In this document: piece by piece, positions 1 through 64,000 of the stretch
Layout: each line of letters begins with the position of its first letter
Position numbering within the stretch: the first letter of the stretch is position 1
Source: Siphonodentalium dalli
Taxonomy: Eukaryota; Mollusca; Scaphopoda; Gadilida; Siphonodentaliidae
NCBI GenBank assembly: GCA_032622095.1
Contig: CP136061.1
Location: 806,001-870,000, forward strand
Length of the DNA stretch: 64,000 nucleotides
Direction: 5' to 3'
The notes under the pieces: model-generated
Seen by the model: only the letters and a program-made list of their open reading frames with translations
The model's database searches: none
Told to the model about the DNA's origin: nothing
Position numbers and translations under genes: made by a program

Positions 1-616
1 AGATTAATTGTATTTTACACGCACGGTAAGATTCCATAATTTTGAGGTGAAGTTGACCGTTAGCGAGCGGCAGTTATTAATGAACCTTATTTTCATTAAT
101 GCCTGGTGTCTGCTTCTGGTTAAGTCACTGATCACGTGATCATGCGAGGATGGAGTGGTAATACTAGTAATAACATGATTTTGTCGGGCGTCATGGTTTA
201 TTAACGGCCTGACAGGAACGATTAACAGTCCTCGGGCCTATTAGCATCCCTCAAGCTGTTATCATATTCTATACTAAACACATTACTCATTACGAGTAGT
301 TATCCTGTAGGAAATTCTAGGTTATTAAGTTCAACAAACAACCTTTAATAGTTCATTTGTTGAACTTATTATGTGAACGTTTTCCTGCAATAAATAGTAC
401 TCCTTTACTTTTGTTATCAGTTGTGTGCTTATCTTTCCTGAAACCTCCTCCAAATCAATAATAGATCATTCTAATGTACACTTTTATAACTGAGTGGGAG
501 AATCATTTAGTATAGATAGTGTTAATCATTCCCGTGGGACCGTTAATAAACAAAAATCATGTTATTGGTATAATACATATAAGAAAGCAAGAGGAGAATA
601 TGTTTATTTTGCCACA
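1..616 (+). other. Intron of the ELAPOR-like gene (copy 1), no gene seen
   Basis: By alignment with 9309-9990 this is the 5' part of the intron between the transmembrane exon and the main tail exon. I see no exon in it. The short open frame at 494-715 runs into the fold-back repeat at 617-977 and looks incidental. The only notable site is a 14-bp perfect palindrome at 129-142. Confidence 0.6.
129..142. promoter_or_regulatory. Palindromic E-box, CLEAR-like core
   Basis: The perfect 14-bp palindrome TGATCACGTGATCA contains TCACGTGA, the core of the E-box bound by MiT/TFE factors (TFEB, MITF) at lysosomal genes. It is repeated at 9503-9516 in the second block. Location in an intron of an endolysosomal receptor gene makes it suggestive, but one short motif is weak evidence. 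Confidence 0.3.
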
Positions 617-977
617 CTTAAAAGGGTACTGTACACTAAATTCTGCCATTTATATGACCATCTCATTTTATACTCAACAGAATATATGCAACAAATGAAT
701 GAATTTGAGCCATGAATAAGTTCAAAACACACTCAAGTTCTCAATGAACGATGCAAACAACATGCTAATTATACTGGAAATGAATAAATGGCTGGAGTCA
801 AAAATTCATTTCCATTATAATTAACATGTTCTTTGCATCATTCACAGAGCACATGAGTGTATTTTTCACTAATCCATGGATCAAATTCATCCATTTGTTG
901 CATATATTCTGTTGAGTATAAAAGGAGATGGTCTCATAAATGGCTGAATTTAGTGTACAGTCCCCCTTTAAGGGAAT
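617..977. repeat. Fold-back (long inverted repeat) element
   Basis: The left arm from 617 and the right arm ending near 977 are imperfect reverse complements of about 170 bases each around a short centre near 800. Both ends carry the sequence ACTGTACACTAAATTC next to a run related to CCTTTAAGG. A single arm of the same family lies at 15918-16100 and its tandem copies. Repeated at 9991-10351. Looks like a non-autonomous MITE; the superfamily is not identified. Confidence 0.65.
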
Positions 978-1058
978 TTAGTGTACAGTCCCCCTTTAAG
1001 GGAATTTAGTGTACAGTCCCCCTTTAAGGGAATTTAGTGTACAGTCCCCTTTTAAGGC
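946..1058. repeat. 28-bp tandem repeat, 4 copies
   Basis: Four head-to-tail monomers containing TTTAGTGTACAGTCCCC. They are an expansion of the outer end of the adjoining fold-back element. Repeated at 10320-10432. Confidence 0.9.
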
Positions 1059-1440
1059 CAATATATAAATCAATAACTAGATTCTCATCCAACGTTTTTT
1101 GAAAATTGGGGCGGGAGGGTGAATTTTATTTTTTATATATTATTCCTGCCAACAAATGGTCAGTCTAGAAATTTAACCAGTATCCTACATTATAGAAAAA
1201 AGTTTAAATCAAAATTATCCGAATATATTTATTGATTCCTAGATATATGTGCATGTACATGTATTATGCTGATTAGGCAATGAGCTCGATGTAATGTAAA
1301 GCGCCGTTGAATATGTACTCATAATATTGAGCGCTATACAAATTAATTATTGTATTGTATTGTATTATGGACCATACTGATTCAATGCATTTACTAACTG
1401 TTATGTACAATACTGATTCAATGCATTTGATGTTCACCAG
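1059..1440 (+). other. Intron, 3' part (copy 1)
   Basis: AT-rich intron sequence with a (GTATT)n-like run near 1350 and a short direct repeat around ATTCAATGCATTT (1380-1430) just before the acceptor TTCACCAG that ends at 1440. No gene is seen. Same content at 10433-10814. Confidence 0.6.
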
Positions 1441-1615
1441 ATTGGAGTACAAGTATTGTAAGCTGATTGATGAGTCGAGTGGTAAGGGTGAACTACCACC
1501 CTCCGAAACGTGTGCCTTTGATGACGATGAAGACGAAGAGGCCGACCAAGTTGAATTCAAAAGTAATAAGAGTGGGATGCTATTTAGTAAGCTCAAAAAC
1601 AAGATTTCAAAAAAG
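1441..1615 (+). CDS. ELAPOR-like receptor, main cytoplasmic-tail exon (copy 1)
   Basis: 175-bp exon bounded by acceptor ..TTCACCAG and donor AAG/GTTTGT. One base completes a split codon, then 58 codons follow, starting LEYKYCKLIDESSGKGELPP. It contains a YxxPhi sorting motif (YCKL), an acidic cluster DDDEDEEAD and a basic end SKLKNKISKK. These parts occur in the same order in vertebrate ELAPOR1/2 tails (LEYKYSKL, ELPAADSCA, KLKSL, from memory). The exon leaves in phase 0 and joins the last exon at 2152. A 117-residue open frame on the other strand (1273-1626) is only its antisense. Identical to 10815-10989. Confidence 0.88.
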
Positions 1616-2151
1616 GTTTGTGTCACGCATAATTCTCCATCTATTTATATAAAAAAAATAGCAGGATCTGTCTGTCCGTCTGTCTATTTGTTCGCGATTT
1701 TTCTTGCAGACCCTGGACTGATTTCAACCAAAGTTGTTGTTGTGACTTGAGGCAGATATTATAACGGCATTAGTTTTTCAAAATTTTAATTTAAAAAACA
1801 GTTTGTTTTATTAAAGCTACATCACTTTTGATTTTGTTCTGATGTCGAAATAAATAGGTCGATAAATACTTTCTATGAGCATTATATGTCCCAGAATGAC
1901 ATATTGAAGTCATAAAAAATACAACTTTGAACAAGATGTTTTGGTCCCAAACAAAAAAACAGCCATGTGCAGGGCATGGGACAGAAAAGAGCGTTCAGTG
2001 TTAGTCTATTCCTGATTTGACCTAAACACTTCGGAAAATTAAAATCAGTCTTTATACCGGTTACTTTTTACTCCCTGAGTGGTAATAATATATAAATTCT
2101 GTCTTTTTACTACCTGAGTGGTAATAATATATAAATTCTGTCTTTTTACAG
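1616..2151 (+). other. Last intron (copy 1)
   Basis: 536-bp intron running from GTTTGT to TTTTTACAG. A C/T-rich GTCTGTCCGTCTGTC stretch lies near 1668. At the 3' end a 39-bp segment that includes the polypyrimidine tract is tandemly duplicated (about 2066-2143); only the last copy ends in ACAG. Same at 10990-11525. Confidence 0.8.
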
Positions 2152-2199
2152 GATGATTTTGATAACATGAAGCTGGACGAGAAAATGCCATTGACGTAA
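2152..2199 (+). CDS. ELAPOR-like receptor, last coding exon with stop (copy 1)
   Basis: Sixteen codons, DDFDNMKLDEKMPLT then TAA, preceded by a strong acceptor (TCTGTCTTTTTACAG). Phase 0 entry fits the phase 0 exit of the exon at 1441-1615. Vertebrate ELAPOR tails end with a comparable D-x-F-[DE]-S-[VM]-x-L-K segment (from memory), so this is the natural C-terminus. A poly(A) signal follows at 2639-2644, making a 3'UTR of about 450 bases that includes the 34-bp minisatellite. Confidence 0.85.
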   Translation, partial: DDFDNMKLDEKMPLT

Positions 2200-2251
2200 A
2201 CAGCTGTGCTGACATAATCGTATGATTATCAATGTAATCTGACATAATTGT

Positions 2252-2591
2252 TGACTCATTAGGTAGTGCAGACGCTCATCACCCATGACTCATTAGGTAG
2301 TGCAGACGCTCATCACCCATGACTCATTAGGTAGTGCAGACGCTCATCACCCATGACTCATTAGGTAGTGCAGACGCTCATCACCCATGACTCATTAGGT
2401 AGTGCAGACGCTCATCACCCATGACTCATTAGGTAGTGCAGACGCTCATCACCCATGACTCATTAGGTAGTGCAGACGCTCATCACCCATGACTCATTAG
2501 GTAGTGCAGACGCTCATCACCCATGACTCATTAGGTAGTGCAGACGCTCATCACCCATGACTCATTAAGTAGTGCAGACGCTCATCACCCA
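2252..2591 (+). repeat. 34-bp minisatellite, 10 copies, in the predicted 3'UTR
   Basis: Ten head-to-tail monomers starting TGACTCATTAGGTAGTGCAG; the last has one substitution (AAGTAG). Every monomer begins with TGACTCA, the AP-1 (TRE) consensus. It lies between the stop codon (2199) and the AATAAA at 2639. Copy number falls to 8 in T1 and 3 in each of T2-T5. Confidence 0.98.
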
Positions 2592-2638
2592 TGACATATT
2601 TGCTCATAATTTTTTTGAACATATGATATTGTTGCCTG

Positions 2639-2644
2639 AATAAA
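2639..2644 (+). terminator. Candidate poly(A) signal
   Basis: AATAAA about 440 bases after the stop, followed by GT-rich sequence (AGAATGTGTCTGACATTTG). Equivalent sites: 11945, 23203, 34611, 45785 and 56961. Confidence 0.55.
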
Positions 2645-2696
2645 TAATATAATATAGTTATCATATTTATATTGTACAGAAATGACATTTGCAGAA

Positions 2697-2881
2697 TGTG
2701 TCTGACATTTGAAGAATGAGGTCCCCAAAGGGTGATTTTAATGACGCTATCCCGCATAGTTGGCTAGCATCACCAAATTCACCATCTGGCTACCTCATTC
2801 TATATCCCATAATTTGCAGAAGATAAATTGCATAATCGAGGTGACCAATGGGTGAACATCACCAACCTCAACTTGGGAACT
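2697..2881. repeat. Partial copy of the long-TIR MITE (TGTGTCTGACA family)
   Basis: Starts TGTGTCTGACATTTGAAGAA and carries the family's inner stem (AATGAGGTCCCC ... ACCTCATTCT), but the far terminal repeat is replaced by the 83-bp repeat block. Copies: 12003-12187, 23261-23445, 34669-34853, 45843-46027, 57019-57203. Confidence 0.7.
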
Positions 2882-2883
2882 TC

Positions 2884-3132
2884 AATCATAATAGATACTC
2901 ATGTCTCCCTCTAGGCTGGTTCCCCGCCTGGTATAATGATCTACTGATGTAATCTCCAGTCTATGTAATCATAATAGATACTCATGTCTCCCTCTAGGCT
3001 GGTTCCCCGCCTGGTATAATGATCTACTGATGTAATCTCCAGTCTATGTAATCATAATAGATACTCATGTCTCCCTCTAGACTGGTTCCCCACCTGGTGT
3101 AATGATCTACTGATGTAATCTCCAGTCTATGT
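2884..3132. repeat. 83-bp tandem repeat, 3 copies
   Basis: Three monomers starting AATCATAATAGATACTCATG with the core GGCTGGTTCCCCGCCTGG. Three copies also occur at 12190-12438, but only two at 23449-23614, 34857-35022, 46031-46196 and 57207-57372, a length marker separating T2-T5 from the older copies. Confidence 0.97.
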
Positions 3133-3369
3133 AATAGATATACTCATGTCAGTCTCATGTGTAATCACCATTATAATCACTCACCAGTTAGAGCAGAATC
3201 GCATTTACTATCTTTGCTTTGGGGCTGCGACGATACAAAATTTTATATGATATGCATCGTGATATAAATGGGTCACAATGAGGTGATGTGTATTGTGATG
3301 CATTGATGAAATGTTGCAGCCCTTTGTTCATGCTTTGTAGCGGCATATTAACACATTCCCACCATTCTA
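3133..3369. other. Spacer, nothing recognised
   Basis: AT-rich, with several ATGCATCGTGAT / GTGATGCATTGATG-like short inverted motifs around 3245-3320. No exon or gene seen. Equivalent spacers lie in each unit. Confidence 0.5.
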
Positions 3370-3582
3370 CAGTAATGCTCTAAATAATCGACTCCTTAAC
3401 CACAGCAGAATTATGGGTAATTTTTCAGGATTTAGTCGGAAATATGGCTTGTTGCCATTCATCGGAAAGCTCTCAGTGAGAGCTTTCCAATGAATGGCAA
3501 CAAGCCATATTTCCGACTAAATCCTGAAAAGTTACCTAAAATTCTGCTGTGGTTAAGGAGTTGATTATTTAGAGCATTACTG
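3370..3582. mobile_element. Tc1/mariner-type MITE forming a 213-bp hairpin (copy 1)
   Basis: Two 105-bp arms, nearly perfect reverse complements, separated by a 3-base loop (AGT). Ends are CAGTAATGC, flanked by TA on both sides (3368-3369, 3583-3584), as expected for Tc1/mariner target-site duplication and terminal CAGT. There is no coding capacity. Copies in every unit, a separate insertion at 8682-8884, and a truncated copy at 16187-16302. Confidence 0.85.
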
Positions 3583-3584
3583 TA

Positions 3585-3812
3585 TATCACATCCCCATTT
3601 ACTTATCAAACTACTATCGCAGAAACACTGCTATAGATTACGTGGTGATATTGTACATTCCGTAATATTGACATTGATCATATTCCAAGCCATGAATGTC
3701 AATCGACCATAATAACACATGTCTCTTTGTCTCAAACTTTTAAATGAATTGCCATGACTTTGTTTCATATACATCAAGGAAACTATAGGGAACTATAGAA
3801 GCCTGGAAATAC
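3585..3812. other. Spacer, nothing recognised
   Basis: Unremarkable AT-rich sequence between two MITEs; no gene seen. Conserved in all units. Confidence 0.5.
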
Positions 3813-4215
3813 TGTGTCTGACATTTTCAGAATGAGGTCCCCAGACGGTGAGATTAGTGATGCTACCCCACAAAGGGAACTAGCATCGCCAAATTCACCC
3901 TCTGGAGACCTCTTTCTGCTTAGACCTCATCTTCTGTGAAGTATCTACAGTCTCAAATTAACATTGTTTTAGTTACTTTTTCCCTTCTGTTCAGTTTCTA
4001 TATCCCATAATTTGCAGAAGATAAAATGTTTAATCGATGTGACTAATGGGTGAACATCACAAATGTCAGCTGGGGAACATCAGGTCTCCCATAGCAGTTG
4101 AGGCCTGAGCAGAATGAGGTTCCCTATGGATGAATTTGGTGACATTCACCATGTGTGTGTGGTAGCATTACTATATTCACAATCCTGGGACCTTATTCTG
4201 CAAATGACAGACAGA
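3813..4215. mobile_element. Long-TIR MITE (TGTGTCTGACA family), long form
   Basis: Outer inverted ends read TGTGTCTGACATTTTCAGAA and, reversed, TCTGTCTGTCATTTGCAGAA. Inside, a second stem pairs AGGTCCCCAGACGGTGA with the CACCCTCTGGAGACCT region. No ORF of note. The superfamily is not clear because target-site duplications are not evident. Copies: 13119-13520, 24294-24695, 35702-36103, 46876-47277, 58052-58453. A shorter form is at 16824-17158. Confidence 0.7.
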
Positions 4216-4590
4216 GTACTTCCAGACTTGGAACTATATTGTGAACGGTGCAAGGATATGAGATATATGAGTGAAATGTGATTGCACCATTCACAATGAA
4301 TCTCATGCTTACGACATTCCATGTTTGTTACAAACCTTGTATCATATATATCCAGCACATGAATATGACTCAGATGTATATTTTAATGTTTGCTGTTTTG
4401 TACTGCTGAAACCTCTAACTTAGGCCAATGGGGGAATTGTCACAAGGCACCGATCACATTTGTAGCCAGATTTTAAAATCGATCACATGAAGATGTGCAA
4501 TACAGCTGAAGGCCAGTGTCTTGTTAAACAAGACGTGAATAGTGTCACTGTACGGAAATATGTTAATTCTTCTGAATACTTAATGGATTC
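4216..4590. other. Spacer ending at the first minisatellite junction
   Basis: No gene recognised. At 4487-4495 copy 1 jumps over 1.43 kb that the other units retain (13795-15226). At 4590 homology with the other units (15322) stops and the GTACC minisatellite begins. Confidence 0.7.
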
Positions 4591-5568
4591 ACTTTCAACG
4601 CACACTGTACCAAAAAGTGTACCAAAAAGCGTACCAAAAAGTGCCACGCCCACTTTTAGCGCACACTGTACCAAAAAGTGTACAAAAAAGCGTACCAAAA
4701 AGTGCCACGCCCACTTTCAGCGCACGCTGTGCCAAAAAGTGACACATCCACTTTTAGCGCACACTGTACCAACAAATGTACAAAAAGTGTAACAAAAAGT
4801 GCCACGCCCACTTTTAGCGCACACTGTACCAAAAAGTGTACCAAAAAATGTTACCAAAAGTGCCACGCTCACTTTCAGCGCACACTACCAAAAATTGTAC
4901 CAAAAAGTGTACAAAAAAGCGTACCAAAAAGTGCCACGCACACTTTCAGCGCACGCTGTGCCAAAAAGTGTACCAAAAAGTGACACATCCACTTTTAGCG
5001 CGCACTGTTCCAACAAATGTACAAAAAGTGCCACGCCCACTTTTAGCGCACACTGTACCAAAAAGTGTACCAAAAAATGTTACCAAAAGTGCCACGCTCA
5101 CTTTCAGCGCACACTGTACCAAAAAGTGTACCAAAAAGTGCCACGCTCACTTTCAGCGCACCCTGTACCAAAAAGTGTACCAAAAAGTGCCACGCCCACT
5201 TTCAGCGCACACTGTACCAAAAAGTGTACCAAAAAGTGCCACGCCCACTTTCAGCGCACACTGTACCAAAAAGTGTACAAAAAAGCGTACCAAAAAGTGC
5301 CACGCCCACTTTCAGCGCACGCTGTACCAAAAATTGTACCAAAAATTGTACCAAAAAGTGACACCCACTTTTAGCGCACACTACCAAAAAGTGTACCAAA
5401 AAGTGCCACGCCCACTTATAGCGCACGCTGTACCAAAAGTGTACCAAAAAGTGCCACGCCCACTTTTAGCGTACACTGTACCAAAAGGTGTACCAAAAAG
5501 CGTACCAAAAAGTTCCACACCCACTTTTAGCGCATACTGTACCAAAAAGTGTACCAAAAAGCGTACCA
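4591..5568 (+). repeat. GTACC minisatellite, junction array 1
   Basis: About twenty monomers of 49 bp (core CACGCCCACTTTTAGCGCAC followed by ACTGTACCAAAAAGTGTACC) with insertions or losses of a 12-base sub-unit GTACCAAAAAGT. Long open frames across it on both strands (up to 283 residues) come from the scarcity of stop triplets and are not genes. It lies exactly between the end of duplication block 1 (4590) and a truncated MITE (5569). Confidence 0.97.
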
Positions 5569-5725
5569 TAGGTCGCCTCGCATATATAAGAGAATGCATT
5601 GGCCTAACAATTTGTTTGTTTTTTTTTACAATTTTTTACAATTTTAATAATTTATTCTTTATATTCTTTAACAGACTTATTTTGTAGGTTTAGGGCCGAT
5701 GAGATCGGCCCCTGGCACTCAAGGG
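5569..5725. mobile_element. Truncated piggyBac-type MITE (right half)
   Basis: Right half of the element described at 13976-14223: one palindrome arm, poly-T stretch, GGGCCGAT and terminal CACTCAAGGG followed by TTAA (5726-5729). The left half is replaced by the minisatellite; the join falls within ACCA shared by both partners. Confidence 0.75.
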
Positions 5726-5856
5726 TTAAAGAAGATTGTTTATGTTGTTGTTTTAACTGGAGGTCTGGATACCTGATTACATCTGTAATCAAATTATCTA
5801 ACTGATTTTGCTATATTATGCATCTTTTCATTTCATGTCCTGTTCTTTTTTCACAG

Positions 5857-5923
5857 AAACTGTCTCATGAAAGACAAGCCACTCACCTCCAAGATACAAA
5901 CATGTTCAGTAGTGCCGTTCATT
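5857..5923 (+). CDS. ELAPOR-like receptor, membrane-proximal ectodomain exon
   Basis: 67-bp exon after TTCTTTTTTCACAG and before the consensus donor GTAAGT. It enters in phase 2 (one base) and then reads NCLMKDKPLTSKIQTCSV followed by VPFI, leaving in phase 0, which fits the transmembrane exon at 9226. The two cysteines are 14 residues apart. As I recall human ELAPOR1, its last two ectodomain cysteines (CIKG...LATC) have the same spacing and lie the same distance before the WKKN stop-transfer sequence. The preceding exon is not in the window: only copied 3' sequence, minisatellite and MITE lie to the left. Intron to the next exon: 3302 bases. Confidence 0.8.
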
Positions 5924-6054
5924 GTAAGTTAATCAGTAACGCTTATAATCACTCACCTCACAAGATTTTATAAGAATCTTTCTGCACTTGCACTTGTAAT
6001 ATCTGTTCGTTTTCATATATTAGTCAACCATATACATCTAGCATCAGTGGATCT

Positions 6055-6195
6055 TTGTATCAACCCATATACCCTGTGCCAATGCATTCTCTTATATATG
6101 CGAGTCGACCATAGGTCGCCTCGCATATATAAGAGAATGCATTGGCCTAACAATTTTTTATTTTTTTTTACAATTTTTTACAATTTTAATAATAT
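6055..6195. mobile_element. Internal piece of the piggyBac-type MITE with full palindrome
   Basis: Matches the interior of the element at 13976-14223 from TTGTATCAACCCATATACCC to the AATTTTAATAAT run, without either terminal repeat. The 69-bp palindrome is at 6078-6146. Confidence 0.75.
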
Positions 6196-6587
6196 AGCCT
6201 TCCATGGAAGCATCGGACATCACTGAAGACCGGACAAAAAAGTGGTCGAACAAGACTGTCCGGTCACGCAGCAGACCATAGTGGCAATAATATTAGTAAA
6301 AATAACATATCGATATGGCCATCACATTCCTGGAATAGTTCCCTTTAATTTGATATATGGATCAACCATTTACAGCTAGTGTTTGTGGAGATATCTCCTA
6401 CGAAACCATCGGAAACTGGCAAAAAAAAAAATAACTTGATCCAGTATAATGCTATGAGTCTGGACAGAGTCTTGTTCGACCATTTTGTTTTGTTTTGACG
6501 TCTTGATGGTTTCAGGGAAGATATCGCCACTGTTGCTAACACCAAACATGGTTAATCCATATATCAAAATGTAGGGAATTATTATAG
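6196..6587. repeat. Nested inverted-repeat sequence within the intron
   Basis: TTTGATATATGGATCAACCA (from about 6351) pairs imperfectly with the reverse of 6541-6580, and GATATCTCC..GAAACCATC pairs with GATGGTTTCAGGGAAGATATC. TCGAACAAGACTGTCCGGTCACGCAGCAG (from 6247, first 20 bases TCGAACAAGACTGTCCGGTC) also has an inverted relative near 8960-9000. A fold-back element interrupted by later insertions is likely; the family is not identified. Confidence 0.5.
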
Positions 6588-7600
6588 CAACCACAACGCG
6601 CCGCAGGCGCGTTGTTGCTTTTCATGTTTAGGCGTGAATGACGTCATTAATTTTTACAATACCATGAAACAGCATTTCGACGCGATGAAAATCCGGACAA
6701 GAAAAATGGGTTAAAAATCACGTGACTTCCGCTTCGCTTTCGCATAGAATCATGGGAACAATAATATCCCAAAAAGAAACGGTGACACAGAATCGGAAGT
6801 GGACCAACGGGATGGTTATAAAATTAACAACTTTAGTTTTTCTGAACAATTCCTACGTGATTTTGGCCTAGAGATTAGTTTCGTTTGACCAATTTCGTTG
6901 GTTAGCTGAATAAAATCAGCGAAGACGTCATGACATGGTCCATGACGTCATTTGCGTCATTTGGTGTCGTGGGCTAGAATCCAGAAAAAAATGGTCTCCG
7001 CAGGAAACACTGATTTCACATCAGTATACTAGACTTGGTTGCATTTATAACCGTTTTCGCAAAAGATATATGCGAAAATAGCACAAGCTAACGTGCCTGC
7101 TTCAGAATCAAATTACAACAGTTGAATAGCCAAGGATGTACCCTTTCCAACAATGTATAGCACGACATCGTGTGTTGCGCCGATGTTTACTTATGGTGTT
7201 TTGTAATAACGATCCCGCCTTAGCTGCGTGTAATTTTCCTCCGGACAAATTGCTCAGCGAAAAATCCCCCTAATAGGCGGACAACACATTCAATAAGTTC
7301 CCGTCTCGCAACGATTTGGCCTCACAGACATATCAGCGGCTTATCAATTCCTTCGAGATAAATGATTGAACCAATCTACCCTAACAAGGGGGATTTTTTC
7401 ACGGTTGTATGTCGCGCGAATAGTATTGGCTGGCTGCCAGGTATTCACACTCAACATCGGAACGCGGCTTATTATTTGAAATCATTTGTGAGCAGTGGTG
7501 GCAGCGAGGAAGTCAAATGATATGTCCATCATAACATGGGTCGCCTTCGTTGGTGAAGTTGGAATTAAGCCTCAACCAAATTTGTTGTCAAGTTGATGTG
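6588..7600. other. Intronic insert, about 1 kb, no gene seen
   Basis: Higher GC than its surroundings. Features: a short palindrome AACGCGCCGCAGGCGCGTT at 6596; two perfect CRE motifs TGACGTCA near 6641 and 6951; TCACGTGA at 6718; a 13-base inverted pair AAAAATCCCCCT/AGGGGGATTTTTT at about 7260 and 7385. No open frame of note. Present once in the window. Confidence 0.5.
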
Positions 7601-8660
7601 GGGGGCTTATATGACCTTGACCTTGACCATAAAATGACCTTGACCTCTGTTGAAAGACATCTCACTTAAAGGGCCATTTTGCTAGATATGTGTTGCGATG
7701 TACGCGCTAATGTCAATATGCAGAGGCCTTTTATAGCTATCCTTTAGAAATATACCGGTATTGAGGCTCCTACATACTCGAGTCTGTATCTGACGAACAG
7801 AAACATGGGAGTACGATATCAATTTAAACTTGACCTCCATAAAGAATCTATTATATATTTGAAGAAAGTTTGTGGTCTGTGCGTGTGGGTGTGTGTGTAT
7901 GTATGTGTGTGTGTGTTTCCGCGATGGAATCGGAAACGGCTAACCGATTTTGATGAAACTTGGTACGGGTATGTAGTTTGACCTGAGGACTAACATGGGT
8001 ATATCCGTTTGCCCGTGCGGCGTGACCTTGACCTTCAAATGACCTTGAACTCAAGTTCTCCGCTGAGCCGATTTTCACCAAATTTGGTATGTGGGGGTAG
8101 TTTCAGGCGCTGAGCAATTTCGTCACACCCGGATGCCCGTGCGGCGTGAACTTGATATTTTAAATGACATTGAACTGTATCTGGGTATCCACTGGCCCGA
8201 TTTCCACCATTTTTTGGGGGTGTTGGTGTAGATGGGGATGCCAACAAATTTCGTCTCACCCACATGCCCGTCAGACAGGTACCCAGCTAAAACCTAATGT
8301 ATAGTTTGTGACTTTTGTCTGTTAGCTATGGTCGGGAAAACTTCCGGACGGATTTCGACGAAACTTGATACCTAAGTGTACGTTTGTCCGGGAAGTGTTT
8401 TGGACGGGTCAAAGTGTGATGCTTGATCTTCAAAATGGTCGATTCAAGATCAAATCGGGTAATAGTGGCGGATTTCGACGATATTCGATAGCTAGGGATA
8501 CTTTTGTCCGGGCAGTGTTTTGGGCGGCTTAACTCGTAACCCCGACCTGACATTGACATTCAAAACGGTAAATTCAAGGTCAAATCTGGTCAAATTTCGC
8601 ATAACTAGATCCGACGAAGCACCGCGTGTGGTTGCCCCGTTACGTGTCACGTACGATCAT
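7600..8660. repeat. Bivalve-type dispersed tandem repeats
   Basis: Degenerate monomers of about 125 bp (7930-8270, key motif CCGATTTTxACCAAATTTGGTA, ending CCCGTGCGGCGTGACCTTGA) and of about 140 bp (8345-8600, GGATTTCGACGAAACTTGAT). Repeats of this look are widespread in bivalve genomes. They contain several TGACCTTGA motifs. A GT-rich microsatellite is at 7876-7916. No coding content. Confidence 0.6.
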
Positions 8661-8681
8661 ATTAGGAATACATTCATTCTA

Positions 8682-8884
8682 CAGTAATGCTCTAAGTAAT
8701 CGACTTCTTAACCACAGCAGAATTATGGGTAAATTTTCAGGATTTAGTCGGAAATATGGCTTGTTGCCATTCATCGGAAAGCTCTCGGCCAGTGAATGGC
8801 AACAAGCCATATTTCCGACTAAATCCTGAAAATTTACCCATAATTCTGCTGTGGTTAAGTGGTCAATTACTTTGGGCATTACTG
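8682..8884. mobile_element. Tc1/mariner-type hairpin MITE, independent insertion
   Basis: Same family as 3370-3582: ends CAGTAATGC, TA on both sides (8680-8681, 8885-8886), arms of about 98 bp around a short loop. It differs from the unit copies at several positions and sits in a different context, so it is a separate insertion and not part of the segmental duplication. Confidence 0.85.
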
Positions 8885-9225
8885 TATATCAAAATGTAGG
8901 GAATTATTATAGGAATACGTTTATTCTACATTTATATTTTATCATTGCAATTCTGCAATGGACTGCTGCGTGACCAGACAGAGTCTTGTTCAATCTACAT
9001 GTCCATTTCACGGACATGTGGAAATTCTCAATTCAAAGAGTTAGGAACCTTGTCTTATACATAGGTACTTTTTAGTGTTATGATCAATTTTGTGTCAGTT
9101 ACCTGTGGTTTAGACAGCAAATCATCAATTATTGAACGGAATCTTGTTTGTTTTCAATTGATCCAACGTGGCATCAATTGACCTATCAAATAATGTATGC
9201 TGAAATTATGTTTTGTTGATTCCAG
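8885..9225 (+). other. Intron 3' part before the transmembrane exon
   Basis: Begins with a 28-base stretch identical to 6560-6587, then an inverted relative of the 6205-6300 repeat. Ends at the acceptor TTGATTCCAG. No gene seen. Confidence 0.5.
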
Positions 9226-9308
9226 ATAGAGATAGCTGTCCCCGTGGCTGTGGGCACTGTGTTGATATTGCTACTGGTATTGGGCTACTGTTGGAAAAAA
9301 AACAGAAA
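9226..9308 (+). CDS. ELAPOR-like receptor, transmembrane exon
   Basis: 83-bp exon, acceptor TTGATTCCAG, donor AAA/GTTAGT. Phase 0 start reads IEIAVPVAVGTVLILLLVLG then YCWKKNR with two bases left, which the next exon (10815) completes as K before LEYKY. About 21 hydrophobic residues are followed by the basic stop-transfer KKNRK: a type I single-pass membrane segment. WKKN-[QR]-KLEYKY is characteristic of the ELAPOR1/2 family (endosome/lysosome-associated regulators of apoptosis and autophagy, MRH-type ectodomain). The overlapping frame starting at 9213 shares no features with the family and is a shadow. Confidence 0.9.
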
Positions 9309-10814
9309 GTTAGTATGATCATCACTGTTAGTGATAATTTATATTATTACCACTTCAAATGGCGTTTTCTAGTTAGATTAATTGTATTTTACACGCACGG
9401 TAAGATTCCATAATTTTGAGGTGAAGTTGACCGTTAGCGAGCGGCAGTTATTAATGAACCTTATTTTCATTAATGCCTGGTGTCTGCTTCTGGTTAAGTC
9501 ACTGATCACGTGATCATGCGAGGATGGAGTGGTAATACTAGTAATAACATGATTTTGTCGGGCGTCATGGTTTATTAACGGCCTGACAGGAACGATTAAC
9601 AGTCCTCGGGCCTATTAGCATCCCTCAAGCTGTTATCATATTCTATACTAAACACATTACTCATTACGAGTAGTTATCCTGTAGGAAATTCTAGGTTATT
9701 AAGTTCAACAAACAACCTTTAATAGTTCATTTGTTGAACTTATTATGTGAACGTTTTCCTGCAATAAATAGTACTCCTTTACTTTTGTTATCAGTTGTGT
9801 GCTTATCTTTCCTGAAACCTCCTCCAAATCAATAATAGATCATTCTAATGTACACTTTTATAACTGAGTGGGAGAATCATTTAGTATAGATAGTGTTAAT
9901 CATTCCCGTGGGACCGTTAATAAACAAAAATCATGTTATTGGTATAATACATATAAGAAAGCAAGAGGAGAATATGTTTATTTTGCCACACTTAAAAGGG
10001 TACTGTACACTAAATTCTGCCATTTATATGACCATCTCATTTTATACTCAACAGAATATATGCAACAAATGAATGAATTTGAGCCATGAATAAGTTCAAA
10101 ACACACTCAAGTTCTCAATGAACGATGCAAACAACATGCTAATTATACTGGAAATGAATAAATGGCTGGAGTCAAAAATTCATTTCCATTATAATTAACA
10201 TGTTCTTTGCATCATTCACAGAGCACATGAGTGTATTTTTCACTAATCCATGGATCAAATTCATCCATTTGTTGCATATATTCTGTTGAGTATAAAAGGA
10301 GATGGTCTCATAAATGGCTGAATTTAGTGTACAGTCCCCCTTTAAGGGAATTTAGTGTACAGTCCCCCTTTAAGGGAATTTAGTGTACAGTCCCCCTTTA
10401 AGGGAATTTAGTGTACAGTCCCCTTTTAAGGCCAATATATAAATCAATAACTAGATTCTCATCCAACGTTTTTTGAAAATTGGGGCGGGAGGGTGAATTT
10501 TATTTTTTATATATTATTCCTGCCAACAAATGGTCAGTCTAGAAATTTAACCAGTATCCTACATTATAGAAAAAAGTTTAAATCAAAATTATCCGAATAT
10601 ATTTATTGATTCCTAGATATATGTGCATGTACATGTATTATGCTGATTAGGCAATGAGCTCGATGTAATGTAAAGCGCCGTTGAATATGTACTCATAATA
10701 TTGAGCGCTATACAAATTAATTATTGTATTGTATTGTATTATGGACCATACTGATTCAATGCATTTACTAACTGTTATGTACAATACTGATTCAATGCAT
10801 TTGATGTTCACCAG
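9309..10814 (+). other. Intron between transmembrane and tail exons
   Basis: 1506 bases. From 9375 it is the second copy of 1-1440, including the CLEAR-like palindrome (9503-9516), the fold-back element (9991-10351) and the 28-bp repeat (10320-10432). Confidence 0.8.
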
Positions 10815-10989
10815 ATTGGAGTACAAGTATTGTAAGCTGATTGATGAGTCGAGTGGTAAGGGTGAACTACCACCCTCCGAAACGTGTGCCTTTGATGACG
10901 ATGAAGACGAAGAGGCCGACCAAGTTGAATTCAAAAGTAATAAGAGTGGGATGCTATTTAGTAAGCTCAAAAACAAGATTTCAAAAAAG
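10815..10989 (+). CDS. ELAPOR-like receptor, main cytoplasmic-tail exon (copy 2)
   Basis: Identical in layout to 1441-1615. In this copy the upstream transmembrane exon is in the window and phases match (two bases AA at 9307-9308 plus the A at 10815). Joined, the tail after the membrane has about 80 residues, comparable with vertebrate ELAPOR tails. The YCKL motif lies close to the membrane, as expected for AP-complex sorting, and the acidic cluster DDDEDEEAD suggests TGN/endosome cycling (inference). Confidence 0.9.
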
Positions 10990-11525
10990 GTTTGTGTCAC
11001 GCATAATTCTCCATCTATTTATATAAAAAAAATAGCAGGATCTGTCTGTCCGTCTGTCTATTTGTTCGCGATTTTTCTTGCAGACCCTGGACTGATTTCA
11101 ACCAAAGTTGTTGTTGTGACTTGAGGCAGATATTATAACGGCATTAGTTTTTCAAAATTTTAATTTAAAAAACAGTTTGTTTTATTAAAGCTACATCACT
11201 TTTGATTTTGTTCTGATGTCGAAATAAATAGGTCGATAAATACTTTCTATGAGCATTATATGTCCCAGAATGACATATTGAAGTCATAAAAAATACAACT
11301 TTGAACAAGATGTTTTGGTCCCAAACAAAAAAACAGCCATGTGCAGGGCATGGGACAGAAAAGAGCGTTCAGTGTTAGTCTATTCCTGATTTGACCTAAA
11401 CACTTCGGAAAATTAAAATCAGTCTTTATACCGGTTACTTTTTACTCCCTGAGTGGTAATAATATATAAATTCTGTCTTTTTACTACCTGAGTGGTAATA
11501 ATATATAAATTCTGTCTTTTTACAG

Positions 11526-11573
11526 GATGATTTTGATAACATGAAGCTGGACGAGAAAATGCCATTGACGTAA
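11526..11573 (+). CDS. ELAPOR-like receptor, last coding exon (copy 2)
   Basis: Same 16 codons as 2152-2199, with an intact 536-bp intron upstream linking it to 10815-10989. This is the last position in the window where the terminal exon still has its proper upstream exon. It also starts the first 11-kb tandem unit. 3'UTR minisatellite 11626-11897 and poly(A) signal 11945 follow. Confidence 0.88.
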   Translation, partial: DDFDNMKLDEKMPLT

Positions 11574-11625
11574 ACAGCTGTGCTGACATAATCGTATGAT
11601 TATCAATGTAATCTGACATAATTGT

Positions 11626-11897
11626 TGACTCATTAGGTAGTGCAGACGCTCATCACCCATGACTCATTAGGTAGTGCAGACGCTCATCACCCATGACTCA
11701 TTAGGTAGTGCAGACGCTCATCACCCATGACTCATTAGGTAGTGCAGACGCTCATCACCCATGACTCATTAGGTAGTGCAGACGCTCATCACCCATGACT
11801 CATTAGGTAGTGCAGACGCTCATCACCCATGACTCATTAGGTAGTGCAGACGCTCATCACCCATGACTCATTAAGTAGTGCAGACGCTCATCACCCA
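11626..11897 (+). repeat. 34-bp minisatellite, 8 copies
   Basis: Same monomer as 2252-2591, including the variant last monomer; two copies fewer. Confidence 0.98.
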
Positions 11898-12675
11898 TGA
11901 CATATTTGCTCATAATTTTTTTGAACATATGATATTGTTGCCTGAATAAATAATATAATATAGTTATCATATTTATATTGTACAGAAATGACATTTGCAG
12001 AATGTGTCTGACATTTGAAGAATGAGGTCCCCAAAGGGTGATTTTAATGACGCTATCCCGCATAGTTGGCTAGCATCACCAAATTCACCATCTGGCTACC
12101 TCATTCTATATCCCATAATTTGCAGAAGATAAATTGCATAATCGAGGTGACCAATGGGTGAACATCACCAACCTCAACTTGGGAACTTCAATCATAATAG
12201 ATACTCATGTCTCCCTCTAGGCTGGTTCCCCGCCTGGTATAATGATCTACTGATGTAATCTCCAGTCTATGTAATCATAATAGATACTCATGTCTCCCTC
12301 TAGGCTGGTTCCCCGCCTGGTATAATGATCTACTGATGTAATCTCCAGTCTATGTAATCATAATAGATACTCATGTCTCCCTCTAGACTGGTTCCCCACC
12401 TGGTGTAATGATCTACTGATGTAATCTCCAGTCTATGTAATAGATATACTCATGTCAGTCTCATGTGTAATCACCATTATAATCACTCACCAGTTAGAGC
12501 AGAATCGCATTTACTATCTTTGCTTTGGGGCTGCGACGATACAAAATTTTATATGATATGCATCGTGATATAAATGGGTCACAATGAGGTGATGTGTATT
12601 GTGATGCATTGATGAAATGTTGCAGCCCTTTGTTCATGCTTTGTAGCGGCATATTAACACATTCCCACCATTCTA

Positions 12676-12888
12676 CAGTAATGCTCTAAATAATCGACTC
12701 CTTAACCACAGCAGAATTATGGGTAATTTTTCAGGATTTAGTCGGAAATATGGCTTGTTGCCATTCATCGGAAAGCTCTCAGTGAGAGCTTTCCAATGAA
12801 TGGCAACAAGCCATATTTCCGACTAAATCCTGAAAAGTTACCTAAAATTCTGCTGTGGTTAAGGAGTTGATTATTTAGAGCATTACTG
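12676..12888. mobile_element. Tc1/mariner-type hairpin MITE (T1)
   Basis: Same insertion as 3370-3582, carried by the segmental duplication. Confidence 0.85.
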
Positions 12889-13975
12889 TATATCACATCC
12901 CCATTTACTTATCAAACTACTATCGCAGAAACACTGCTATAGATTACGTGGTGATATTGTACATTCCGTAATATTGACATTGATCATATTCCAAGCCATG
13001 AATGTCAATCGACCATAATAACACATGTCTCTTTGTCTCAAACTTTTAAATGAATTGCCATGACTTTGTTTCATATACATCAAGGAAACTATAGGGAACT
13101 ATAGAAGCCTGGAAATACTGTGTGTGACATTTTCAGAATGAGGTCCCCAGACGGTGAGATTAGTGATGCTACCCCACAAAGGGAACTAGCATCGCCAAAT
13201 TCACCCTCTGGAGACCTCTTTCTGCTTAGACCTCATCTTCTGTGAAGTATCTACAGTCTCAAATTAACATTGTTTTAGTTACTTTTTCCCTTCTGTTCAG
13301 TTTCTATATCCCATAATTTGCAGAAGATAAAATGTTTAATCGATGTGACTAACGGTGAACATCACAAATGTCAGCTGGGGAACATCAGGTCTCCCATAGC
13401 AGTTGAGGCCTGAGCAGAATGAGGTTCCCTATGGATGAATTTGGTGACATTCACCATGTGTGTGTGGTAGCATCACTATATTCACAATCCTGGGACCTTA
13501 TTCTGCAAATGACAGACAGAGTACTTCCAGACTTGGAACTATATTGTGAACGGTGCAAGGATATAAGATATATGAGTGAAATGTGATTGCACCATTCACA
13601 ATGAATCTCATGCTTATGACATTCCATGTTTATTCCAAACCTTGTACCATATATATATCCAGCACGTGAATATGACTCAGATGTATATTTTAATGTTTGC
13701 TGTTTTGTACTGCTGGAACCTCTAACTTAGGTCGATGGGGTCATTGTCACAAGGCACCGATCACATTCGTAGCCAGATTTTAAAATCGATCACAAATGTA
13801 GCCAGCTTTTCACAGGCAATCACACTCGTAGCTAGCTTTTCAAATTCCATCGTTTTATATGCAATATATGACATTGCGTAAGTTATGTGACTAAAATTTG
13901 CGATGTCATGCTTCAGAACTGGGTTCTTTTAATGGTTGAAAGCCCTATGTACATAAATGATTAAATAATATTTAA

Positions 13976-14223
13976 CCCTTTGAGTGTCAGGTCCGATTTT
14001 TGTATCAACCCATATACCCTGTGCCAATGCATTCTCTTATATATGCGAGTCGACCATAGGTCGCATCGCATATATAAGAGAATGCATTGGCCTAACAATT
14101 TTTCATCATTTGTTATTATTTTTTACAATTTTTTACAATTTTAATAATTTTTTAAAAATCTAAAAAAAAAAATGTTTTTTATTTTTTTAGGGCCGATTTT
14201 ACAGACAACTGGCACTGAAAGGG
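13976..14223. mobile_element. piggyBac-type MITE with internal 69-bp palindrome (T1)
   Basis: Terminal inverted repeats CCCTTTGAGTGTCAG and, reversed, CCCTTTCAGTGCCAG, flanked by TTAA on both sides (13972-13975, 14224-14227). TTAA duplication with CCCTTT ends is typical of piggyBac-family elements. The interior holds a palindrome at 14023-14091 (GCCAATGCATTCTCTTATAT arm, loop near TCGACCATAGGTCG) and a poly-A/T stretch. No coding sequence. A non-autonomous element. Confidence 0.82.
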
Positions 14224-14227
14224 TTAA

Positions 14228-14671
14228 TGTATTTCTTCCATTATAAATTTATAAGTTGTTTTTCATTCATCTACTCAAGAATATGATTAGCCAAACAATT
14301 AATCTCGTTCATCAGACCCACATGAATATGAAAAGCTGGCAACGAATGTGATCGCCCTTGAAAAGCTAACTACATTTGTGTTCAATTTTAAAAGCTGGAT
14401 ACGAATGTGATCGATGCCTTGTGACAATGATCCCATCGGCCTAACTTTGACGCCCTAAATTTTCTGGTTTGCTCTGTTTATCCTGACAATGTCCACAATA
14501 ATAATGTCAATTGGCTGAACCTGAAATGTACCTGTAACTTATCTTGTCTTCCTGTAATTATTTCCGTTGATGACAAAAGTTATAAATATAGTTAGGTTTC
14601 ATTTGTTTATTTAAATGATGCTCAATTTATTTACAAATGCTTTTTAATCCTTTTTAACTCTCAAATTTTGC
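14228..14671. other. Spacer, nothing recognised
   Basis: Contains short inverted motifs around CGAATGTGATCG and AAAGCTGG (14334-14420) that mirror GATCACATTCGTAGCCAG at 13755-13830, so the piggyBac-type MITE sits inside an older imperfect inverted repeat. No gene. Copies offset +11175, +22583, +33757, +44933. Confidence 0.5.
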
Positions 14672-14786
14672 AAATGCATTCTCTTATATATGCGAGTCTC
14701 CCACAGGAGCTTCATACATATATAAGAGAATACATTGACCAAACAATATTTACCTATGGTCGACTCACATATATAAGAGAATGCAC
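14672..14786. repeat. Degenerate palindrome arms of the piggyBac-type MITE family
   Basis: Three arms of the ATGCATTCTCTTATATATGC type: a hairpin at 14672-14738 and a further arm at 14752-14786. The open frame across it (60 residues) is incidental. Copies at 25847, 37255, 48429 and 59605. Confidence 0.7.
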
Positions 14787-15917
14787 AGGATCTTTAATGC
14801 TGCACCAGCGCAGTTCCCATCATGAAATTAATTTAGACCAAGTAGGGTAATAGTGATGAGTTAAGAACTGCTTTTAGAAGTGAATTTGACTTGGCTAAAT
14901 AGATATAAAAAAAAACTATGTTCTCAGGTGCCTTCCTATCACATCAAGAGGCCTCATAAAACATGTTATTTACAAATTTATGCAGATTTCAAAATCTGAT
15001 GTTCCATTTTTCCACATTTTGATAATTAGATTGTTTATAATGACTATAAAGCACTGGGTGAGGGTTTTATAAAACTCTGTATATCTGCTAATTTCTAGAA
15101 TTCTTGGGAAAAAGTAAAAGTCCGGCCTCCCTTATTCAGTTTTCCATGTTTAATTATCTGTGAACAGATATTTATTTCTATGACCTAATTTTGTTTTCTA
15201 GCATAATATAACTTGATAAAGTGAAAGTGCAATACAGCTGAAGGCCAGTGTTTTGTTAAACAAGACGTGAATAGTGTCACTGTACGGAAATTTGTTAATT
15301 CTTCTGAATACTTAATGGATTCTCCATTCAGTGATAAAAGAGTAGACTGGAATGGTCCATTCTTCATTTGTAGGGGTGTTCAGATACTATAATCAGACGT
15401 CAATCGGAGAAACATTCTTTTAGGATTCATTTGCAATGGTGTTCAGATAATAAGGCTCGCTGTTGAACTTATAAACTGAACATCATACAAATGAATCATT
15501 AGGAATCAAGTAATTATGCATCATCACATATTCAGTTATCAGCCCATTGAATGCTAAATGTAACTAATTTAACAAGTTTGATAGATGATTGTGTGAATTG
15601 TGTTCTGTAGTTATTCCACATCTGAGCATCAAGGCCATTATTAATGTGTATTTTGTATTATGTTTATGTTTCATTTGTGAGAAATATAAATGTTTATGTC
15701 ATGCTGATGATTTAATATGCTAAATACTTATTGGACATTGACAGATGTATTCAGGGTTCCAGGGCAAGTTTTACAATTAAATTCTAGTGTATATAAGTTA
15801 GCATATGTGGAATTAGAATGCCACCTCAATAACTAACCATTAATTTCATATAGTTTTGTTGATCTAGATGGACAATAAAAGTTAGCACCTTGATTTTTCA
15901 ACAACTATATGACAATT
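14787..15917. other. AT-rich spacer, no gene seen
   Basis: About 1.1 kb without recognisable genes. 15227-15322 is the stretch that flanks the first minisatellite in copy 1 (4495-4590); here it continues uninterrupted. The 60-residue reverse open frame at 15185-15367 has no features of a protein. Confidence 0.5.
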
Positions 15918-16196
15918 TTACGCTCGAGTCATAAACTCATTTTCATTATAATTACCATGCATTAATTTGCATCGTTCATAGAACACATGAGTGTATTTTG
16001 CACTAATCCATGGCTCAAATTCATTAATTTGTTGCATATATTCGGTTGTGTATAAAAGGAAATGGTACCATAAGTACCCTTTTAACAAGCTATTTGTGTG
16101 TGGATCTTCAAATTCAGGTATCACCTCCCAGAAAAAACAAACATCCAGAGCAACACATAAACCCATATCGCTAAATTGATCAGACCCCTTAACCAC
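15918..16196 (-). other. Single arm of the fold-back repeat with a 92-residue open frame
   Basis: The reverse strand is open and includes TEYMQQINEFEPWISAKYTH. Nearly the same peptide can be read from both arms of the fold-back element at 617-977. No family recognised. Because both strands of that element carry it, a decayed captured exon or chance conservation of repeat DNA are the likely explanations. Copies: 27093-27371, 38501-38779, 49675-49953, 60851-61129; an inverted partial copy lies in 31280-31387. Confidence 0.35.
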
Positions 16197-16302
16197 AGCA
16201 GAATTATGGGTAACTTTTCAGGATTTGGTCGGAAATATGAATTGTTGCATTCATCAGAAAGCTCTGCTGTGATTAAGGAGTCGATTATTTAGCTCATTAC
16301 TG
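16187..16302. mobile_element. Truncated Tc1/mariner-type MITE
   Basis: Inner and right parts of the hairpin family (TTAACCACAGCAGAATTATG ... CATTACTGTA) with the left terminus missing and much of the stem deleted. Copies: 27362-27477, 38770-38885, 49944-50059, 61120-61235; inverted at 31163-31278. Confidence 0.75.
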
Positions 16303-16459
16303 TATGTTGTTGTAACTCTCGAATCGTGAGTATATCTTTAAGAGATGTGTAATAAGTTATGTTGCATGATACTTTTCTGTAAATCAAAGCTAACATTTTG
16401 TGATCCTTTGAATATTGTTATAAAACGGTCACACATCAATCATGATATTTTAAATTGCT

Positions 16460-16591
16460 AAATATCAAATTAATACACAACTATTCTTTATATGTATGGT
16501 TCTAAATGTCAAATTAATAGACAACTATTCTTTATATGTATGGTTCTAAATGTCAAATTAATAGACAACTATTCTTTATATGTATGGTTCT
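16460..16591. repeat. 44-bp tandem repeat, 3 copies
   Basis: Three monomers with CAAATTAATAGACAACTATT and CTTTATATGTATGGTTCT. Copies: 27635-27766, 39043-39174, 50217-50348, 61393-61524; inverted within 30874-31005. Confidence 0.97.
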
Positions 16592-16823
16592 TTTTCCAAT
16601 TTTCCACATTCCAAAATTAATTTTCTCGTTTCATATTTGTTTATATAAAACACAAACTTACTTTCTTATTTTCTTAGATTAACACGAACATTCCATTTAT
16701 TATACTATCTTTATTTATTACATATTTCTTATTTCATTCCGAGATGTAAACAGATGGCCAGATGTACGAAGCTTGTGTATTATACGATACGATTTTATTT
16801 CATAGTAACACAAGCATGCCTGG
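16592..16823. other. AT-rich spacer, nothing recognised
   Basis: Very AT-rich; no exon or repeat identified. Confidence 0.5.
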
Positions 16824-17158
16824 TGTGTCTGACATCTGCAGAATGAGGTCCCCAGAGGGTAAATTTAGTGATGCTACCCTGCATGGTGGGCTAGCATAAC
16901 CAAATTCACCCTCTGGGGACCTCCTTCTGCTTTGGCCTCATCTTCTGGGAAGTATCTACAGTCTCAAATTAACATTGTTTTTAGTTACTTTCTCCATTCA
17001 ACTGGGGAACTTCAATTTGATCCTAGGCCTCCCATAGGAGTTAACGCCTAAGCAGAATGAGGTCCCCAGTGGGTGAATTTGGTGATGTTAACCCTCTATG
17101 CAGGATAGCTTCACTAAATTCACCCTCTAGGGACCTCATTCTACAATTGACAGACACA
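16824..17158. mobile_element. Long-TIR MITE (TGTGTCTGACA family), short form
   Basis: 335 bp. Ends TGTGTCTGACATCTGCAGAA and, reversed, TGTGTCTGTCAATTGTAGAA, about 29 bp each. Two inner stems each pair AATGAGGTCCCCAG... with ...GGGACCTCATTCT-like sequence, giving a double-hairpin layout. Copies: 27999-28333, 39407-39741, 50581-50915, 61757-62091. A reversed remnant of the family's interior is at 18262-18355. Confidence 0.75.
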
Positions 17159-17350
17159 CTATTTGCAGACTTGAACACGAGCTATCTGTTACAAGTAATG
17201 TCATCTCAAACAATTTATGTATAGAATGTTCTGTAATATTGTGATCTGAAGTACTGAAATTTGTGGTGTTATATTAAAGTGATGTGAAACACTCCGGTAT
17301 GGTGATCAAATATAAAAGGAGAATAACCTTGTTCAAAGTAGTAATTTTTA

Positions 17351-17726
17351 TACGCCCTTTTGAAAAAAAGGCCGTATTATAGTATTGGTCTGTCCGTCCG
17401 GGCGGGCGTCCGGGCGTCCGTTAACCTGTTGTCCGGATGATAACTTTAGTTAGAGTGAACCGATTTCAATAAAATTTGGTATGTGGGTTTATTAACCGAA
17501 AAGTAAGTTCAAGTTCGAATTTGGGTTCCGCCCGCCAATTTTCACCGGAGTTATGCCCCTTATTTGACTTAGAAAATCCTAGAAATTTGTTGTCCGGATG
17601 ATAACTTTAGTATAGTTTATCGGAATGAATCCAAATTTGGTATATTACTTTCTCCCACCAAAACACAGGTCAAGTTCGAACTTGGGTTCTGTCCGACCAT
17701 TTTTGGCAGAGTTATGCCCCTTTTTT
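17351..17726. repeat. Bivalve-type dispersed repeat, two tandem monomers
   Basis: Starts TACGCCCTTTTGAAAAAAAG; two monomers about 161 bp apart begin TTGTCCGGATGATAACTTTA (near 17429 and 17590) and end GAGTTATGCCCC. Similar in style to the block at 7600-8660. Copies: 28526-28901, 39934-40309, 51108-51483, 62284-62659. Confidence 0.65.
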
Positions 17727-18619
17727 ATTATAAACTATGATTCCTGTGGTATTGTTGTGAATATTTATTGTTAATAAACTAATTTTGATCACTGAAGCAG
17801 CGTTCGATGTAATACTGATGTAACTAGATGATACTGGGGACCCTTGAATAGGACAGTGAATCTCTAAGAATAATGTCTCCAATAATACTTGTGTTCACAT
17901 ACAAAATTAGGTTTCCTGAGTGAAGTAATATCCAGGAATTTTCTGTTTCTATGTTTTGTTTCTACAGTTTCATTTCTATATTTTAAGATGTTTATATTAT
18001 TTCTGTTGTATAAATTGTGTTTTTCATGTGATAATACAGGTCAGATGTACAAGTTCAATGTCTACTTATTTCATTTGAATACTAACCACCTATGGACAAA
18101 GCTGATCAAAATATGTTTTAAGTCAGTCACTGTCTGTTTTCTTGAGGAAATCCCTGGCGTAACCCTTTCATGACTGGAGCTTCCTGAAAGTTTGTGAAAA
18201 CCCTGTGCCAGTGCATTCTCTGATATATGCGAGTCTCCCATAGGATTATGCATATTAATCTTCTGCAAATAAGGGGATATAGAAACTGAGCAGAAGTAAC
18301 TAAAAACAATGTTAAATTGAGACTAAAGATACTATCCCAGAAGACGAGGCAAATAAGATATTCTGAAATATGTAGACATTATCTGTGATCCATACAGTTT
18401 AGAGATGACTCAGATAAGGTATAGTGTGACCTGTATGATTGTTTACTTATGACATGCTTCATAAATTATACATTTTATACTCTACTTCATACACTTTCTT
18501 TCTCTAACACTGCCTGATTATTTTATTTACAGTAAAAGAATTCAATTTACATTGTGTTTGACTTAGTTATTCCCTGACACCCAGTTCTGACATATATTGC
18601 CAAAAAATCACATGAGTTT
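17727..18619. other. Spacer with MITE remnants, no gene recognised
   Basis: An open frame of 94 residues at 17889-18173 is hydrophobic because it is T-rich and has no recognisable domain. 18212-18245 is one arm of the TATATATGCGAG palindrome and 18262-18355 a reversed long-TIR MITE remnant. Copies at +11175, +22583, +33757 and +44933. Confidence 0.5.
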
Positions 18620-18732
18620 CTATTTTATACGGAATTTATCAACCGAGTTGACAAAATTCGATTCGAGCCGAGGTTTACCGAGGCTCAAATAGAATTTAGT
18701 GGACGAGGTTGATAAATTACGCATAAAATAGG
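18620..18732. repeat. Imperfect 113-bp palindrome
   Basis: CTATTTTATACGGAATTTAT ... TGATAAATTACGCATAAAAT with the centre near GAGGTTTACCGAGG; arms of about 50 bp with mismatches. A hairpin-forming dispersed repeat. Copies: 29795-29907, 41203-41315, 52377-52489, 63553-63665. Confidence 0.75.
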
Positions 18733-19888
18733 ACGAGTATGAGATACCTTTTATCACATGATCAAATAAACGCGAAGCAACGCGAACAATTCATCGAAAA
18801 CAACAATCATAAACTACAGCGATCGCAAGTTATTTGAAGAACGCCGTGACGTCATCGCACGCGCTGATATTAAACGTGTCTATTACCGATAATTATGAAA
18901 CTGCTTTTATGGCCAAATTATGTGATAAAACCAAATATGACGTACCAACAGAGAATACTTTATCTTGTTAGCATTCTCAATCAAGGAAAATTGCAGATCA
19001 GCTGAGCTGAGAGATTTAATGTGAATTATGATAAAATTAATCCAATTTAGGCCCAAATAAAAAATGTGTTTTGATTCTCGGGCATAGCTGCGTCTGGAAA
19101 AAAGACCCGCATTGAACCATTTGATTACGATTTTCAAATTTTACCAAAGCTGTCAAATGATAACATGAAAATAGGAAACTAGAAAACAGAAATTAGTTAT
19201 GTTTCAAACATCGAATATGATAGACATACAATGGTGCATGTGTTGGTATTCAAAAACAGACACTAGGCAACGATAACTACCAGGTATATTGTCACAACAA
19301 GCTGCCCAAACCCCAAGTTTATTAAATCTAATGTGTTAAAATATTTCGGTATTTTATCAATTCGAAAAGGTAAACGGTAAACAATTTTGAGATTTACAAT
19401 TTCGGGAACGCAAACCGGAAAGAAATATGGTGAGTATTGGTGATGTGTATGCTGGTTTAATATTTGAAGTTTTTATGGCTAGCATGTATTGAGGTACATA
19501 ATACTTATTCAGATACGGCAGAATAAATAATTCTAGACTTTCTATGAAGATCACTATATATATCTTTTCGTTTCGATTGTATTCACGTTCCGTATTTGAA
19601 CCGGATATTTAGGTGACACTCGAGAGTTTCGAATGATCAGTAGGGGTAAATTTCTTAGAATAGAGTACCAGTGTTTTCTGTCACCATGGGTGTGGTATGT
19701 TTATTGAGAGAAGGTTAGTTATGAAGTTGTGGATTTTTAGAGGATGTCTTTGAGTTTTGAAAAATATTGTTCCAGGTGACCTTGACCCCACCAGTATGAA
19801 GTAGTAGCGATTTCTGCGAAACAGTGGCTCCAGACACCAGCGTGACCTTTTAGCACCTAAAATTGCAGCGTTCTGTTTAGATACTTAA
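18733..19888. other. Spacer, no gene recognised
   Basis: About 1.15 kb. Contains GTGACGTCATCGCACGCGC at about 18845 (CRE-like). The reverse open frames at 18907-19137 and 19357-19554 show no features. In T2 the part after 19323 is replaced by an inverted duplication. Confidence 0.5.
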
Positions 19889-20280
19889 CCCTTTACCCAA
19901 CAAACCGGCCAAAACCGGCCAAATAAAGCTTCAACAGCCTAAAATATCTTCGGTCTGTCTCAATAGAACCATACAAATATGGATATCATTGTAACCGGCT
20001 CATTGACACATTGTGATAGTTACAGTTATGCCATGTGCCAATGCATTCCCTTATATATGCGAGTCGACCATAGGTCGCCTCGCATATATAAGAGAATGCA
20101 TTGGCCTAAAAAAATAATCTTTTTTAACACTTTTTACCATTTTTTCTTACATTCTTTAACAATTTTATAATTTTTAATGTGTTAAGCCAATGCATTCTCT
20201 TATATATGCGAGGCGACCTATGGTCGACTCGCATATATAAGAGAATGCATTGGCACATGGCCGTTCTGTTGGTTAAAGGG
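19889..20280. mobile_element. Second piggyBac-type MITE with two opposed palindromes (T1)
   Basis: Ends CCCTTTACCCAACAAACCGG and, reversed, CCCTTTAACCAACAGAACGG. Left flank TTAA (19885-19888), right flank TCAA, a one-base change from TTAA. Two 69-bp palindromes (20037-20105, 20185-20253) have loops that are reverse complements of each other, so the second is the inverted orientation of the first. No coding capacity. Confidence 0.75.
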
Positions 20281-20511
20281 TCAAAGACCGATTTCGGGGC
20301 TGAAAAATTTCCAGCAAGTCGTGTATGCTCTGATCGATGGAATAATCGTTTAAACGCCAAACGACCTAGAAACACCTATTTGGAAACACATGTCATACGT
20401 CAATCAACCGAGATGATGGCCAAAATGGTGCATGCAGTTAAAAACAAAATATTTCATGTATATTATATAGTTTATTTAATTCAGGCTCAAATGGCCCATA
20501 TGATAGAAATA
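20281..20511 (+). other. Spacer with an unrecognised open frame
   Basis: A 123-residue frame (20179-20550) starts inside the MITE palindrome and continues here through TDFGAEKFPASRVCSDRWNN. I recognise no domain; the start inside a MITE argues against a real gene. Copies at 31584-31955, 42762-43133 and 53936-54307. Confidence 0.3.
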
Positions 20512-20721
20512 TCAATTATATGTAATACAGAATGTCTTTCCAATGTTTGAAAAGATAAGATTCTTTCTTATCAACATAGGAACAGAGCTCACAACATTCC
20601 TGGCGTACATCCCACTTGCGCTACATCTCCATTCATATGCCATAAACTTCCTACAGGCATTGTTATAACATACAATTATGGGTGAAATTTTCCCACAAAG
20701 TACAGCTGCAAAGTACAACAA
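20512..20721 (-). mobile_element. LINE reverse-transcriptase C-terminal remnant (T1)
   Basis: The reverse strand reads YNNACRKFMAYEWRCSASGM then YARNVVSSVPMLIRKN. This resembles the end of the RT protein of CR1/L2/Jockey-like LINEs, where a Y-N-x-A-[FY]-R segment is followed by RCSAS-x-MF and later an LLRK motif. Only about 55 residues are recognisable, so it is a short dead fragment. Clade not assigned. Confidence 0.5.
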
Positions 20722-20857
20722 TATAATGATGAAATATACGATGAAAAAGATGGCGTTTTACATCAAATGAGCACTTGTAAAAAAATTCATGTGGATATTG
20801 GAACGGGAACAAATTATTCTATATTGCCTCATAATATCATCATCAAACGAACGCGAT

Positions 20858-21119
20858 TTGATTGATTGATTTTATTTGGCACAGGGTACCAGGGATAACA
20901 CAAGAAAGTCTAGCACGCGCCGTTAGGGAGAGTCGTTTCTTGAAGTATCCATCCAGGCACACTATCTGACTCAGACAGGCACACTCATCCAGTTTTGCGA
21001 TTTTTTTCGATCCACCGGGATTCGAACTGACGGCGCGCACCTGGTCGTTCGTAGAGCAATTGTCTGTCACTGGTGCAGAAGGGTTATTTCACTTTACCGA
21101 TTGCGCTAACGGAGCTCTC
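20858..21119 (-). mobile_element. tRNA-derived SINE (T1)
   Basis: On the reverse strand: GAGCTCCGTTAGCGCAATCG at the head, with a pol III A box (TTAGCGCAATCGG, 21098-21110), a B box (GTTCGAATCCC, 21018-21028), a body of about 130 bp and a 3' tail of (ATCA)n (AATCAATCAATCAA). A- and B-box starts are about 82 bases apart, well beyond an ordinary tRNA, so it is not a tRNA gene. The 75-residue reverse open frame across it is incidental. Target-site duplications are not obvious. Confidence 0.75.
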
Positions 21120-21490
21120 TATAATGATGTTGACGGCTAAATATGGGGAATTTACTTGTACGTATGTGTCAGTAATTATTAAATTGAGTACCGGTATATT
21201 ACTGACCCCCCCCCCCGCATTAATAGTTACTTGTTATGTAAATTGTTTATCCTCATGCAACGTCACGTCAAATAAGTTGCATGTATACCTTGGTTAATAA
21301 ACTGCTTTACTCGTATTTAAATGAGGGGAAAAATAGTTGGACTCAAGTTTATCTAAACTACAGTCCATAGGTAAAACATAGGTTCGAACGGAAGCAATTG
21401 ATTTTTAAATTGATTTCAGTTTTGTCATCATTCTGCTTTTCTAATAAATTGGTTATTGTAAACGTCATCCAATTAGAAAATTATAAGTGG
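21120..21490. other. Spacer with variable poly-C run
   Basis: No gene. A mononucleotide C run at about 21206-21216 has 11 bases here, 13 in T2 (32612), 10 in T3 (43789) and 12 in T4 (54963). Confidence 0.7.
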
Positions 21491-21608
21491 GTTATAAGTG
21501 GCACTTTTTGATACATTGTGCGCTATAACTGGGCGAGGCACATTTTGTACATTGTGCGTTATAAGTGAGCGTGACACTTTTTGGTACAGTGTGCGTAATA
21601 AGTGGGCG
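21491..21608 (-). repeat. Inverted GTACC-type monomers (T1)
   Basis: About three degenerate monomers in reverse orientation (GCACTTTTTGATACATTGTG, GACACTTTTTGGTACAGTGTG split, GTGGGCG), with a shorter period than the main array and more divergent. Copies: 32899-33016, 44073-44190, 55249-55366. Confidence 0.85.
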
Positions 21609-21822
21609 TTTCCAAAGTCGGCAATGACAAAAAACAGTTTTCAGCGCCTTGCTTCGCTCGGACTGCGTAATGAAGATGGCAAACATTGACTCTCAAAGTA
21701 ACCCGACCAACGGAGAGATAGCGTGCGGATGGGTTCAGACTTTTGGAAAATTCCTCCGTAAATGGCTGTATTTGAGTGCGGCATCACTAAGCTATTTTTG
21801 GTATCGTATGTTGGCGGACGAC
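21609..21822 (+). other. Unique spacer between opposed minisatellite arms, with an ATG frame
   Basis: GC-richer 214 bp. An ATG at 21676 in good context (GAAGATGGC) opens MANIDSQSNPTNGEIACGWV and a hydrophobic stretch WLYLSAASLSYFWY before running into the minisatellite. It could be a captured 5' exon; no family recognised. Copies: 33017-33230, 44191-44404, 55367-55580. Confidence 0.35.
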
Positions 21823-22939
21823 AAAAAAGTGTACCAAAAAGTGCCACGCCCACTTTTAGCGCACACTGTACCAAAAGGTGTACCAAAAAGCGTACCAAAA
21901 AGTGCCACACCCACTTTTAGCGCATACTGTACCAACAAATGTGCCAAAAAGTGTAACAAAAAGTGCCACGCCCACTTTCAGCGCACGCTGTACCAAAAAT
22001 TGTACCAAAAAGTGTACCAAAAAGTGCCACGCCCACTTATAGCGCACACTGTACCAAAAAGTGTACCAAAAAGTGCCACGCCCACTTTCAGCGCACACTG
22101 TACCAAAAAGTGTATCAAAAAGTGCCACGCCCACTTTCCAGCGCACACTGTACCAAAAGGTGTACCAAAAAGCGTACCAAAAAGTGCCACACCCACTTTT
22201 AGCGCATACTGTACCAAAAAGTGTACAAAAAAGCGTACCAAAAAGTGCCACGTCCACTTTCAGCGCACGCTTTTCCAAAATTGTACCAAAAAGTGTACCA
22301 AAAAGTGACACCCACTTTTAGCGCACACTGTACCAAAAAGTGTACCAAAAAGTGCCACGCCCACTTATAGCGTACGCTGTACAAAAAATAGTAACAAAAA
22401 GTGCCACGCCCACTTTCAGCGCACACTGTACCAAAAGTGTACCAAAAAGTGCCACGCCCACTTTTAGCGTACACTGTACCAAAAGGTGTACCAAAAAGCG
22501 TACCAAAAAGTGCCACACCCACTTTTAGCGCATACTGTACCAAAAAGTGTACAAAAAAGCGTACCAAAAAGTACCACGCCCACTTTCAGCGCACGCTGTA
22601 CCAAAAAGTGACACCCACTTTTAGCGCACACTGTACCAAAAAGTGTACCAAAAAGTGCCACGCCCACTTATAGCGTACGCTGTACAAAAAATAGTACCAA
22701 AAAGTGCCACGCCCACTTTCAGCGCACACTGTACCAAAAGTGTACCAAAAAGTGCCACGCCCACTTTTAGCGTACACTGTACCAAAAGGTGTACCAAAAA
22801 GCGTACCAAAAAGTGCCACACCCACTTTTAGTGCATACTGTACCAAAAAGTGTACAAAAAAGCGTACCAAAAGGTGCCACGCCCACTTTCAGCGCACGCT
22901 GTACCAAAAAATAGTACCAAAAAGTGCCACGCCCACTTT
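21823..22939 (+). repeat. GTACC minisatellite (T1, junction to T2)
   Basis: About 22 monomers of the same family as 4591-5568, with a higher-order repeat of about 303 bp (22318-22620 closely resembles 22621-22923). It ends CCCACTTTC, fused to the last-exon acceptor at 22940. Overlapping open frames on both strands are artefacts of low stop density. Confidence 0.97.
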
Positions 22940-22953
22940 CTGTCTTTTTACAG

Positions 22954-23001
22954 GATGATTTTGATAACATGAAGCTGGACGAGAAAATGCCATTGACGTA
23001 A
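22954..23001 (+). pseudogene. Orphan ELAPOR-like last exon, unit T2
   Basis: The 16-codon exon and 14 bases of its acceptor tract are intact, but the sequence upstream is the GTACC minisatellite, not the normal intron and tail exon. The join lies at CCCACTTTC/TGTCTTTTTACAG, where minisatellite and intron share TTC. It could serve only as a distant alternative terminal exon giving the same C-terminus; more likely it is a passive fragment. Confidence 0.85.
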
Positions 23002-23053
23002 ACAGCTGTGCTGACATAATCGTATGATTATCAATGTAATCTGACATAATTGT

Positions 23054-23155
23054 TGACTCATTAGGTAGTGCAGACGCTCATCACCCATGACTCATTAGGT
23101 AGTGCAGACGCTCATCACCCATGACTCATTAGGTAGTGCAGACGCTCATCACCCA
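23054..23155 (+). repeat. 34-bp minisatellite, 3 copies (T2)
   Basis: Three monomers, each with TGACTCA. The AAGTAG variant monomer seen at the end of the longer arrays is absent. Equivalent three-copy arrays: 34462-34563, 45636-45737, 56812-56913. Confidence 0.98.
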
Positions 23156-23850
23156 TGACATATTTGCTCATAATTTTTTTGAACATATGATATTGTTGCC
23201 TGAATAAATAATATAATATAGTTATCATATTTATATTGTACAGAAATGACATTTGCAGAATGTGTCTGACATTTGAAGAATGAGGTCCCCAAAGGGTGAT
23301 TTTATTGACGCTATCCCGCATAGTTGGCTAGCATCACCAAATTCACCATCTGGCTACCTCATTCTATATCCCATAATTTGCAGAAGATAAATTGCATAAT
23401 CGAGGTGACTAATGGGTGAACATCACCAACCTCAACTTGGGAACTTCAATCATAATAGATACTCATGTCTCCCTCTAGGCTGGTTCCCCGCCTGGTATAA
23501 TTATCTACTGATGTAATCTCCAGTCTATGTAATCATAATAGATACTCATGTCTCCCTCTAGGCTGGTTCCCCACCTGGTGTAATGATCTACTGATGTAAT
23601 CTCCAGTCTATGTAATAGATATACTCATGTCAGTCTCATGTGTAATCACCATTATAATCACTCACCAGTTAGAGCAGAATCTCATTTACTATCTTTGCTT
23701 TGGGGCGGCGACGATACAAAATTTTATATGATATGCATCGTGATATAAATGGGTCACAATGAGGTGATGTGTATTGTGATGCATTGATGAAATGTTGCAG
23801 CCCTTTGTTCATGCTTTGTAGCGGCATATTAACACATTCCCACCATTCTA

Positions 23851-24063
23851 CAGTAATGCTCTAAATAATCGACTCCTCAACCACAGCAGAATTATGGGTA
23901 ATTTTTCAGGATTTAGTCGGAAATATGGCTTGTTGCCATTCATCGGAAAGCTCTCAGTGAGAGCTTTCCAATGAATGGCAACAAGCCATATTTCCGACTA
24001 AATCCTGAAAAGTTACCTAAAATTCTGCTGTGGTTAAGGAGTTGATTATTTAGAGCATTACTG
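23851..24063. mobile_element. Tc1/mariner-type hairpin MITE (T2)
   Basis: Same insertion as 3370-3582; CTCCTCAACC in place of CTCCTTAACC, a variant shared by T2-T5. Confidence 0.85.
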
Positions 24064-25150
24064 TATATCACATCCCCATTTTCTTATCAAACTACTATCG
24101 CAGAAACACTGCTATAGATTACGTGGTGATATTGTACATTCCGTAATATTGACATTGATCATATTCCAAGCCATGAATGTCAATCGACCATAATAACACA
24201 TGTCTCTTTGTCTCAAACTTTTAAATGAATTGCCATGACTTTGTTTCATATACATCAAGGAAACTATAGGGAACTATAGAAGCCTGGAAATACTGTGTCT
24301 GACATTTTCAGAATGAGGTCCCCAGACGGTGAGATTAGTGATGCTACCCCACAAAGGGAACTAGCATCGCCAAATTCACCCTCTGGAGACCTCTTTCTGC
24401 TTAGACCTCATCTTCTGTGAAGTATCTACAGTCTCAAATTAACATTGTTTTAGTTACTTTTTCCCTTCTGTTCAGTTTCTATATCCCATAATTTGCAGAA
24501 GATAAAATGTTTAATCGATGTGACTAACGGTGAACATCACAAATGTCAGCTGGGGAACATCAGGTCTCCCATAGCAGTTGAGGCCTGAGCAGAATGAGGT
24601 TCCCTATGGATGAATTTGGTGACATTCACCATGTGTGTGTGGTAGCATCACTATATTCACAATCCTGGGACCTTATTCTGCAAATGACAGACAGAGTACT
24701 TCCAGACTTGGAACTATATTGTGAACGGTGCAAGGATATAAGATATATGAGTGAAATGTGATTGCACCATTCACAATGAATCTCATGCTTATGACATTCC
24801 ATGTTTATTCCAAACCTTGTACCATATATATATCCAGCACGTGAATATGACTCAGATGTATATTTTAATGTTTGCTGTTTTGTACTGCTGGAACCTCTAA
24901 CTTAGGTCGATGGGGTCATTGTCACAAGGCACCGATCACATTCGTAGCCAGATTTTAAAATCGATCACAAATGTAGCCAGCTTTTCACAGGCAATCACAC
25001 TCGTAGCTAGCTTTTCAAATTCCATCGTTTTATATGCAATATATGACATTGCGTAAGTTATGTGACTAAAATTTGCGATGTCATGCTTCAGAACTGGGTT
25101 CTTTTAATGGTTGAAAGCCCTATGTACATAAATGATTAAATAATATTTAA

Positions 25151-25398
25151 CCCTTTGAGTGTCAGGTCCGATTTTTGTATCAACCCATATACCCTGTGCC
25201 AATGCATTCTCTTATATATGCGAGTCGACCATAGGTCGCATCGCATATATAAGAGAATGCATTGGCCTAACAATTTTTCATCATTTGTTATTATTTTTTA
25301 CAATTTTTTACAATTTTAATAATTTTTTAAAAATCTAAAAAAAAAAATGTTTTTTATTTTTTTAGGGCCGATTTTACAGACAACTGGCACTGAAAGGG
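25151..25398. mobile_element. piggyBac-type MITE with palindrome (T2)
   Basis: Same insertion as 13976-14223. Confidence 0.82.
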
Positions 25399-28300
25399 TT
25401 AATGTATTTCTTCCATTATAAATTTATAAGTTGTTTTTCATTCATCTACTCAAGAATATGATTAGCCAAACAATTAATCTCGTTCATCAGACCCACATGA
25501 ATATGAAAAGCTGGCAACGAATGTGATCGCCCTTGAAAAGCTAACTACATTTGTGTTCAATTTTAAAAGCTGGATACGAATGTGATCGATGCCTTGTGAC
25601 AATGATCCCATCGGCCTAACTTTGACGCCCTAAATTTTCTGGTTTGCTCTGTTTATCCTGACAATGTCCACAATAATAATGTCAATTGGCTGAACCTGAA
25701 ATGTACCTGTAACTTATCTTGTCTTCCTGTAATTATTTCCGTTGATGACAAAAGTTATAAATATAGTTAGGTTTCATTTGTTTATTTAAATGATGCTCAA
25801 TTTATTTACAAATGCTTTTTAATCCTTTTTAACTCTCAAATTTTGCAAATGCATTCTCTTATATATGCGAGTCTCCCACAGGAGCTTCATACATATATAA
25901 GAGAATACATTGACCAAACAATATTTACCTATGGTCGACTCACATATATAAGAGAATGCACAGGATCTTTAATGCTGCACCAGCGCAGTTCCCATCATGA
26001 AATTAATTTAGACCAAGTAGGGTAATAGTGATGAGTTAAGAACTGCTTTTAGAAGTGAATTTGACTTGGCTAAATAGATATAAAAAAAAACTATGTTCTC
26101 AGGTGCCTTCCTATCACATCAAGAGGCCTCATAAAACATGTTATTTACAAATTTATGCAGATTTCAAAATCTGATGTTCCATTTTTCCACATTTTGATAA
26201 TTAGATTGTTTATAATGACTATAAAGCACTGGGTGAGGGTTTTATAAAACTCTGTATATCTGCTAATTTCTAGAATTCTTGGGAAAAAGTAAAAGTCCGG
26301 CCTCCCTTATTCAGTTTTCCATGTTTAATTATCTGTGAACAGATATTTATTTCTATGACCTAATTTTGTTTTCTAGCATAATATAACTTGATAAAGTGAA
26401 AGTGCAATACAGCTGAAGGCCAGTGTTTTGTTAAACAAGACGTGAATAGTGTCACTGTACGGAAATTTGTTAATTCTTCTGAATACTTAATGGATTCTCC
26501 ATTCAGTGATAAAAGAGTAGACTGGAATGGTCCATTCTTCATTTGTAGGGGTGTTCAGATACTATAATCAGACGTCAATCGGAGAAACATTCTTTTAGGA
26601 TTCATTTGCAATGGTGTTCAGATAATAAGGCTCGCTGTTGAACTTATAAACTGAACATCATACAAATGAATCATTAGGAATCAAGTAATTATGCATCATC
26701 ACATATTCAGTTATCAGCCCATTGAATGCTAAATGTAACTAATTTAACAAGTTTGATAGATGATTGTGTGAATTGTGTTCTGTAGTTATTCCACATCTGA
26801 GCATCAAGGCCATTATTAATGTGTATTTTGTATTATGTTTATGTTTCATTTGTGAGAAATATAAATGTTTATGTCATGCTGATGATTTAATATGCTAAAT
26901 ACTTATTGGACATTGACAGATGTATTCAGGGTTCCAGGGCAAGTTTTACAATTAAATTCTAGTGTATATAAGTTAGCATATGTGGAATTAGAATGCCACC
27001 TCAATAACTAACCATTAATTTCATATAGTTTTGTTGATCTAGATGGACAATAAAAGTTAGCACCTTGATTTTTCAACAACTATATGACAATTTTACGCTC
27101 GAGTCATAAACTCATTTTCATTATAATTACCATGCATTAATTTGCATCGTTCATAGAACACATGAGTGTATTTTGCACTAATCCATGGCTCAAATTCATT
27201 AATTTGTTGCATATATTCGGTTGTGTATAAAAGGAAATGGTACCATAAGTACCCTTTTAACAAGCTATTTGTGTGTGGATCTTCAAATTCAGGTATCACC
27301 TCCCAGAAAAAACAAACATCCAGAGCAACACATAAACCCATATCGCTAAATTGATCAGACCCCTTAACCACAGCAGAATTATGGGTAACTTTTCAGGATT
27401 TGGTCGGAAATATGAATTGTTGCATTCATCAGAAAGCTCTGCTGTGATTAAGGAGTCGATTATTTAGCTCATTACTGTATGTTGTTGTAACTCTCGAATC
27501 GTGAGTATATCTTTAAGAGATGTGTAATAAGTTATGTTGCATGATACTTTTCTGTAAATCAAAGCTAACATTTTGTGATCCTTTGAATATTGTTATAAAA
27601 CGGTCACACATCAATCATGATATTTTAAATTGCTAAATATCAAATTAATACACAACTATTCTTTATATGTATGGTTCTAAATGTCAAATTAATAGACAAC
27701 TATTCTTTATATGTATGGTTCTAAATGTCAAATTAATAGACAACTATTCTTTATATGTATGGTTCTTTTTCCAATTTTCCACATTCCAAAATTAATTTTC
27801 TCGTTTCATATTTGTTTATATAAAACACAAACTTACTTTCTTATTTTCTTAGATTAACACGAACATTCCATTTATTATACTATCTTTATTTATTACATAT
27901 TTCTTATTTCATTCCGAGATGTAAACAGATGGCCAGATGTACGAAGCTTGTGTATTATACGATACGATTTTATTTCATAGTAACACAAGCATGCCTGGTG
28001 TGTCTGACATCTGCAGAATGAGGTCCCCAGAGGGTAAATTTAGTGATGCTACCCTGCATGGTGGGCTAGCATAACCAAATTCACCCTCTGGGGACCTCCT
28101 TCTGCTTTGGCCTCATCTTCTGGGAAGTATCTACAGTCTCAAATTAACATTGTTTTTAGTTACTTTCTCCATTCAACTGGGGAACTTCAATTTGATCCTA
28201 GGCCTCCCATAGGAGTTAACGCCTAAGCAGAATGAGGTCCCCAGTGGGTGAATTTGGTGATGTTAACCCTCTATGCAGGATAGCTTCACTAAATTCACCA

Positions 28301-30500
28301 TCTAGGGACCTCATTCTACAATTGACAGACACACTATTTGCAGACTTGAACACGAGCTATCTGTTACAAGTAATGTCATCTCAAACAATTTATGTATAGA
28401 ATGTTCTGTAATATTGTGATCTGAAGTACTGAAATTTGTGGTGTTATATTAAAGTGATGTGAAACACTCCGGTATGGTGATCAAATATAAAAGGAGAATA
28501 ACCTTGTTCAAAGTAGTAATTTTTATACGCCCTTTTGAAAAAAAGGCCGTATTATAGTATTGGTCTGTCCGTCCGGGCGGGCGTCCGGGCGTCCGTTAAC
28601 CTGTTGTCCGGATGATAACTTTAGTTAGAGTGAACCGATTTCAATAAAATTTGGTATGTGGGTTTATTAACCGAAAAGTAAGTTCAAGTTCGAATTTGGG
28701 TTCCGCCCGCCAATTTTCACCGGAGTTATGCCCCTTATTTGACTTAGAAAATCCTAGAAATTTGTTGTCCGGATGATAACTTTAGTATAGTTTATCGGAA
28801 TGAATCCAAATTTGGTATATTACTTTCTCCCACCAAAACACAGGTCAAGTTCGAACTTGGGTTCTGTCCGACCATTTTTGGCAGAGTTATGCCCCTTTTT
28901 TATTATAAACTATGATTCCTGTGGTATTGTTGTGAATATTTATTGTTAATAAACTAATTTTGATCACTGAAGCAGCGTTCGATGTAATACTGATGTAACT
29001 AGATGATACTGGGGACCCTTGAATAGGACAGTGAATCTCTAAGAATAATGTCTCCAATAATACTTGTGTTCACATACAAAATTAGGTTTCCTGAGTGAAG
29101 TAATATCCAGGAATTTTCTGTTTCTATGTTTTGTTTCTACAGTTTCATTTCTATATTTTAAGATGTTTATATTATTTCTGTTGTATAAATTGTGTTTTTC
29201 ATGTGATAATACAGGTCAGATGTACAAGTTCAATGTCTACTTATTTCATTTGAATACTAACCACCTATGGACAAAGCTGATCAAAATATGTTTTAAGTCA
29301 GTCACTGTCTGTTTTCTTGAGGAAATCCCTGGCGTAACCCTTTCATGACTGGAGCTTCCTGAAAGTTTGTGAAAACCCTGTGCCAGTGCATTCTCTGATA
29401 TATGCGAGTCTCCCATAGGATTATGCATATTAATCTTCTGCAAATAAGGGGATATAGAAACTGAGCAGAAGTAACTAAAAACAATGTTAAATTGAGACTA
29501 AAGATACTATCCCAGAAGACGAGGCAAATAAGATATTCTGAAATATGTAGACATTATCTGTGATCCATACAGTTTAGAGATGACTCAGATAAGGTATAGT
29601 GTGACCTGTATGATTGTTTACTTATGACATGCTTCATAAATTATACATTTTATACTCTACTTCATACACTTTCTTTCTCTAACACTGCCTGATTATTTTA
29701 TTTACAGTAAAAGAATTCAATTTACATTGTGTTTGACTTAGTTATTCCCTGACACCCAGTTCTGACATATATTGCCAAAAAATCACATGAGTTTCTATTT
29801 TATACGGAATTTATCAACCGAGTTGACAAAATTCGATTCGAGCCGAGGTTTACCGAGGCTCAAATAGAATTTAGTGGACGAGGTTGATAAATTACGCATA
29901 AAATAGGACGAGTATGAGATACCTTTTATCACATGATCAAATAAACGCGAAGCAACGCGAACAATTCATCGAAAACAACAATCATAAACTACAGCGATCG
30001 CAAGTTATTTGAAGAACGCCGTGACGTCATCGCACGCGCTGATATTAAACGTGTCTATTACCGATAATTATGAAACTGCTTTTATGGCCAAATTATGTGA
30101 TAAAACCAAATATGACGTACCAACAGAGAATACTTTATCTTGTTAGCATTCTCAATCAAGGAAAATTGCAGATCAGCTGAGCTGAGAGATTTAATGTGAA
30201 TTATGATAAAATTAATCCAATTTAGGCCCAAATAAAAAATGTGTTTTGATTCTCGGGCATAGCTGCGTCTGGAAAAAAGACCCGCATTGAACCATTTGAT
30301 TACGATTTTCAAATTTTACCAAAGCTGTCAAATGATAACATGAAAATAGGAAACTAGAAAACAGAAATTAGTTATGTTTCAAACATCGAATATGATAGAC
30401 ATACAATGGTGCATGTGTTGGTATTCAAAAACAGACACTAGGCAACGATAACTACCAGGTATATTGTCACAACAAGCTGCCCAAACCCCAAGTTTATTGT

Positions 30501-31387
30501 AGACTGTAGATACTTCCCAGAAGATGAGGCCAAAGCAGAAGGAGGTCCCCAGAGGGTGAATTTGGTTATGCTAGCCCACCATGCAGGGTAGCATCACTAA
30601 ATTTACCCTCTGGGGACCTCATTCTGCAGATGTCAGACACACCAGGCATGCTTGTGTTACTATGAAATAAAATCGTATCGTATAATACACAAGCTTCGTA
30701 CATCTGGCCATCTGTTTACATCTCGGAATGAAATAAGAAATATGTAATAAATAAAGATAGTATAATAAATGGAATGTTCGTGTTAATCTAAGAAAATAAG
30801 AAAGTAAGTTTGTGTTTTATATAAACAAATATGAAACGAGAAAATTAATTTTGGAATGTGGAAAATTGGAAAAAGAACCATACATATAAAGAATAGTTGT
30901 CTATTAATTTGACATTTAGAACCATACATATAAAGAATAGTTGTCTATTAATTTGACATTTAGAACCATACATATAAAGAATAGTTGTGTATTAATTTGA
31001 TATTTAGCAATTTAAAATATCATGATTGATGTGTGACCGTTTTATAACAATATTCAAAGGATCACAAAATGTTAGCTTTGATTTACAGAAAAGTATCATG
31101 CAACATAACTTATTACACATCTCTTAAAGATATACTCACGATTCGAGAGTTACAACAACATACAGTAATGAGCTAAATAATCGACTCCTTAATCACAGCA
31201 GAGCTTTCTGATGAATGCAACAATTCATATTTCCGACCAAATCCTGAAAAGTTACCCATAATTCTGCTGTGGTTAAGGGGTCTGATCAATTTAGCGATAT
31301 GGGTTTATGTGTTGCTCTGGATGTTTGTTTTTTCTGGGAGGTGATACCTGAATTTGAAGATCCACACACAAATAGCTTGTTAAAAGG
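30501..31387 (-). repeat. Inverted duplication unique to unit T2
   Basis: 887 bp, the reverse complement of 27253-28139 of the same unit without visible change, inserted in place of 657 bp found in T1, T3 and T4 (T1 19324-19980). Left join has two extra bases (GT); right join shares GG. It carries inverted copies of the truncated mariner MITE, the 44-bp triple repeat and half of the short-form MITE. It also removes the left part of the second piggyBac-type MITE. Confidence 0.95.
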
Positions 31388-31685
31388 ATATCATTGTAAC
31401 CGGCTCATTGACACATTGTGATAGTTACAGTTATGCCATGTGCCAATGCATTCCCTTATATATGCGAGTCGACCATAGGTCGCCTCGCATATATAAGAGA
31501 ATGCATTGGCCTAAAAAAATAATCTTTTTTAACACTTTTTACCATTTTTTCTTACATTCTTTAACAATTTTATAATTTTTAATGTGTTAAGCCAATGCAT
31601 TCTCTTATATATGCGAGGCGACCTATGGTCGACTCGCATATATAAGAGAATGCATTGGCACATGGCCGTTCTGTTGGTTAAAGGG
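31388..31685. mobile_element. Second piggyBac-type MITE, left end lost (T2)
   Basis: Right 298 bp of the element at 19889-20280; the left end was removed by the inverted duplication ending at 31387. Both palindromes remain. Confidence 0.8.
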
Positions 31686-31916
31686 TCAAAGACCGATTTC
31701 GGGGCTGAAAAATTTCCAGCAAGTCGTGTATGCTCTGATCGATGGAATAATCGTTTAAACGCCAAACGACCTAGAAACACCTATTTGGAAACACATGTCA
31801 TACGTCAATCAACCGAGATGATGGCCAAAATGGTGCATGCAGTTAAAAACAAAATATTTCATGTATATTATATAGTTTATTTAATTCAGGCTCAAATGGC
31901 CCATATGATAGAAATA

Positions 31917-32126
31917 TCAATTATATGTAATACAGAATGTCTTTCCAATGTTTGAAAAGATAAGATTCTTTCTTATCAACATAGGAACAGAGCTCACAAC
32001 ATTCCTGGCGTACATCCCACTTGCGCTACATCTCCATTCATATGCCATAAACTTCCTACAGGCATTGTTATAACATACAATTATGGGTGAAATTTTCCCA
32101 CAAAGTACAGCTGCAAAGTACAACAA
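31917..32126 (-). mobile_element. LINE RT remnant (T2)
   Basis: Copy of 20512-20721. Confidence 0.5.
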
Positions 32127-32262
32127 TATAATGATGAAATATACGATGAAAAAGATGGCGTTTTACATCAAATGAGCACTTGTAAAAAAATTCATGTGGA
32201 TATTGGAACGGGAACAAATTATTCTATATTGCCTCATAATATCATCATCAAACGAACGCGAT

Positions 32263-32525
32263 TTGATTGATTGATTTTATTTGGCACAGGGTACCAGGGA
32301 TAACACAAGAAAGTCTAGCACGCGCCGTTAGGGAGAGTCGTTTCTTGAAGTATCCATCCAGGCACACTATCTGACTCAGACAGGCACACTCATCCAGTTT
32401 TGCGATTTTTTTTCGATCCACCGGGATTCGAACTGACGGCGCGCACCTGGTCGTTCGTAGAGCAATTGTCTGTCACTGGTGCAGAAGGGTTATTTCACTT
32501 TACCGATTGCGCTAACGGAGCTCTC
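32263..32525 (-). mobile_element. tRNA-derived SINE (T2)
   Basis: Copy of 20858-21119 with one extra T in the T-run. Confidence 0.75.
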
Positions 32526-33230
32526 TATAATGATGTTGACGGCTAAATATGGGGAATTTACTTGTACGTATGTGTCAGTAATTATTAAATTGAGTACCGG
32601 TATATTACTGACCCCCCCCCCCCCGCATTAATAGTTACTTGTTATGTAAATTGTTTATCCTCATGCAACGTCACGTCAAATAAGTTGCATGTATACCTTG
32701 GTTAATAAACTGCTTTACTCGTATTTAAATGAGGGGAAAAATAGTTGGACTCAAGTTTATCTAAACTACAGTCCATAGGTAAAACATAGGTTCGAACGGA
32801 AGCAATTGATTTTTAAATTGATTTCAGTTTTGTCATCATTCTGCTTTTCTAATAAATTGGTTATTGTAAACGTCATCCAATTAGAAAATTATAAGTGGGT
32901 TATAAGTGGCACTTTTTGATACATTGTGCGCTATAACTGGGCGAGGCACATTTTGTACATTGTGCGTTATAAGTGAGCGTGACACTTTTTGGTACAGTGT
33001 GCGTAATAAGTGGGCGTTTCCAAAGTCGGCAATGACAAAAAACAGTTTTCAGCGCCTTGCTTCGCTCGGACTGCGTAATGAAGATGGCAAACATTGACTC
33101 TCAAAGTAACCCGACCAACGGAGAGATAGCGTGCGGATGGGTTCAGACTTTTGGAAAATTCCTCCGTAAATGGCTGTATTTGAGTGCGGCATCACTAAGC
33201 TATTTTTGGTATCGTATGTTGGCGGACGAC

Positions 33231-34347
33231 AAAAAAGTGTACCAAAAAGTGCCACGCCCACTTTTAGCGCACACTGTACCAAAAGGTGTACCAAAAAGCG
33301 TACCAAAAAGTGCCACACCCACTTTTAGCGCATACTGTACCAACAAATGTGCCAAAAAGTGTAACAAAAAGTGCCACGCCCACTTTCAGCGCACGCTGTA
33401 CCAAAAATTGTACCAAAAAGTGTACCAAAAAGTGCCACGCCCACTTATAGCGCACACTGTACCAAAAAGTGTACCAAAAAGTGCCACGCCCACTTTCAGC
33501 GCACACTGTACCAAAAAGTGTATCAAAAAGTGCCACGCCCACTTTCCAGCGCACACTGTACCAAAAGGTGTACCAAAAAGCGTACCAAAAAGTGCCACAC
33601 CCACTTTTAGCGCATACTGTACCAAAAAGTGTACAAAAAAGCGTACCAAAAAGTGCCACGTCCACTTTCAGCGCACGCTTTTCCAAAATTGTACCAAAAA
33701 GTGTACCAAAAAGTGACACCCACTTTTAGCGCACACTGTACCAAAAAGTGTACCAAAAAGTGCCACGCCCACTTATAGCGTACGCTGTACAAAAAATAGT
33801 AACAAAAAGTGCCACGCCCACTTTCAGCGCACACTGTACCAAAAGTGTACCAAAAAGTGCCACGCCCACTTTTAGCGTACACTGTACCAAAAGGTGTACC
33901 AAAAAGCGTACCAAAAAGTGCCACACCCACTTTTAGCGCATACTGTACCAAAAAGTGTACAAAAAAGCGTACCAAAAAGTACCACGCCCACTTTCAGCGC
34001 ACGCTGTACCAAAAAGTGACACCCACTTTTAGCGCACACTGTACCAAAAAGTGTACCAAAAAGTGCCACGCCCACTTATAGCGTACGCTGTACAAAAAAT
34101 AGTACCAAAAAGTGCCACGCCCACTTTCAGCGCACACTGTACCAAAAGTGTACCAAAAAGTGCCACGCCCACTTTTAGCGTACACTGTACCAAAAGGTGT
34201 ACCAAAAAGCGTACCAAAAAGTGCCACACCCACTTTTAGTGCATACTGTACCAAAAAGTGTACAAAAAAGCGTACCAAAAGGTGCCACGCCCACTTTCAG
34301 CGCACGCTGTACCAAAAAATAGTACCAAAAAGTGCCACGCCCACTTT
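33231..34347 (+). repeat. GTACC minisatellite (T2, junction to T3)
   Basis: Appears identical in length and variant pattern to 21823-22939. Confidence 0.97.
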
Positions 34348-34361
34348 CTGTCTTTTTACAG

Positions 34362-34409
34362 GATGATTTTGATAACATGAAGCTGGACGAGAAAATGCCA
34401 TTGACGTAA
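34362..34409 (+). pseudogene. Orphan ELAPOR-like last exon, unit T3
   Basis: Same junction and same 16 codons as in T2. Confidence 0.85.
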
Positions 34410-35258
34410 ACAGCTGTGCTGACATAATCGTATGATTATCAATGTAATCTGACATAATTGTTGACTCATTAGGTAGTGCAGACGCTCATCACCCATGACT
34501 CATTAGGTAGTGCAGACGCTCATCACCCATGACTCATTAGGTAGTGCAGACGCTCATCACCCATGACATATTTGCTCATAATTTTTTTGAACATATGATA
34601 TTGTTGCCTGAATAAATAATATAATATAGTTATCATATTTATATTGTACAGAAATGACATTTGCAGAATGTGTCTGACATTTGAAGAATGAGGTCCCCAA
34701 AGGGTGATTTTATTGACGCTATCCCGCATAGTTGGCTAGCATCACCAAATTCACCATCTGGCTACCTCATTCTATATCCCATAATTTGCAGAAGATAAAT
34801 TGCATAATCGAGGTGACTAATGGGTGAACATCACCAACCTCAACTTGGGAACTTCAATCATAATAGATACTCATGTCTCCCTCTAGGCTGGTTCCCCGCC
34901 TGGTATAATTATCTACTGATGTAATCTCCAGTCTATGTAATCATAATAGATACTCATGTCTCCCTCTAGGCTGGTTCCCCACCTGGTGTAATGATCTACT
35001 GATGTAATCTCCAGTCTATGTAATAGATATACTCATGTCAGTCTCATGTGTAATCACCATTATAATCACTCACCAGTTAGAGCAGAATCTCATTTACTAT
35101 CTTTGCTTTGGGGCGGCGACGATACAAAATTTTATATGATATGCATCGTGATATAAATGGGTCACAATGAGGTGATGTGTATTGTGATGCATTGATGAAA
35201 TGTTGCAGCCCTTTGTTCATGCTTTGTAGCGGCATATTAACACATTCCCACCATTCTA

Positions 35259-35471
35259 CAGTAATGCTCTAAATAATCGACTCCTCAACCACAGCAGAAT
35301 TATGGGTAATTTTTCAGGATTTAGTCGGAAATATGGCTTGTTGCCATTCATCGGAAAGCTCTCAGTGAGAGCTTTCCAATGAATGGCAACAAGCCATATT
35401 TCCGACTAAATCCTGAAAAGTTACCTAAAATTCTGCTGTGGTTAAGGAGTTGATTATTTAGAGCATTACTG
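35259..35471. mobile_element. Tc1/mariner-type hairpin MITE (T3)
   Basis: Same insertion and variant as in T2. Confidence 0.85.
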
Positions 35472-36558
35472 TATATCACATCCCCATTTTCTTATCAAAC
35501 TACTATCGCAGAAACACTGCTATAGATTACGTGGTGATATTGTACATTCCGTAATATTGACATTGATCATATTCCAAGCCATGAATGTCAATCGACCATA
35601 ATAACACATGTCTCTTTGTCTCAAACTTTGAAATGAATTGCCATGACTTTGTTTCATATACATCAAGGAAACTATAGGGAACTATAGAAGCCTGGAAATA
35701 CTGTGTCTGACATTTTCAGAATGAGGTCCCCAGACGGTGAGATTAGTGATGCTACCCCACAAAGGGAACTAGCATCGCCAAATTCACCCTCTGGAGACCT
35801 CTTTCTGCTTAGACCTCATCTTCTGTGAAGTATCTACAGTCTCAAATTAACATTGTTTTAGTTACTTTTTCCCTTCTGTTCAGTTTCTATATCCCATAAT
35901 TTGCAGAAGATAAAATGTTTAATCGATGTGACTAACGGTGAACATCACAAATGTCAGCTGGGGAACATCAGGTCTCCCATAGCAGTTGAGGCCTGAGCAG
36001 AATGAGGTTCCCTATGGATGAATTTGGTGACATTCACCATGTGTGTGTGGTAGCATCACTATATTCACAATCCTGGGACCTTATTCTGCAAATGACAGAC
36101 AGAGTACTTCCAGACTTGGAACTATATTGTGAACGGTGCAAGGATATAAGATATATGAGTGAAATGTGATTGCACCATTCACAATGAATCTCATGCTTAT
36201 GACATTCCATGTTTATTCCAAACCTTGTACCATATATATATCCAGCACGTGAATATGACTCAGATGTATATTTTAATGTTTGCTGTTTTGTACTGCTGGA
36301 ACCTCTAACTTAGGTCGATGGGGTCATTGTCACAAGGCACCGATCACATTCGTAGCCAGATTTTAAAATCGATCACAAATGTAGCCAGCTTTTCACAGGC
36401 AATCACACTCGTAGCTAGCTTTTCAAATTCCATCGTTTTATATGCAATATATGACATTGCGTAAGTTATGTGACTAAAATTTGCGATGTCATGCTTCAGA
36501 ACTGGGTTCTTTTAATGGTTGAAAGCCCTATGTACATAAATGATTAAATAATATTTAA

Positions 36559-36806
36559 CCCTTTGAGTGTCAGGTCCGATTTTTGTATCAACCCATATAC
36601 CCTGTGCCAATGCATTCTCTTATATATGCGAGTCGACCATAGGTCGCATCGCATATATAAGAGAATGCATTGGCCTAACAATTTTTCATCATTTGTTATT
36701 ATTTTTTACAATTTTTTACAATTTTAATAATTTTTTAAAAATCTAAAAAAAAAAATGTTTTTTATTTTTTTAGGGCCGATTTTACAGACAACTGGCACTG
36801 AAAGGG
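36559..36806. mobile_element. piggyBac-type MITE with palindrome (T3)
   Basis: Same insertion as 13976-14223. Confidence 0.82.
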
Positions 36807-39800
36807 TTAATGTATTTCTTCCATTATAAATTTATAAGTTGTTTTTCATTCATCTACTCAAGAATATGATTAGCCAAACAATTAATCTCGTTCATCAGAC
36901 CCACATGAATATGAAAAGCTGGCAACGAATGTGATCGCCCTTGAAAAGCTAACTACATTTGTGTTCAATTTTAAAAGCTGGATACGAATGTGATCGATGC
37001 CTTGTGACAATGATCCCATCGGCCTAACTTTGACGCCCTAAATTTTCTGGTTTGCTCTGTTTATCCTGACAATGTCCACAATAATAATGTCAATTGGCTG
37101 AACCTGAAATGTACCTGTAACTTATCTTGTCTTCCTGTAATTATTTCCGTTGATGACAAAAGTTATAAATATAGTTAGGTTTCATTTGTTTATTTAAATG
37201 ATGCTCAATTTATTTACAAATGCTTTTTAATCCTTTTTAACTCTCAAATTTTGCAAATGCATTCTCTTATATATGCGAGTCTCCCACAGGAGCTTCATAC
37301 ATATATAAGAGAATACATTGACCAAACAATATTTACCTATGGTCGACTCACATATATAAGAGAATGCACAGGATCTTTAATGCTGCACCAGCGCAGTTCC
37401 CATCATGAAATTAATTTAGACCAAGTAGGGTAATAGTGATGAGTTAAGAACTGCTTTTAGAAGTGAATTTGACTTGGCTAAATAGATATAAAAAAAAACT
37501 ATGTTCTCAGGTGCCTTCCTATCACATCAAGAGGCCTCATAAAACATGTTATTTACAAATTTATGCAGATTTCAAAATCTGATGTTCCATTTTTCCACAT
37601 TTTGATAATTAGATTGTTTATAATGACTATAAAGCACTGGGTGAGGGTTTTATAAAACTCTGTATATCTGCTAATTTCTAGAATTCTTGGGAAAAAGTAA
37701 AAGTCCGGCCTCCCTTATTCAGTTTTCCATGTTTAATTATCTGTGAACAGATATTTATTTCTATGACCTAATTTTGTTTTCTAGCATAATATAACTTGAT
37801 AAAGTGAAAGTGCAATACAGCTGAAGGCCAGTGTTTTGTTAAACAAGACGTGAATAGTGTCACTGTACGGAAATTTGTTAATTCTTCTGAATACTTAATG
37901 GATTCTCCATTCAGTGATAAAAGAGTAGACTGGAATGGTCCATTCTTCATTTGTAGGGGTGTTCAGATACTATAATCAGACGTCAATCGGAGAAACATTC
38001 TTTTAGGATTCATTTGCAATGGTGTTCAGATAATAAGGCTCGCTGTTGAACTTATAAACTGAACATCATACAAATGAATCATTAGGAATCAAGTAATTAT
38101 GCATCATCACATATTCAGTTATCAGCCCATTGAATGCTAAATGTAACTAATTTAACAAGTTTGATAGATGATTGTGTGAATTGTGTTCTGTAGTTATTCC
38201 ACATCTGAGCATCAAGGCCATTATTAATGTGTATTTTGTATTATGTTTATGTTTCATTTGTGAGAAATATAAATGTTTATGTCATGCTGATGATTTAATA
38301 TGCTAAATACTTATTGGACATTGACAGATGTATTCAGGGTTCCAGGGCAAGTTTTACAATTAAATTCTAGTATATATAAGTTAGCATATGTGGAATTAGA
38401 ATGCCACCTCAATAACTAACCATTAATTTCATATAGTTTTGTTGATCTAGATGGACAATAAAAGTTAGCACCTTGATTTTTCAACAACTATATGACAATT
38501 TTACGCTCGAGTCATAAACTCATTTTCATTATAATTACCATGCATTAATTTGCATCGTTCATAGAACACATGAGTGTATTTTGCACTAATCCATGGCTCA
38601 AATTCATTAATTTGTTGCATATATTCGGTTGTGTATAAAAGGAAATGGTACCATAAGTACCCTTTTAACAAGCTATTTGTGTGTGGATCTTCAAATTCAG
38701 GTATCACCTCCCAGAAAAAACAAACATCCAGAGCAACACATAAACCCATATCGCTAAATTGATCAGACCCCTTAACCACAGCAGAATTATGGGTAACTTT
38801 TCAGGATTTGGTCGGAAATATGAATTGTTGCATTCATCAGAAAGCTCTGCTGTGATTAAGGAGTCGATTATTTAGCTCATTACTGTATGTTGTTGTAACT
38901 CTCGAATCGTGAGTATATCTTTAAGAGATGTGTAATAAGTTATGTTGCATGATACTTTTCTGTAAATCAAAGCTAACATTTTGTGATCCTTTGAATATTG
39001 TTATAAAACGGTCACACATCAATCATGATATTTTAAATTGCTAAATATCAAATTAATACACAACTATTCTTTATATGTATGGTTCTAAATGTCAAATTAA
39101 TAGACAACTATTCTTTATATGTATGGTTCTAAATGTCAAATTAATAGACAACTATTCTTTATATGTATGGTTCTTTTTCCAATTTTCCACATTCCAAAAT
39201 TAATTTTCTCGTTTCATATTTGTTTATATAAAACACAAACTTACTTTCTTATTTTCTTAGATTAACACGAACATTCCATTTATTATACTATCTTTATTTA
39301 TTACATATTTCTTATTTCATTCCGAGATGTAAACAGATGGCCAGATGTACGAAGCTTGTGTATTATACGATACGATTTTATTTCATAGTAACACAAGCAT
39401 GCCTGGTGTGTCTGACATCTGCAGAATGAGGTCCCCAGAGGGTAAATTTAGTGATGCTACCCTGCATGGTGGGCTAGCATAACCAAATTCACCCTCTGGG
39501 GACCTCCTTCTGCTTTGGCCTCATCTTCTGGGAAGTATCTACAGTCTCAAATTAACATTGTTTTTAGTTACTTTCTCCATTCAACTGGGGAACTTCAATT
39601 TGATCCTAGGCCTCCCATAGGAGTTAACGCCTAAGCAGAATGAGGTCCCCAGTGGGTGAATTTGGTGATGTTAACCCTCTATGCAGGATAGCTTCACTAA
39701 ATTCACCATCTAGGGACCTCATTCTACAATTGACAGACACACTATTTGCAGACTTGAACACGAGCTATCTGTTACAAGTAATGTCATCTCAAACAATTTA

Positions 39801-42471
39801 TGTATAGAATGTTCTGTAATATTGTGATCTGAAGTACTGAAATTTGTGGTGTTATATTAAAGTGATGTGAAACACTCCGGTATGGTGATCAAATATAAAA
39901 GGAGAATAACCTTGTTCAAAGTAGTAATTTTTATACGCCCTTTTGAAAAAAAGGCCGTATTATAGTATTGGTCTGTCCGTCCGGGCGGGCGTCCGGGCGT
40001 CCGTTAACCTGTTGTCCGGATGATAACTTTAGTTAGAGTGAACCGATTTCAATAAAATTTGGTATGTGGGTTTATTAACCGAAAAGTAAGTTCAAGTTCG
40101 AATTTGGGTTCCGCCCGCCAATTTTCACCGGAGTTATGCCCCTTATTTGACTTAGAAAATCCTAGAAATTTGTTGTCCGGATGATAACTTTAGTATAGTT
40201 TATCGGAATGAATCCAAATTTGGTATATTACTTTCTCCCACCAAAACACAGGTCAAGTTCGAACTTGGGTTCTGTCCGACCATTTTTGGCAGAGTTATGC
40301 CCCTTTTTTATTATAAACTATGATTCCTGTGGTATTGTTGTGAATATTTATTGTTAATAAACTAATTTTGATCACTGAAGCAGCGTTCGATGTAATACTG
40401 ATGTAACTAGATGATACTGGGGACCCTTGAATAGGACAGTGAATCTCTAAGAATAATGTCTCCAATAATACTTGTGTTCACATACAAAATTAGGTTTCCT
40501 GAGTGAAGTAATATCCAGGAATTTTCTGTTTCTATGTTTTGTTTCTACAGTTTCATTTCTATATTTTAAGATGTTTATATTATTTCTGTTGTATAAATTG
40601 TGTTTTTCATGTGATAATACAGGTCAGATGTACAAGTTCAATGTCTACTTATTTCATTTGAATACTAACCACCTATGGACAAAGCTGATCAAAATATGTT
40701 TTAAGTCAGTCACTGTCTGTTTTCTTGAGGAAATCCCTGGCGTAACCCTTTCATGACTGGAGCTTCCTGAAAGTTTGTGAAAACCCTGTGCCAGTGCATT
40801 CTCTGATATATGCGAGTCTCCCATAGGATTATGCATATTAATCTTCTGCAAATAAGGGGATATAGAAACTGAGCAGAAGTAACTAAAAACAATGTTAAAT
40901 TGAGACTAAAGATACTATCCCAGAAGACGAGGCAAATAAGATATTCTGAAATATGTAGACATTATCTGTGATCCATACAGTTTAGAGATGACTCAGATAA
41001 GGTATAGTGTGACCTGTATGATTGTTTACTTATGACATGCTTCATAAATTATACATTTTATACTCTACTTCATACACTTTCTTTCTCTAACACTGCCTGA
41101 TTATTTTATTTACAGTAAAAGAATTCAATTTACATTGTGTTTGACTTAGTTATTCCCTGACACCCAGTTCTGACATATATTGCCAAAAAATCACATGAGT
41201 TTCTATTTTATACGGAATTTATCAACCGAGTTGACAAAATTCGATTCGAGCCGAGGTTTACCGAGGCTCAAATAGAATTTAGTGGACGAGGTTGATAAAT
41301 TACGCATAAAATAGGACGAGTATGAGATACCTTTTATCACATGATCAAATAAACGCGAAGCAACGCGAACAATTCATCGAAAACAACAATCATAAACTAC
41401 AGCGATCGCAAGTTATTTGAAGAACGCCGTGACGTCATCGCACGCGCTGATATTAAACGTGTCTATTACCGATAATTATGAAACTGCTTTTATGGCCAAA
41501 TTATGTGATAAAACCAAATATGACGTACCAACAGAGAATACTTTATCTTGTTAGCATTCTCAATCAAGGAAAATTGCAGATCAGCTGAGCTGAGAGATTT
41601 AATGTGAATTATGATAAAATTAATCCAATTTAGGCCCAAATAAAAAATGTGTTTTGATTCTCGGGCATAGCTGCGTCTGGAAAAAAGACCCGCATTGAAC
41701 CATTTGATTACGATTTTCAAATTTTACCAAAGCTGTCAAATGATAACATGAAAATAGGAAACTAGAAAACAGAAATTAGTTATGTTTCAAACATCGAATA
41801 TGATAGACATACAATGGTGCATGTGTTGGTATTCAAAAACAGACACTAGGCAACGATAACTACCAGGTATATTGTCACAACAAGCTGCCCAAACCCCAAG
41901 TTTATTAAATCTAATGTGTTAAAATATTTCGGTATTTTATCAATTCGAAAAGGTAAACGGTAAACAATTTTGAGATTTACAATTTCGGGAACGCAAACCG
42001 GAAAGAAATATGGTGAGTATTGGTGATGTGTATGCTGGTTTAATATTTGAAGTTTTTATGGCTAGCATGTATTGAGGTACATAATACTTATTCAGATACG
42101 GCAGAATAAATAATTCTAGACTTTCTATGAAGATCACTATATATATCTTTTCGTTTCGATTGTATTCACGTTCCGTATTTGAACCGGATATTTAGGTGAC
42201 ACTCGAGAGTTTCGAATGATCAGTAGGGGTAAATTTCTTAGAATAGAGTACCAGTGTTTTCTGTCACCATGGGTGTGGTATGTTTATTGAGAGAAGGTTA
42301 GTTATGAAGTTGTGGATTTTTAGAGGATGTCTTTGAGTTTTGAAAAATATTGTTCCAGGTGACCTTGACCCCACCAGTATGAAGTAGTAGCGATTTCTGC
42401 GAAACAGTGGCTCCAGACACCAGCGTGACCTTTTAGCACCTAAAATTGCAGCGTTCTGTTTAGATACTTAA

Positions 42472-42863
42472 CCCTTTACCCAACAAACCGGCCAAAACCG
42501 GCCAAATAAAGCTTCAACAGCCTAAAATATCTTCGGTCTGTCTCAATAGAACCATACAAATATGGATATCATTGTAACCGGCTCATTGACACATTGTGAT
42601 AGTTACAGTTATGCCATGTGCCAATGCATTCCCTTATATATGCGAGTCGACCATAGGTCGCCTCGCATATATAAGAGAATGCATTGGCCTAAAAAAATAA
42701 TCTTTTTTAACACTTTTTACCATTTTTTCTTACATTCTTTAACAATTTTATAATTTTTAATGTGTTAAGCCAATGCATTCTCTTATATATGCGAGGCGAC
42801 CTATGGTCGACTCGCATATATAAGAGAATGCATTGGCACATGGCCGTTCTGTTGGTTAAAGGG
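42472..42863. mobile_element. Second piggyBac-type MITE (T3)
   Basis: Same insertion as 19889-20280. Confidence 0.75.
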
Positions 42864-43094
42864 TCAAAGACCGATTTCGGGGCTGAAAAATTTCCAGCAA
42901 GTCGTGTATGCTCTGATCGATGGAATAATCGTTTAAACGCCAAACGACCTAGAAACACCTATTTGGAAACACATGTCATACGTCAATCAACCGAGATGAT
43001 GGCCAAAATGGTGCATGCAGTTAAAAACAAAATATTTCATGTATATTATATAGTTTATTTAATTCAGGCTCAAATGGCCCATATGATAGAAATA

Positions 43095-43304
43095 TCAATT
43101 ATATGTAATACAGAATGTCTTTCCAATGTTTGAAAAGATAAGATTCTTTCTTATCAACATAGGAACAGAGCTCACAACATTCCTGGCGTACATCCCACTT
43201 GCGCTACATCTCCATTCATATGCCATAAACTTCCTACAGGCATTGTTATAACATACAATTATGGGTGAAATTTTCCCACAAAGTACAGCTGCAAAGTACA
43301 ACAA
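43095..43304 (-). mobile_element. LINE RT remnant (T3)
   Basis: Copy of 20512-20721. Confidence 0.5.
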
Positions 43305-43440
43305 TATAATGATGAAATATACGATGAAAAAGATGGCGTTTTACATCAAATGAGCACTTGTAAAAAAATTCATGTGGATATTGGAACGGGAACAAATTAT
43401 TCTATATTGCCTCATAATATCATCATCAAACGAACGCGAT

Positions 43441-43702
43441 TTGATTGATTGATTTTATTTGGCACAGGGTACCAGGGATAACACAAGAAAGTCTAGCACG
43501 CGCCGTTAGGGAGAGTCGTTTCTTGAAGTATCCATCCAGGCACACTATCTGACTCAGACAGGCACACTCATCCAGTTTTGCGATTTTTTTCGATCCACCG
43601 GGATTCGAACTGACGGCGCGCACCTGGTCGTTCGTAGAGCAATTGTCTGTCACTGGTGCAGAAGGGTTATTTCACTTTACCGATTGCGCTAACGGAGCTC
43701 TC
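43441..43702 (-). mobile_element. tRNA-derived SINE (T3)
   Basis: Copy of 20858-21119. Confidence 0.75.
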
Positions 43703-44404
43703 TATAATGATGTTGACGGCTAAATATGGGGAATTTACTTGTACGTATGTGTCAGTAATTATTAAATTGAGTACCGGTATATTACTGACCCCCCCCCCGC
43801 ATTAATAGTTACTTGTTATGTAAATTGTTTATCCTCATGCAACGTCACGTCAAATAAGTTGCATGTATACCTTGGTTAATAAACTGCTTTACTCGTATTT
43901 AAATGAGGGGAAAAATAGTTGGACTCAAGTTTATCTAAACTACAGTCCATAGGTAAAACATAGGTTCGAACGGAAGCAATTGATTTTTAAATTGATTTCA
44001 GTTTTGTCATCATTCTGCTTTTCTAATAAATTGGTTATTGTAAACGTCATCCAATTAGAAAATTATAAGTGGGTTATAAGTGGCACTTTTTGATACATTG
44101 TGCGCTATAACTGGGCGAGGCACATTTTGTACATTGTGCGTTATAAGTGAGCGTGACACTTTTTGGTACAGTGTGCGTAATAAGTGGGCGTTTCCAAAGT
44201 CGGCAATGACAAAAAACAGTTTTCAGCGCCTTGCTTCGCTCGGACTGCGTAATGAAGATGGCAAACATTGACTCTCAAAGTAACCCGACCAACGGAGAGA
44301 TAGCGTGCGGATGGGTTCAGACTTTTGGAAAATTCCTCCGTAAATGGCTGTATTTGAGTGCGGCATCACTAAGCTATTTTTGGTATCGTATGTTGGCGGA
44401 CGAC

Positions 44405-45521
44405 AAAAAAGTGTACCAAAAAGTGCCACGCCCACTTTTAGCGCACACTGTACCAAAAGGTGTACCAAAAAGCGTACCAAAAAGTGCCACACCCACTTTT
44501 AGCGCATACTGTACCAACAAATGTGCCAAAAAGTGTAACAAAAAGTGCCACGCCCACTTTCAGCGCACGCTGTACCAAAAATTGTACCAAAAAGTGTACC
44601 AAAAAGTGCCACGCCCACTTATAGCGCACACTGTACCAAAAAGTGTACCAAAAAGTGCCACGCCCACTTTCAGCGCACACTGTACCAAAAAGTGTATCAA
44701 AAAGTGCCACGCCCACTTTCCAGCGCACACTGTACCAAAAGGTGTACCAAAAAGCGTACCAAAAAGTGCCACACCCACTTTTAGCGCATACTGTACCAAA
44801 AAGTGTACAAAAAAGCGTACCAAAAAGTGCCACGTCCACTTTCAGCGCACGCTTTTCCAAAATTGTACCAAAAAGTGTACCAAAAAGTGACACCCACTTT
44901 TAGCGCACACTGTACCAAAAAGTGTACCAAAAAGTGCCACGCCCACTTATAGCGTACGCTGTACAAAAAATAGTAACAAAAAGTGCCACGCCCACTTTCA
45001 GCGCACACTGTACCAAAAGTGTACCAAAAAGTGCCACGCCCACTTTTAGCGTACACTGTACCAAAAGGTGTACCAAAAAGCGTACCAAAAAGTGCCACAC
45101 CCACTTTTAGCGCATACTGTACCAAAAAGTGTACAAAAAAGCGTACCAAAAAGTACCACGCCCACTTTCAGCGCACGCTGTACCAAAAAGTGACACCCAC
45201 TTTTAGCGCACACTGTACCAAAAAGTGTACCAAAAAGTGCCACGCCCACTTATAGCGTACGCTGTACAAAAAATAGTACCAAAAAGTGCCACGCCCACTT
45301 TCAGCGCACACTGTACCAAAAGTGTACCAAAAAGTGCCACGCCCACTTTTAGCGTACACTGTACCAAAAGGTGTACCAAAAAGCGTACCAAAAAGTGCCA
45401 CACCCACTTTTAGTGCATACTGTACCAAAAAGTGTACAAAAAAGCGTACCAAAAGGTGCCACGCCCACTTTCAGCGCACGCTGTACCAAAAAATAGTACC
45501 AAAAAGTGCCACGCCCACTTT
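44405..45521 (+). repeat. GTACC minisatellite (T3, junction to T4)
   Basis: Appears identical in length and variant pattern to 21823-22939. Confidence 0.97.
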
Positions 45522-45535
45522 CTGTCTTTTTACAG

Positions 45536-45583
45536 GATGATTTTGATAACATGAAGCTGGACGAGAAAATGCCATTGACGTAA
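45536..45583 (+). pseudogene. Orphan ELAPOR-like last exon, unit T4
   Basis: Same junction and same 16 codons as in T2. Confidence 0.85.
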
Positions 45584-46432
45584 ACAGCTGTGCTGACATA
45601 ATCGTATGATTATCAATGTAATCTGACATAATTGTTGACTCATTAGGTAGTGCAGACGCTCATCACCCATGACTCATTAGGTAGTGCAGACGCTCATCAC
45701 CCATGACTCATTAGGTAGTGCAGACGCTCATCACCCATGACATATTTGCTCATAATTTTTTTGAACATATGATATTGTTGCCTGAATAAATAATATAATA
45801 TAGTTATCATATTTATATTGTACAGAAATGACATTTGCAGAATGTGTCTGACATTTGAAGAATGAGGTCCCCAAAGGGTGATTTTATTGACGCTATCCCG
45901 CATAGTTGGCTAGCATCACCAAATTCACCATCTGGCTACCTCATTCTATATCCCATAATTTGCAGAAGATAAATTGCATAATCGAGGTGACTAATGGGTG
46001 AACATCACCAACCTCAACTTGGGAACTTCAATCATAATAGATACTCATGTCTCCCTCTAGGCTGGTTCCCCGCCTGGTATAATTATCTACTGATGTAATC
46101 TCCAGTCTATGTAATCATAATAGATACTCATGTCTCCCTCTAGGCTGGTTCCCCACCTGGTGTAATGATCTACTGATGTAATCTCCAGTCTATGTAATAG
46201 ATATACTCATGTCAGTCTCATGTGTAATCACCATTATAATCACTCACCAGTTAGAGCAGAATCTCATTTACTATCTTTGCTTTGGGGCGGCGACGATACA
46301 AAATTTTATATGATATGCATCGTGATATAAATGGGTCACAATGAGGTGATGTGTATTGTGATGCATTGATGAAATGTTGCAGCCCTTTGTTCATGCTTTG
46401 TAGCGGCATATTAACACATTCCCACCATTCTA

Positions 46433-46645
46433 CAGTAATGCTCTAAATAATCGACTCCTCAACCACAGCAGAATTATGGGTAATTTTTCAGGATTTAGTC
46501 GGAAATATGGCTTGTTGCCATTCATCGGAAAGCTCTCAGTGAGAGCTTTCCAATGAATGGCAACAAGACATATTTCCGACTAAATCCTGAAAAGTTACCT
46601 AAAATTCTGCTGTGGTTAAGGAGTTGATTATTTAGAGCATTACTG
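46433..46645. mobile_element. Tc1/mariner-type hairpin MITE (T4)
   Basis: Same insertion; one private change in the right arm (AAGACATATT). Confidence 0.85.
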
Positions 46646-47732
46646 TATATCACATCCCCATTTTCTTATCAAACTACTATCGCAGAAACACTGCTATAGA
46701 TTACGTGGTGATATTGTACATTCCGTAATATTGACATTGATCATATTCCAAGCCATGAATGTCAATCGACCATAATAACACATGTCTCTTTGTCTCAAAC
46801 TTTTAAATGAATTGCCATGACTTTGTTTCATATACATCAAGGAAACTATAGGGAACTATAGAAGCCTGGAAATACTGTGTCTGACATTTTCAGAATGAGG
46901 TCCCCAGACGGTGAGATTAGTGATGCTACCCCACAAAGGGAACTAGCATCGCCAAATTCACCCTCTGGAGACCTCTTTCTGCTTAGACCTCATCTTCTGT
47001 GAAGTATCTACAGTCTCAAATTAACATTGTTTTAGTTACTTTTTCCCTTCTGTTCAGTTTCTATATCCCATAATTTGCAGAAGATAAAATGTTTAATCGA
47101 TGTGACTAACGGTGAACATCACAAATGTCAGCTGGGGAACATCAGGTCTCCCATAGCAGTTGAGGCCTGAGCAGAATGAGGTTCCCTATGGATGAATTTG
47201 GTGACATTCACCATGTGTGTGTGGTAGCATCACTATATTCACAATCCTGGGACCTTATTCTGCAAATGACAGACAGAGTACTTCCAGACTTGGAACTATA
47301 TTGTGAACGGTGCAAGGATATAAGATATATGAGTGAAATGTGATTGCACCATTCACAATGAATCTCATGCTTATGACATTCCATGTTTATTCCAAACCTT
47401 GTACCATATATATATCCAGCACGTGAATATGACTCAGATGTATATTTTAATGTTTGCTGTTTTGTACTGCTGGAACCTCTAACTTAGGTCGATGGGGTCA
47501 TTGTCACAAGGCACCGATCACATTCGTAGCCAGATTTTAAAATCGATCACAAATGTAGCCAGCTTTTCACAGGCAATCACACTCGTAGCTAGCTTTTCAA
47601 ATTCCATCGTTTTATATGCAATATATGACATTGCGTAAGTTATGTGACTAAAATTTGCGATGTCATGCTTCAGAACTGGGTTCTTTTAATGGTTGAAAGC
47701 CCTATGTACATAAATGATTAAATAATATTTAA

Positions 47733-47980
47733 CCCTTTGAGTGTCAGGTCCGATTTTTGTATCAACCCATATACCCTGTGCCAATGCATTCTCTTATATA
47801 TGCGAGTCGACCATAGGTCGCATCGCATATATAAGAGAATGCATTGGCCTAACAATTTTTCATCATTTGTTATTATTTTTTACAATTTTTTACAATTTTA
47901 ATAATTTTTTAAAAATCTAAAAAAAAAAATGTTTTTTATTTTTTTAGGGCCGATTTTACAGACAACTGGCACTGAAAGGG
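47733..47980. mobile_element. piggyBac-type MITE with palindrome (T4)
   Basis: Same insertion as 13976-14223. Confidence 0.82.
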
Positions 47981-50900
47981 TTAATGTATTTCTTCCATTA
48001 TAAATTTATAAGTTGTTTTTCATTCATCTACTCAAGAATATGATTAGCCAAACAATTAATCTCGTTCATCAGACCCACATGAATATGAAAAGCTGGCAAC
48101 GAATGTGATCGCCCTTGAAAAGCTAACTACATTTGTGTTCAATTTTAAAAGCTGGATACGAATGTGATCGATGCCTTGTGACAATGATCCCATCGGCCTA
48201 ACTTTGACGCCCTAAATTTTCTGGTTTGCTCTGTTTATCCTGACAATGTCCACAATAATAATGTCAATTGGCTGAACCTGAAATGTACCTGTAACTTATC
48301 TTGTCTTCCTGTAATTATTTCCGTTGATGACAAAAGTTATAAATATAGTTAGGTTTCATTTGTTTATTTAAATGATGCTCAATTTATTTACAAATGCTTT
48401 TTAATCCTTTTTAACTCTCAAATTTTGCAAATGCATTCTCTTATATATGCGAGTCTCCCACAGGAGCTTCATACATATATAAGAGAATACATTGACCAAA
48501 CAATATTTACCTATGGTCGACTCACATATATAAGAGAATGCACAGGATCTTTAATGCTGCACCAGCGCAGTTCCCATCATGAAATTAATTTAGACCAAGT
48601 AGGGTAATAGTGATGAGTTAAGAACTGCTTTTAGAAGTGAATTTGACTTGGCTAAATAGATATAAAAAAAAACTATGTTCTCAGGTGCCTTCCTATCACA
48701 TCAAGAGGCCTCATAAAACATGTTATTTACAAATTTATGCAGATTTCAAAATCTGATGTTCCATTTTTCCACATTTTGATAATTAGATTGTTTATAATGA
48801 CTATAAAGCACTGGGTGAGGGTTTTATAAAACTCTGTATATCTGCTAATTTCTAGAATTCTTGGGAAAAAGTAAAAGTCCGGCCTCCCTTATTCAGTTTT
48901 CCATGTTTAATTATCTGTGAACAGATATTTATTTCTATGACCTAATTTTGTTTTCTAGCATAATATAACTTGATAAAGTGAAAGTGCAATACAGCTGAAG
49001 GCCAGTGTTTTGTTAAACAAGACGTGAATAGTGTCACTGTACGGAAATTTGTTAATTCTTCTGAATACTTAATGGATTCTCCATTCAGTGATAAAAGAGT
49101 AGACTGGAATGGTCCATTCTTCATTTGTAGGGGTGTTCAGATACTATAATCAGACGTCAATCGGAGAAACATTCTTTTAGGATTCATTTGCAATGGTGTT
49201 CAGATAATAAGGCTCGCTGTTGAACTTATAAACTGAACATCATACAAATGAATCATTAGGAATCAAGTAATTATGCATCATCACATATTCAGTTATCAGC
49301 CCATTGAATGCTAAATGTAACTAATTTAACAAGTTTGATAGATGATTGTGTGAATTGTGTTCTGTAGTTATTCCACATCTGAGCATCAAGGCCATTATTA
49401 ATGTGTATTTTGTATTATGTTTATGTTTCATTTGTGAGAAATATAAATGTTTATGTCATGCTGATGATTTAATATGCTAAATACTTATTGGACATTGACA
49501 GATGTATTCAGGGTTCCAGGGCAAGTTTTACAATTAAATTCTAGTGTATATAAGTTAGCATATGTGGAATTAGAATGCCACCTCAATAACTAACCATTAA
49601 TTTCATATAGTTTTGTTGATCTAGATGGACAATAAAAGTTAGCACCTTGATTTTTCAACAACTATATGACAATTTTACGCTCGAGTCATAAACTCATTTT
49701 CATTATAATTACCATGCATTAATTTGCATCGTTCATAGAACACATGAGTGTATTTTGCACTAATCCATGGCTCAAATTCATTAATTTGTTGCATATATTC
49801 GGTTGTGTATAAAAGGAAATGGTACCATAAGTACCCTTTTAACAAGCTATTTGTGTGTGGATCTTCAAATTCAGGTATCACCTCCCAGAAAAAACAAACA
49901 TCCAGAGCAACACATAAACCCATATCGCTAAATTGATCAGACCCCTTAACCACAGCAGAATTATGGGTAACTTTTCAGGATTTGGTCGGAAATATAAATT
50001 GTTGCATTCATCAGAAAGCTCTGCTGTGATTAAGGAGTCGATTATTTAGCTCATTACTGTATGTTGTTGTAACTCTCGAATCGTGAGTATATCTTTAAGA
50101 GATGTGTAATAAGTTATGTTGCATGATACTTTTCTGTAAATCAAAGCTAACATTTTGTGATCCTTTGAATATTGTTATAAAACGGTCACACATCAATCAT
50201 GATATTTTAAATTGCTAAATATCAAATTAATACACAACTATTCTTTATATGTATGGTTCTAAATGTCAAATTAATAGACAACTATTCTTTATATGTATGG
50301 TTCTAAATGTCAAATTAATAGACAACTATTCTTTATATGTATGGTTCTTTTTCCAATTTTCCACATTCCAAAATTAATTTTCTCGTTTCATATTTGTTTA
50401 TATAAAACACAAACTTACTTTCTTATTTTCTTAGATTAACACGAACATTCCATTTATTATACTATCTTTATTTATTACATATTTCTTATTTCATTCCGAG
50501 ATGTAAACAGATGGCCAGATGTACGAAGCTTGTGTATTATACGATACGATTTTATTTCATAGTAACACAAGCATGCCTGGTGTGTCTGACATCTGCAGAA
50601 TGAGGTCCCCAGAGGGTAAATTTAGTGATGCTACCCTGCATGGTGGGCTAGCATAACCAAATTCACCCTCTGGGGACCTCCTTCTGCTTTGGCCTCATCT
50701 TCTGGGAAGTATCTACAGTCTCAAATTAACATTGTTTTTAGTTACTTTCTCCATTCAACTGGGGAACTTCAATTTGATCCTAGGCCTCCCATAGGAGTTA
50801 ACGCCTAAGCAGAATGAGGTCCCCAGTGGGTGAATTTGGTGATGTTAACCCTCTATGCAGGATAGCTTCACTAAATTCACCCTCTAGGGACCTCATTCTA

Positions 50901-53645
50901 CAATTGACAGACACACTATTTGCAGACTTGAACACGAGCTATCTGTTACAAGTAATGTCATCTCAAACAATTTATGTATAGAATGTTCTGTAATATTGTG
51001 ATCTGAAGTACTGAAATTTGTGGTGTTATATTAAAGTGATGTGAAACACTCCGGTATGGTGATCAAATATAAAAGGAGAATAACCTTGTTCAAAGTAGTA
51101 ATTTTTATACGCCCTTTTGAAAAAAAGGCCGTATTATAGTATTGGTCTGTCCGTCCGGGCGGGCGTCCGGGCGTCCGTTAACCTGTTGTCCGGATGATAA
51201 CTTTAGTTAGAGTGAACCGATTTCAATAAAATTTGGTATGTGGGTTTATTAACCGAAAAGTAAGTTCAAGTTCGAATTTGGGTTCCGCCCGCCAATTTTC
51301 ACCGGAGTTATGCCCCTTATTTGACTTAGAAAATCCTAGAAATTTGTTGTCCGGATGATAACTTTAGTATAGTTTATCGGAATGAATCCAAATTTGGTAT
51401 ATTACTTTCTCCCACCAAAACACAGGTCAAGTTCGAACTTGGGTTCTGTCCGACCATTTTTGGCAGAGTTATGCCCCTTTTTTATTATAAACTATGATTC
51501 CTGTGGTATTGTTGTGAATATTTATTGTTAATAAACTAATTTTGATCACTGAAGCAGCGTTCGATGTAATACTGATGTAACTAGATGATACTGGGGACCC
51601 TTGAATAGGACAGTGAATCTCTAAGAATAATGTCTCCAATAATACTTGTGTTCACATACAAAATTAGGTTTCCTGAGTGAAGTAATATCCAGGAATTTTC
51701 TGTTTCTATGTTTTGTTTCTACAGTTTCATTTCTATATTTTAAGATGTTTATATTATTTCTGTTGTATAAATTGTGTTTTTCATGTGATAATACAGGTCA
51801 GATGTACAAGTTCAATGTCTACTTATTTCATTTGAATACTAACCACCTATGGACAAAGCTGATCAAAATATGTTTTAAGTCAGTCACTGTCTGTTTTCTT
51901 GAGGAAATCCCTGGCGTAACCCTTTCATGACTGGAGCTTCCTGAAAGTTTGTGAAAACCCTGTGCCAGTGCATTCTCTGATATATGCGAGTCTCCCATAG
52001 GATTATGCATATTAATCTTCTGCAAATAAGGGGATATAGAAACTGAGCAGAAGTAACTAAAAACAATGTTAAATTGAGACTAAAGATACTATCCCAGAAG
52101 ACGAGGCAAATAAGATATTCTGAAATATGTAGACATTATCTGTGATCCATACAGTTTAGAGATGACTCAGATAAGGTATAGTGTGACCTGTATGATTGTT
52201 TACTTATGACATGCTTCATAAATTATACATTTTATACTCTACTTCATACACTTTCTTTCTCTAACACTGCCTGATTATTTTATTTACAGTAAAAGAATTC
52301 AATTTACATTGTGTTTGACTTAGTTATTCCCTGACACCCAGTTCTGACATATATTGCCAAAAAATCACATGAGTTTCTATTTTATACGGAATTTATCAAC
52401 CGAGTTGACAAAATTCGATTCGAGCCGAGGTCTACCGAGGCTCAAATAGAATTTAGTGGACGAGGTTGATAAATTACGCATAAAATAGGACGAGTATGAG
52501 ATACCTTTTATCACATGATCAAATAAACGCGAAGCAACGCGAACAATTCATCGAAAACAACAATCATAAACTACAGCGATCGCAAGTTATTTGAAGAACG
52601 CCGTGACGTCATCGCACGCGCTGATATTAAACGTGTCTATTACCGATAATTATGAAACTGCTTTTATGGCCAAATTATGTGATAAAACCAAATATGACGT
52701 ACCAACAGAGAATACTTTATCTTGTTAGCATTCTCAATCAAGGAAAATTGCAGATCAGCTGAGCTGAGAGATTTAATGTGAATTATGATAAAATTAATCC
52801 AATTTAGGCCCAAATAAAAAATGTGTTTTGATTCTCGGGCATAGCTGCGTCTGGAAAAAAGACCCGCATTGAACCATTTGATTACGATTTTCAAATTTTA
52901 CCAAAGCTGTCAAATGATAACATGAAAATAGGAAACTAGAAAACAGAAATTAGTTATGTTTCAAACATCGAATATGATAGACATACAATGGTGCATGTGT
53001 TGGTATTCAAAAACAGACACTAGGCAACGATAACTACCAGGTATATTGTCACAACAAGCTGCCCAAACCCCAAGTTTATTAAATCTAATGTGTTAAAATA
53101 TTTCGGTATTTTATCAATTCGAAAAGGTAAACGGTAAACAATTTTGAGATTTACAATTTCGGGAACGCAAACCGGAAAGAAATATGGTGAGTATTGGTGA
53201 TGTGTATGCTGGTTTAATATTTGAAGTTTTTATGGCTAGCATGTATTGAGGTACATAATACTTATTCAGATACGGCAGAATAAATAATTCTAGACTTTCT
53301 ATGAAGATCACTATATATATCTTTTCGTTTCGATTGTATTCACGTTCCGTATTTGAACCGGATATTTAGGTGACACTCGAGAGTTTCGAATGATCAGTAG
53401 GGGTAAATTTCTTAGAATAGAGTACCAGTGTTTTCTGTCACCATGGGTGTGGTATGTTTATTGAGAGAAGGTTAGTTATGAAGTTGTGGATTTTTAGAGG
53501 ATGTCTTTGAGTTTTGAAAAATATTGTTCCAGGTGACCTTGACCCCACCAGTATGAAGTAGTAGCGATTTCTGCGAAACAGTGGCTCCAGACACCAGCGT
53601 GACCTTTTAGCACCTAAAATTGCAGCGTTCTGTTTAGATACTTAA

Positions 53646-54037
53646 CCCTTTACCCAACAAACCGGCCAAAACCGGCCAAATAAAGCTTCAACAGCCTAAA
53701 ATATCTTCGGTCTGTCTCAATAGAACCATACAAATATGGATATCATTGTAACCGGCTCATTGACACATTGTGATAGTTACAGTTATGCCATGTGCCAATG
53801 CATTCCCTTATATATGCGAGTCGACCATAGGTCGCCTCGCATATATAAGAGAATGCATTGGCCTAAAAAAATAATCTTTTTTAACACTTTTTACCATTTT
53901 TTCTTACATTCTTTAACAATTTTATAATTTTTAATGTGTTAAGCCAATGCATTCTCTTATATATGCGAGGCGACCTATGGTCGACTCGCATATATAAGAG
54001 AATGCATTGGCACATGGCCGTTCTGTTGGTTAAAGGG
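53646..54037. mobile_element. Second piggyBac-type MITE (T4)
   Basis: Same insertion as 19889-20280. Confidence 0.75.
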
Positions 54038-54268
54038 TCAAAGACCGATTTCGGGGCTGAAAAATTTCCAGCAAGTCGTGTATGCTCTGATCGATGGAAT
54101 AATCGTTTAAACGCCAAACGACCTAGAAACACCTATTTGGAAACACATGTCATACGTCAATCAACCGAGATGATGGCCAAAATGGTGCATGCAGTTAAAA
54201 ACAAAATATTTCATGTATATTATATAGTTTATTTAATTCAGGCTCAAATGGCCCATATGATAGAAATA

Positions 54269-54478
54269 TCAATTATATGTAATACAGAATGTCTTTCCAA
54301 TGTTTGAAAAGATAAGATTCTTTCTTATCAACATAGGAACAGAGCTCACAACATTCCTGGCGTACATCCCACTTGCGCTACATCTCCATTCATATGCCAT
54401 AAACTTCCTACAGGCATTGTTATAACATACAATTATGGGTGAAATTTTCCCACAAAGTACAGCTGCAAAGTACAACAA
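54269..54478 (-). mobile_element. LINE RT remnant (T4)
   Basis: Copy of 20512-20721. Confidence 0.5.
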
Positions 54479-54614
54479 TATAATGATGAAATATACGATG
54501 AAAAAGATGGCGTTTTACATCAAATGAGCACTTGTAAAAAAATTCATGTGGATATTGGAACGGGAACAAATTATTCTATATTGCCTCATAATATCATCAT
54601 CAAACGAACGCGAT

Positions 54615-54876
54615 TTGATTGATTGATTTTATTTGGCACAGGGTACCAGGGATAACACAAGAAAGTCTAGCACGCGCCGTTAGGGAGAGTCGTTTCTTGA
54701 AGTATCCATCCAGGCACACTATCTGACTCAGACAGGCACACTCATCCAGTTTTGCGATTTTTTTCGATCCACCGGGATTCGAACTGACGGCGCGCACCTG
54801 GTCGTTCGTAGAGCAATTGTCTGTCACTGGTGCAGAAGGGTTATTTCACTTTACCGATTGCGCTAACGGAGCTCTC
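54615..54876 (-). mobile_element. tRNA-derived SINE (T4)
   Basis: Copy of 20858-21119. Confidence 0.75.
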
Positions 54877-55580
54877 TATAATGATGTTGACGGCTAAATA
54901 TGGGGAATTTACTTGTACGTATGTGTCAGTAATTATTAAATTGAGTACCGGTATATTACTGACCCCCCCCCCCCGCATTAATAGTTACTTGTTATGTAAA
55001 TTGTTTATCCTCATGCAACGTCACGTCAAATAAGTTGCATGTATACCTTGGTTAATAAACTGCTTTACTCGTATTTAAATGAGGGGAAAAATAGTTGGAC
55101 TCAAGTTTATCTAAACTACAGTCCATAGGTAAAACATAGGTTCGAACGGAAGCAATTGATTTTTAAATTGATTTCAGTTTTGTCATCATTCTGCTTTTCT
55201 AATAAATTGGTTATTGTAAACGTCATCCAATTAGAAAATTATAAGTGGGTTATAAGTGGCACTTTTTGATACATTGTGCGCTATAACTGGGCGAGGCACA
55301 TTTTGTACATTGTGCGTTATAAGTGAGCGTGACACTTTTTGGTACAGTGTGCGTAATAAGTGGGCGTTTCCAAAGTCGGCAATGACAAAAAACAGTTTTC
55401 AGCGCCTTGCTTCGCTCGGACTGCGTAATGAAGATGGCAAACATTGACTCTCAAAGTAACCCGACCAACGGAGAGATAGCGTGCGGATGGGTTCAGACTT
55501 TTGGAAAATTCCTCCGTAAATGGCTGTATTTGAGTGCGGCATCACTAAGCTATTTTTGGTATCGTATGTTGGCGGACGAC

Positions 55581-56697
55581 AAAAAAGTGTACCAAAAAGT
55601 GCCACGCCCACTTTTAGCGCACACTGTACCAAAAGGTGTACCAAAAAGCGTACCAAAAAGTGCCACACCCACTTTTAGCGCATACTGTACCAACAAATGT
55701 GCCAAAAAGTGTAACAAAAAGTGCCACGCCCACTTTCAGCGCACGCTGTACCAAAAATTGTACCAAAAAGTGTACCAAAAAGTGCCACGCCCACTTATAG
55801 CGCACACTGTACCAAAAAGTGTACCAAAAAGTGCCACGCCCACTTTCAGCGCACACTGTACCAAAAAGTGTATCAAAAAGTGCCACGCCCACTTTCCAGC
55901 GCACACTGTACCAAAAGGTGTACCAAAAAGCGTACCAAAAAGTGCCACACCCACTTTTAGCGCATACTGTACCAAAAAGTGTACAAAAAAGCGTACCAAA
56001 AAGTGCCACGTCCACTTTCAGCGCACGCTTTTCCAAAATTGTACCAAAAAGTGTACCAAAAAGTGACACCCACTTTTAGCGCACACTGTACCAAAAAGTG
56101 TACCAAAAAGTGCCACGCCCACTTATAGCGTACGCTGTACAAAAAATAGTAACAAAAAGTGCCACGCCCACTTTCAGCGCACACTGTACCAAAAGTGTAC
56201 CAAAAAGTGCCACGCCCACTTTTAGCGTACACTGTACCAAAAGGTGTACCAAAAAGCGTACCAAAAAGTGCCACACCCACTTTTAGCGCATACTGTACCA
56301 AAAAGTGTACAAAAAAGCGTACCAAAAAGTACCACGCCCACTTTCAGCGCACGCTGTACCAAAAAGTGACACCCACTTTTAGCGCACACTGTACCAAAAA
56401 GTGTACCAAAAAGTGCCACGCCCACTTATAGCGTACGCTGTACAAAAAATAGTACCAAAAAGTGCCACGCCCACTTTCAGCGCACACTGTACCAAAAGTG
56501 TACCAAAAAGTGCCACGCCCACTTTTAGCGTACACTGTACCAAAAGGTGTACCAAAAAGCGTACCAAAAAGTGCCACACCCACTTTTAGTGCATACTGTA
56601 CCAAAAAGTGTACAAAAAAGCGTACCAAAAGGTGCCACGCCCACTTTCAGCGCACGCTGTACCAAAAAATAGTACCAAAAAGTGCCACGCCCACTTT
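55581..56697 (+). repeat. GTACC minisatellite (T4, junction to T5)
   Basis: Appears identical in length and variant pattern to 21823-22939. Confidence 0.97.
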
Positions 56698-56711
56698 CTG
56701 TCTTTTTACAG

Positions 56712-56759
56712 GATGATTTTGATAACATGAAGCTGGACGAGAAAATGCCATTGACGTAA
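56712..56759 (+). pseudogene. Orphan ELAPOR-like last exon, unit T5
   Basis: Same junction and same 16 codons as in T2. Confidence 0.85.
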
Positions 56760-57608
56760 ACAGCTGTGCTGACATAATCGTATGATTATCAATGTAATCT
56801 GACATAATTGTTGACTCATTAGGTAGTGCAGACGCTCATCACCCATGACTCATTAGGTAGTGCAGACGCTCATCACCCATGACTCATTAGGTAGTGCAGA
56901 CGCTCATCACCCATGACATATTTGCTCATAATTTTTTTGAACATATGATATTGTTGCCTGAATAAATAATATAATATAGTTATCATATTTATATTGTACA
57001 GAAATGACATTTGCAGAATGTGTCTGACATTTGAAGAATGAGGTCCCCAAAGGGTGATTTTATTGACGCTATCCCGCATAGTTGGCTAGCATCACCAAAT
57101 TCACCATCTGGCTACCTCATTCTATATCCCATAATTTGCAGAAGATAAATTGCATAATCGAGGTGACTAATGGGTGAACATCACCAACCTCAACTTGGGA
57201 ACTTCAATCATAATAGATACTCATGTCTCCCTCTAGGCTGGTTCCCCGCCTGGTATAATTATCTACTGATGTAATCTCCAGTCTATGTAATCATAATAGA
57301 TACTCATGTCTCCCTCTAGGCTGGTTCCCCACCTGGTGTAATGATCTACTGATGTAATCTCCAGTCTATGTAATAGATATACTCATGTCAGTCTCATGTG
57401 TAATCACCATTATAATCACTCACCAGTTAGAGCAGAATCTCATTTACTATCTTTGCTTTGGGGCGGCGACGATACAAAATTTTATATGATATGCATCGTG
57501 ATATAAATGGGTCACAATGAGGTGATGTGTATTGTGATGCATTGATGAAATGTTGCAGCCCTTTGTTCATGCTTTGTAGCGGCATATTAACACATTCCCA
57601 CCATTCTA

Positions 57609-57821
57609 CAGTAATGCTCTAAATAATCGACTCCTCAACCACAGCAGAATTATGGGTAATTTTTCAGGATTTAGTCGGAAATATGGCTTGTTGCCATTCA
57701 TCGGAAAGCTCTCAGTGAGAGCTTTCCAATGAATGGCAACAAGCCATATTTCCGACTAAATCCTGAAAAGTTACCTAAAATTCTGCTGTGGTTAAGGAGT
57801 TGATTATTTAGAGCATTACTG
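57609..57821. mobile_element. Tc1/mariner-type hairpin MITE (T5)
   Basis: Same insertion and variant as in T2. Confidence 0.85.
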
Positions 57822-58908
57822 TATATCACATCCCCATTTTCTTATCAAACTACTATCGCAGAAACACTGCTATAGATTACGTGGTGATATTGTACATTCC
57901 GTAATATTGACATTGATCATATTCCAAGCCATGAATGTCAATCGACCATAATAACACATGTCTCTTTGTCTCAAACTTTTAAATGAATTGCCATGACTTT
58001 GTTTCATATACATCAAGGAAACTATAGGGAACTATAGAAGCCTGGAAATACTGTGTCTGACATTTTCAGAATGAGGTCCCCAGACGGTGAGATTAGTGAT
58101 GCTACCCCACAAAGGGAACTAGCATCGCCAAATTCACCCTCTGGAGACCTCTTTCTGCTTAGACCTCATCTTCTGTGAAGTATCTACAGTCTCAAATTAA
58201 CATTGTTTTAGTTACTTTTTCCCTTCTGTTCAGTTTCTATATCCCATAATTTGCAGAAGATAAAATGTTTAATCGATGTGACTAACGGTGAACATCACAA
58301 ATGTCAGCTGGGGAACATCAGGTCTCCCATAGCAGTTGAGGCCTGAGCAGAATGAGGTTCCCTATGGATGAATTTGGTGACATTCACCATGTGTGTGTGG
58401 TAGCATCACTATATTCACAATCCTGGGACCTTATTCTGCAAATGACAGACAGAGTACTTCCAGACTTGGAACTATATTGTGAACGGTGCAAGGATATAAG
58501 ATATATGAGTGAAATGTGATTGCACCATTCACAATGAATCTCATGCTTATGACATTCCATGTTTATTCCAAACCTTGTACCATATATATATCCAGCACGT
58601 GAATATGACTCAGATGTATATTTTAATGTTTGCTGTTTTGTACTGCTGGAACCTCTAACTTAGGTCGATGGGGTCATTGTCACAAGGCACCGATCACATT
58701 CGTAGCCAGATTTTAAAATCGATCACAAATGTAGCCAGCTTTTCACAGGCAATCACACTCGTAGCTAGCTTTTCAAATTCCATCGTTTTATATGCAATAT
58801 ATGACATTGCGTAAGTTATGTGACTAAAATTTGCGATGTCATGCTTCAGAACTGGGTTCTTTTAATGGTTGAAAGCCCTATGTACATAAATGATTAAATA
58901 ATATTTAA

Positions 58909-59156
58909 CCCTTTGAGTGTCAGGTCCGATTTTTGTATCAACCCATATACCCTGTGCCAATGCATTCTCTTATATATGCGAGTCGACCATAGGTCGCATC
59001 GCATATATAAGAGAATGCATTGGCCTAACAATTTTTCATCATTTGTTATTATTTTTTACAATTTTTTACAATTTTAATAATTTTTTAAAAATCTAAAAAA
59101 AAAAATGTTTTTTATTTTTTTAGGGCCGATTTTACAGACAACTGGCACTGAAAGGG
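58909..59156. mobile_element. piggyBac-type MITE with palindrome (T5)
   Basis: Same insertion as 13976-14223. Confidence 0.82.
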
Positions 59157-62100
59157 TTAATGTATTTCTTCCATTATAAATTTATAAGTTGTTTTTCATT
59201 CATCTACTCAAGAATATGATTAGCCAAACAATTAATCTCGTTCATCAGACCCACATGAATATGAAAAGCTGGCAACGAATGTGATCGCCCTTGAAAAGCT
59301 AACTACATTTGTGTTCAATTTTAAAAGCTGGATACGAATGTGATCGATGCCTTGTGACAATGATCCCATCGGCCTAACTTTGACGCCCTAAATTTTCTGG
59401 TTTGCTCTGTTTATCCTGACAATGTCCACAATAATAATGTCAATTGGCTGAACCTGAAATGTACCTGTAACTTATCTTGTCTTCCTGTAATTATTTCCGT
59501 TGATGACAAAAGTTATAAATATAGTTAGGTTTCATTTGTTTATTTAAATGATGCTCAATTTATTTACAAATGCTTTTTAATCCTTTTTAACTCTCAAATT
59601 TTGCAAATGCATTCTCTTATATATGCGAGTCTCCCACAGGAGCTTCATACATATATAAGAGAATACATTGACCAAACAATATTTACCTATGGTCGACTCA
59701 CATATATAAGAGAATGCACAGGATCTTTAATGCTGCACCAGCGCAGTTCCCATCATGAAATTAATTTAGACCAAGTAGGGTAATAGTGATGAGTTAAGAA
59801 CTGCTTTTAGAAGTGAATTTGACTTGGCTAAATAGATATAAAAAAAAACTATGTTCTCAGGTGCCTTCCTATCACATCAAGAGGCCTCATAAAACATGTT
59901 ATTTACAAATTTATGCAGATTTCAAAATCTGATGTTCCATTTTTCCACATTTTGATAATTAGATTGTTTATAATGACTATAAAGCACTGGGTGAGGGTTT
60001 TATAAAACTCTGTATATCTGCTAATTTCTAGAATTCTTGGGAAAAAGTAAAAGTCCGGCCTCCCTTATTCAGTTTTCCATGTTTAATTATCTGTGAACAG
60101 ATATTTATTTCTATGACCTAATTTTGTTTTCTAGCATAATATAACTTGATAAAGTGAAAGTGCAATACAGCTGAAGGCCAGTGTTTTGTTAAACAAGACG
60201 TGAATAGTGTCACTGTACGGAAATTTGTTAATTCTTCTGAATACTTAATGGATTCTCCATTCAGTGATAAAAGAGTAGACTGGAATGGTCCATTCTTCAT
60301 TTGTAGGGGTGTTCAGATACTATAATCAGACGTCAATCGGAGAAACATTCTTTTAGGATTCATTTGCAATGGTGTTCAGATAATAAGGCTCGCTGTTGAA
60401 CTTATAAACTGAACATCATACAAATGAATCATTAGGAATCAAGTAATTATGCATCATCACATATTCAGTTATCAGCCCATTGAATGCTAAATGTAACTAA
60501 TTTAACAAGTTTGATAGATGATTGTGTGAATTGTGTTCTGTAGTTATTCCACATCTGAGCATCAAGGCCATTATTAATGTGTATTTTGTATTATGTTTAT
60601 GTTTCATTTGTGAGAAATATAAATGTTTATGTCATGCTGATGATTTAATATGCTAAATACTTATTGGACATTGACAGATGTATTCAGGGTTCCAGGGCAA
60701 GTTTTACAATTAAATTCTAGTGTATATAAGTTAGCATATGTGGAATTAGAATGCCACCTCAATAACTAACCATTAATTTCATATAGTTTTGTTGATCTAG
60801 ATGGACAATAAAAGTTAGCACCTTGATTTTTCAACAACTATATGACAATTTTACGCTCGAGTCATAAACTCATTTTCATTATAATTACCATGCATTAATT
60901 TGCATCGTTCATAGAACACATGAGTGTATTTTGCACTAATCCATGGCTCAAATTCATTAATTTGTTGCATATATTCGGTTGTGTATAAAAGGAAATGGTA
61001 CCATAAGTACCCTTTTAACAAGCTATTTGTGTGTGGATCTTCAAATTCAGGTATCACCTCCCAGAAAAAACAAACATCCAGAGCAACACATAAACCCATA
61101 TCGCTAAATTGATCAGACCCCTTAACCACAGCAGAATTATGGGTAACTTTTCAGGATTTGGTCGGAAATATGAATTGTTGCATTCATCAGAAAGCTCTGC
61201 TGTGATTAAGGAGTCGATTATTTAGCTCATTACTGTATGTTGTTGTAACTCTCGAATCGTGAGTATATCTTTAAGAGATGTGTAATAAGTTATGTTGCAT
61301 GATACTTTTCTGTAAATCAAAGCTAACATTTTGTGATCCTTTGAATATTGTTATAAAACGGTCACACATCAATCATGATATTTTAAATTGCTAAATATCA
61401 AATTAATACACAACTATTCTTTATATGTATGGTTCTAAATGTCAAATTAATAGACAACTATTCTTTATATGTATGGTTCTAAATGTCAAATTAATAGACA
61501 ACTATTCTTTATATGTATGGTTCTTTTTCCAATTTTCCACATTCCAAAATTAATTTTCTCGTTTCATATTTGTTTATATAAAACACAAACTTACTTTCTT
61601 ATTTTCTTAGATTAACACGAACATTCCATTTATTATACTATCTTTATTTATTACATATTTCTTATTTCATTCCGAGATGTAAACAGATGGCCAGATGTAC
61701 GAAGCTTGTGTATTATACGATACGATTTTATTTCATAGTAACACAAGCATGCCTGGTGTGTCTGACATCTGCAGAATGAGGTCCCCAGAGGGTAAATTTA
61801 GTGATGCTACCCTGCATGGTGGGCTAGCATAACCAAATTCACCCTCTGGGGACCTCCTTCTGCTTTGGCCTCATCTTCTGGGAAGTATCTACAGTCTCAA
61901 ATTAACATTGTTTTTAGTTACTTTCTCCATTCAACTGGGGAACTTCAATTTGATCCTAGGCCTCCCATAGGAGTTAACGCCTAAGCAGAATGAGGTCCCC
62001 AGTGGGTGAATTTGGTGATGTTAACCCTCTATGCAGGATAGCTTCACTAAATTCACCCTCTAGGGACCTCATTCTACAATTGACAGACACACTATTTGCA

Positions 62101-64000
62101 GACTTGAACACGAGCTATCTGTTACAAGTAATGTCATCTCAAACAATTTATGTATAGAATGTTCTGTAATATTGTGATCTGAAGTACTGAAATTTGTGGT
62201 GTTATATTAAAGTGATGTGAAACACTCCGGTATGGTGATCAAATATAAAAGGAGAATAACCTTGTTCAAAGTAGTAATTTTTATACGCCCTTTTGAAAAA
62301 AAGGCCGTATTATAGTATTGGTCTGTCCGTCCGGGCGGGCGTCCGGGCGTCCGTTAACCTGTTGTCCGGATGATAACTTTAGTTAGAGTGAACCGATTTC
62401 AATAAAATTTGGTATGTGGGTTTATTAACCGAAAAGTAAGTTCAAGTTCGAATTTGGGTTCCGCCCGCCAATTTTCACCGGAGTTATGCCCCTTATTTGA
62501 CTTAGAAAATCCTAGAAATTTGTTGTCCGGATGATAACTTTAGTATAGTTTATCGGAATGAATCCAAATTTGGTATATTACTTTCTCCCACCAAAACACA
62601 GGTCAAGTTCGAACTTGGGTTCTGTCCGACCATTTTTGGCAGAGTTATGCCCCTTTTTTATTATAAACTATGATTCCTGTGGTATTGTTGTGAATATTTA
62701 TTGTTAATAAACTAATTTTGATCACTGAAGCAGCGTTCGATGTAATACTGATGTAACTAGATGATACTGGGGACCCTTGAATAGGACAGTGAATCTCTAA
62801 GAATAATGTCTCCAATAATACTTGTGTTCACATACAAAATTAGGTTTCCTGAGTGAAGTAATATCCAGGAATTTTCTGTTTCTATGTTTTGTTTCTACAG
62901 TTTCATTTCTATATTTTAAGATGTTTATATTATTTCTGTTGTATAAATTGTGTTTTTCATGTGATAATACAGGTCAGATGTACAAGTTCAATGTCTACTT
63001 ATTTCATTTGAATACTAACCACCTATGGACAAAGCTGATCAAAATATGTTTTAAGTCAGTCACTGTCTGTTTTCTTGAGGAAATCCCTGGCGTAACCCTT
63101 TCATGACTGGAGCTTCCTGAAAGTTTGTGAAAACCCTGTGCCAGTGCATTCTCTGATATATGCGAGTCTCCCATAGGATTATGCATATTAATCTTCTGCA
63201 AATAAGGGGATATAGAAACTGAGCAGAAGTAACTAAAAACAATGTTAAATTGAGACTAAAGATACTATCCCAGAAGACGAGGCAAATAAGATATTCTGAA
63301 ATATGTAGACATTATCTGTGATCCATACAGTTTAGAGATGACTCAGATAAGGTATAGTGTGACCTGTATGATTGTTTACTTATGACATGCTTCATAAATT
63401 ATACATTTTATACTCTACTTCATACACTTTCTTTCTCTAACACTGCCTGATTATTTTATTTACAGTAAAAGAATTCAATTTACATTGTGTTTGACTTAGT
63501 TATTCCCTGACACCCAGTTCTGACATATATTGCCAAAAAATCACATGAGTTTCTATTTTATACGGAATTTATCAACCGAGTTGACAAAATTCGATTCGAG
63601 CCGAGGTTTACCGAGGCTCAAATAGAATTTAGTGGACGAGGTTGATAAATTACGCATAAAATAGGACGAGTATGAGATACCTTTTATCACATGATCAAAT
63701 AAACGCGAAGCAACGCGAACAATTCATCGAAAACAACAATCATAAACTACAGCGATCGCAAGTTATTTGAAGAACGCCGTGACGTCATCGCACGCGCTGA
63801 TATTAAACGTGTCTATTACCGATAATTATGAAACTGCTTTTATGGCCAAATTATGTGATAAAACCAAATATGACGTACCAACAGAGAATACTTTATCTTG
63901 TTAGCATTCTCAATCAAGGAAAATTGCAGATCAGCTGAGCTGAGAGATTTAATGTGAATTATGATAAAATTAATCCAATTTAGGCCCAAATAAAAAATGT

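Follow-up and report, generated by a model that had tools for sequence, protein, structure and literature searches.

The start of a tandem gene array is hard to observe, in contrast to its expansion. The nearest described concept for the junctions analyzed here is the grouping of breakpoints at one end in non-recurrent duplications of the PLP1 type, and the nearest evolved parallel is the CUP1 array of yeast. Duplications of the PLP1 type are modeled by NHEJ or FoSTeS, and palindrome or cruciform architecture is proposed as the stimulus (PMC2583991). At the locus described here, several founding junctions of differing age stand side by side in one genome, and at least two of the fused sites are also preserved in intact form. 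This coexistence makes it possible to test directly in what order the events occurred and what part one identifiable repeat played.

The window is a stretch of 64,000 nucleotides of the scaphopod Siphonodentalium dalli (C1:806001-870000), whose 2.2 Gb genome is assembled in nine contigs; with flanks added, C1:756-920 kb (164 kb) was covered. Positions without a contig name are those of the window, and native coordinates are positions in one reference unit (window 5569-21823), against which the stretch left of 5568 (from -50 kb) and unit 2 (22941-34348) were tiled. The repeat at issue, which we call M, is built of monomers of 49 or 61 bp on the 12-bp core TGTACCAAAAAG (TRF units of 12, 49, and 61 bp) and, with head-to-tail units within ~10-100 bp, fits the definition of a minisatellite. 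C1:756-920 kb holds 15 M arrays on the direct strand, 216 to 2020 bp long, and 12 of the 15 units have a short inverted M arm to the left of the array. In the units and loci that were compared, M is preceded on the left by a central unit (~200 bp) and a body that measures at least 1.2 kb. This body, the short inverted M arm, the central unit, and the long direct M array make up a composite repeat of low copy number, of which M forms the tail. The composite repeat is located in the 3' flank of an ELAPOR1-like gene, and the open reading frames of the unit look short by eye.

Three exons of this gene in block 2 (Table 1) form one open frame with AG and GT borders. The spliced tail matches the PDB entry of ELAPOR1 (9vql; phmmer E 6.3e-12, query residues 6-94), while the tail without the transmembrane exon gave a weak match to ELAPOR1 (E 0.59) and no match in a Pfam search. 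Judged by homology of its transmembrane segment and cytoplasmic tail, the gene in the unit is ELAPOR1-like. The macro-units begin at ~11510-11513, just before the last exon, and so only the last of the three exons, 15 codons, is copied; among the exons identified, it is the only one that the macro-units hold. The growth in copy number of the 3' end of the gene, proposed in the first-pass annotation, is thus seen here as copying of the last exon. The ELAPOR1-like transcript of block 2 could be spliced to the last exon there or to any of the nine downstream copies, which would leave the protein unchanged.

Table 1. Positions of M arrays, their partners, and gene segments in the window
Feature	Position	Strand	Remarks
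Palindromic element, ~217 bp	3368-3584, 8680-8886, 12674-12890 and equivalents		
Homologue of 15227-15322 (96 bp), joined to the left end of M	4495..4590	+	
M array, block 1/block 2 junction	4591..5568	+	Left partner native 15322; right partner MITE-internal 5569 (R3)
Truncated MITE, begins inside the element, directly after M	5565..5654	+	Matches 6108-6196 (96.7%) and 14053-14153 (86%)
Exon for the transmembrane helix, ELAPOR1-like gene, IEIAVPVAVGTVLILLLVLGYCWKKNR plus two bases	9226..9308	+	AG/GT borders, open spliced frame
Penultimate exon, cytoplasmic tail (LEYKYCKL...KISKK)	10815..10989	+	Matched at 11 places in three clusters of C1
Last exon, DDFDNMKLDEKMPLT-stop, intact context without M	11526..11573	+	Intact site at ten places
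Short inverted run of M monomers before the main array	21498..21609	-	Recurs in each macro-unit
Central unit between inverted and direct M arms (~200-bp unit)	21610..21823	+	Tandemly repeated at other loci
M array, macro-unit 1	21824..22940	+	Right partner 11513-equivalent (R4); overlap TTC, 3 bp
Copied last exon with splice acceptor, directly after M	22954..23001	+	More copies at 2152, 34362, 45536, 56712
M array, macro-unit 2, with R4 at its right end	33232..34348	+	
M array, macro-unit 3, with R4 at its right end	44406..45522	+	
M array, macro-unit 4, with R4 at its right end	55582..56698	+	

Two gene clusters were read through, and in both, all long junctions between tandem units have one side in M and the other in differing upstream DNA. 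Four junction classes occur in the cluster of the window and follow one another in blocks along the chromosome. R1 (731-774 kb; two in C1:756-920 kb) joins M to a 33-bp repeat before native 10739, and R2 (~790 kb; one seen) joins M through a 76-bp filler to native 9341; both lie left of the window. R3 (794-812 kb) leads from M into the MITE at 5569 and is also carried by relatives of block 1 upstream of the window. R4 (829-919 kb) joins M to native 11513, with TGTCTTTTTACAG followed by GATGAT across the joint at 22941 and a splice acceptor right of M. The first-pass annotation had placed M at 4591-5568 and at all four macro-unit junctions, with MITE sequence and a splice acceptor as differing right-hand partners, and both the arrays and the partners were found as described. 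The junctions of the four macro-units are copies of a single one, so that the window holds two founding junctions, not five. All 15 unit junctions in C1:756-920 kb (two, one, three, and nine for R1 to R4) have M, and all jump back in native order; no long direct backward jump without M was found in the tiled part. Exact matches genome-wide (four for R1, three for R3, nine for R4, all of these within C1:828928-918594, and eight for R6, described below) stay within one cluster for each class, a pattern of a founder followed by local spread.

Successive units also differ in small markers. A 34-bp minisatellite after the last exon has ~10, 8, and 3 copies (2252-2595, 11626-11901, and 23054-23159), and an 83-bp repeat has 3, 3, and 2 copies. 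At 30492-31390, an inverted 899-bp copy of 16075-16973 stands in place of ~660 bp (native 19324-19980), in macro-unit 2 only among the units of C1:756-920 kb.

Two more classes occur in a second cluster of this gene, which lies 262 Mb away at C1:262.73-262.82 Mb. Its first M array (3.0 kb) leads to native 11047 (R7) and its later M arrays to native 12760 (R6), a site that is intact in the first unit of the cluster. The R6 site lies inside a ~217-bp palindromic element that is 87-95% self-complementary. In a third cluster (C1:265.50 Mb), M is joined to another phase of the 33-bp repeat (R8, with the junction read in one of three copies), and R8 could be a re-broken R1. The claim that at least two rearrangements used the same repeat therefore extends beyond the window, with four classes here, two at C1:262.73-262.82 Mb, and one at C1:265.50 Mb. 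The seven fusions of M to the ELAPOR region (R1-R4, R6, R7, and R8) have differing M phases and differing partners or partner phases. Breakpoints are thus grouped on one side, with M fixed and the partners varying, the seven fusions being not necessarily seven independent events.

The further claim that M sits at every duplication junction stands for C1:756-920 kb and fails at C1:264.59 Mb. In that cluster, which has a period of ~6.9 kb, M is inside the unit and is followed by unrelated DNA (R5), and the unit junction (6590 to 19648) joins the R5 DNA to native 19648. Here, M is at most an edge of a transplanted segment. The regions C1:264.585-264.607 and C1:265.448-265.477 Mb have the same body and a ~6.91-kb period in opposite orientation, 0.85 Mb apart, and this pair of clusters is probably an inverted segmental duplication.

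M is rare in the genome. A 30-mer of M has 139 exact matches in 2.2 Gb, and its reversed control has none. With M at 15 of 15 unit junctions in C1:756-920 kb, the association exceeds chance. When arrays less than 100 kb apart are merged into one locus, a 50-mer of M (37 exact copies) falls into eight loci, five of them multi-copy, and a marker of the neighboring body (48 copies) into ten loci on four contigs, seven of them multi-copy. The GTACC pattern alone is too loose to tell about M, and it was the source of a control minisatellite family (65-bp spacing, 636 exact copies), which among the first 100 matches listed has 60 loci, one of them multi-copy. The share of multi-copy loci differs from that of the control for the body marker (Fisher p = 7.7e-7) and for M (p = 3.1e-5), figures that overstate the certainty because the loci are partly dependent (two C1 clusters share R5 and three share the gene) and because the single control family, dispersed and of higher copy number, is no close match to M. 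As far as these counts reach, the genome-wide test by which the first-pass annotation could have been refuted comes out in its favor: M is rare, and most of its loci are tandem clusters, in contrast to those of the one control minisatellite. Further multi-copy clusters of M or its body lie at C2:51.52-51.62, C4:10.58-10.66, C4:283.89-283.92, C9:190.16-190.21, and C5:235.57-235.59 Mb, away from any ELAPOR exon match; in the C5 and C9 clusters, the stretches read consist of M up to their far end. The single loci C2:37.33 and C4:31.70 Mb have foldback M arrays and no tandem units, and M alone is therefore not always accompanied by duplication. At both, opposite M arms stand head to head in a large foldback palindrome (L057:1812-2926 and L058:1919-6362, respectively). 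At the C4 locus, a 37-bp tandem repeat stops ~30 bp before the start of M.

Four joints are cleanly resolved, with overlaps of 2 bp at R1, 4 bp (ACCA) at R3, 3 bp (TTC) at R4, and 3 bp at R6. At R7 there is either no overlap or two unexplained bases or a mismatch, and at R8 an overlap of ~3 bp with one mismatch was read by eye. Four of the seven joints therefore have the few bp of microhomology that characterize MMEJ or FoSTeS, in raw lengths that fit NHEJ equally well. Ten places in three clusters have the R4 site in intact form, free of M, and the R4 and R6 arrays each keep the intact site in their first unit, from which it follows that M was not needed at both ends of the duplication.

We favor, with moderate confidence, the reading that M is a one-sided breakpoint hotspot, with joining by non-homologous repair and subsequent amplification by unequal crossing-over. 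M would act as a site of breakage or fork stalling. Through microhomology end joining or template switching, the end in M would become joined to non-homologous upstream DNA of the sister chromatid, and a tandem duplication would result. The long identical units would then undergo unequal crossing-over, which would multiply each new unit, and the cluster would grow in waves, each carrying the last exon of the gene. The junctions suggest that M was recurrently the weak spot from which adjoining DNA was copied, and we infer breakage at M itself. More tentatively, a minisatellite of foldback type might be a directional duplication engine, whose ends are recurrently joined upstream at separate loci, each founding a unit that unequal exchange spreads ahead of the next event, so that gene clusters would grow in waves from one fixed edge.

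Several observations stand against the hotspot: the unit junction at C1:264.59 Mb lies away from M, R2 has a filler, R7 has two unexplained bases or a mismatch, and fold scores are unremarkable. In windows of 112-149 bases, the single-strand folding of M is unexceptional (z-scores of -0.7 to -1.8 in four M windows), and four windows of other repeats in the same units gave +1.7, -1.4, -2.6, and +0.2. M lies within this spread and does not stand out by folding. Of the breakage or recombination hotspot first proposed, the recurrent use of M is upheld; the unit junction at C1:264.59 Mb and the ordinary fold scores speak against the stronger claim.

Some of the seven fusions could also be deletions that run to the right from M in an older array. 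The fullest version of this explanation, which we regard as rather unlikely, has one ancient tandem duplication with a junction of M to upstream DNA, followed by several deletions from the right edge of M that took away differing lengths of the next unit; M would then be a deletion hotspot, and unequal crossing-over would have spread the shortened units. The partners (5569, 9341, the 33-mer before 10739, 11047, 11513, and 12760) all lie in one direction, so that each fusion can be written as a longer loss, and deletions ending at the left edge of M are observed (15322 to M and 21578 to M; ~6.5 kb of the native unit is absent where the 96-bp piece at 4495-4590 is fused to M). Deletions thus use M as well. 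The deletions mostly spare M, however: five of the seven classes of deletion-type jump avoid it and two touch it (leaving aside short jumps within small tandem repeats, insertions, and the 899-bp inverted piece), and the deletion in the last unit of the C1:262.8 Mb cluster, which ends at native 19639, leaves M untouched. Moreover, an intact first unit stands directly before the arrays with a new junction, both in the window and at C1:262.73 Mb, as fresh duplications predict. Nested deletion and fresh duplication are not fully separable.

It is improbable that the composite repeat is a transposable element of foldback type whose aberrant one-ended transposition or insertion produced the junctions. 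Such an element would agree with the inverted arms of tandem subrepeats, which touch each other at C2:37.33 Mb and nearly do so at C4:31.70 Mb (the window has only a 112-bp inverted arm), and with the presence of the body marker at ten loci on four contigs, some of them in places where the search for ELAPOR exons gave no match. Against this, M ends at a different monomer phase at each junction and so has no fixed end, and the limits of homology on the left are ragged (near native 19609, 19639, and 19648), the one at 19639 being a deletion within a unit of the gene. Three left boundaries were tried for a discrete mobile element with fixed ends, which found no support. An unsystematic look noticed no target-site duplication.

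An assembly artefact, in which mis-joined repeats created the junctions or the unit copies, is very improbable. The macro-array does end in exactly 100 N (C1:924478-924577, right of the window), and its nine units are nearly identical (~99.95% for the R4 macro-units); against this, identity between units varies across the junction classes (~97.7%, 99%, and 99.95%), which by sequence divergence makes the units of different classes differ in age, and like junctions recur 262 Mb away. The 100 N are probably an assembly gap, and the number of macro-units is accordingly a lower bound. NAHR between upstream and downstream copies of M, of which a repeat at the junction is the classic product, can hardly have made each duplication, since it presupposes that the first unit, too, has M at its left end, and is contradicted for R4 and R6 by first units that are intact there without M.

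Among the papers listed by a literature search, none deals with the growth of ELAPOR arrays or with the M minisatellite. Galileo, reportedly a foldback transposon, has the same likeness to M as the foldback transposon Tetris. In Tetris, this likeness consists of inverted arms of internal tandem repeats and of links to satellites and to rearrangements (PMC4079207). Unlike the Tetris/Galileo type, the M repeat was seen without defined termini and has a variable right end (PMC4079207). Tandem repeats also occur at human copy-number breakpoints, where the reported pattern is a statistical enrichment over many repeats (PMC4090240), whereas a single family recurs at the present locus. The arrays resemble those of yeast CUP1 in having several junction classes for one gene and later unequal crossover, with homology of at most 3 bp at the CUP1 junctions; the CUP1 classes come from different strains, its breakpoints are clustered but are not in a minisatellite, and its units carry a functional gene, whereas the macro-units here hold only the last exon among those identified (PMC4232551). 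As in PLP1-type duplications, one breakpoint falls in a small region and the other varies, and the duplications are mostly tandem, with microhomology of 2-5 bp reported for PLP1 (PMC2583991). M differs from the PLP1 type in that the arrays have evolved and are fixed, at more than one locus in a single genome, with the common breakpoint inside a minisatellite and the new units locally multiplied (PMC2583991).
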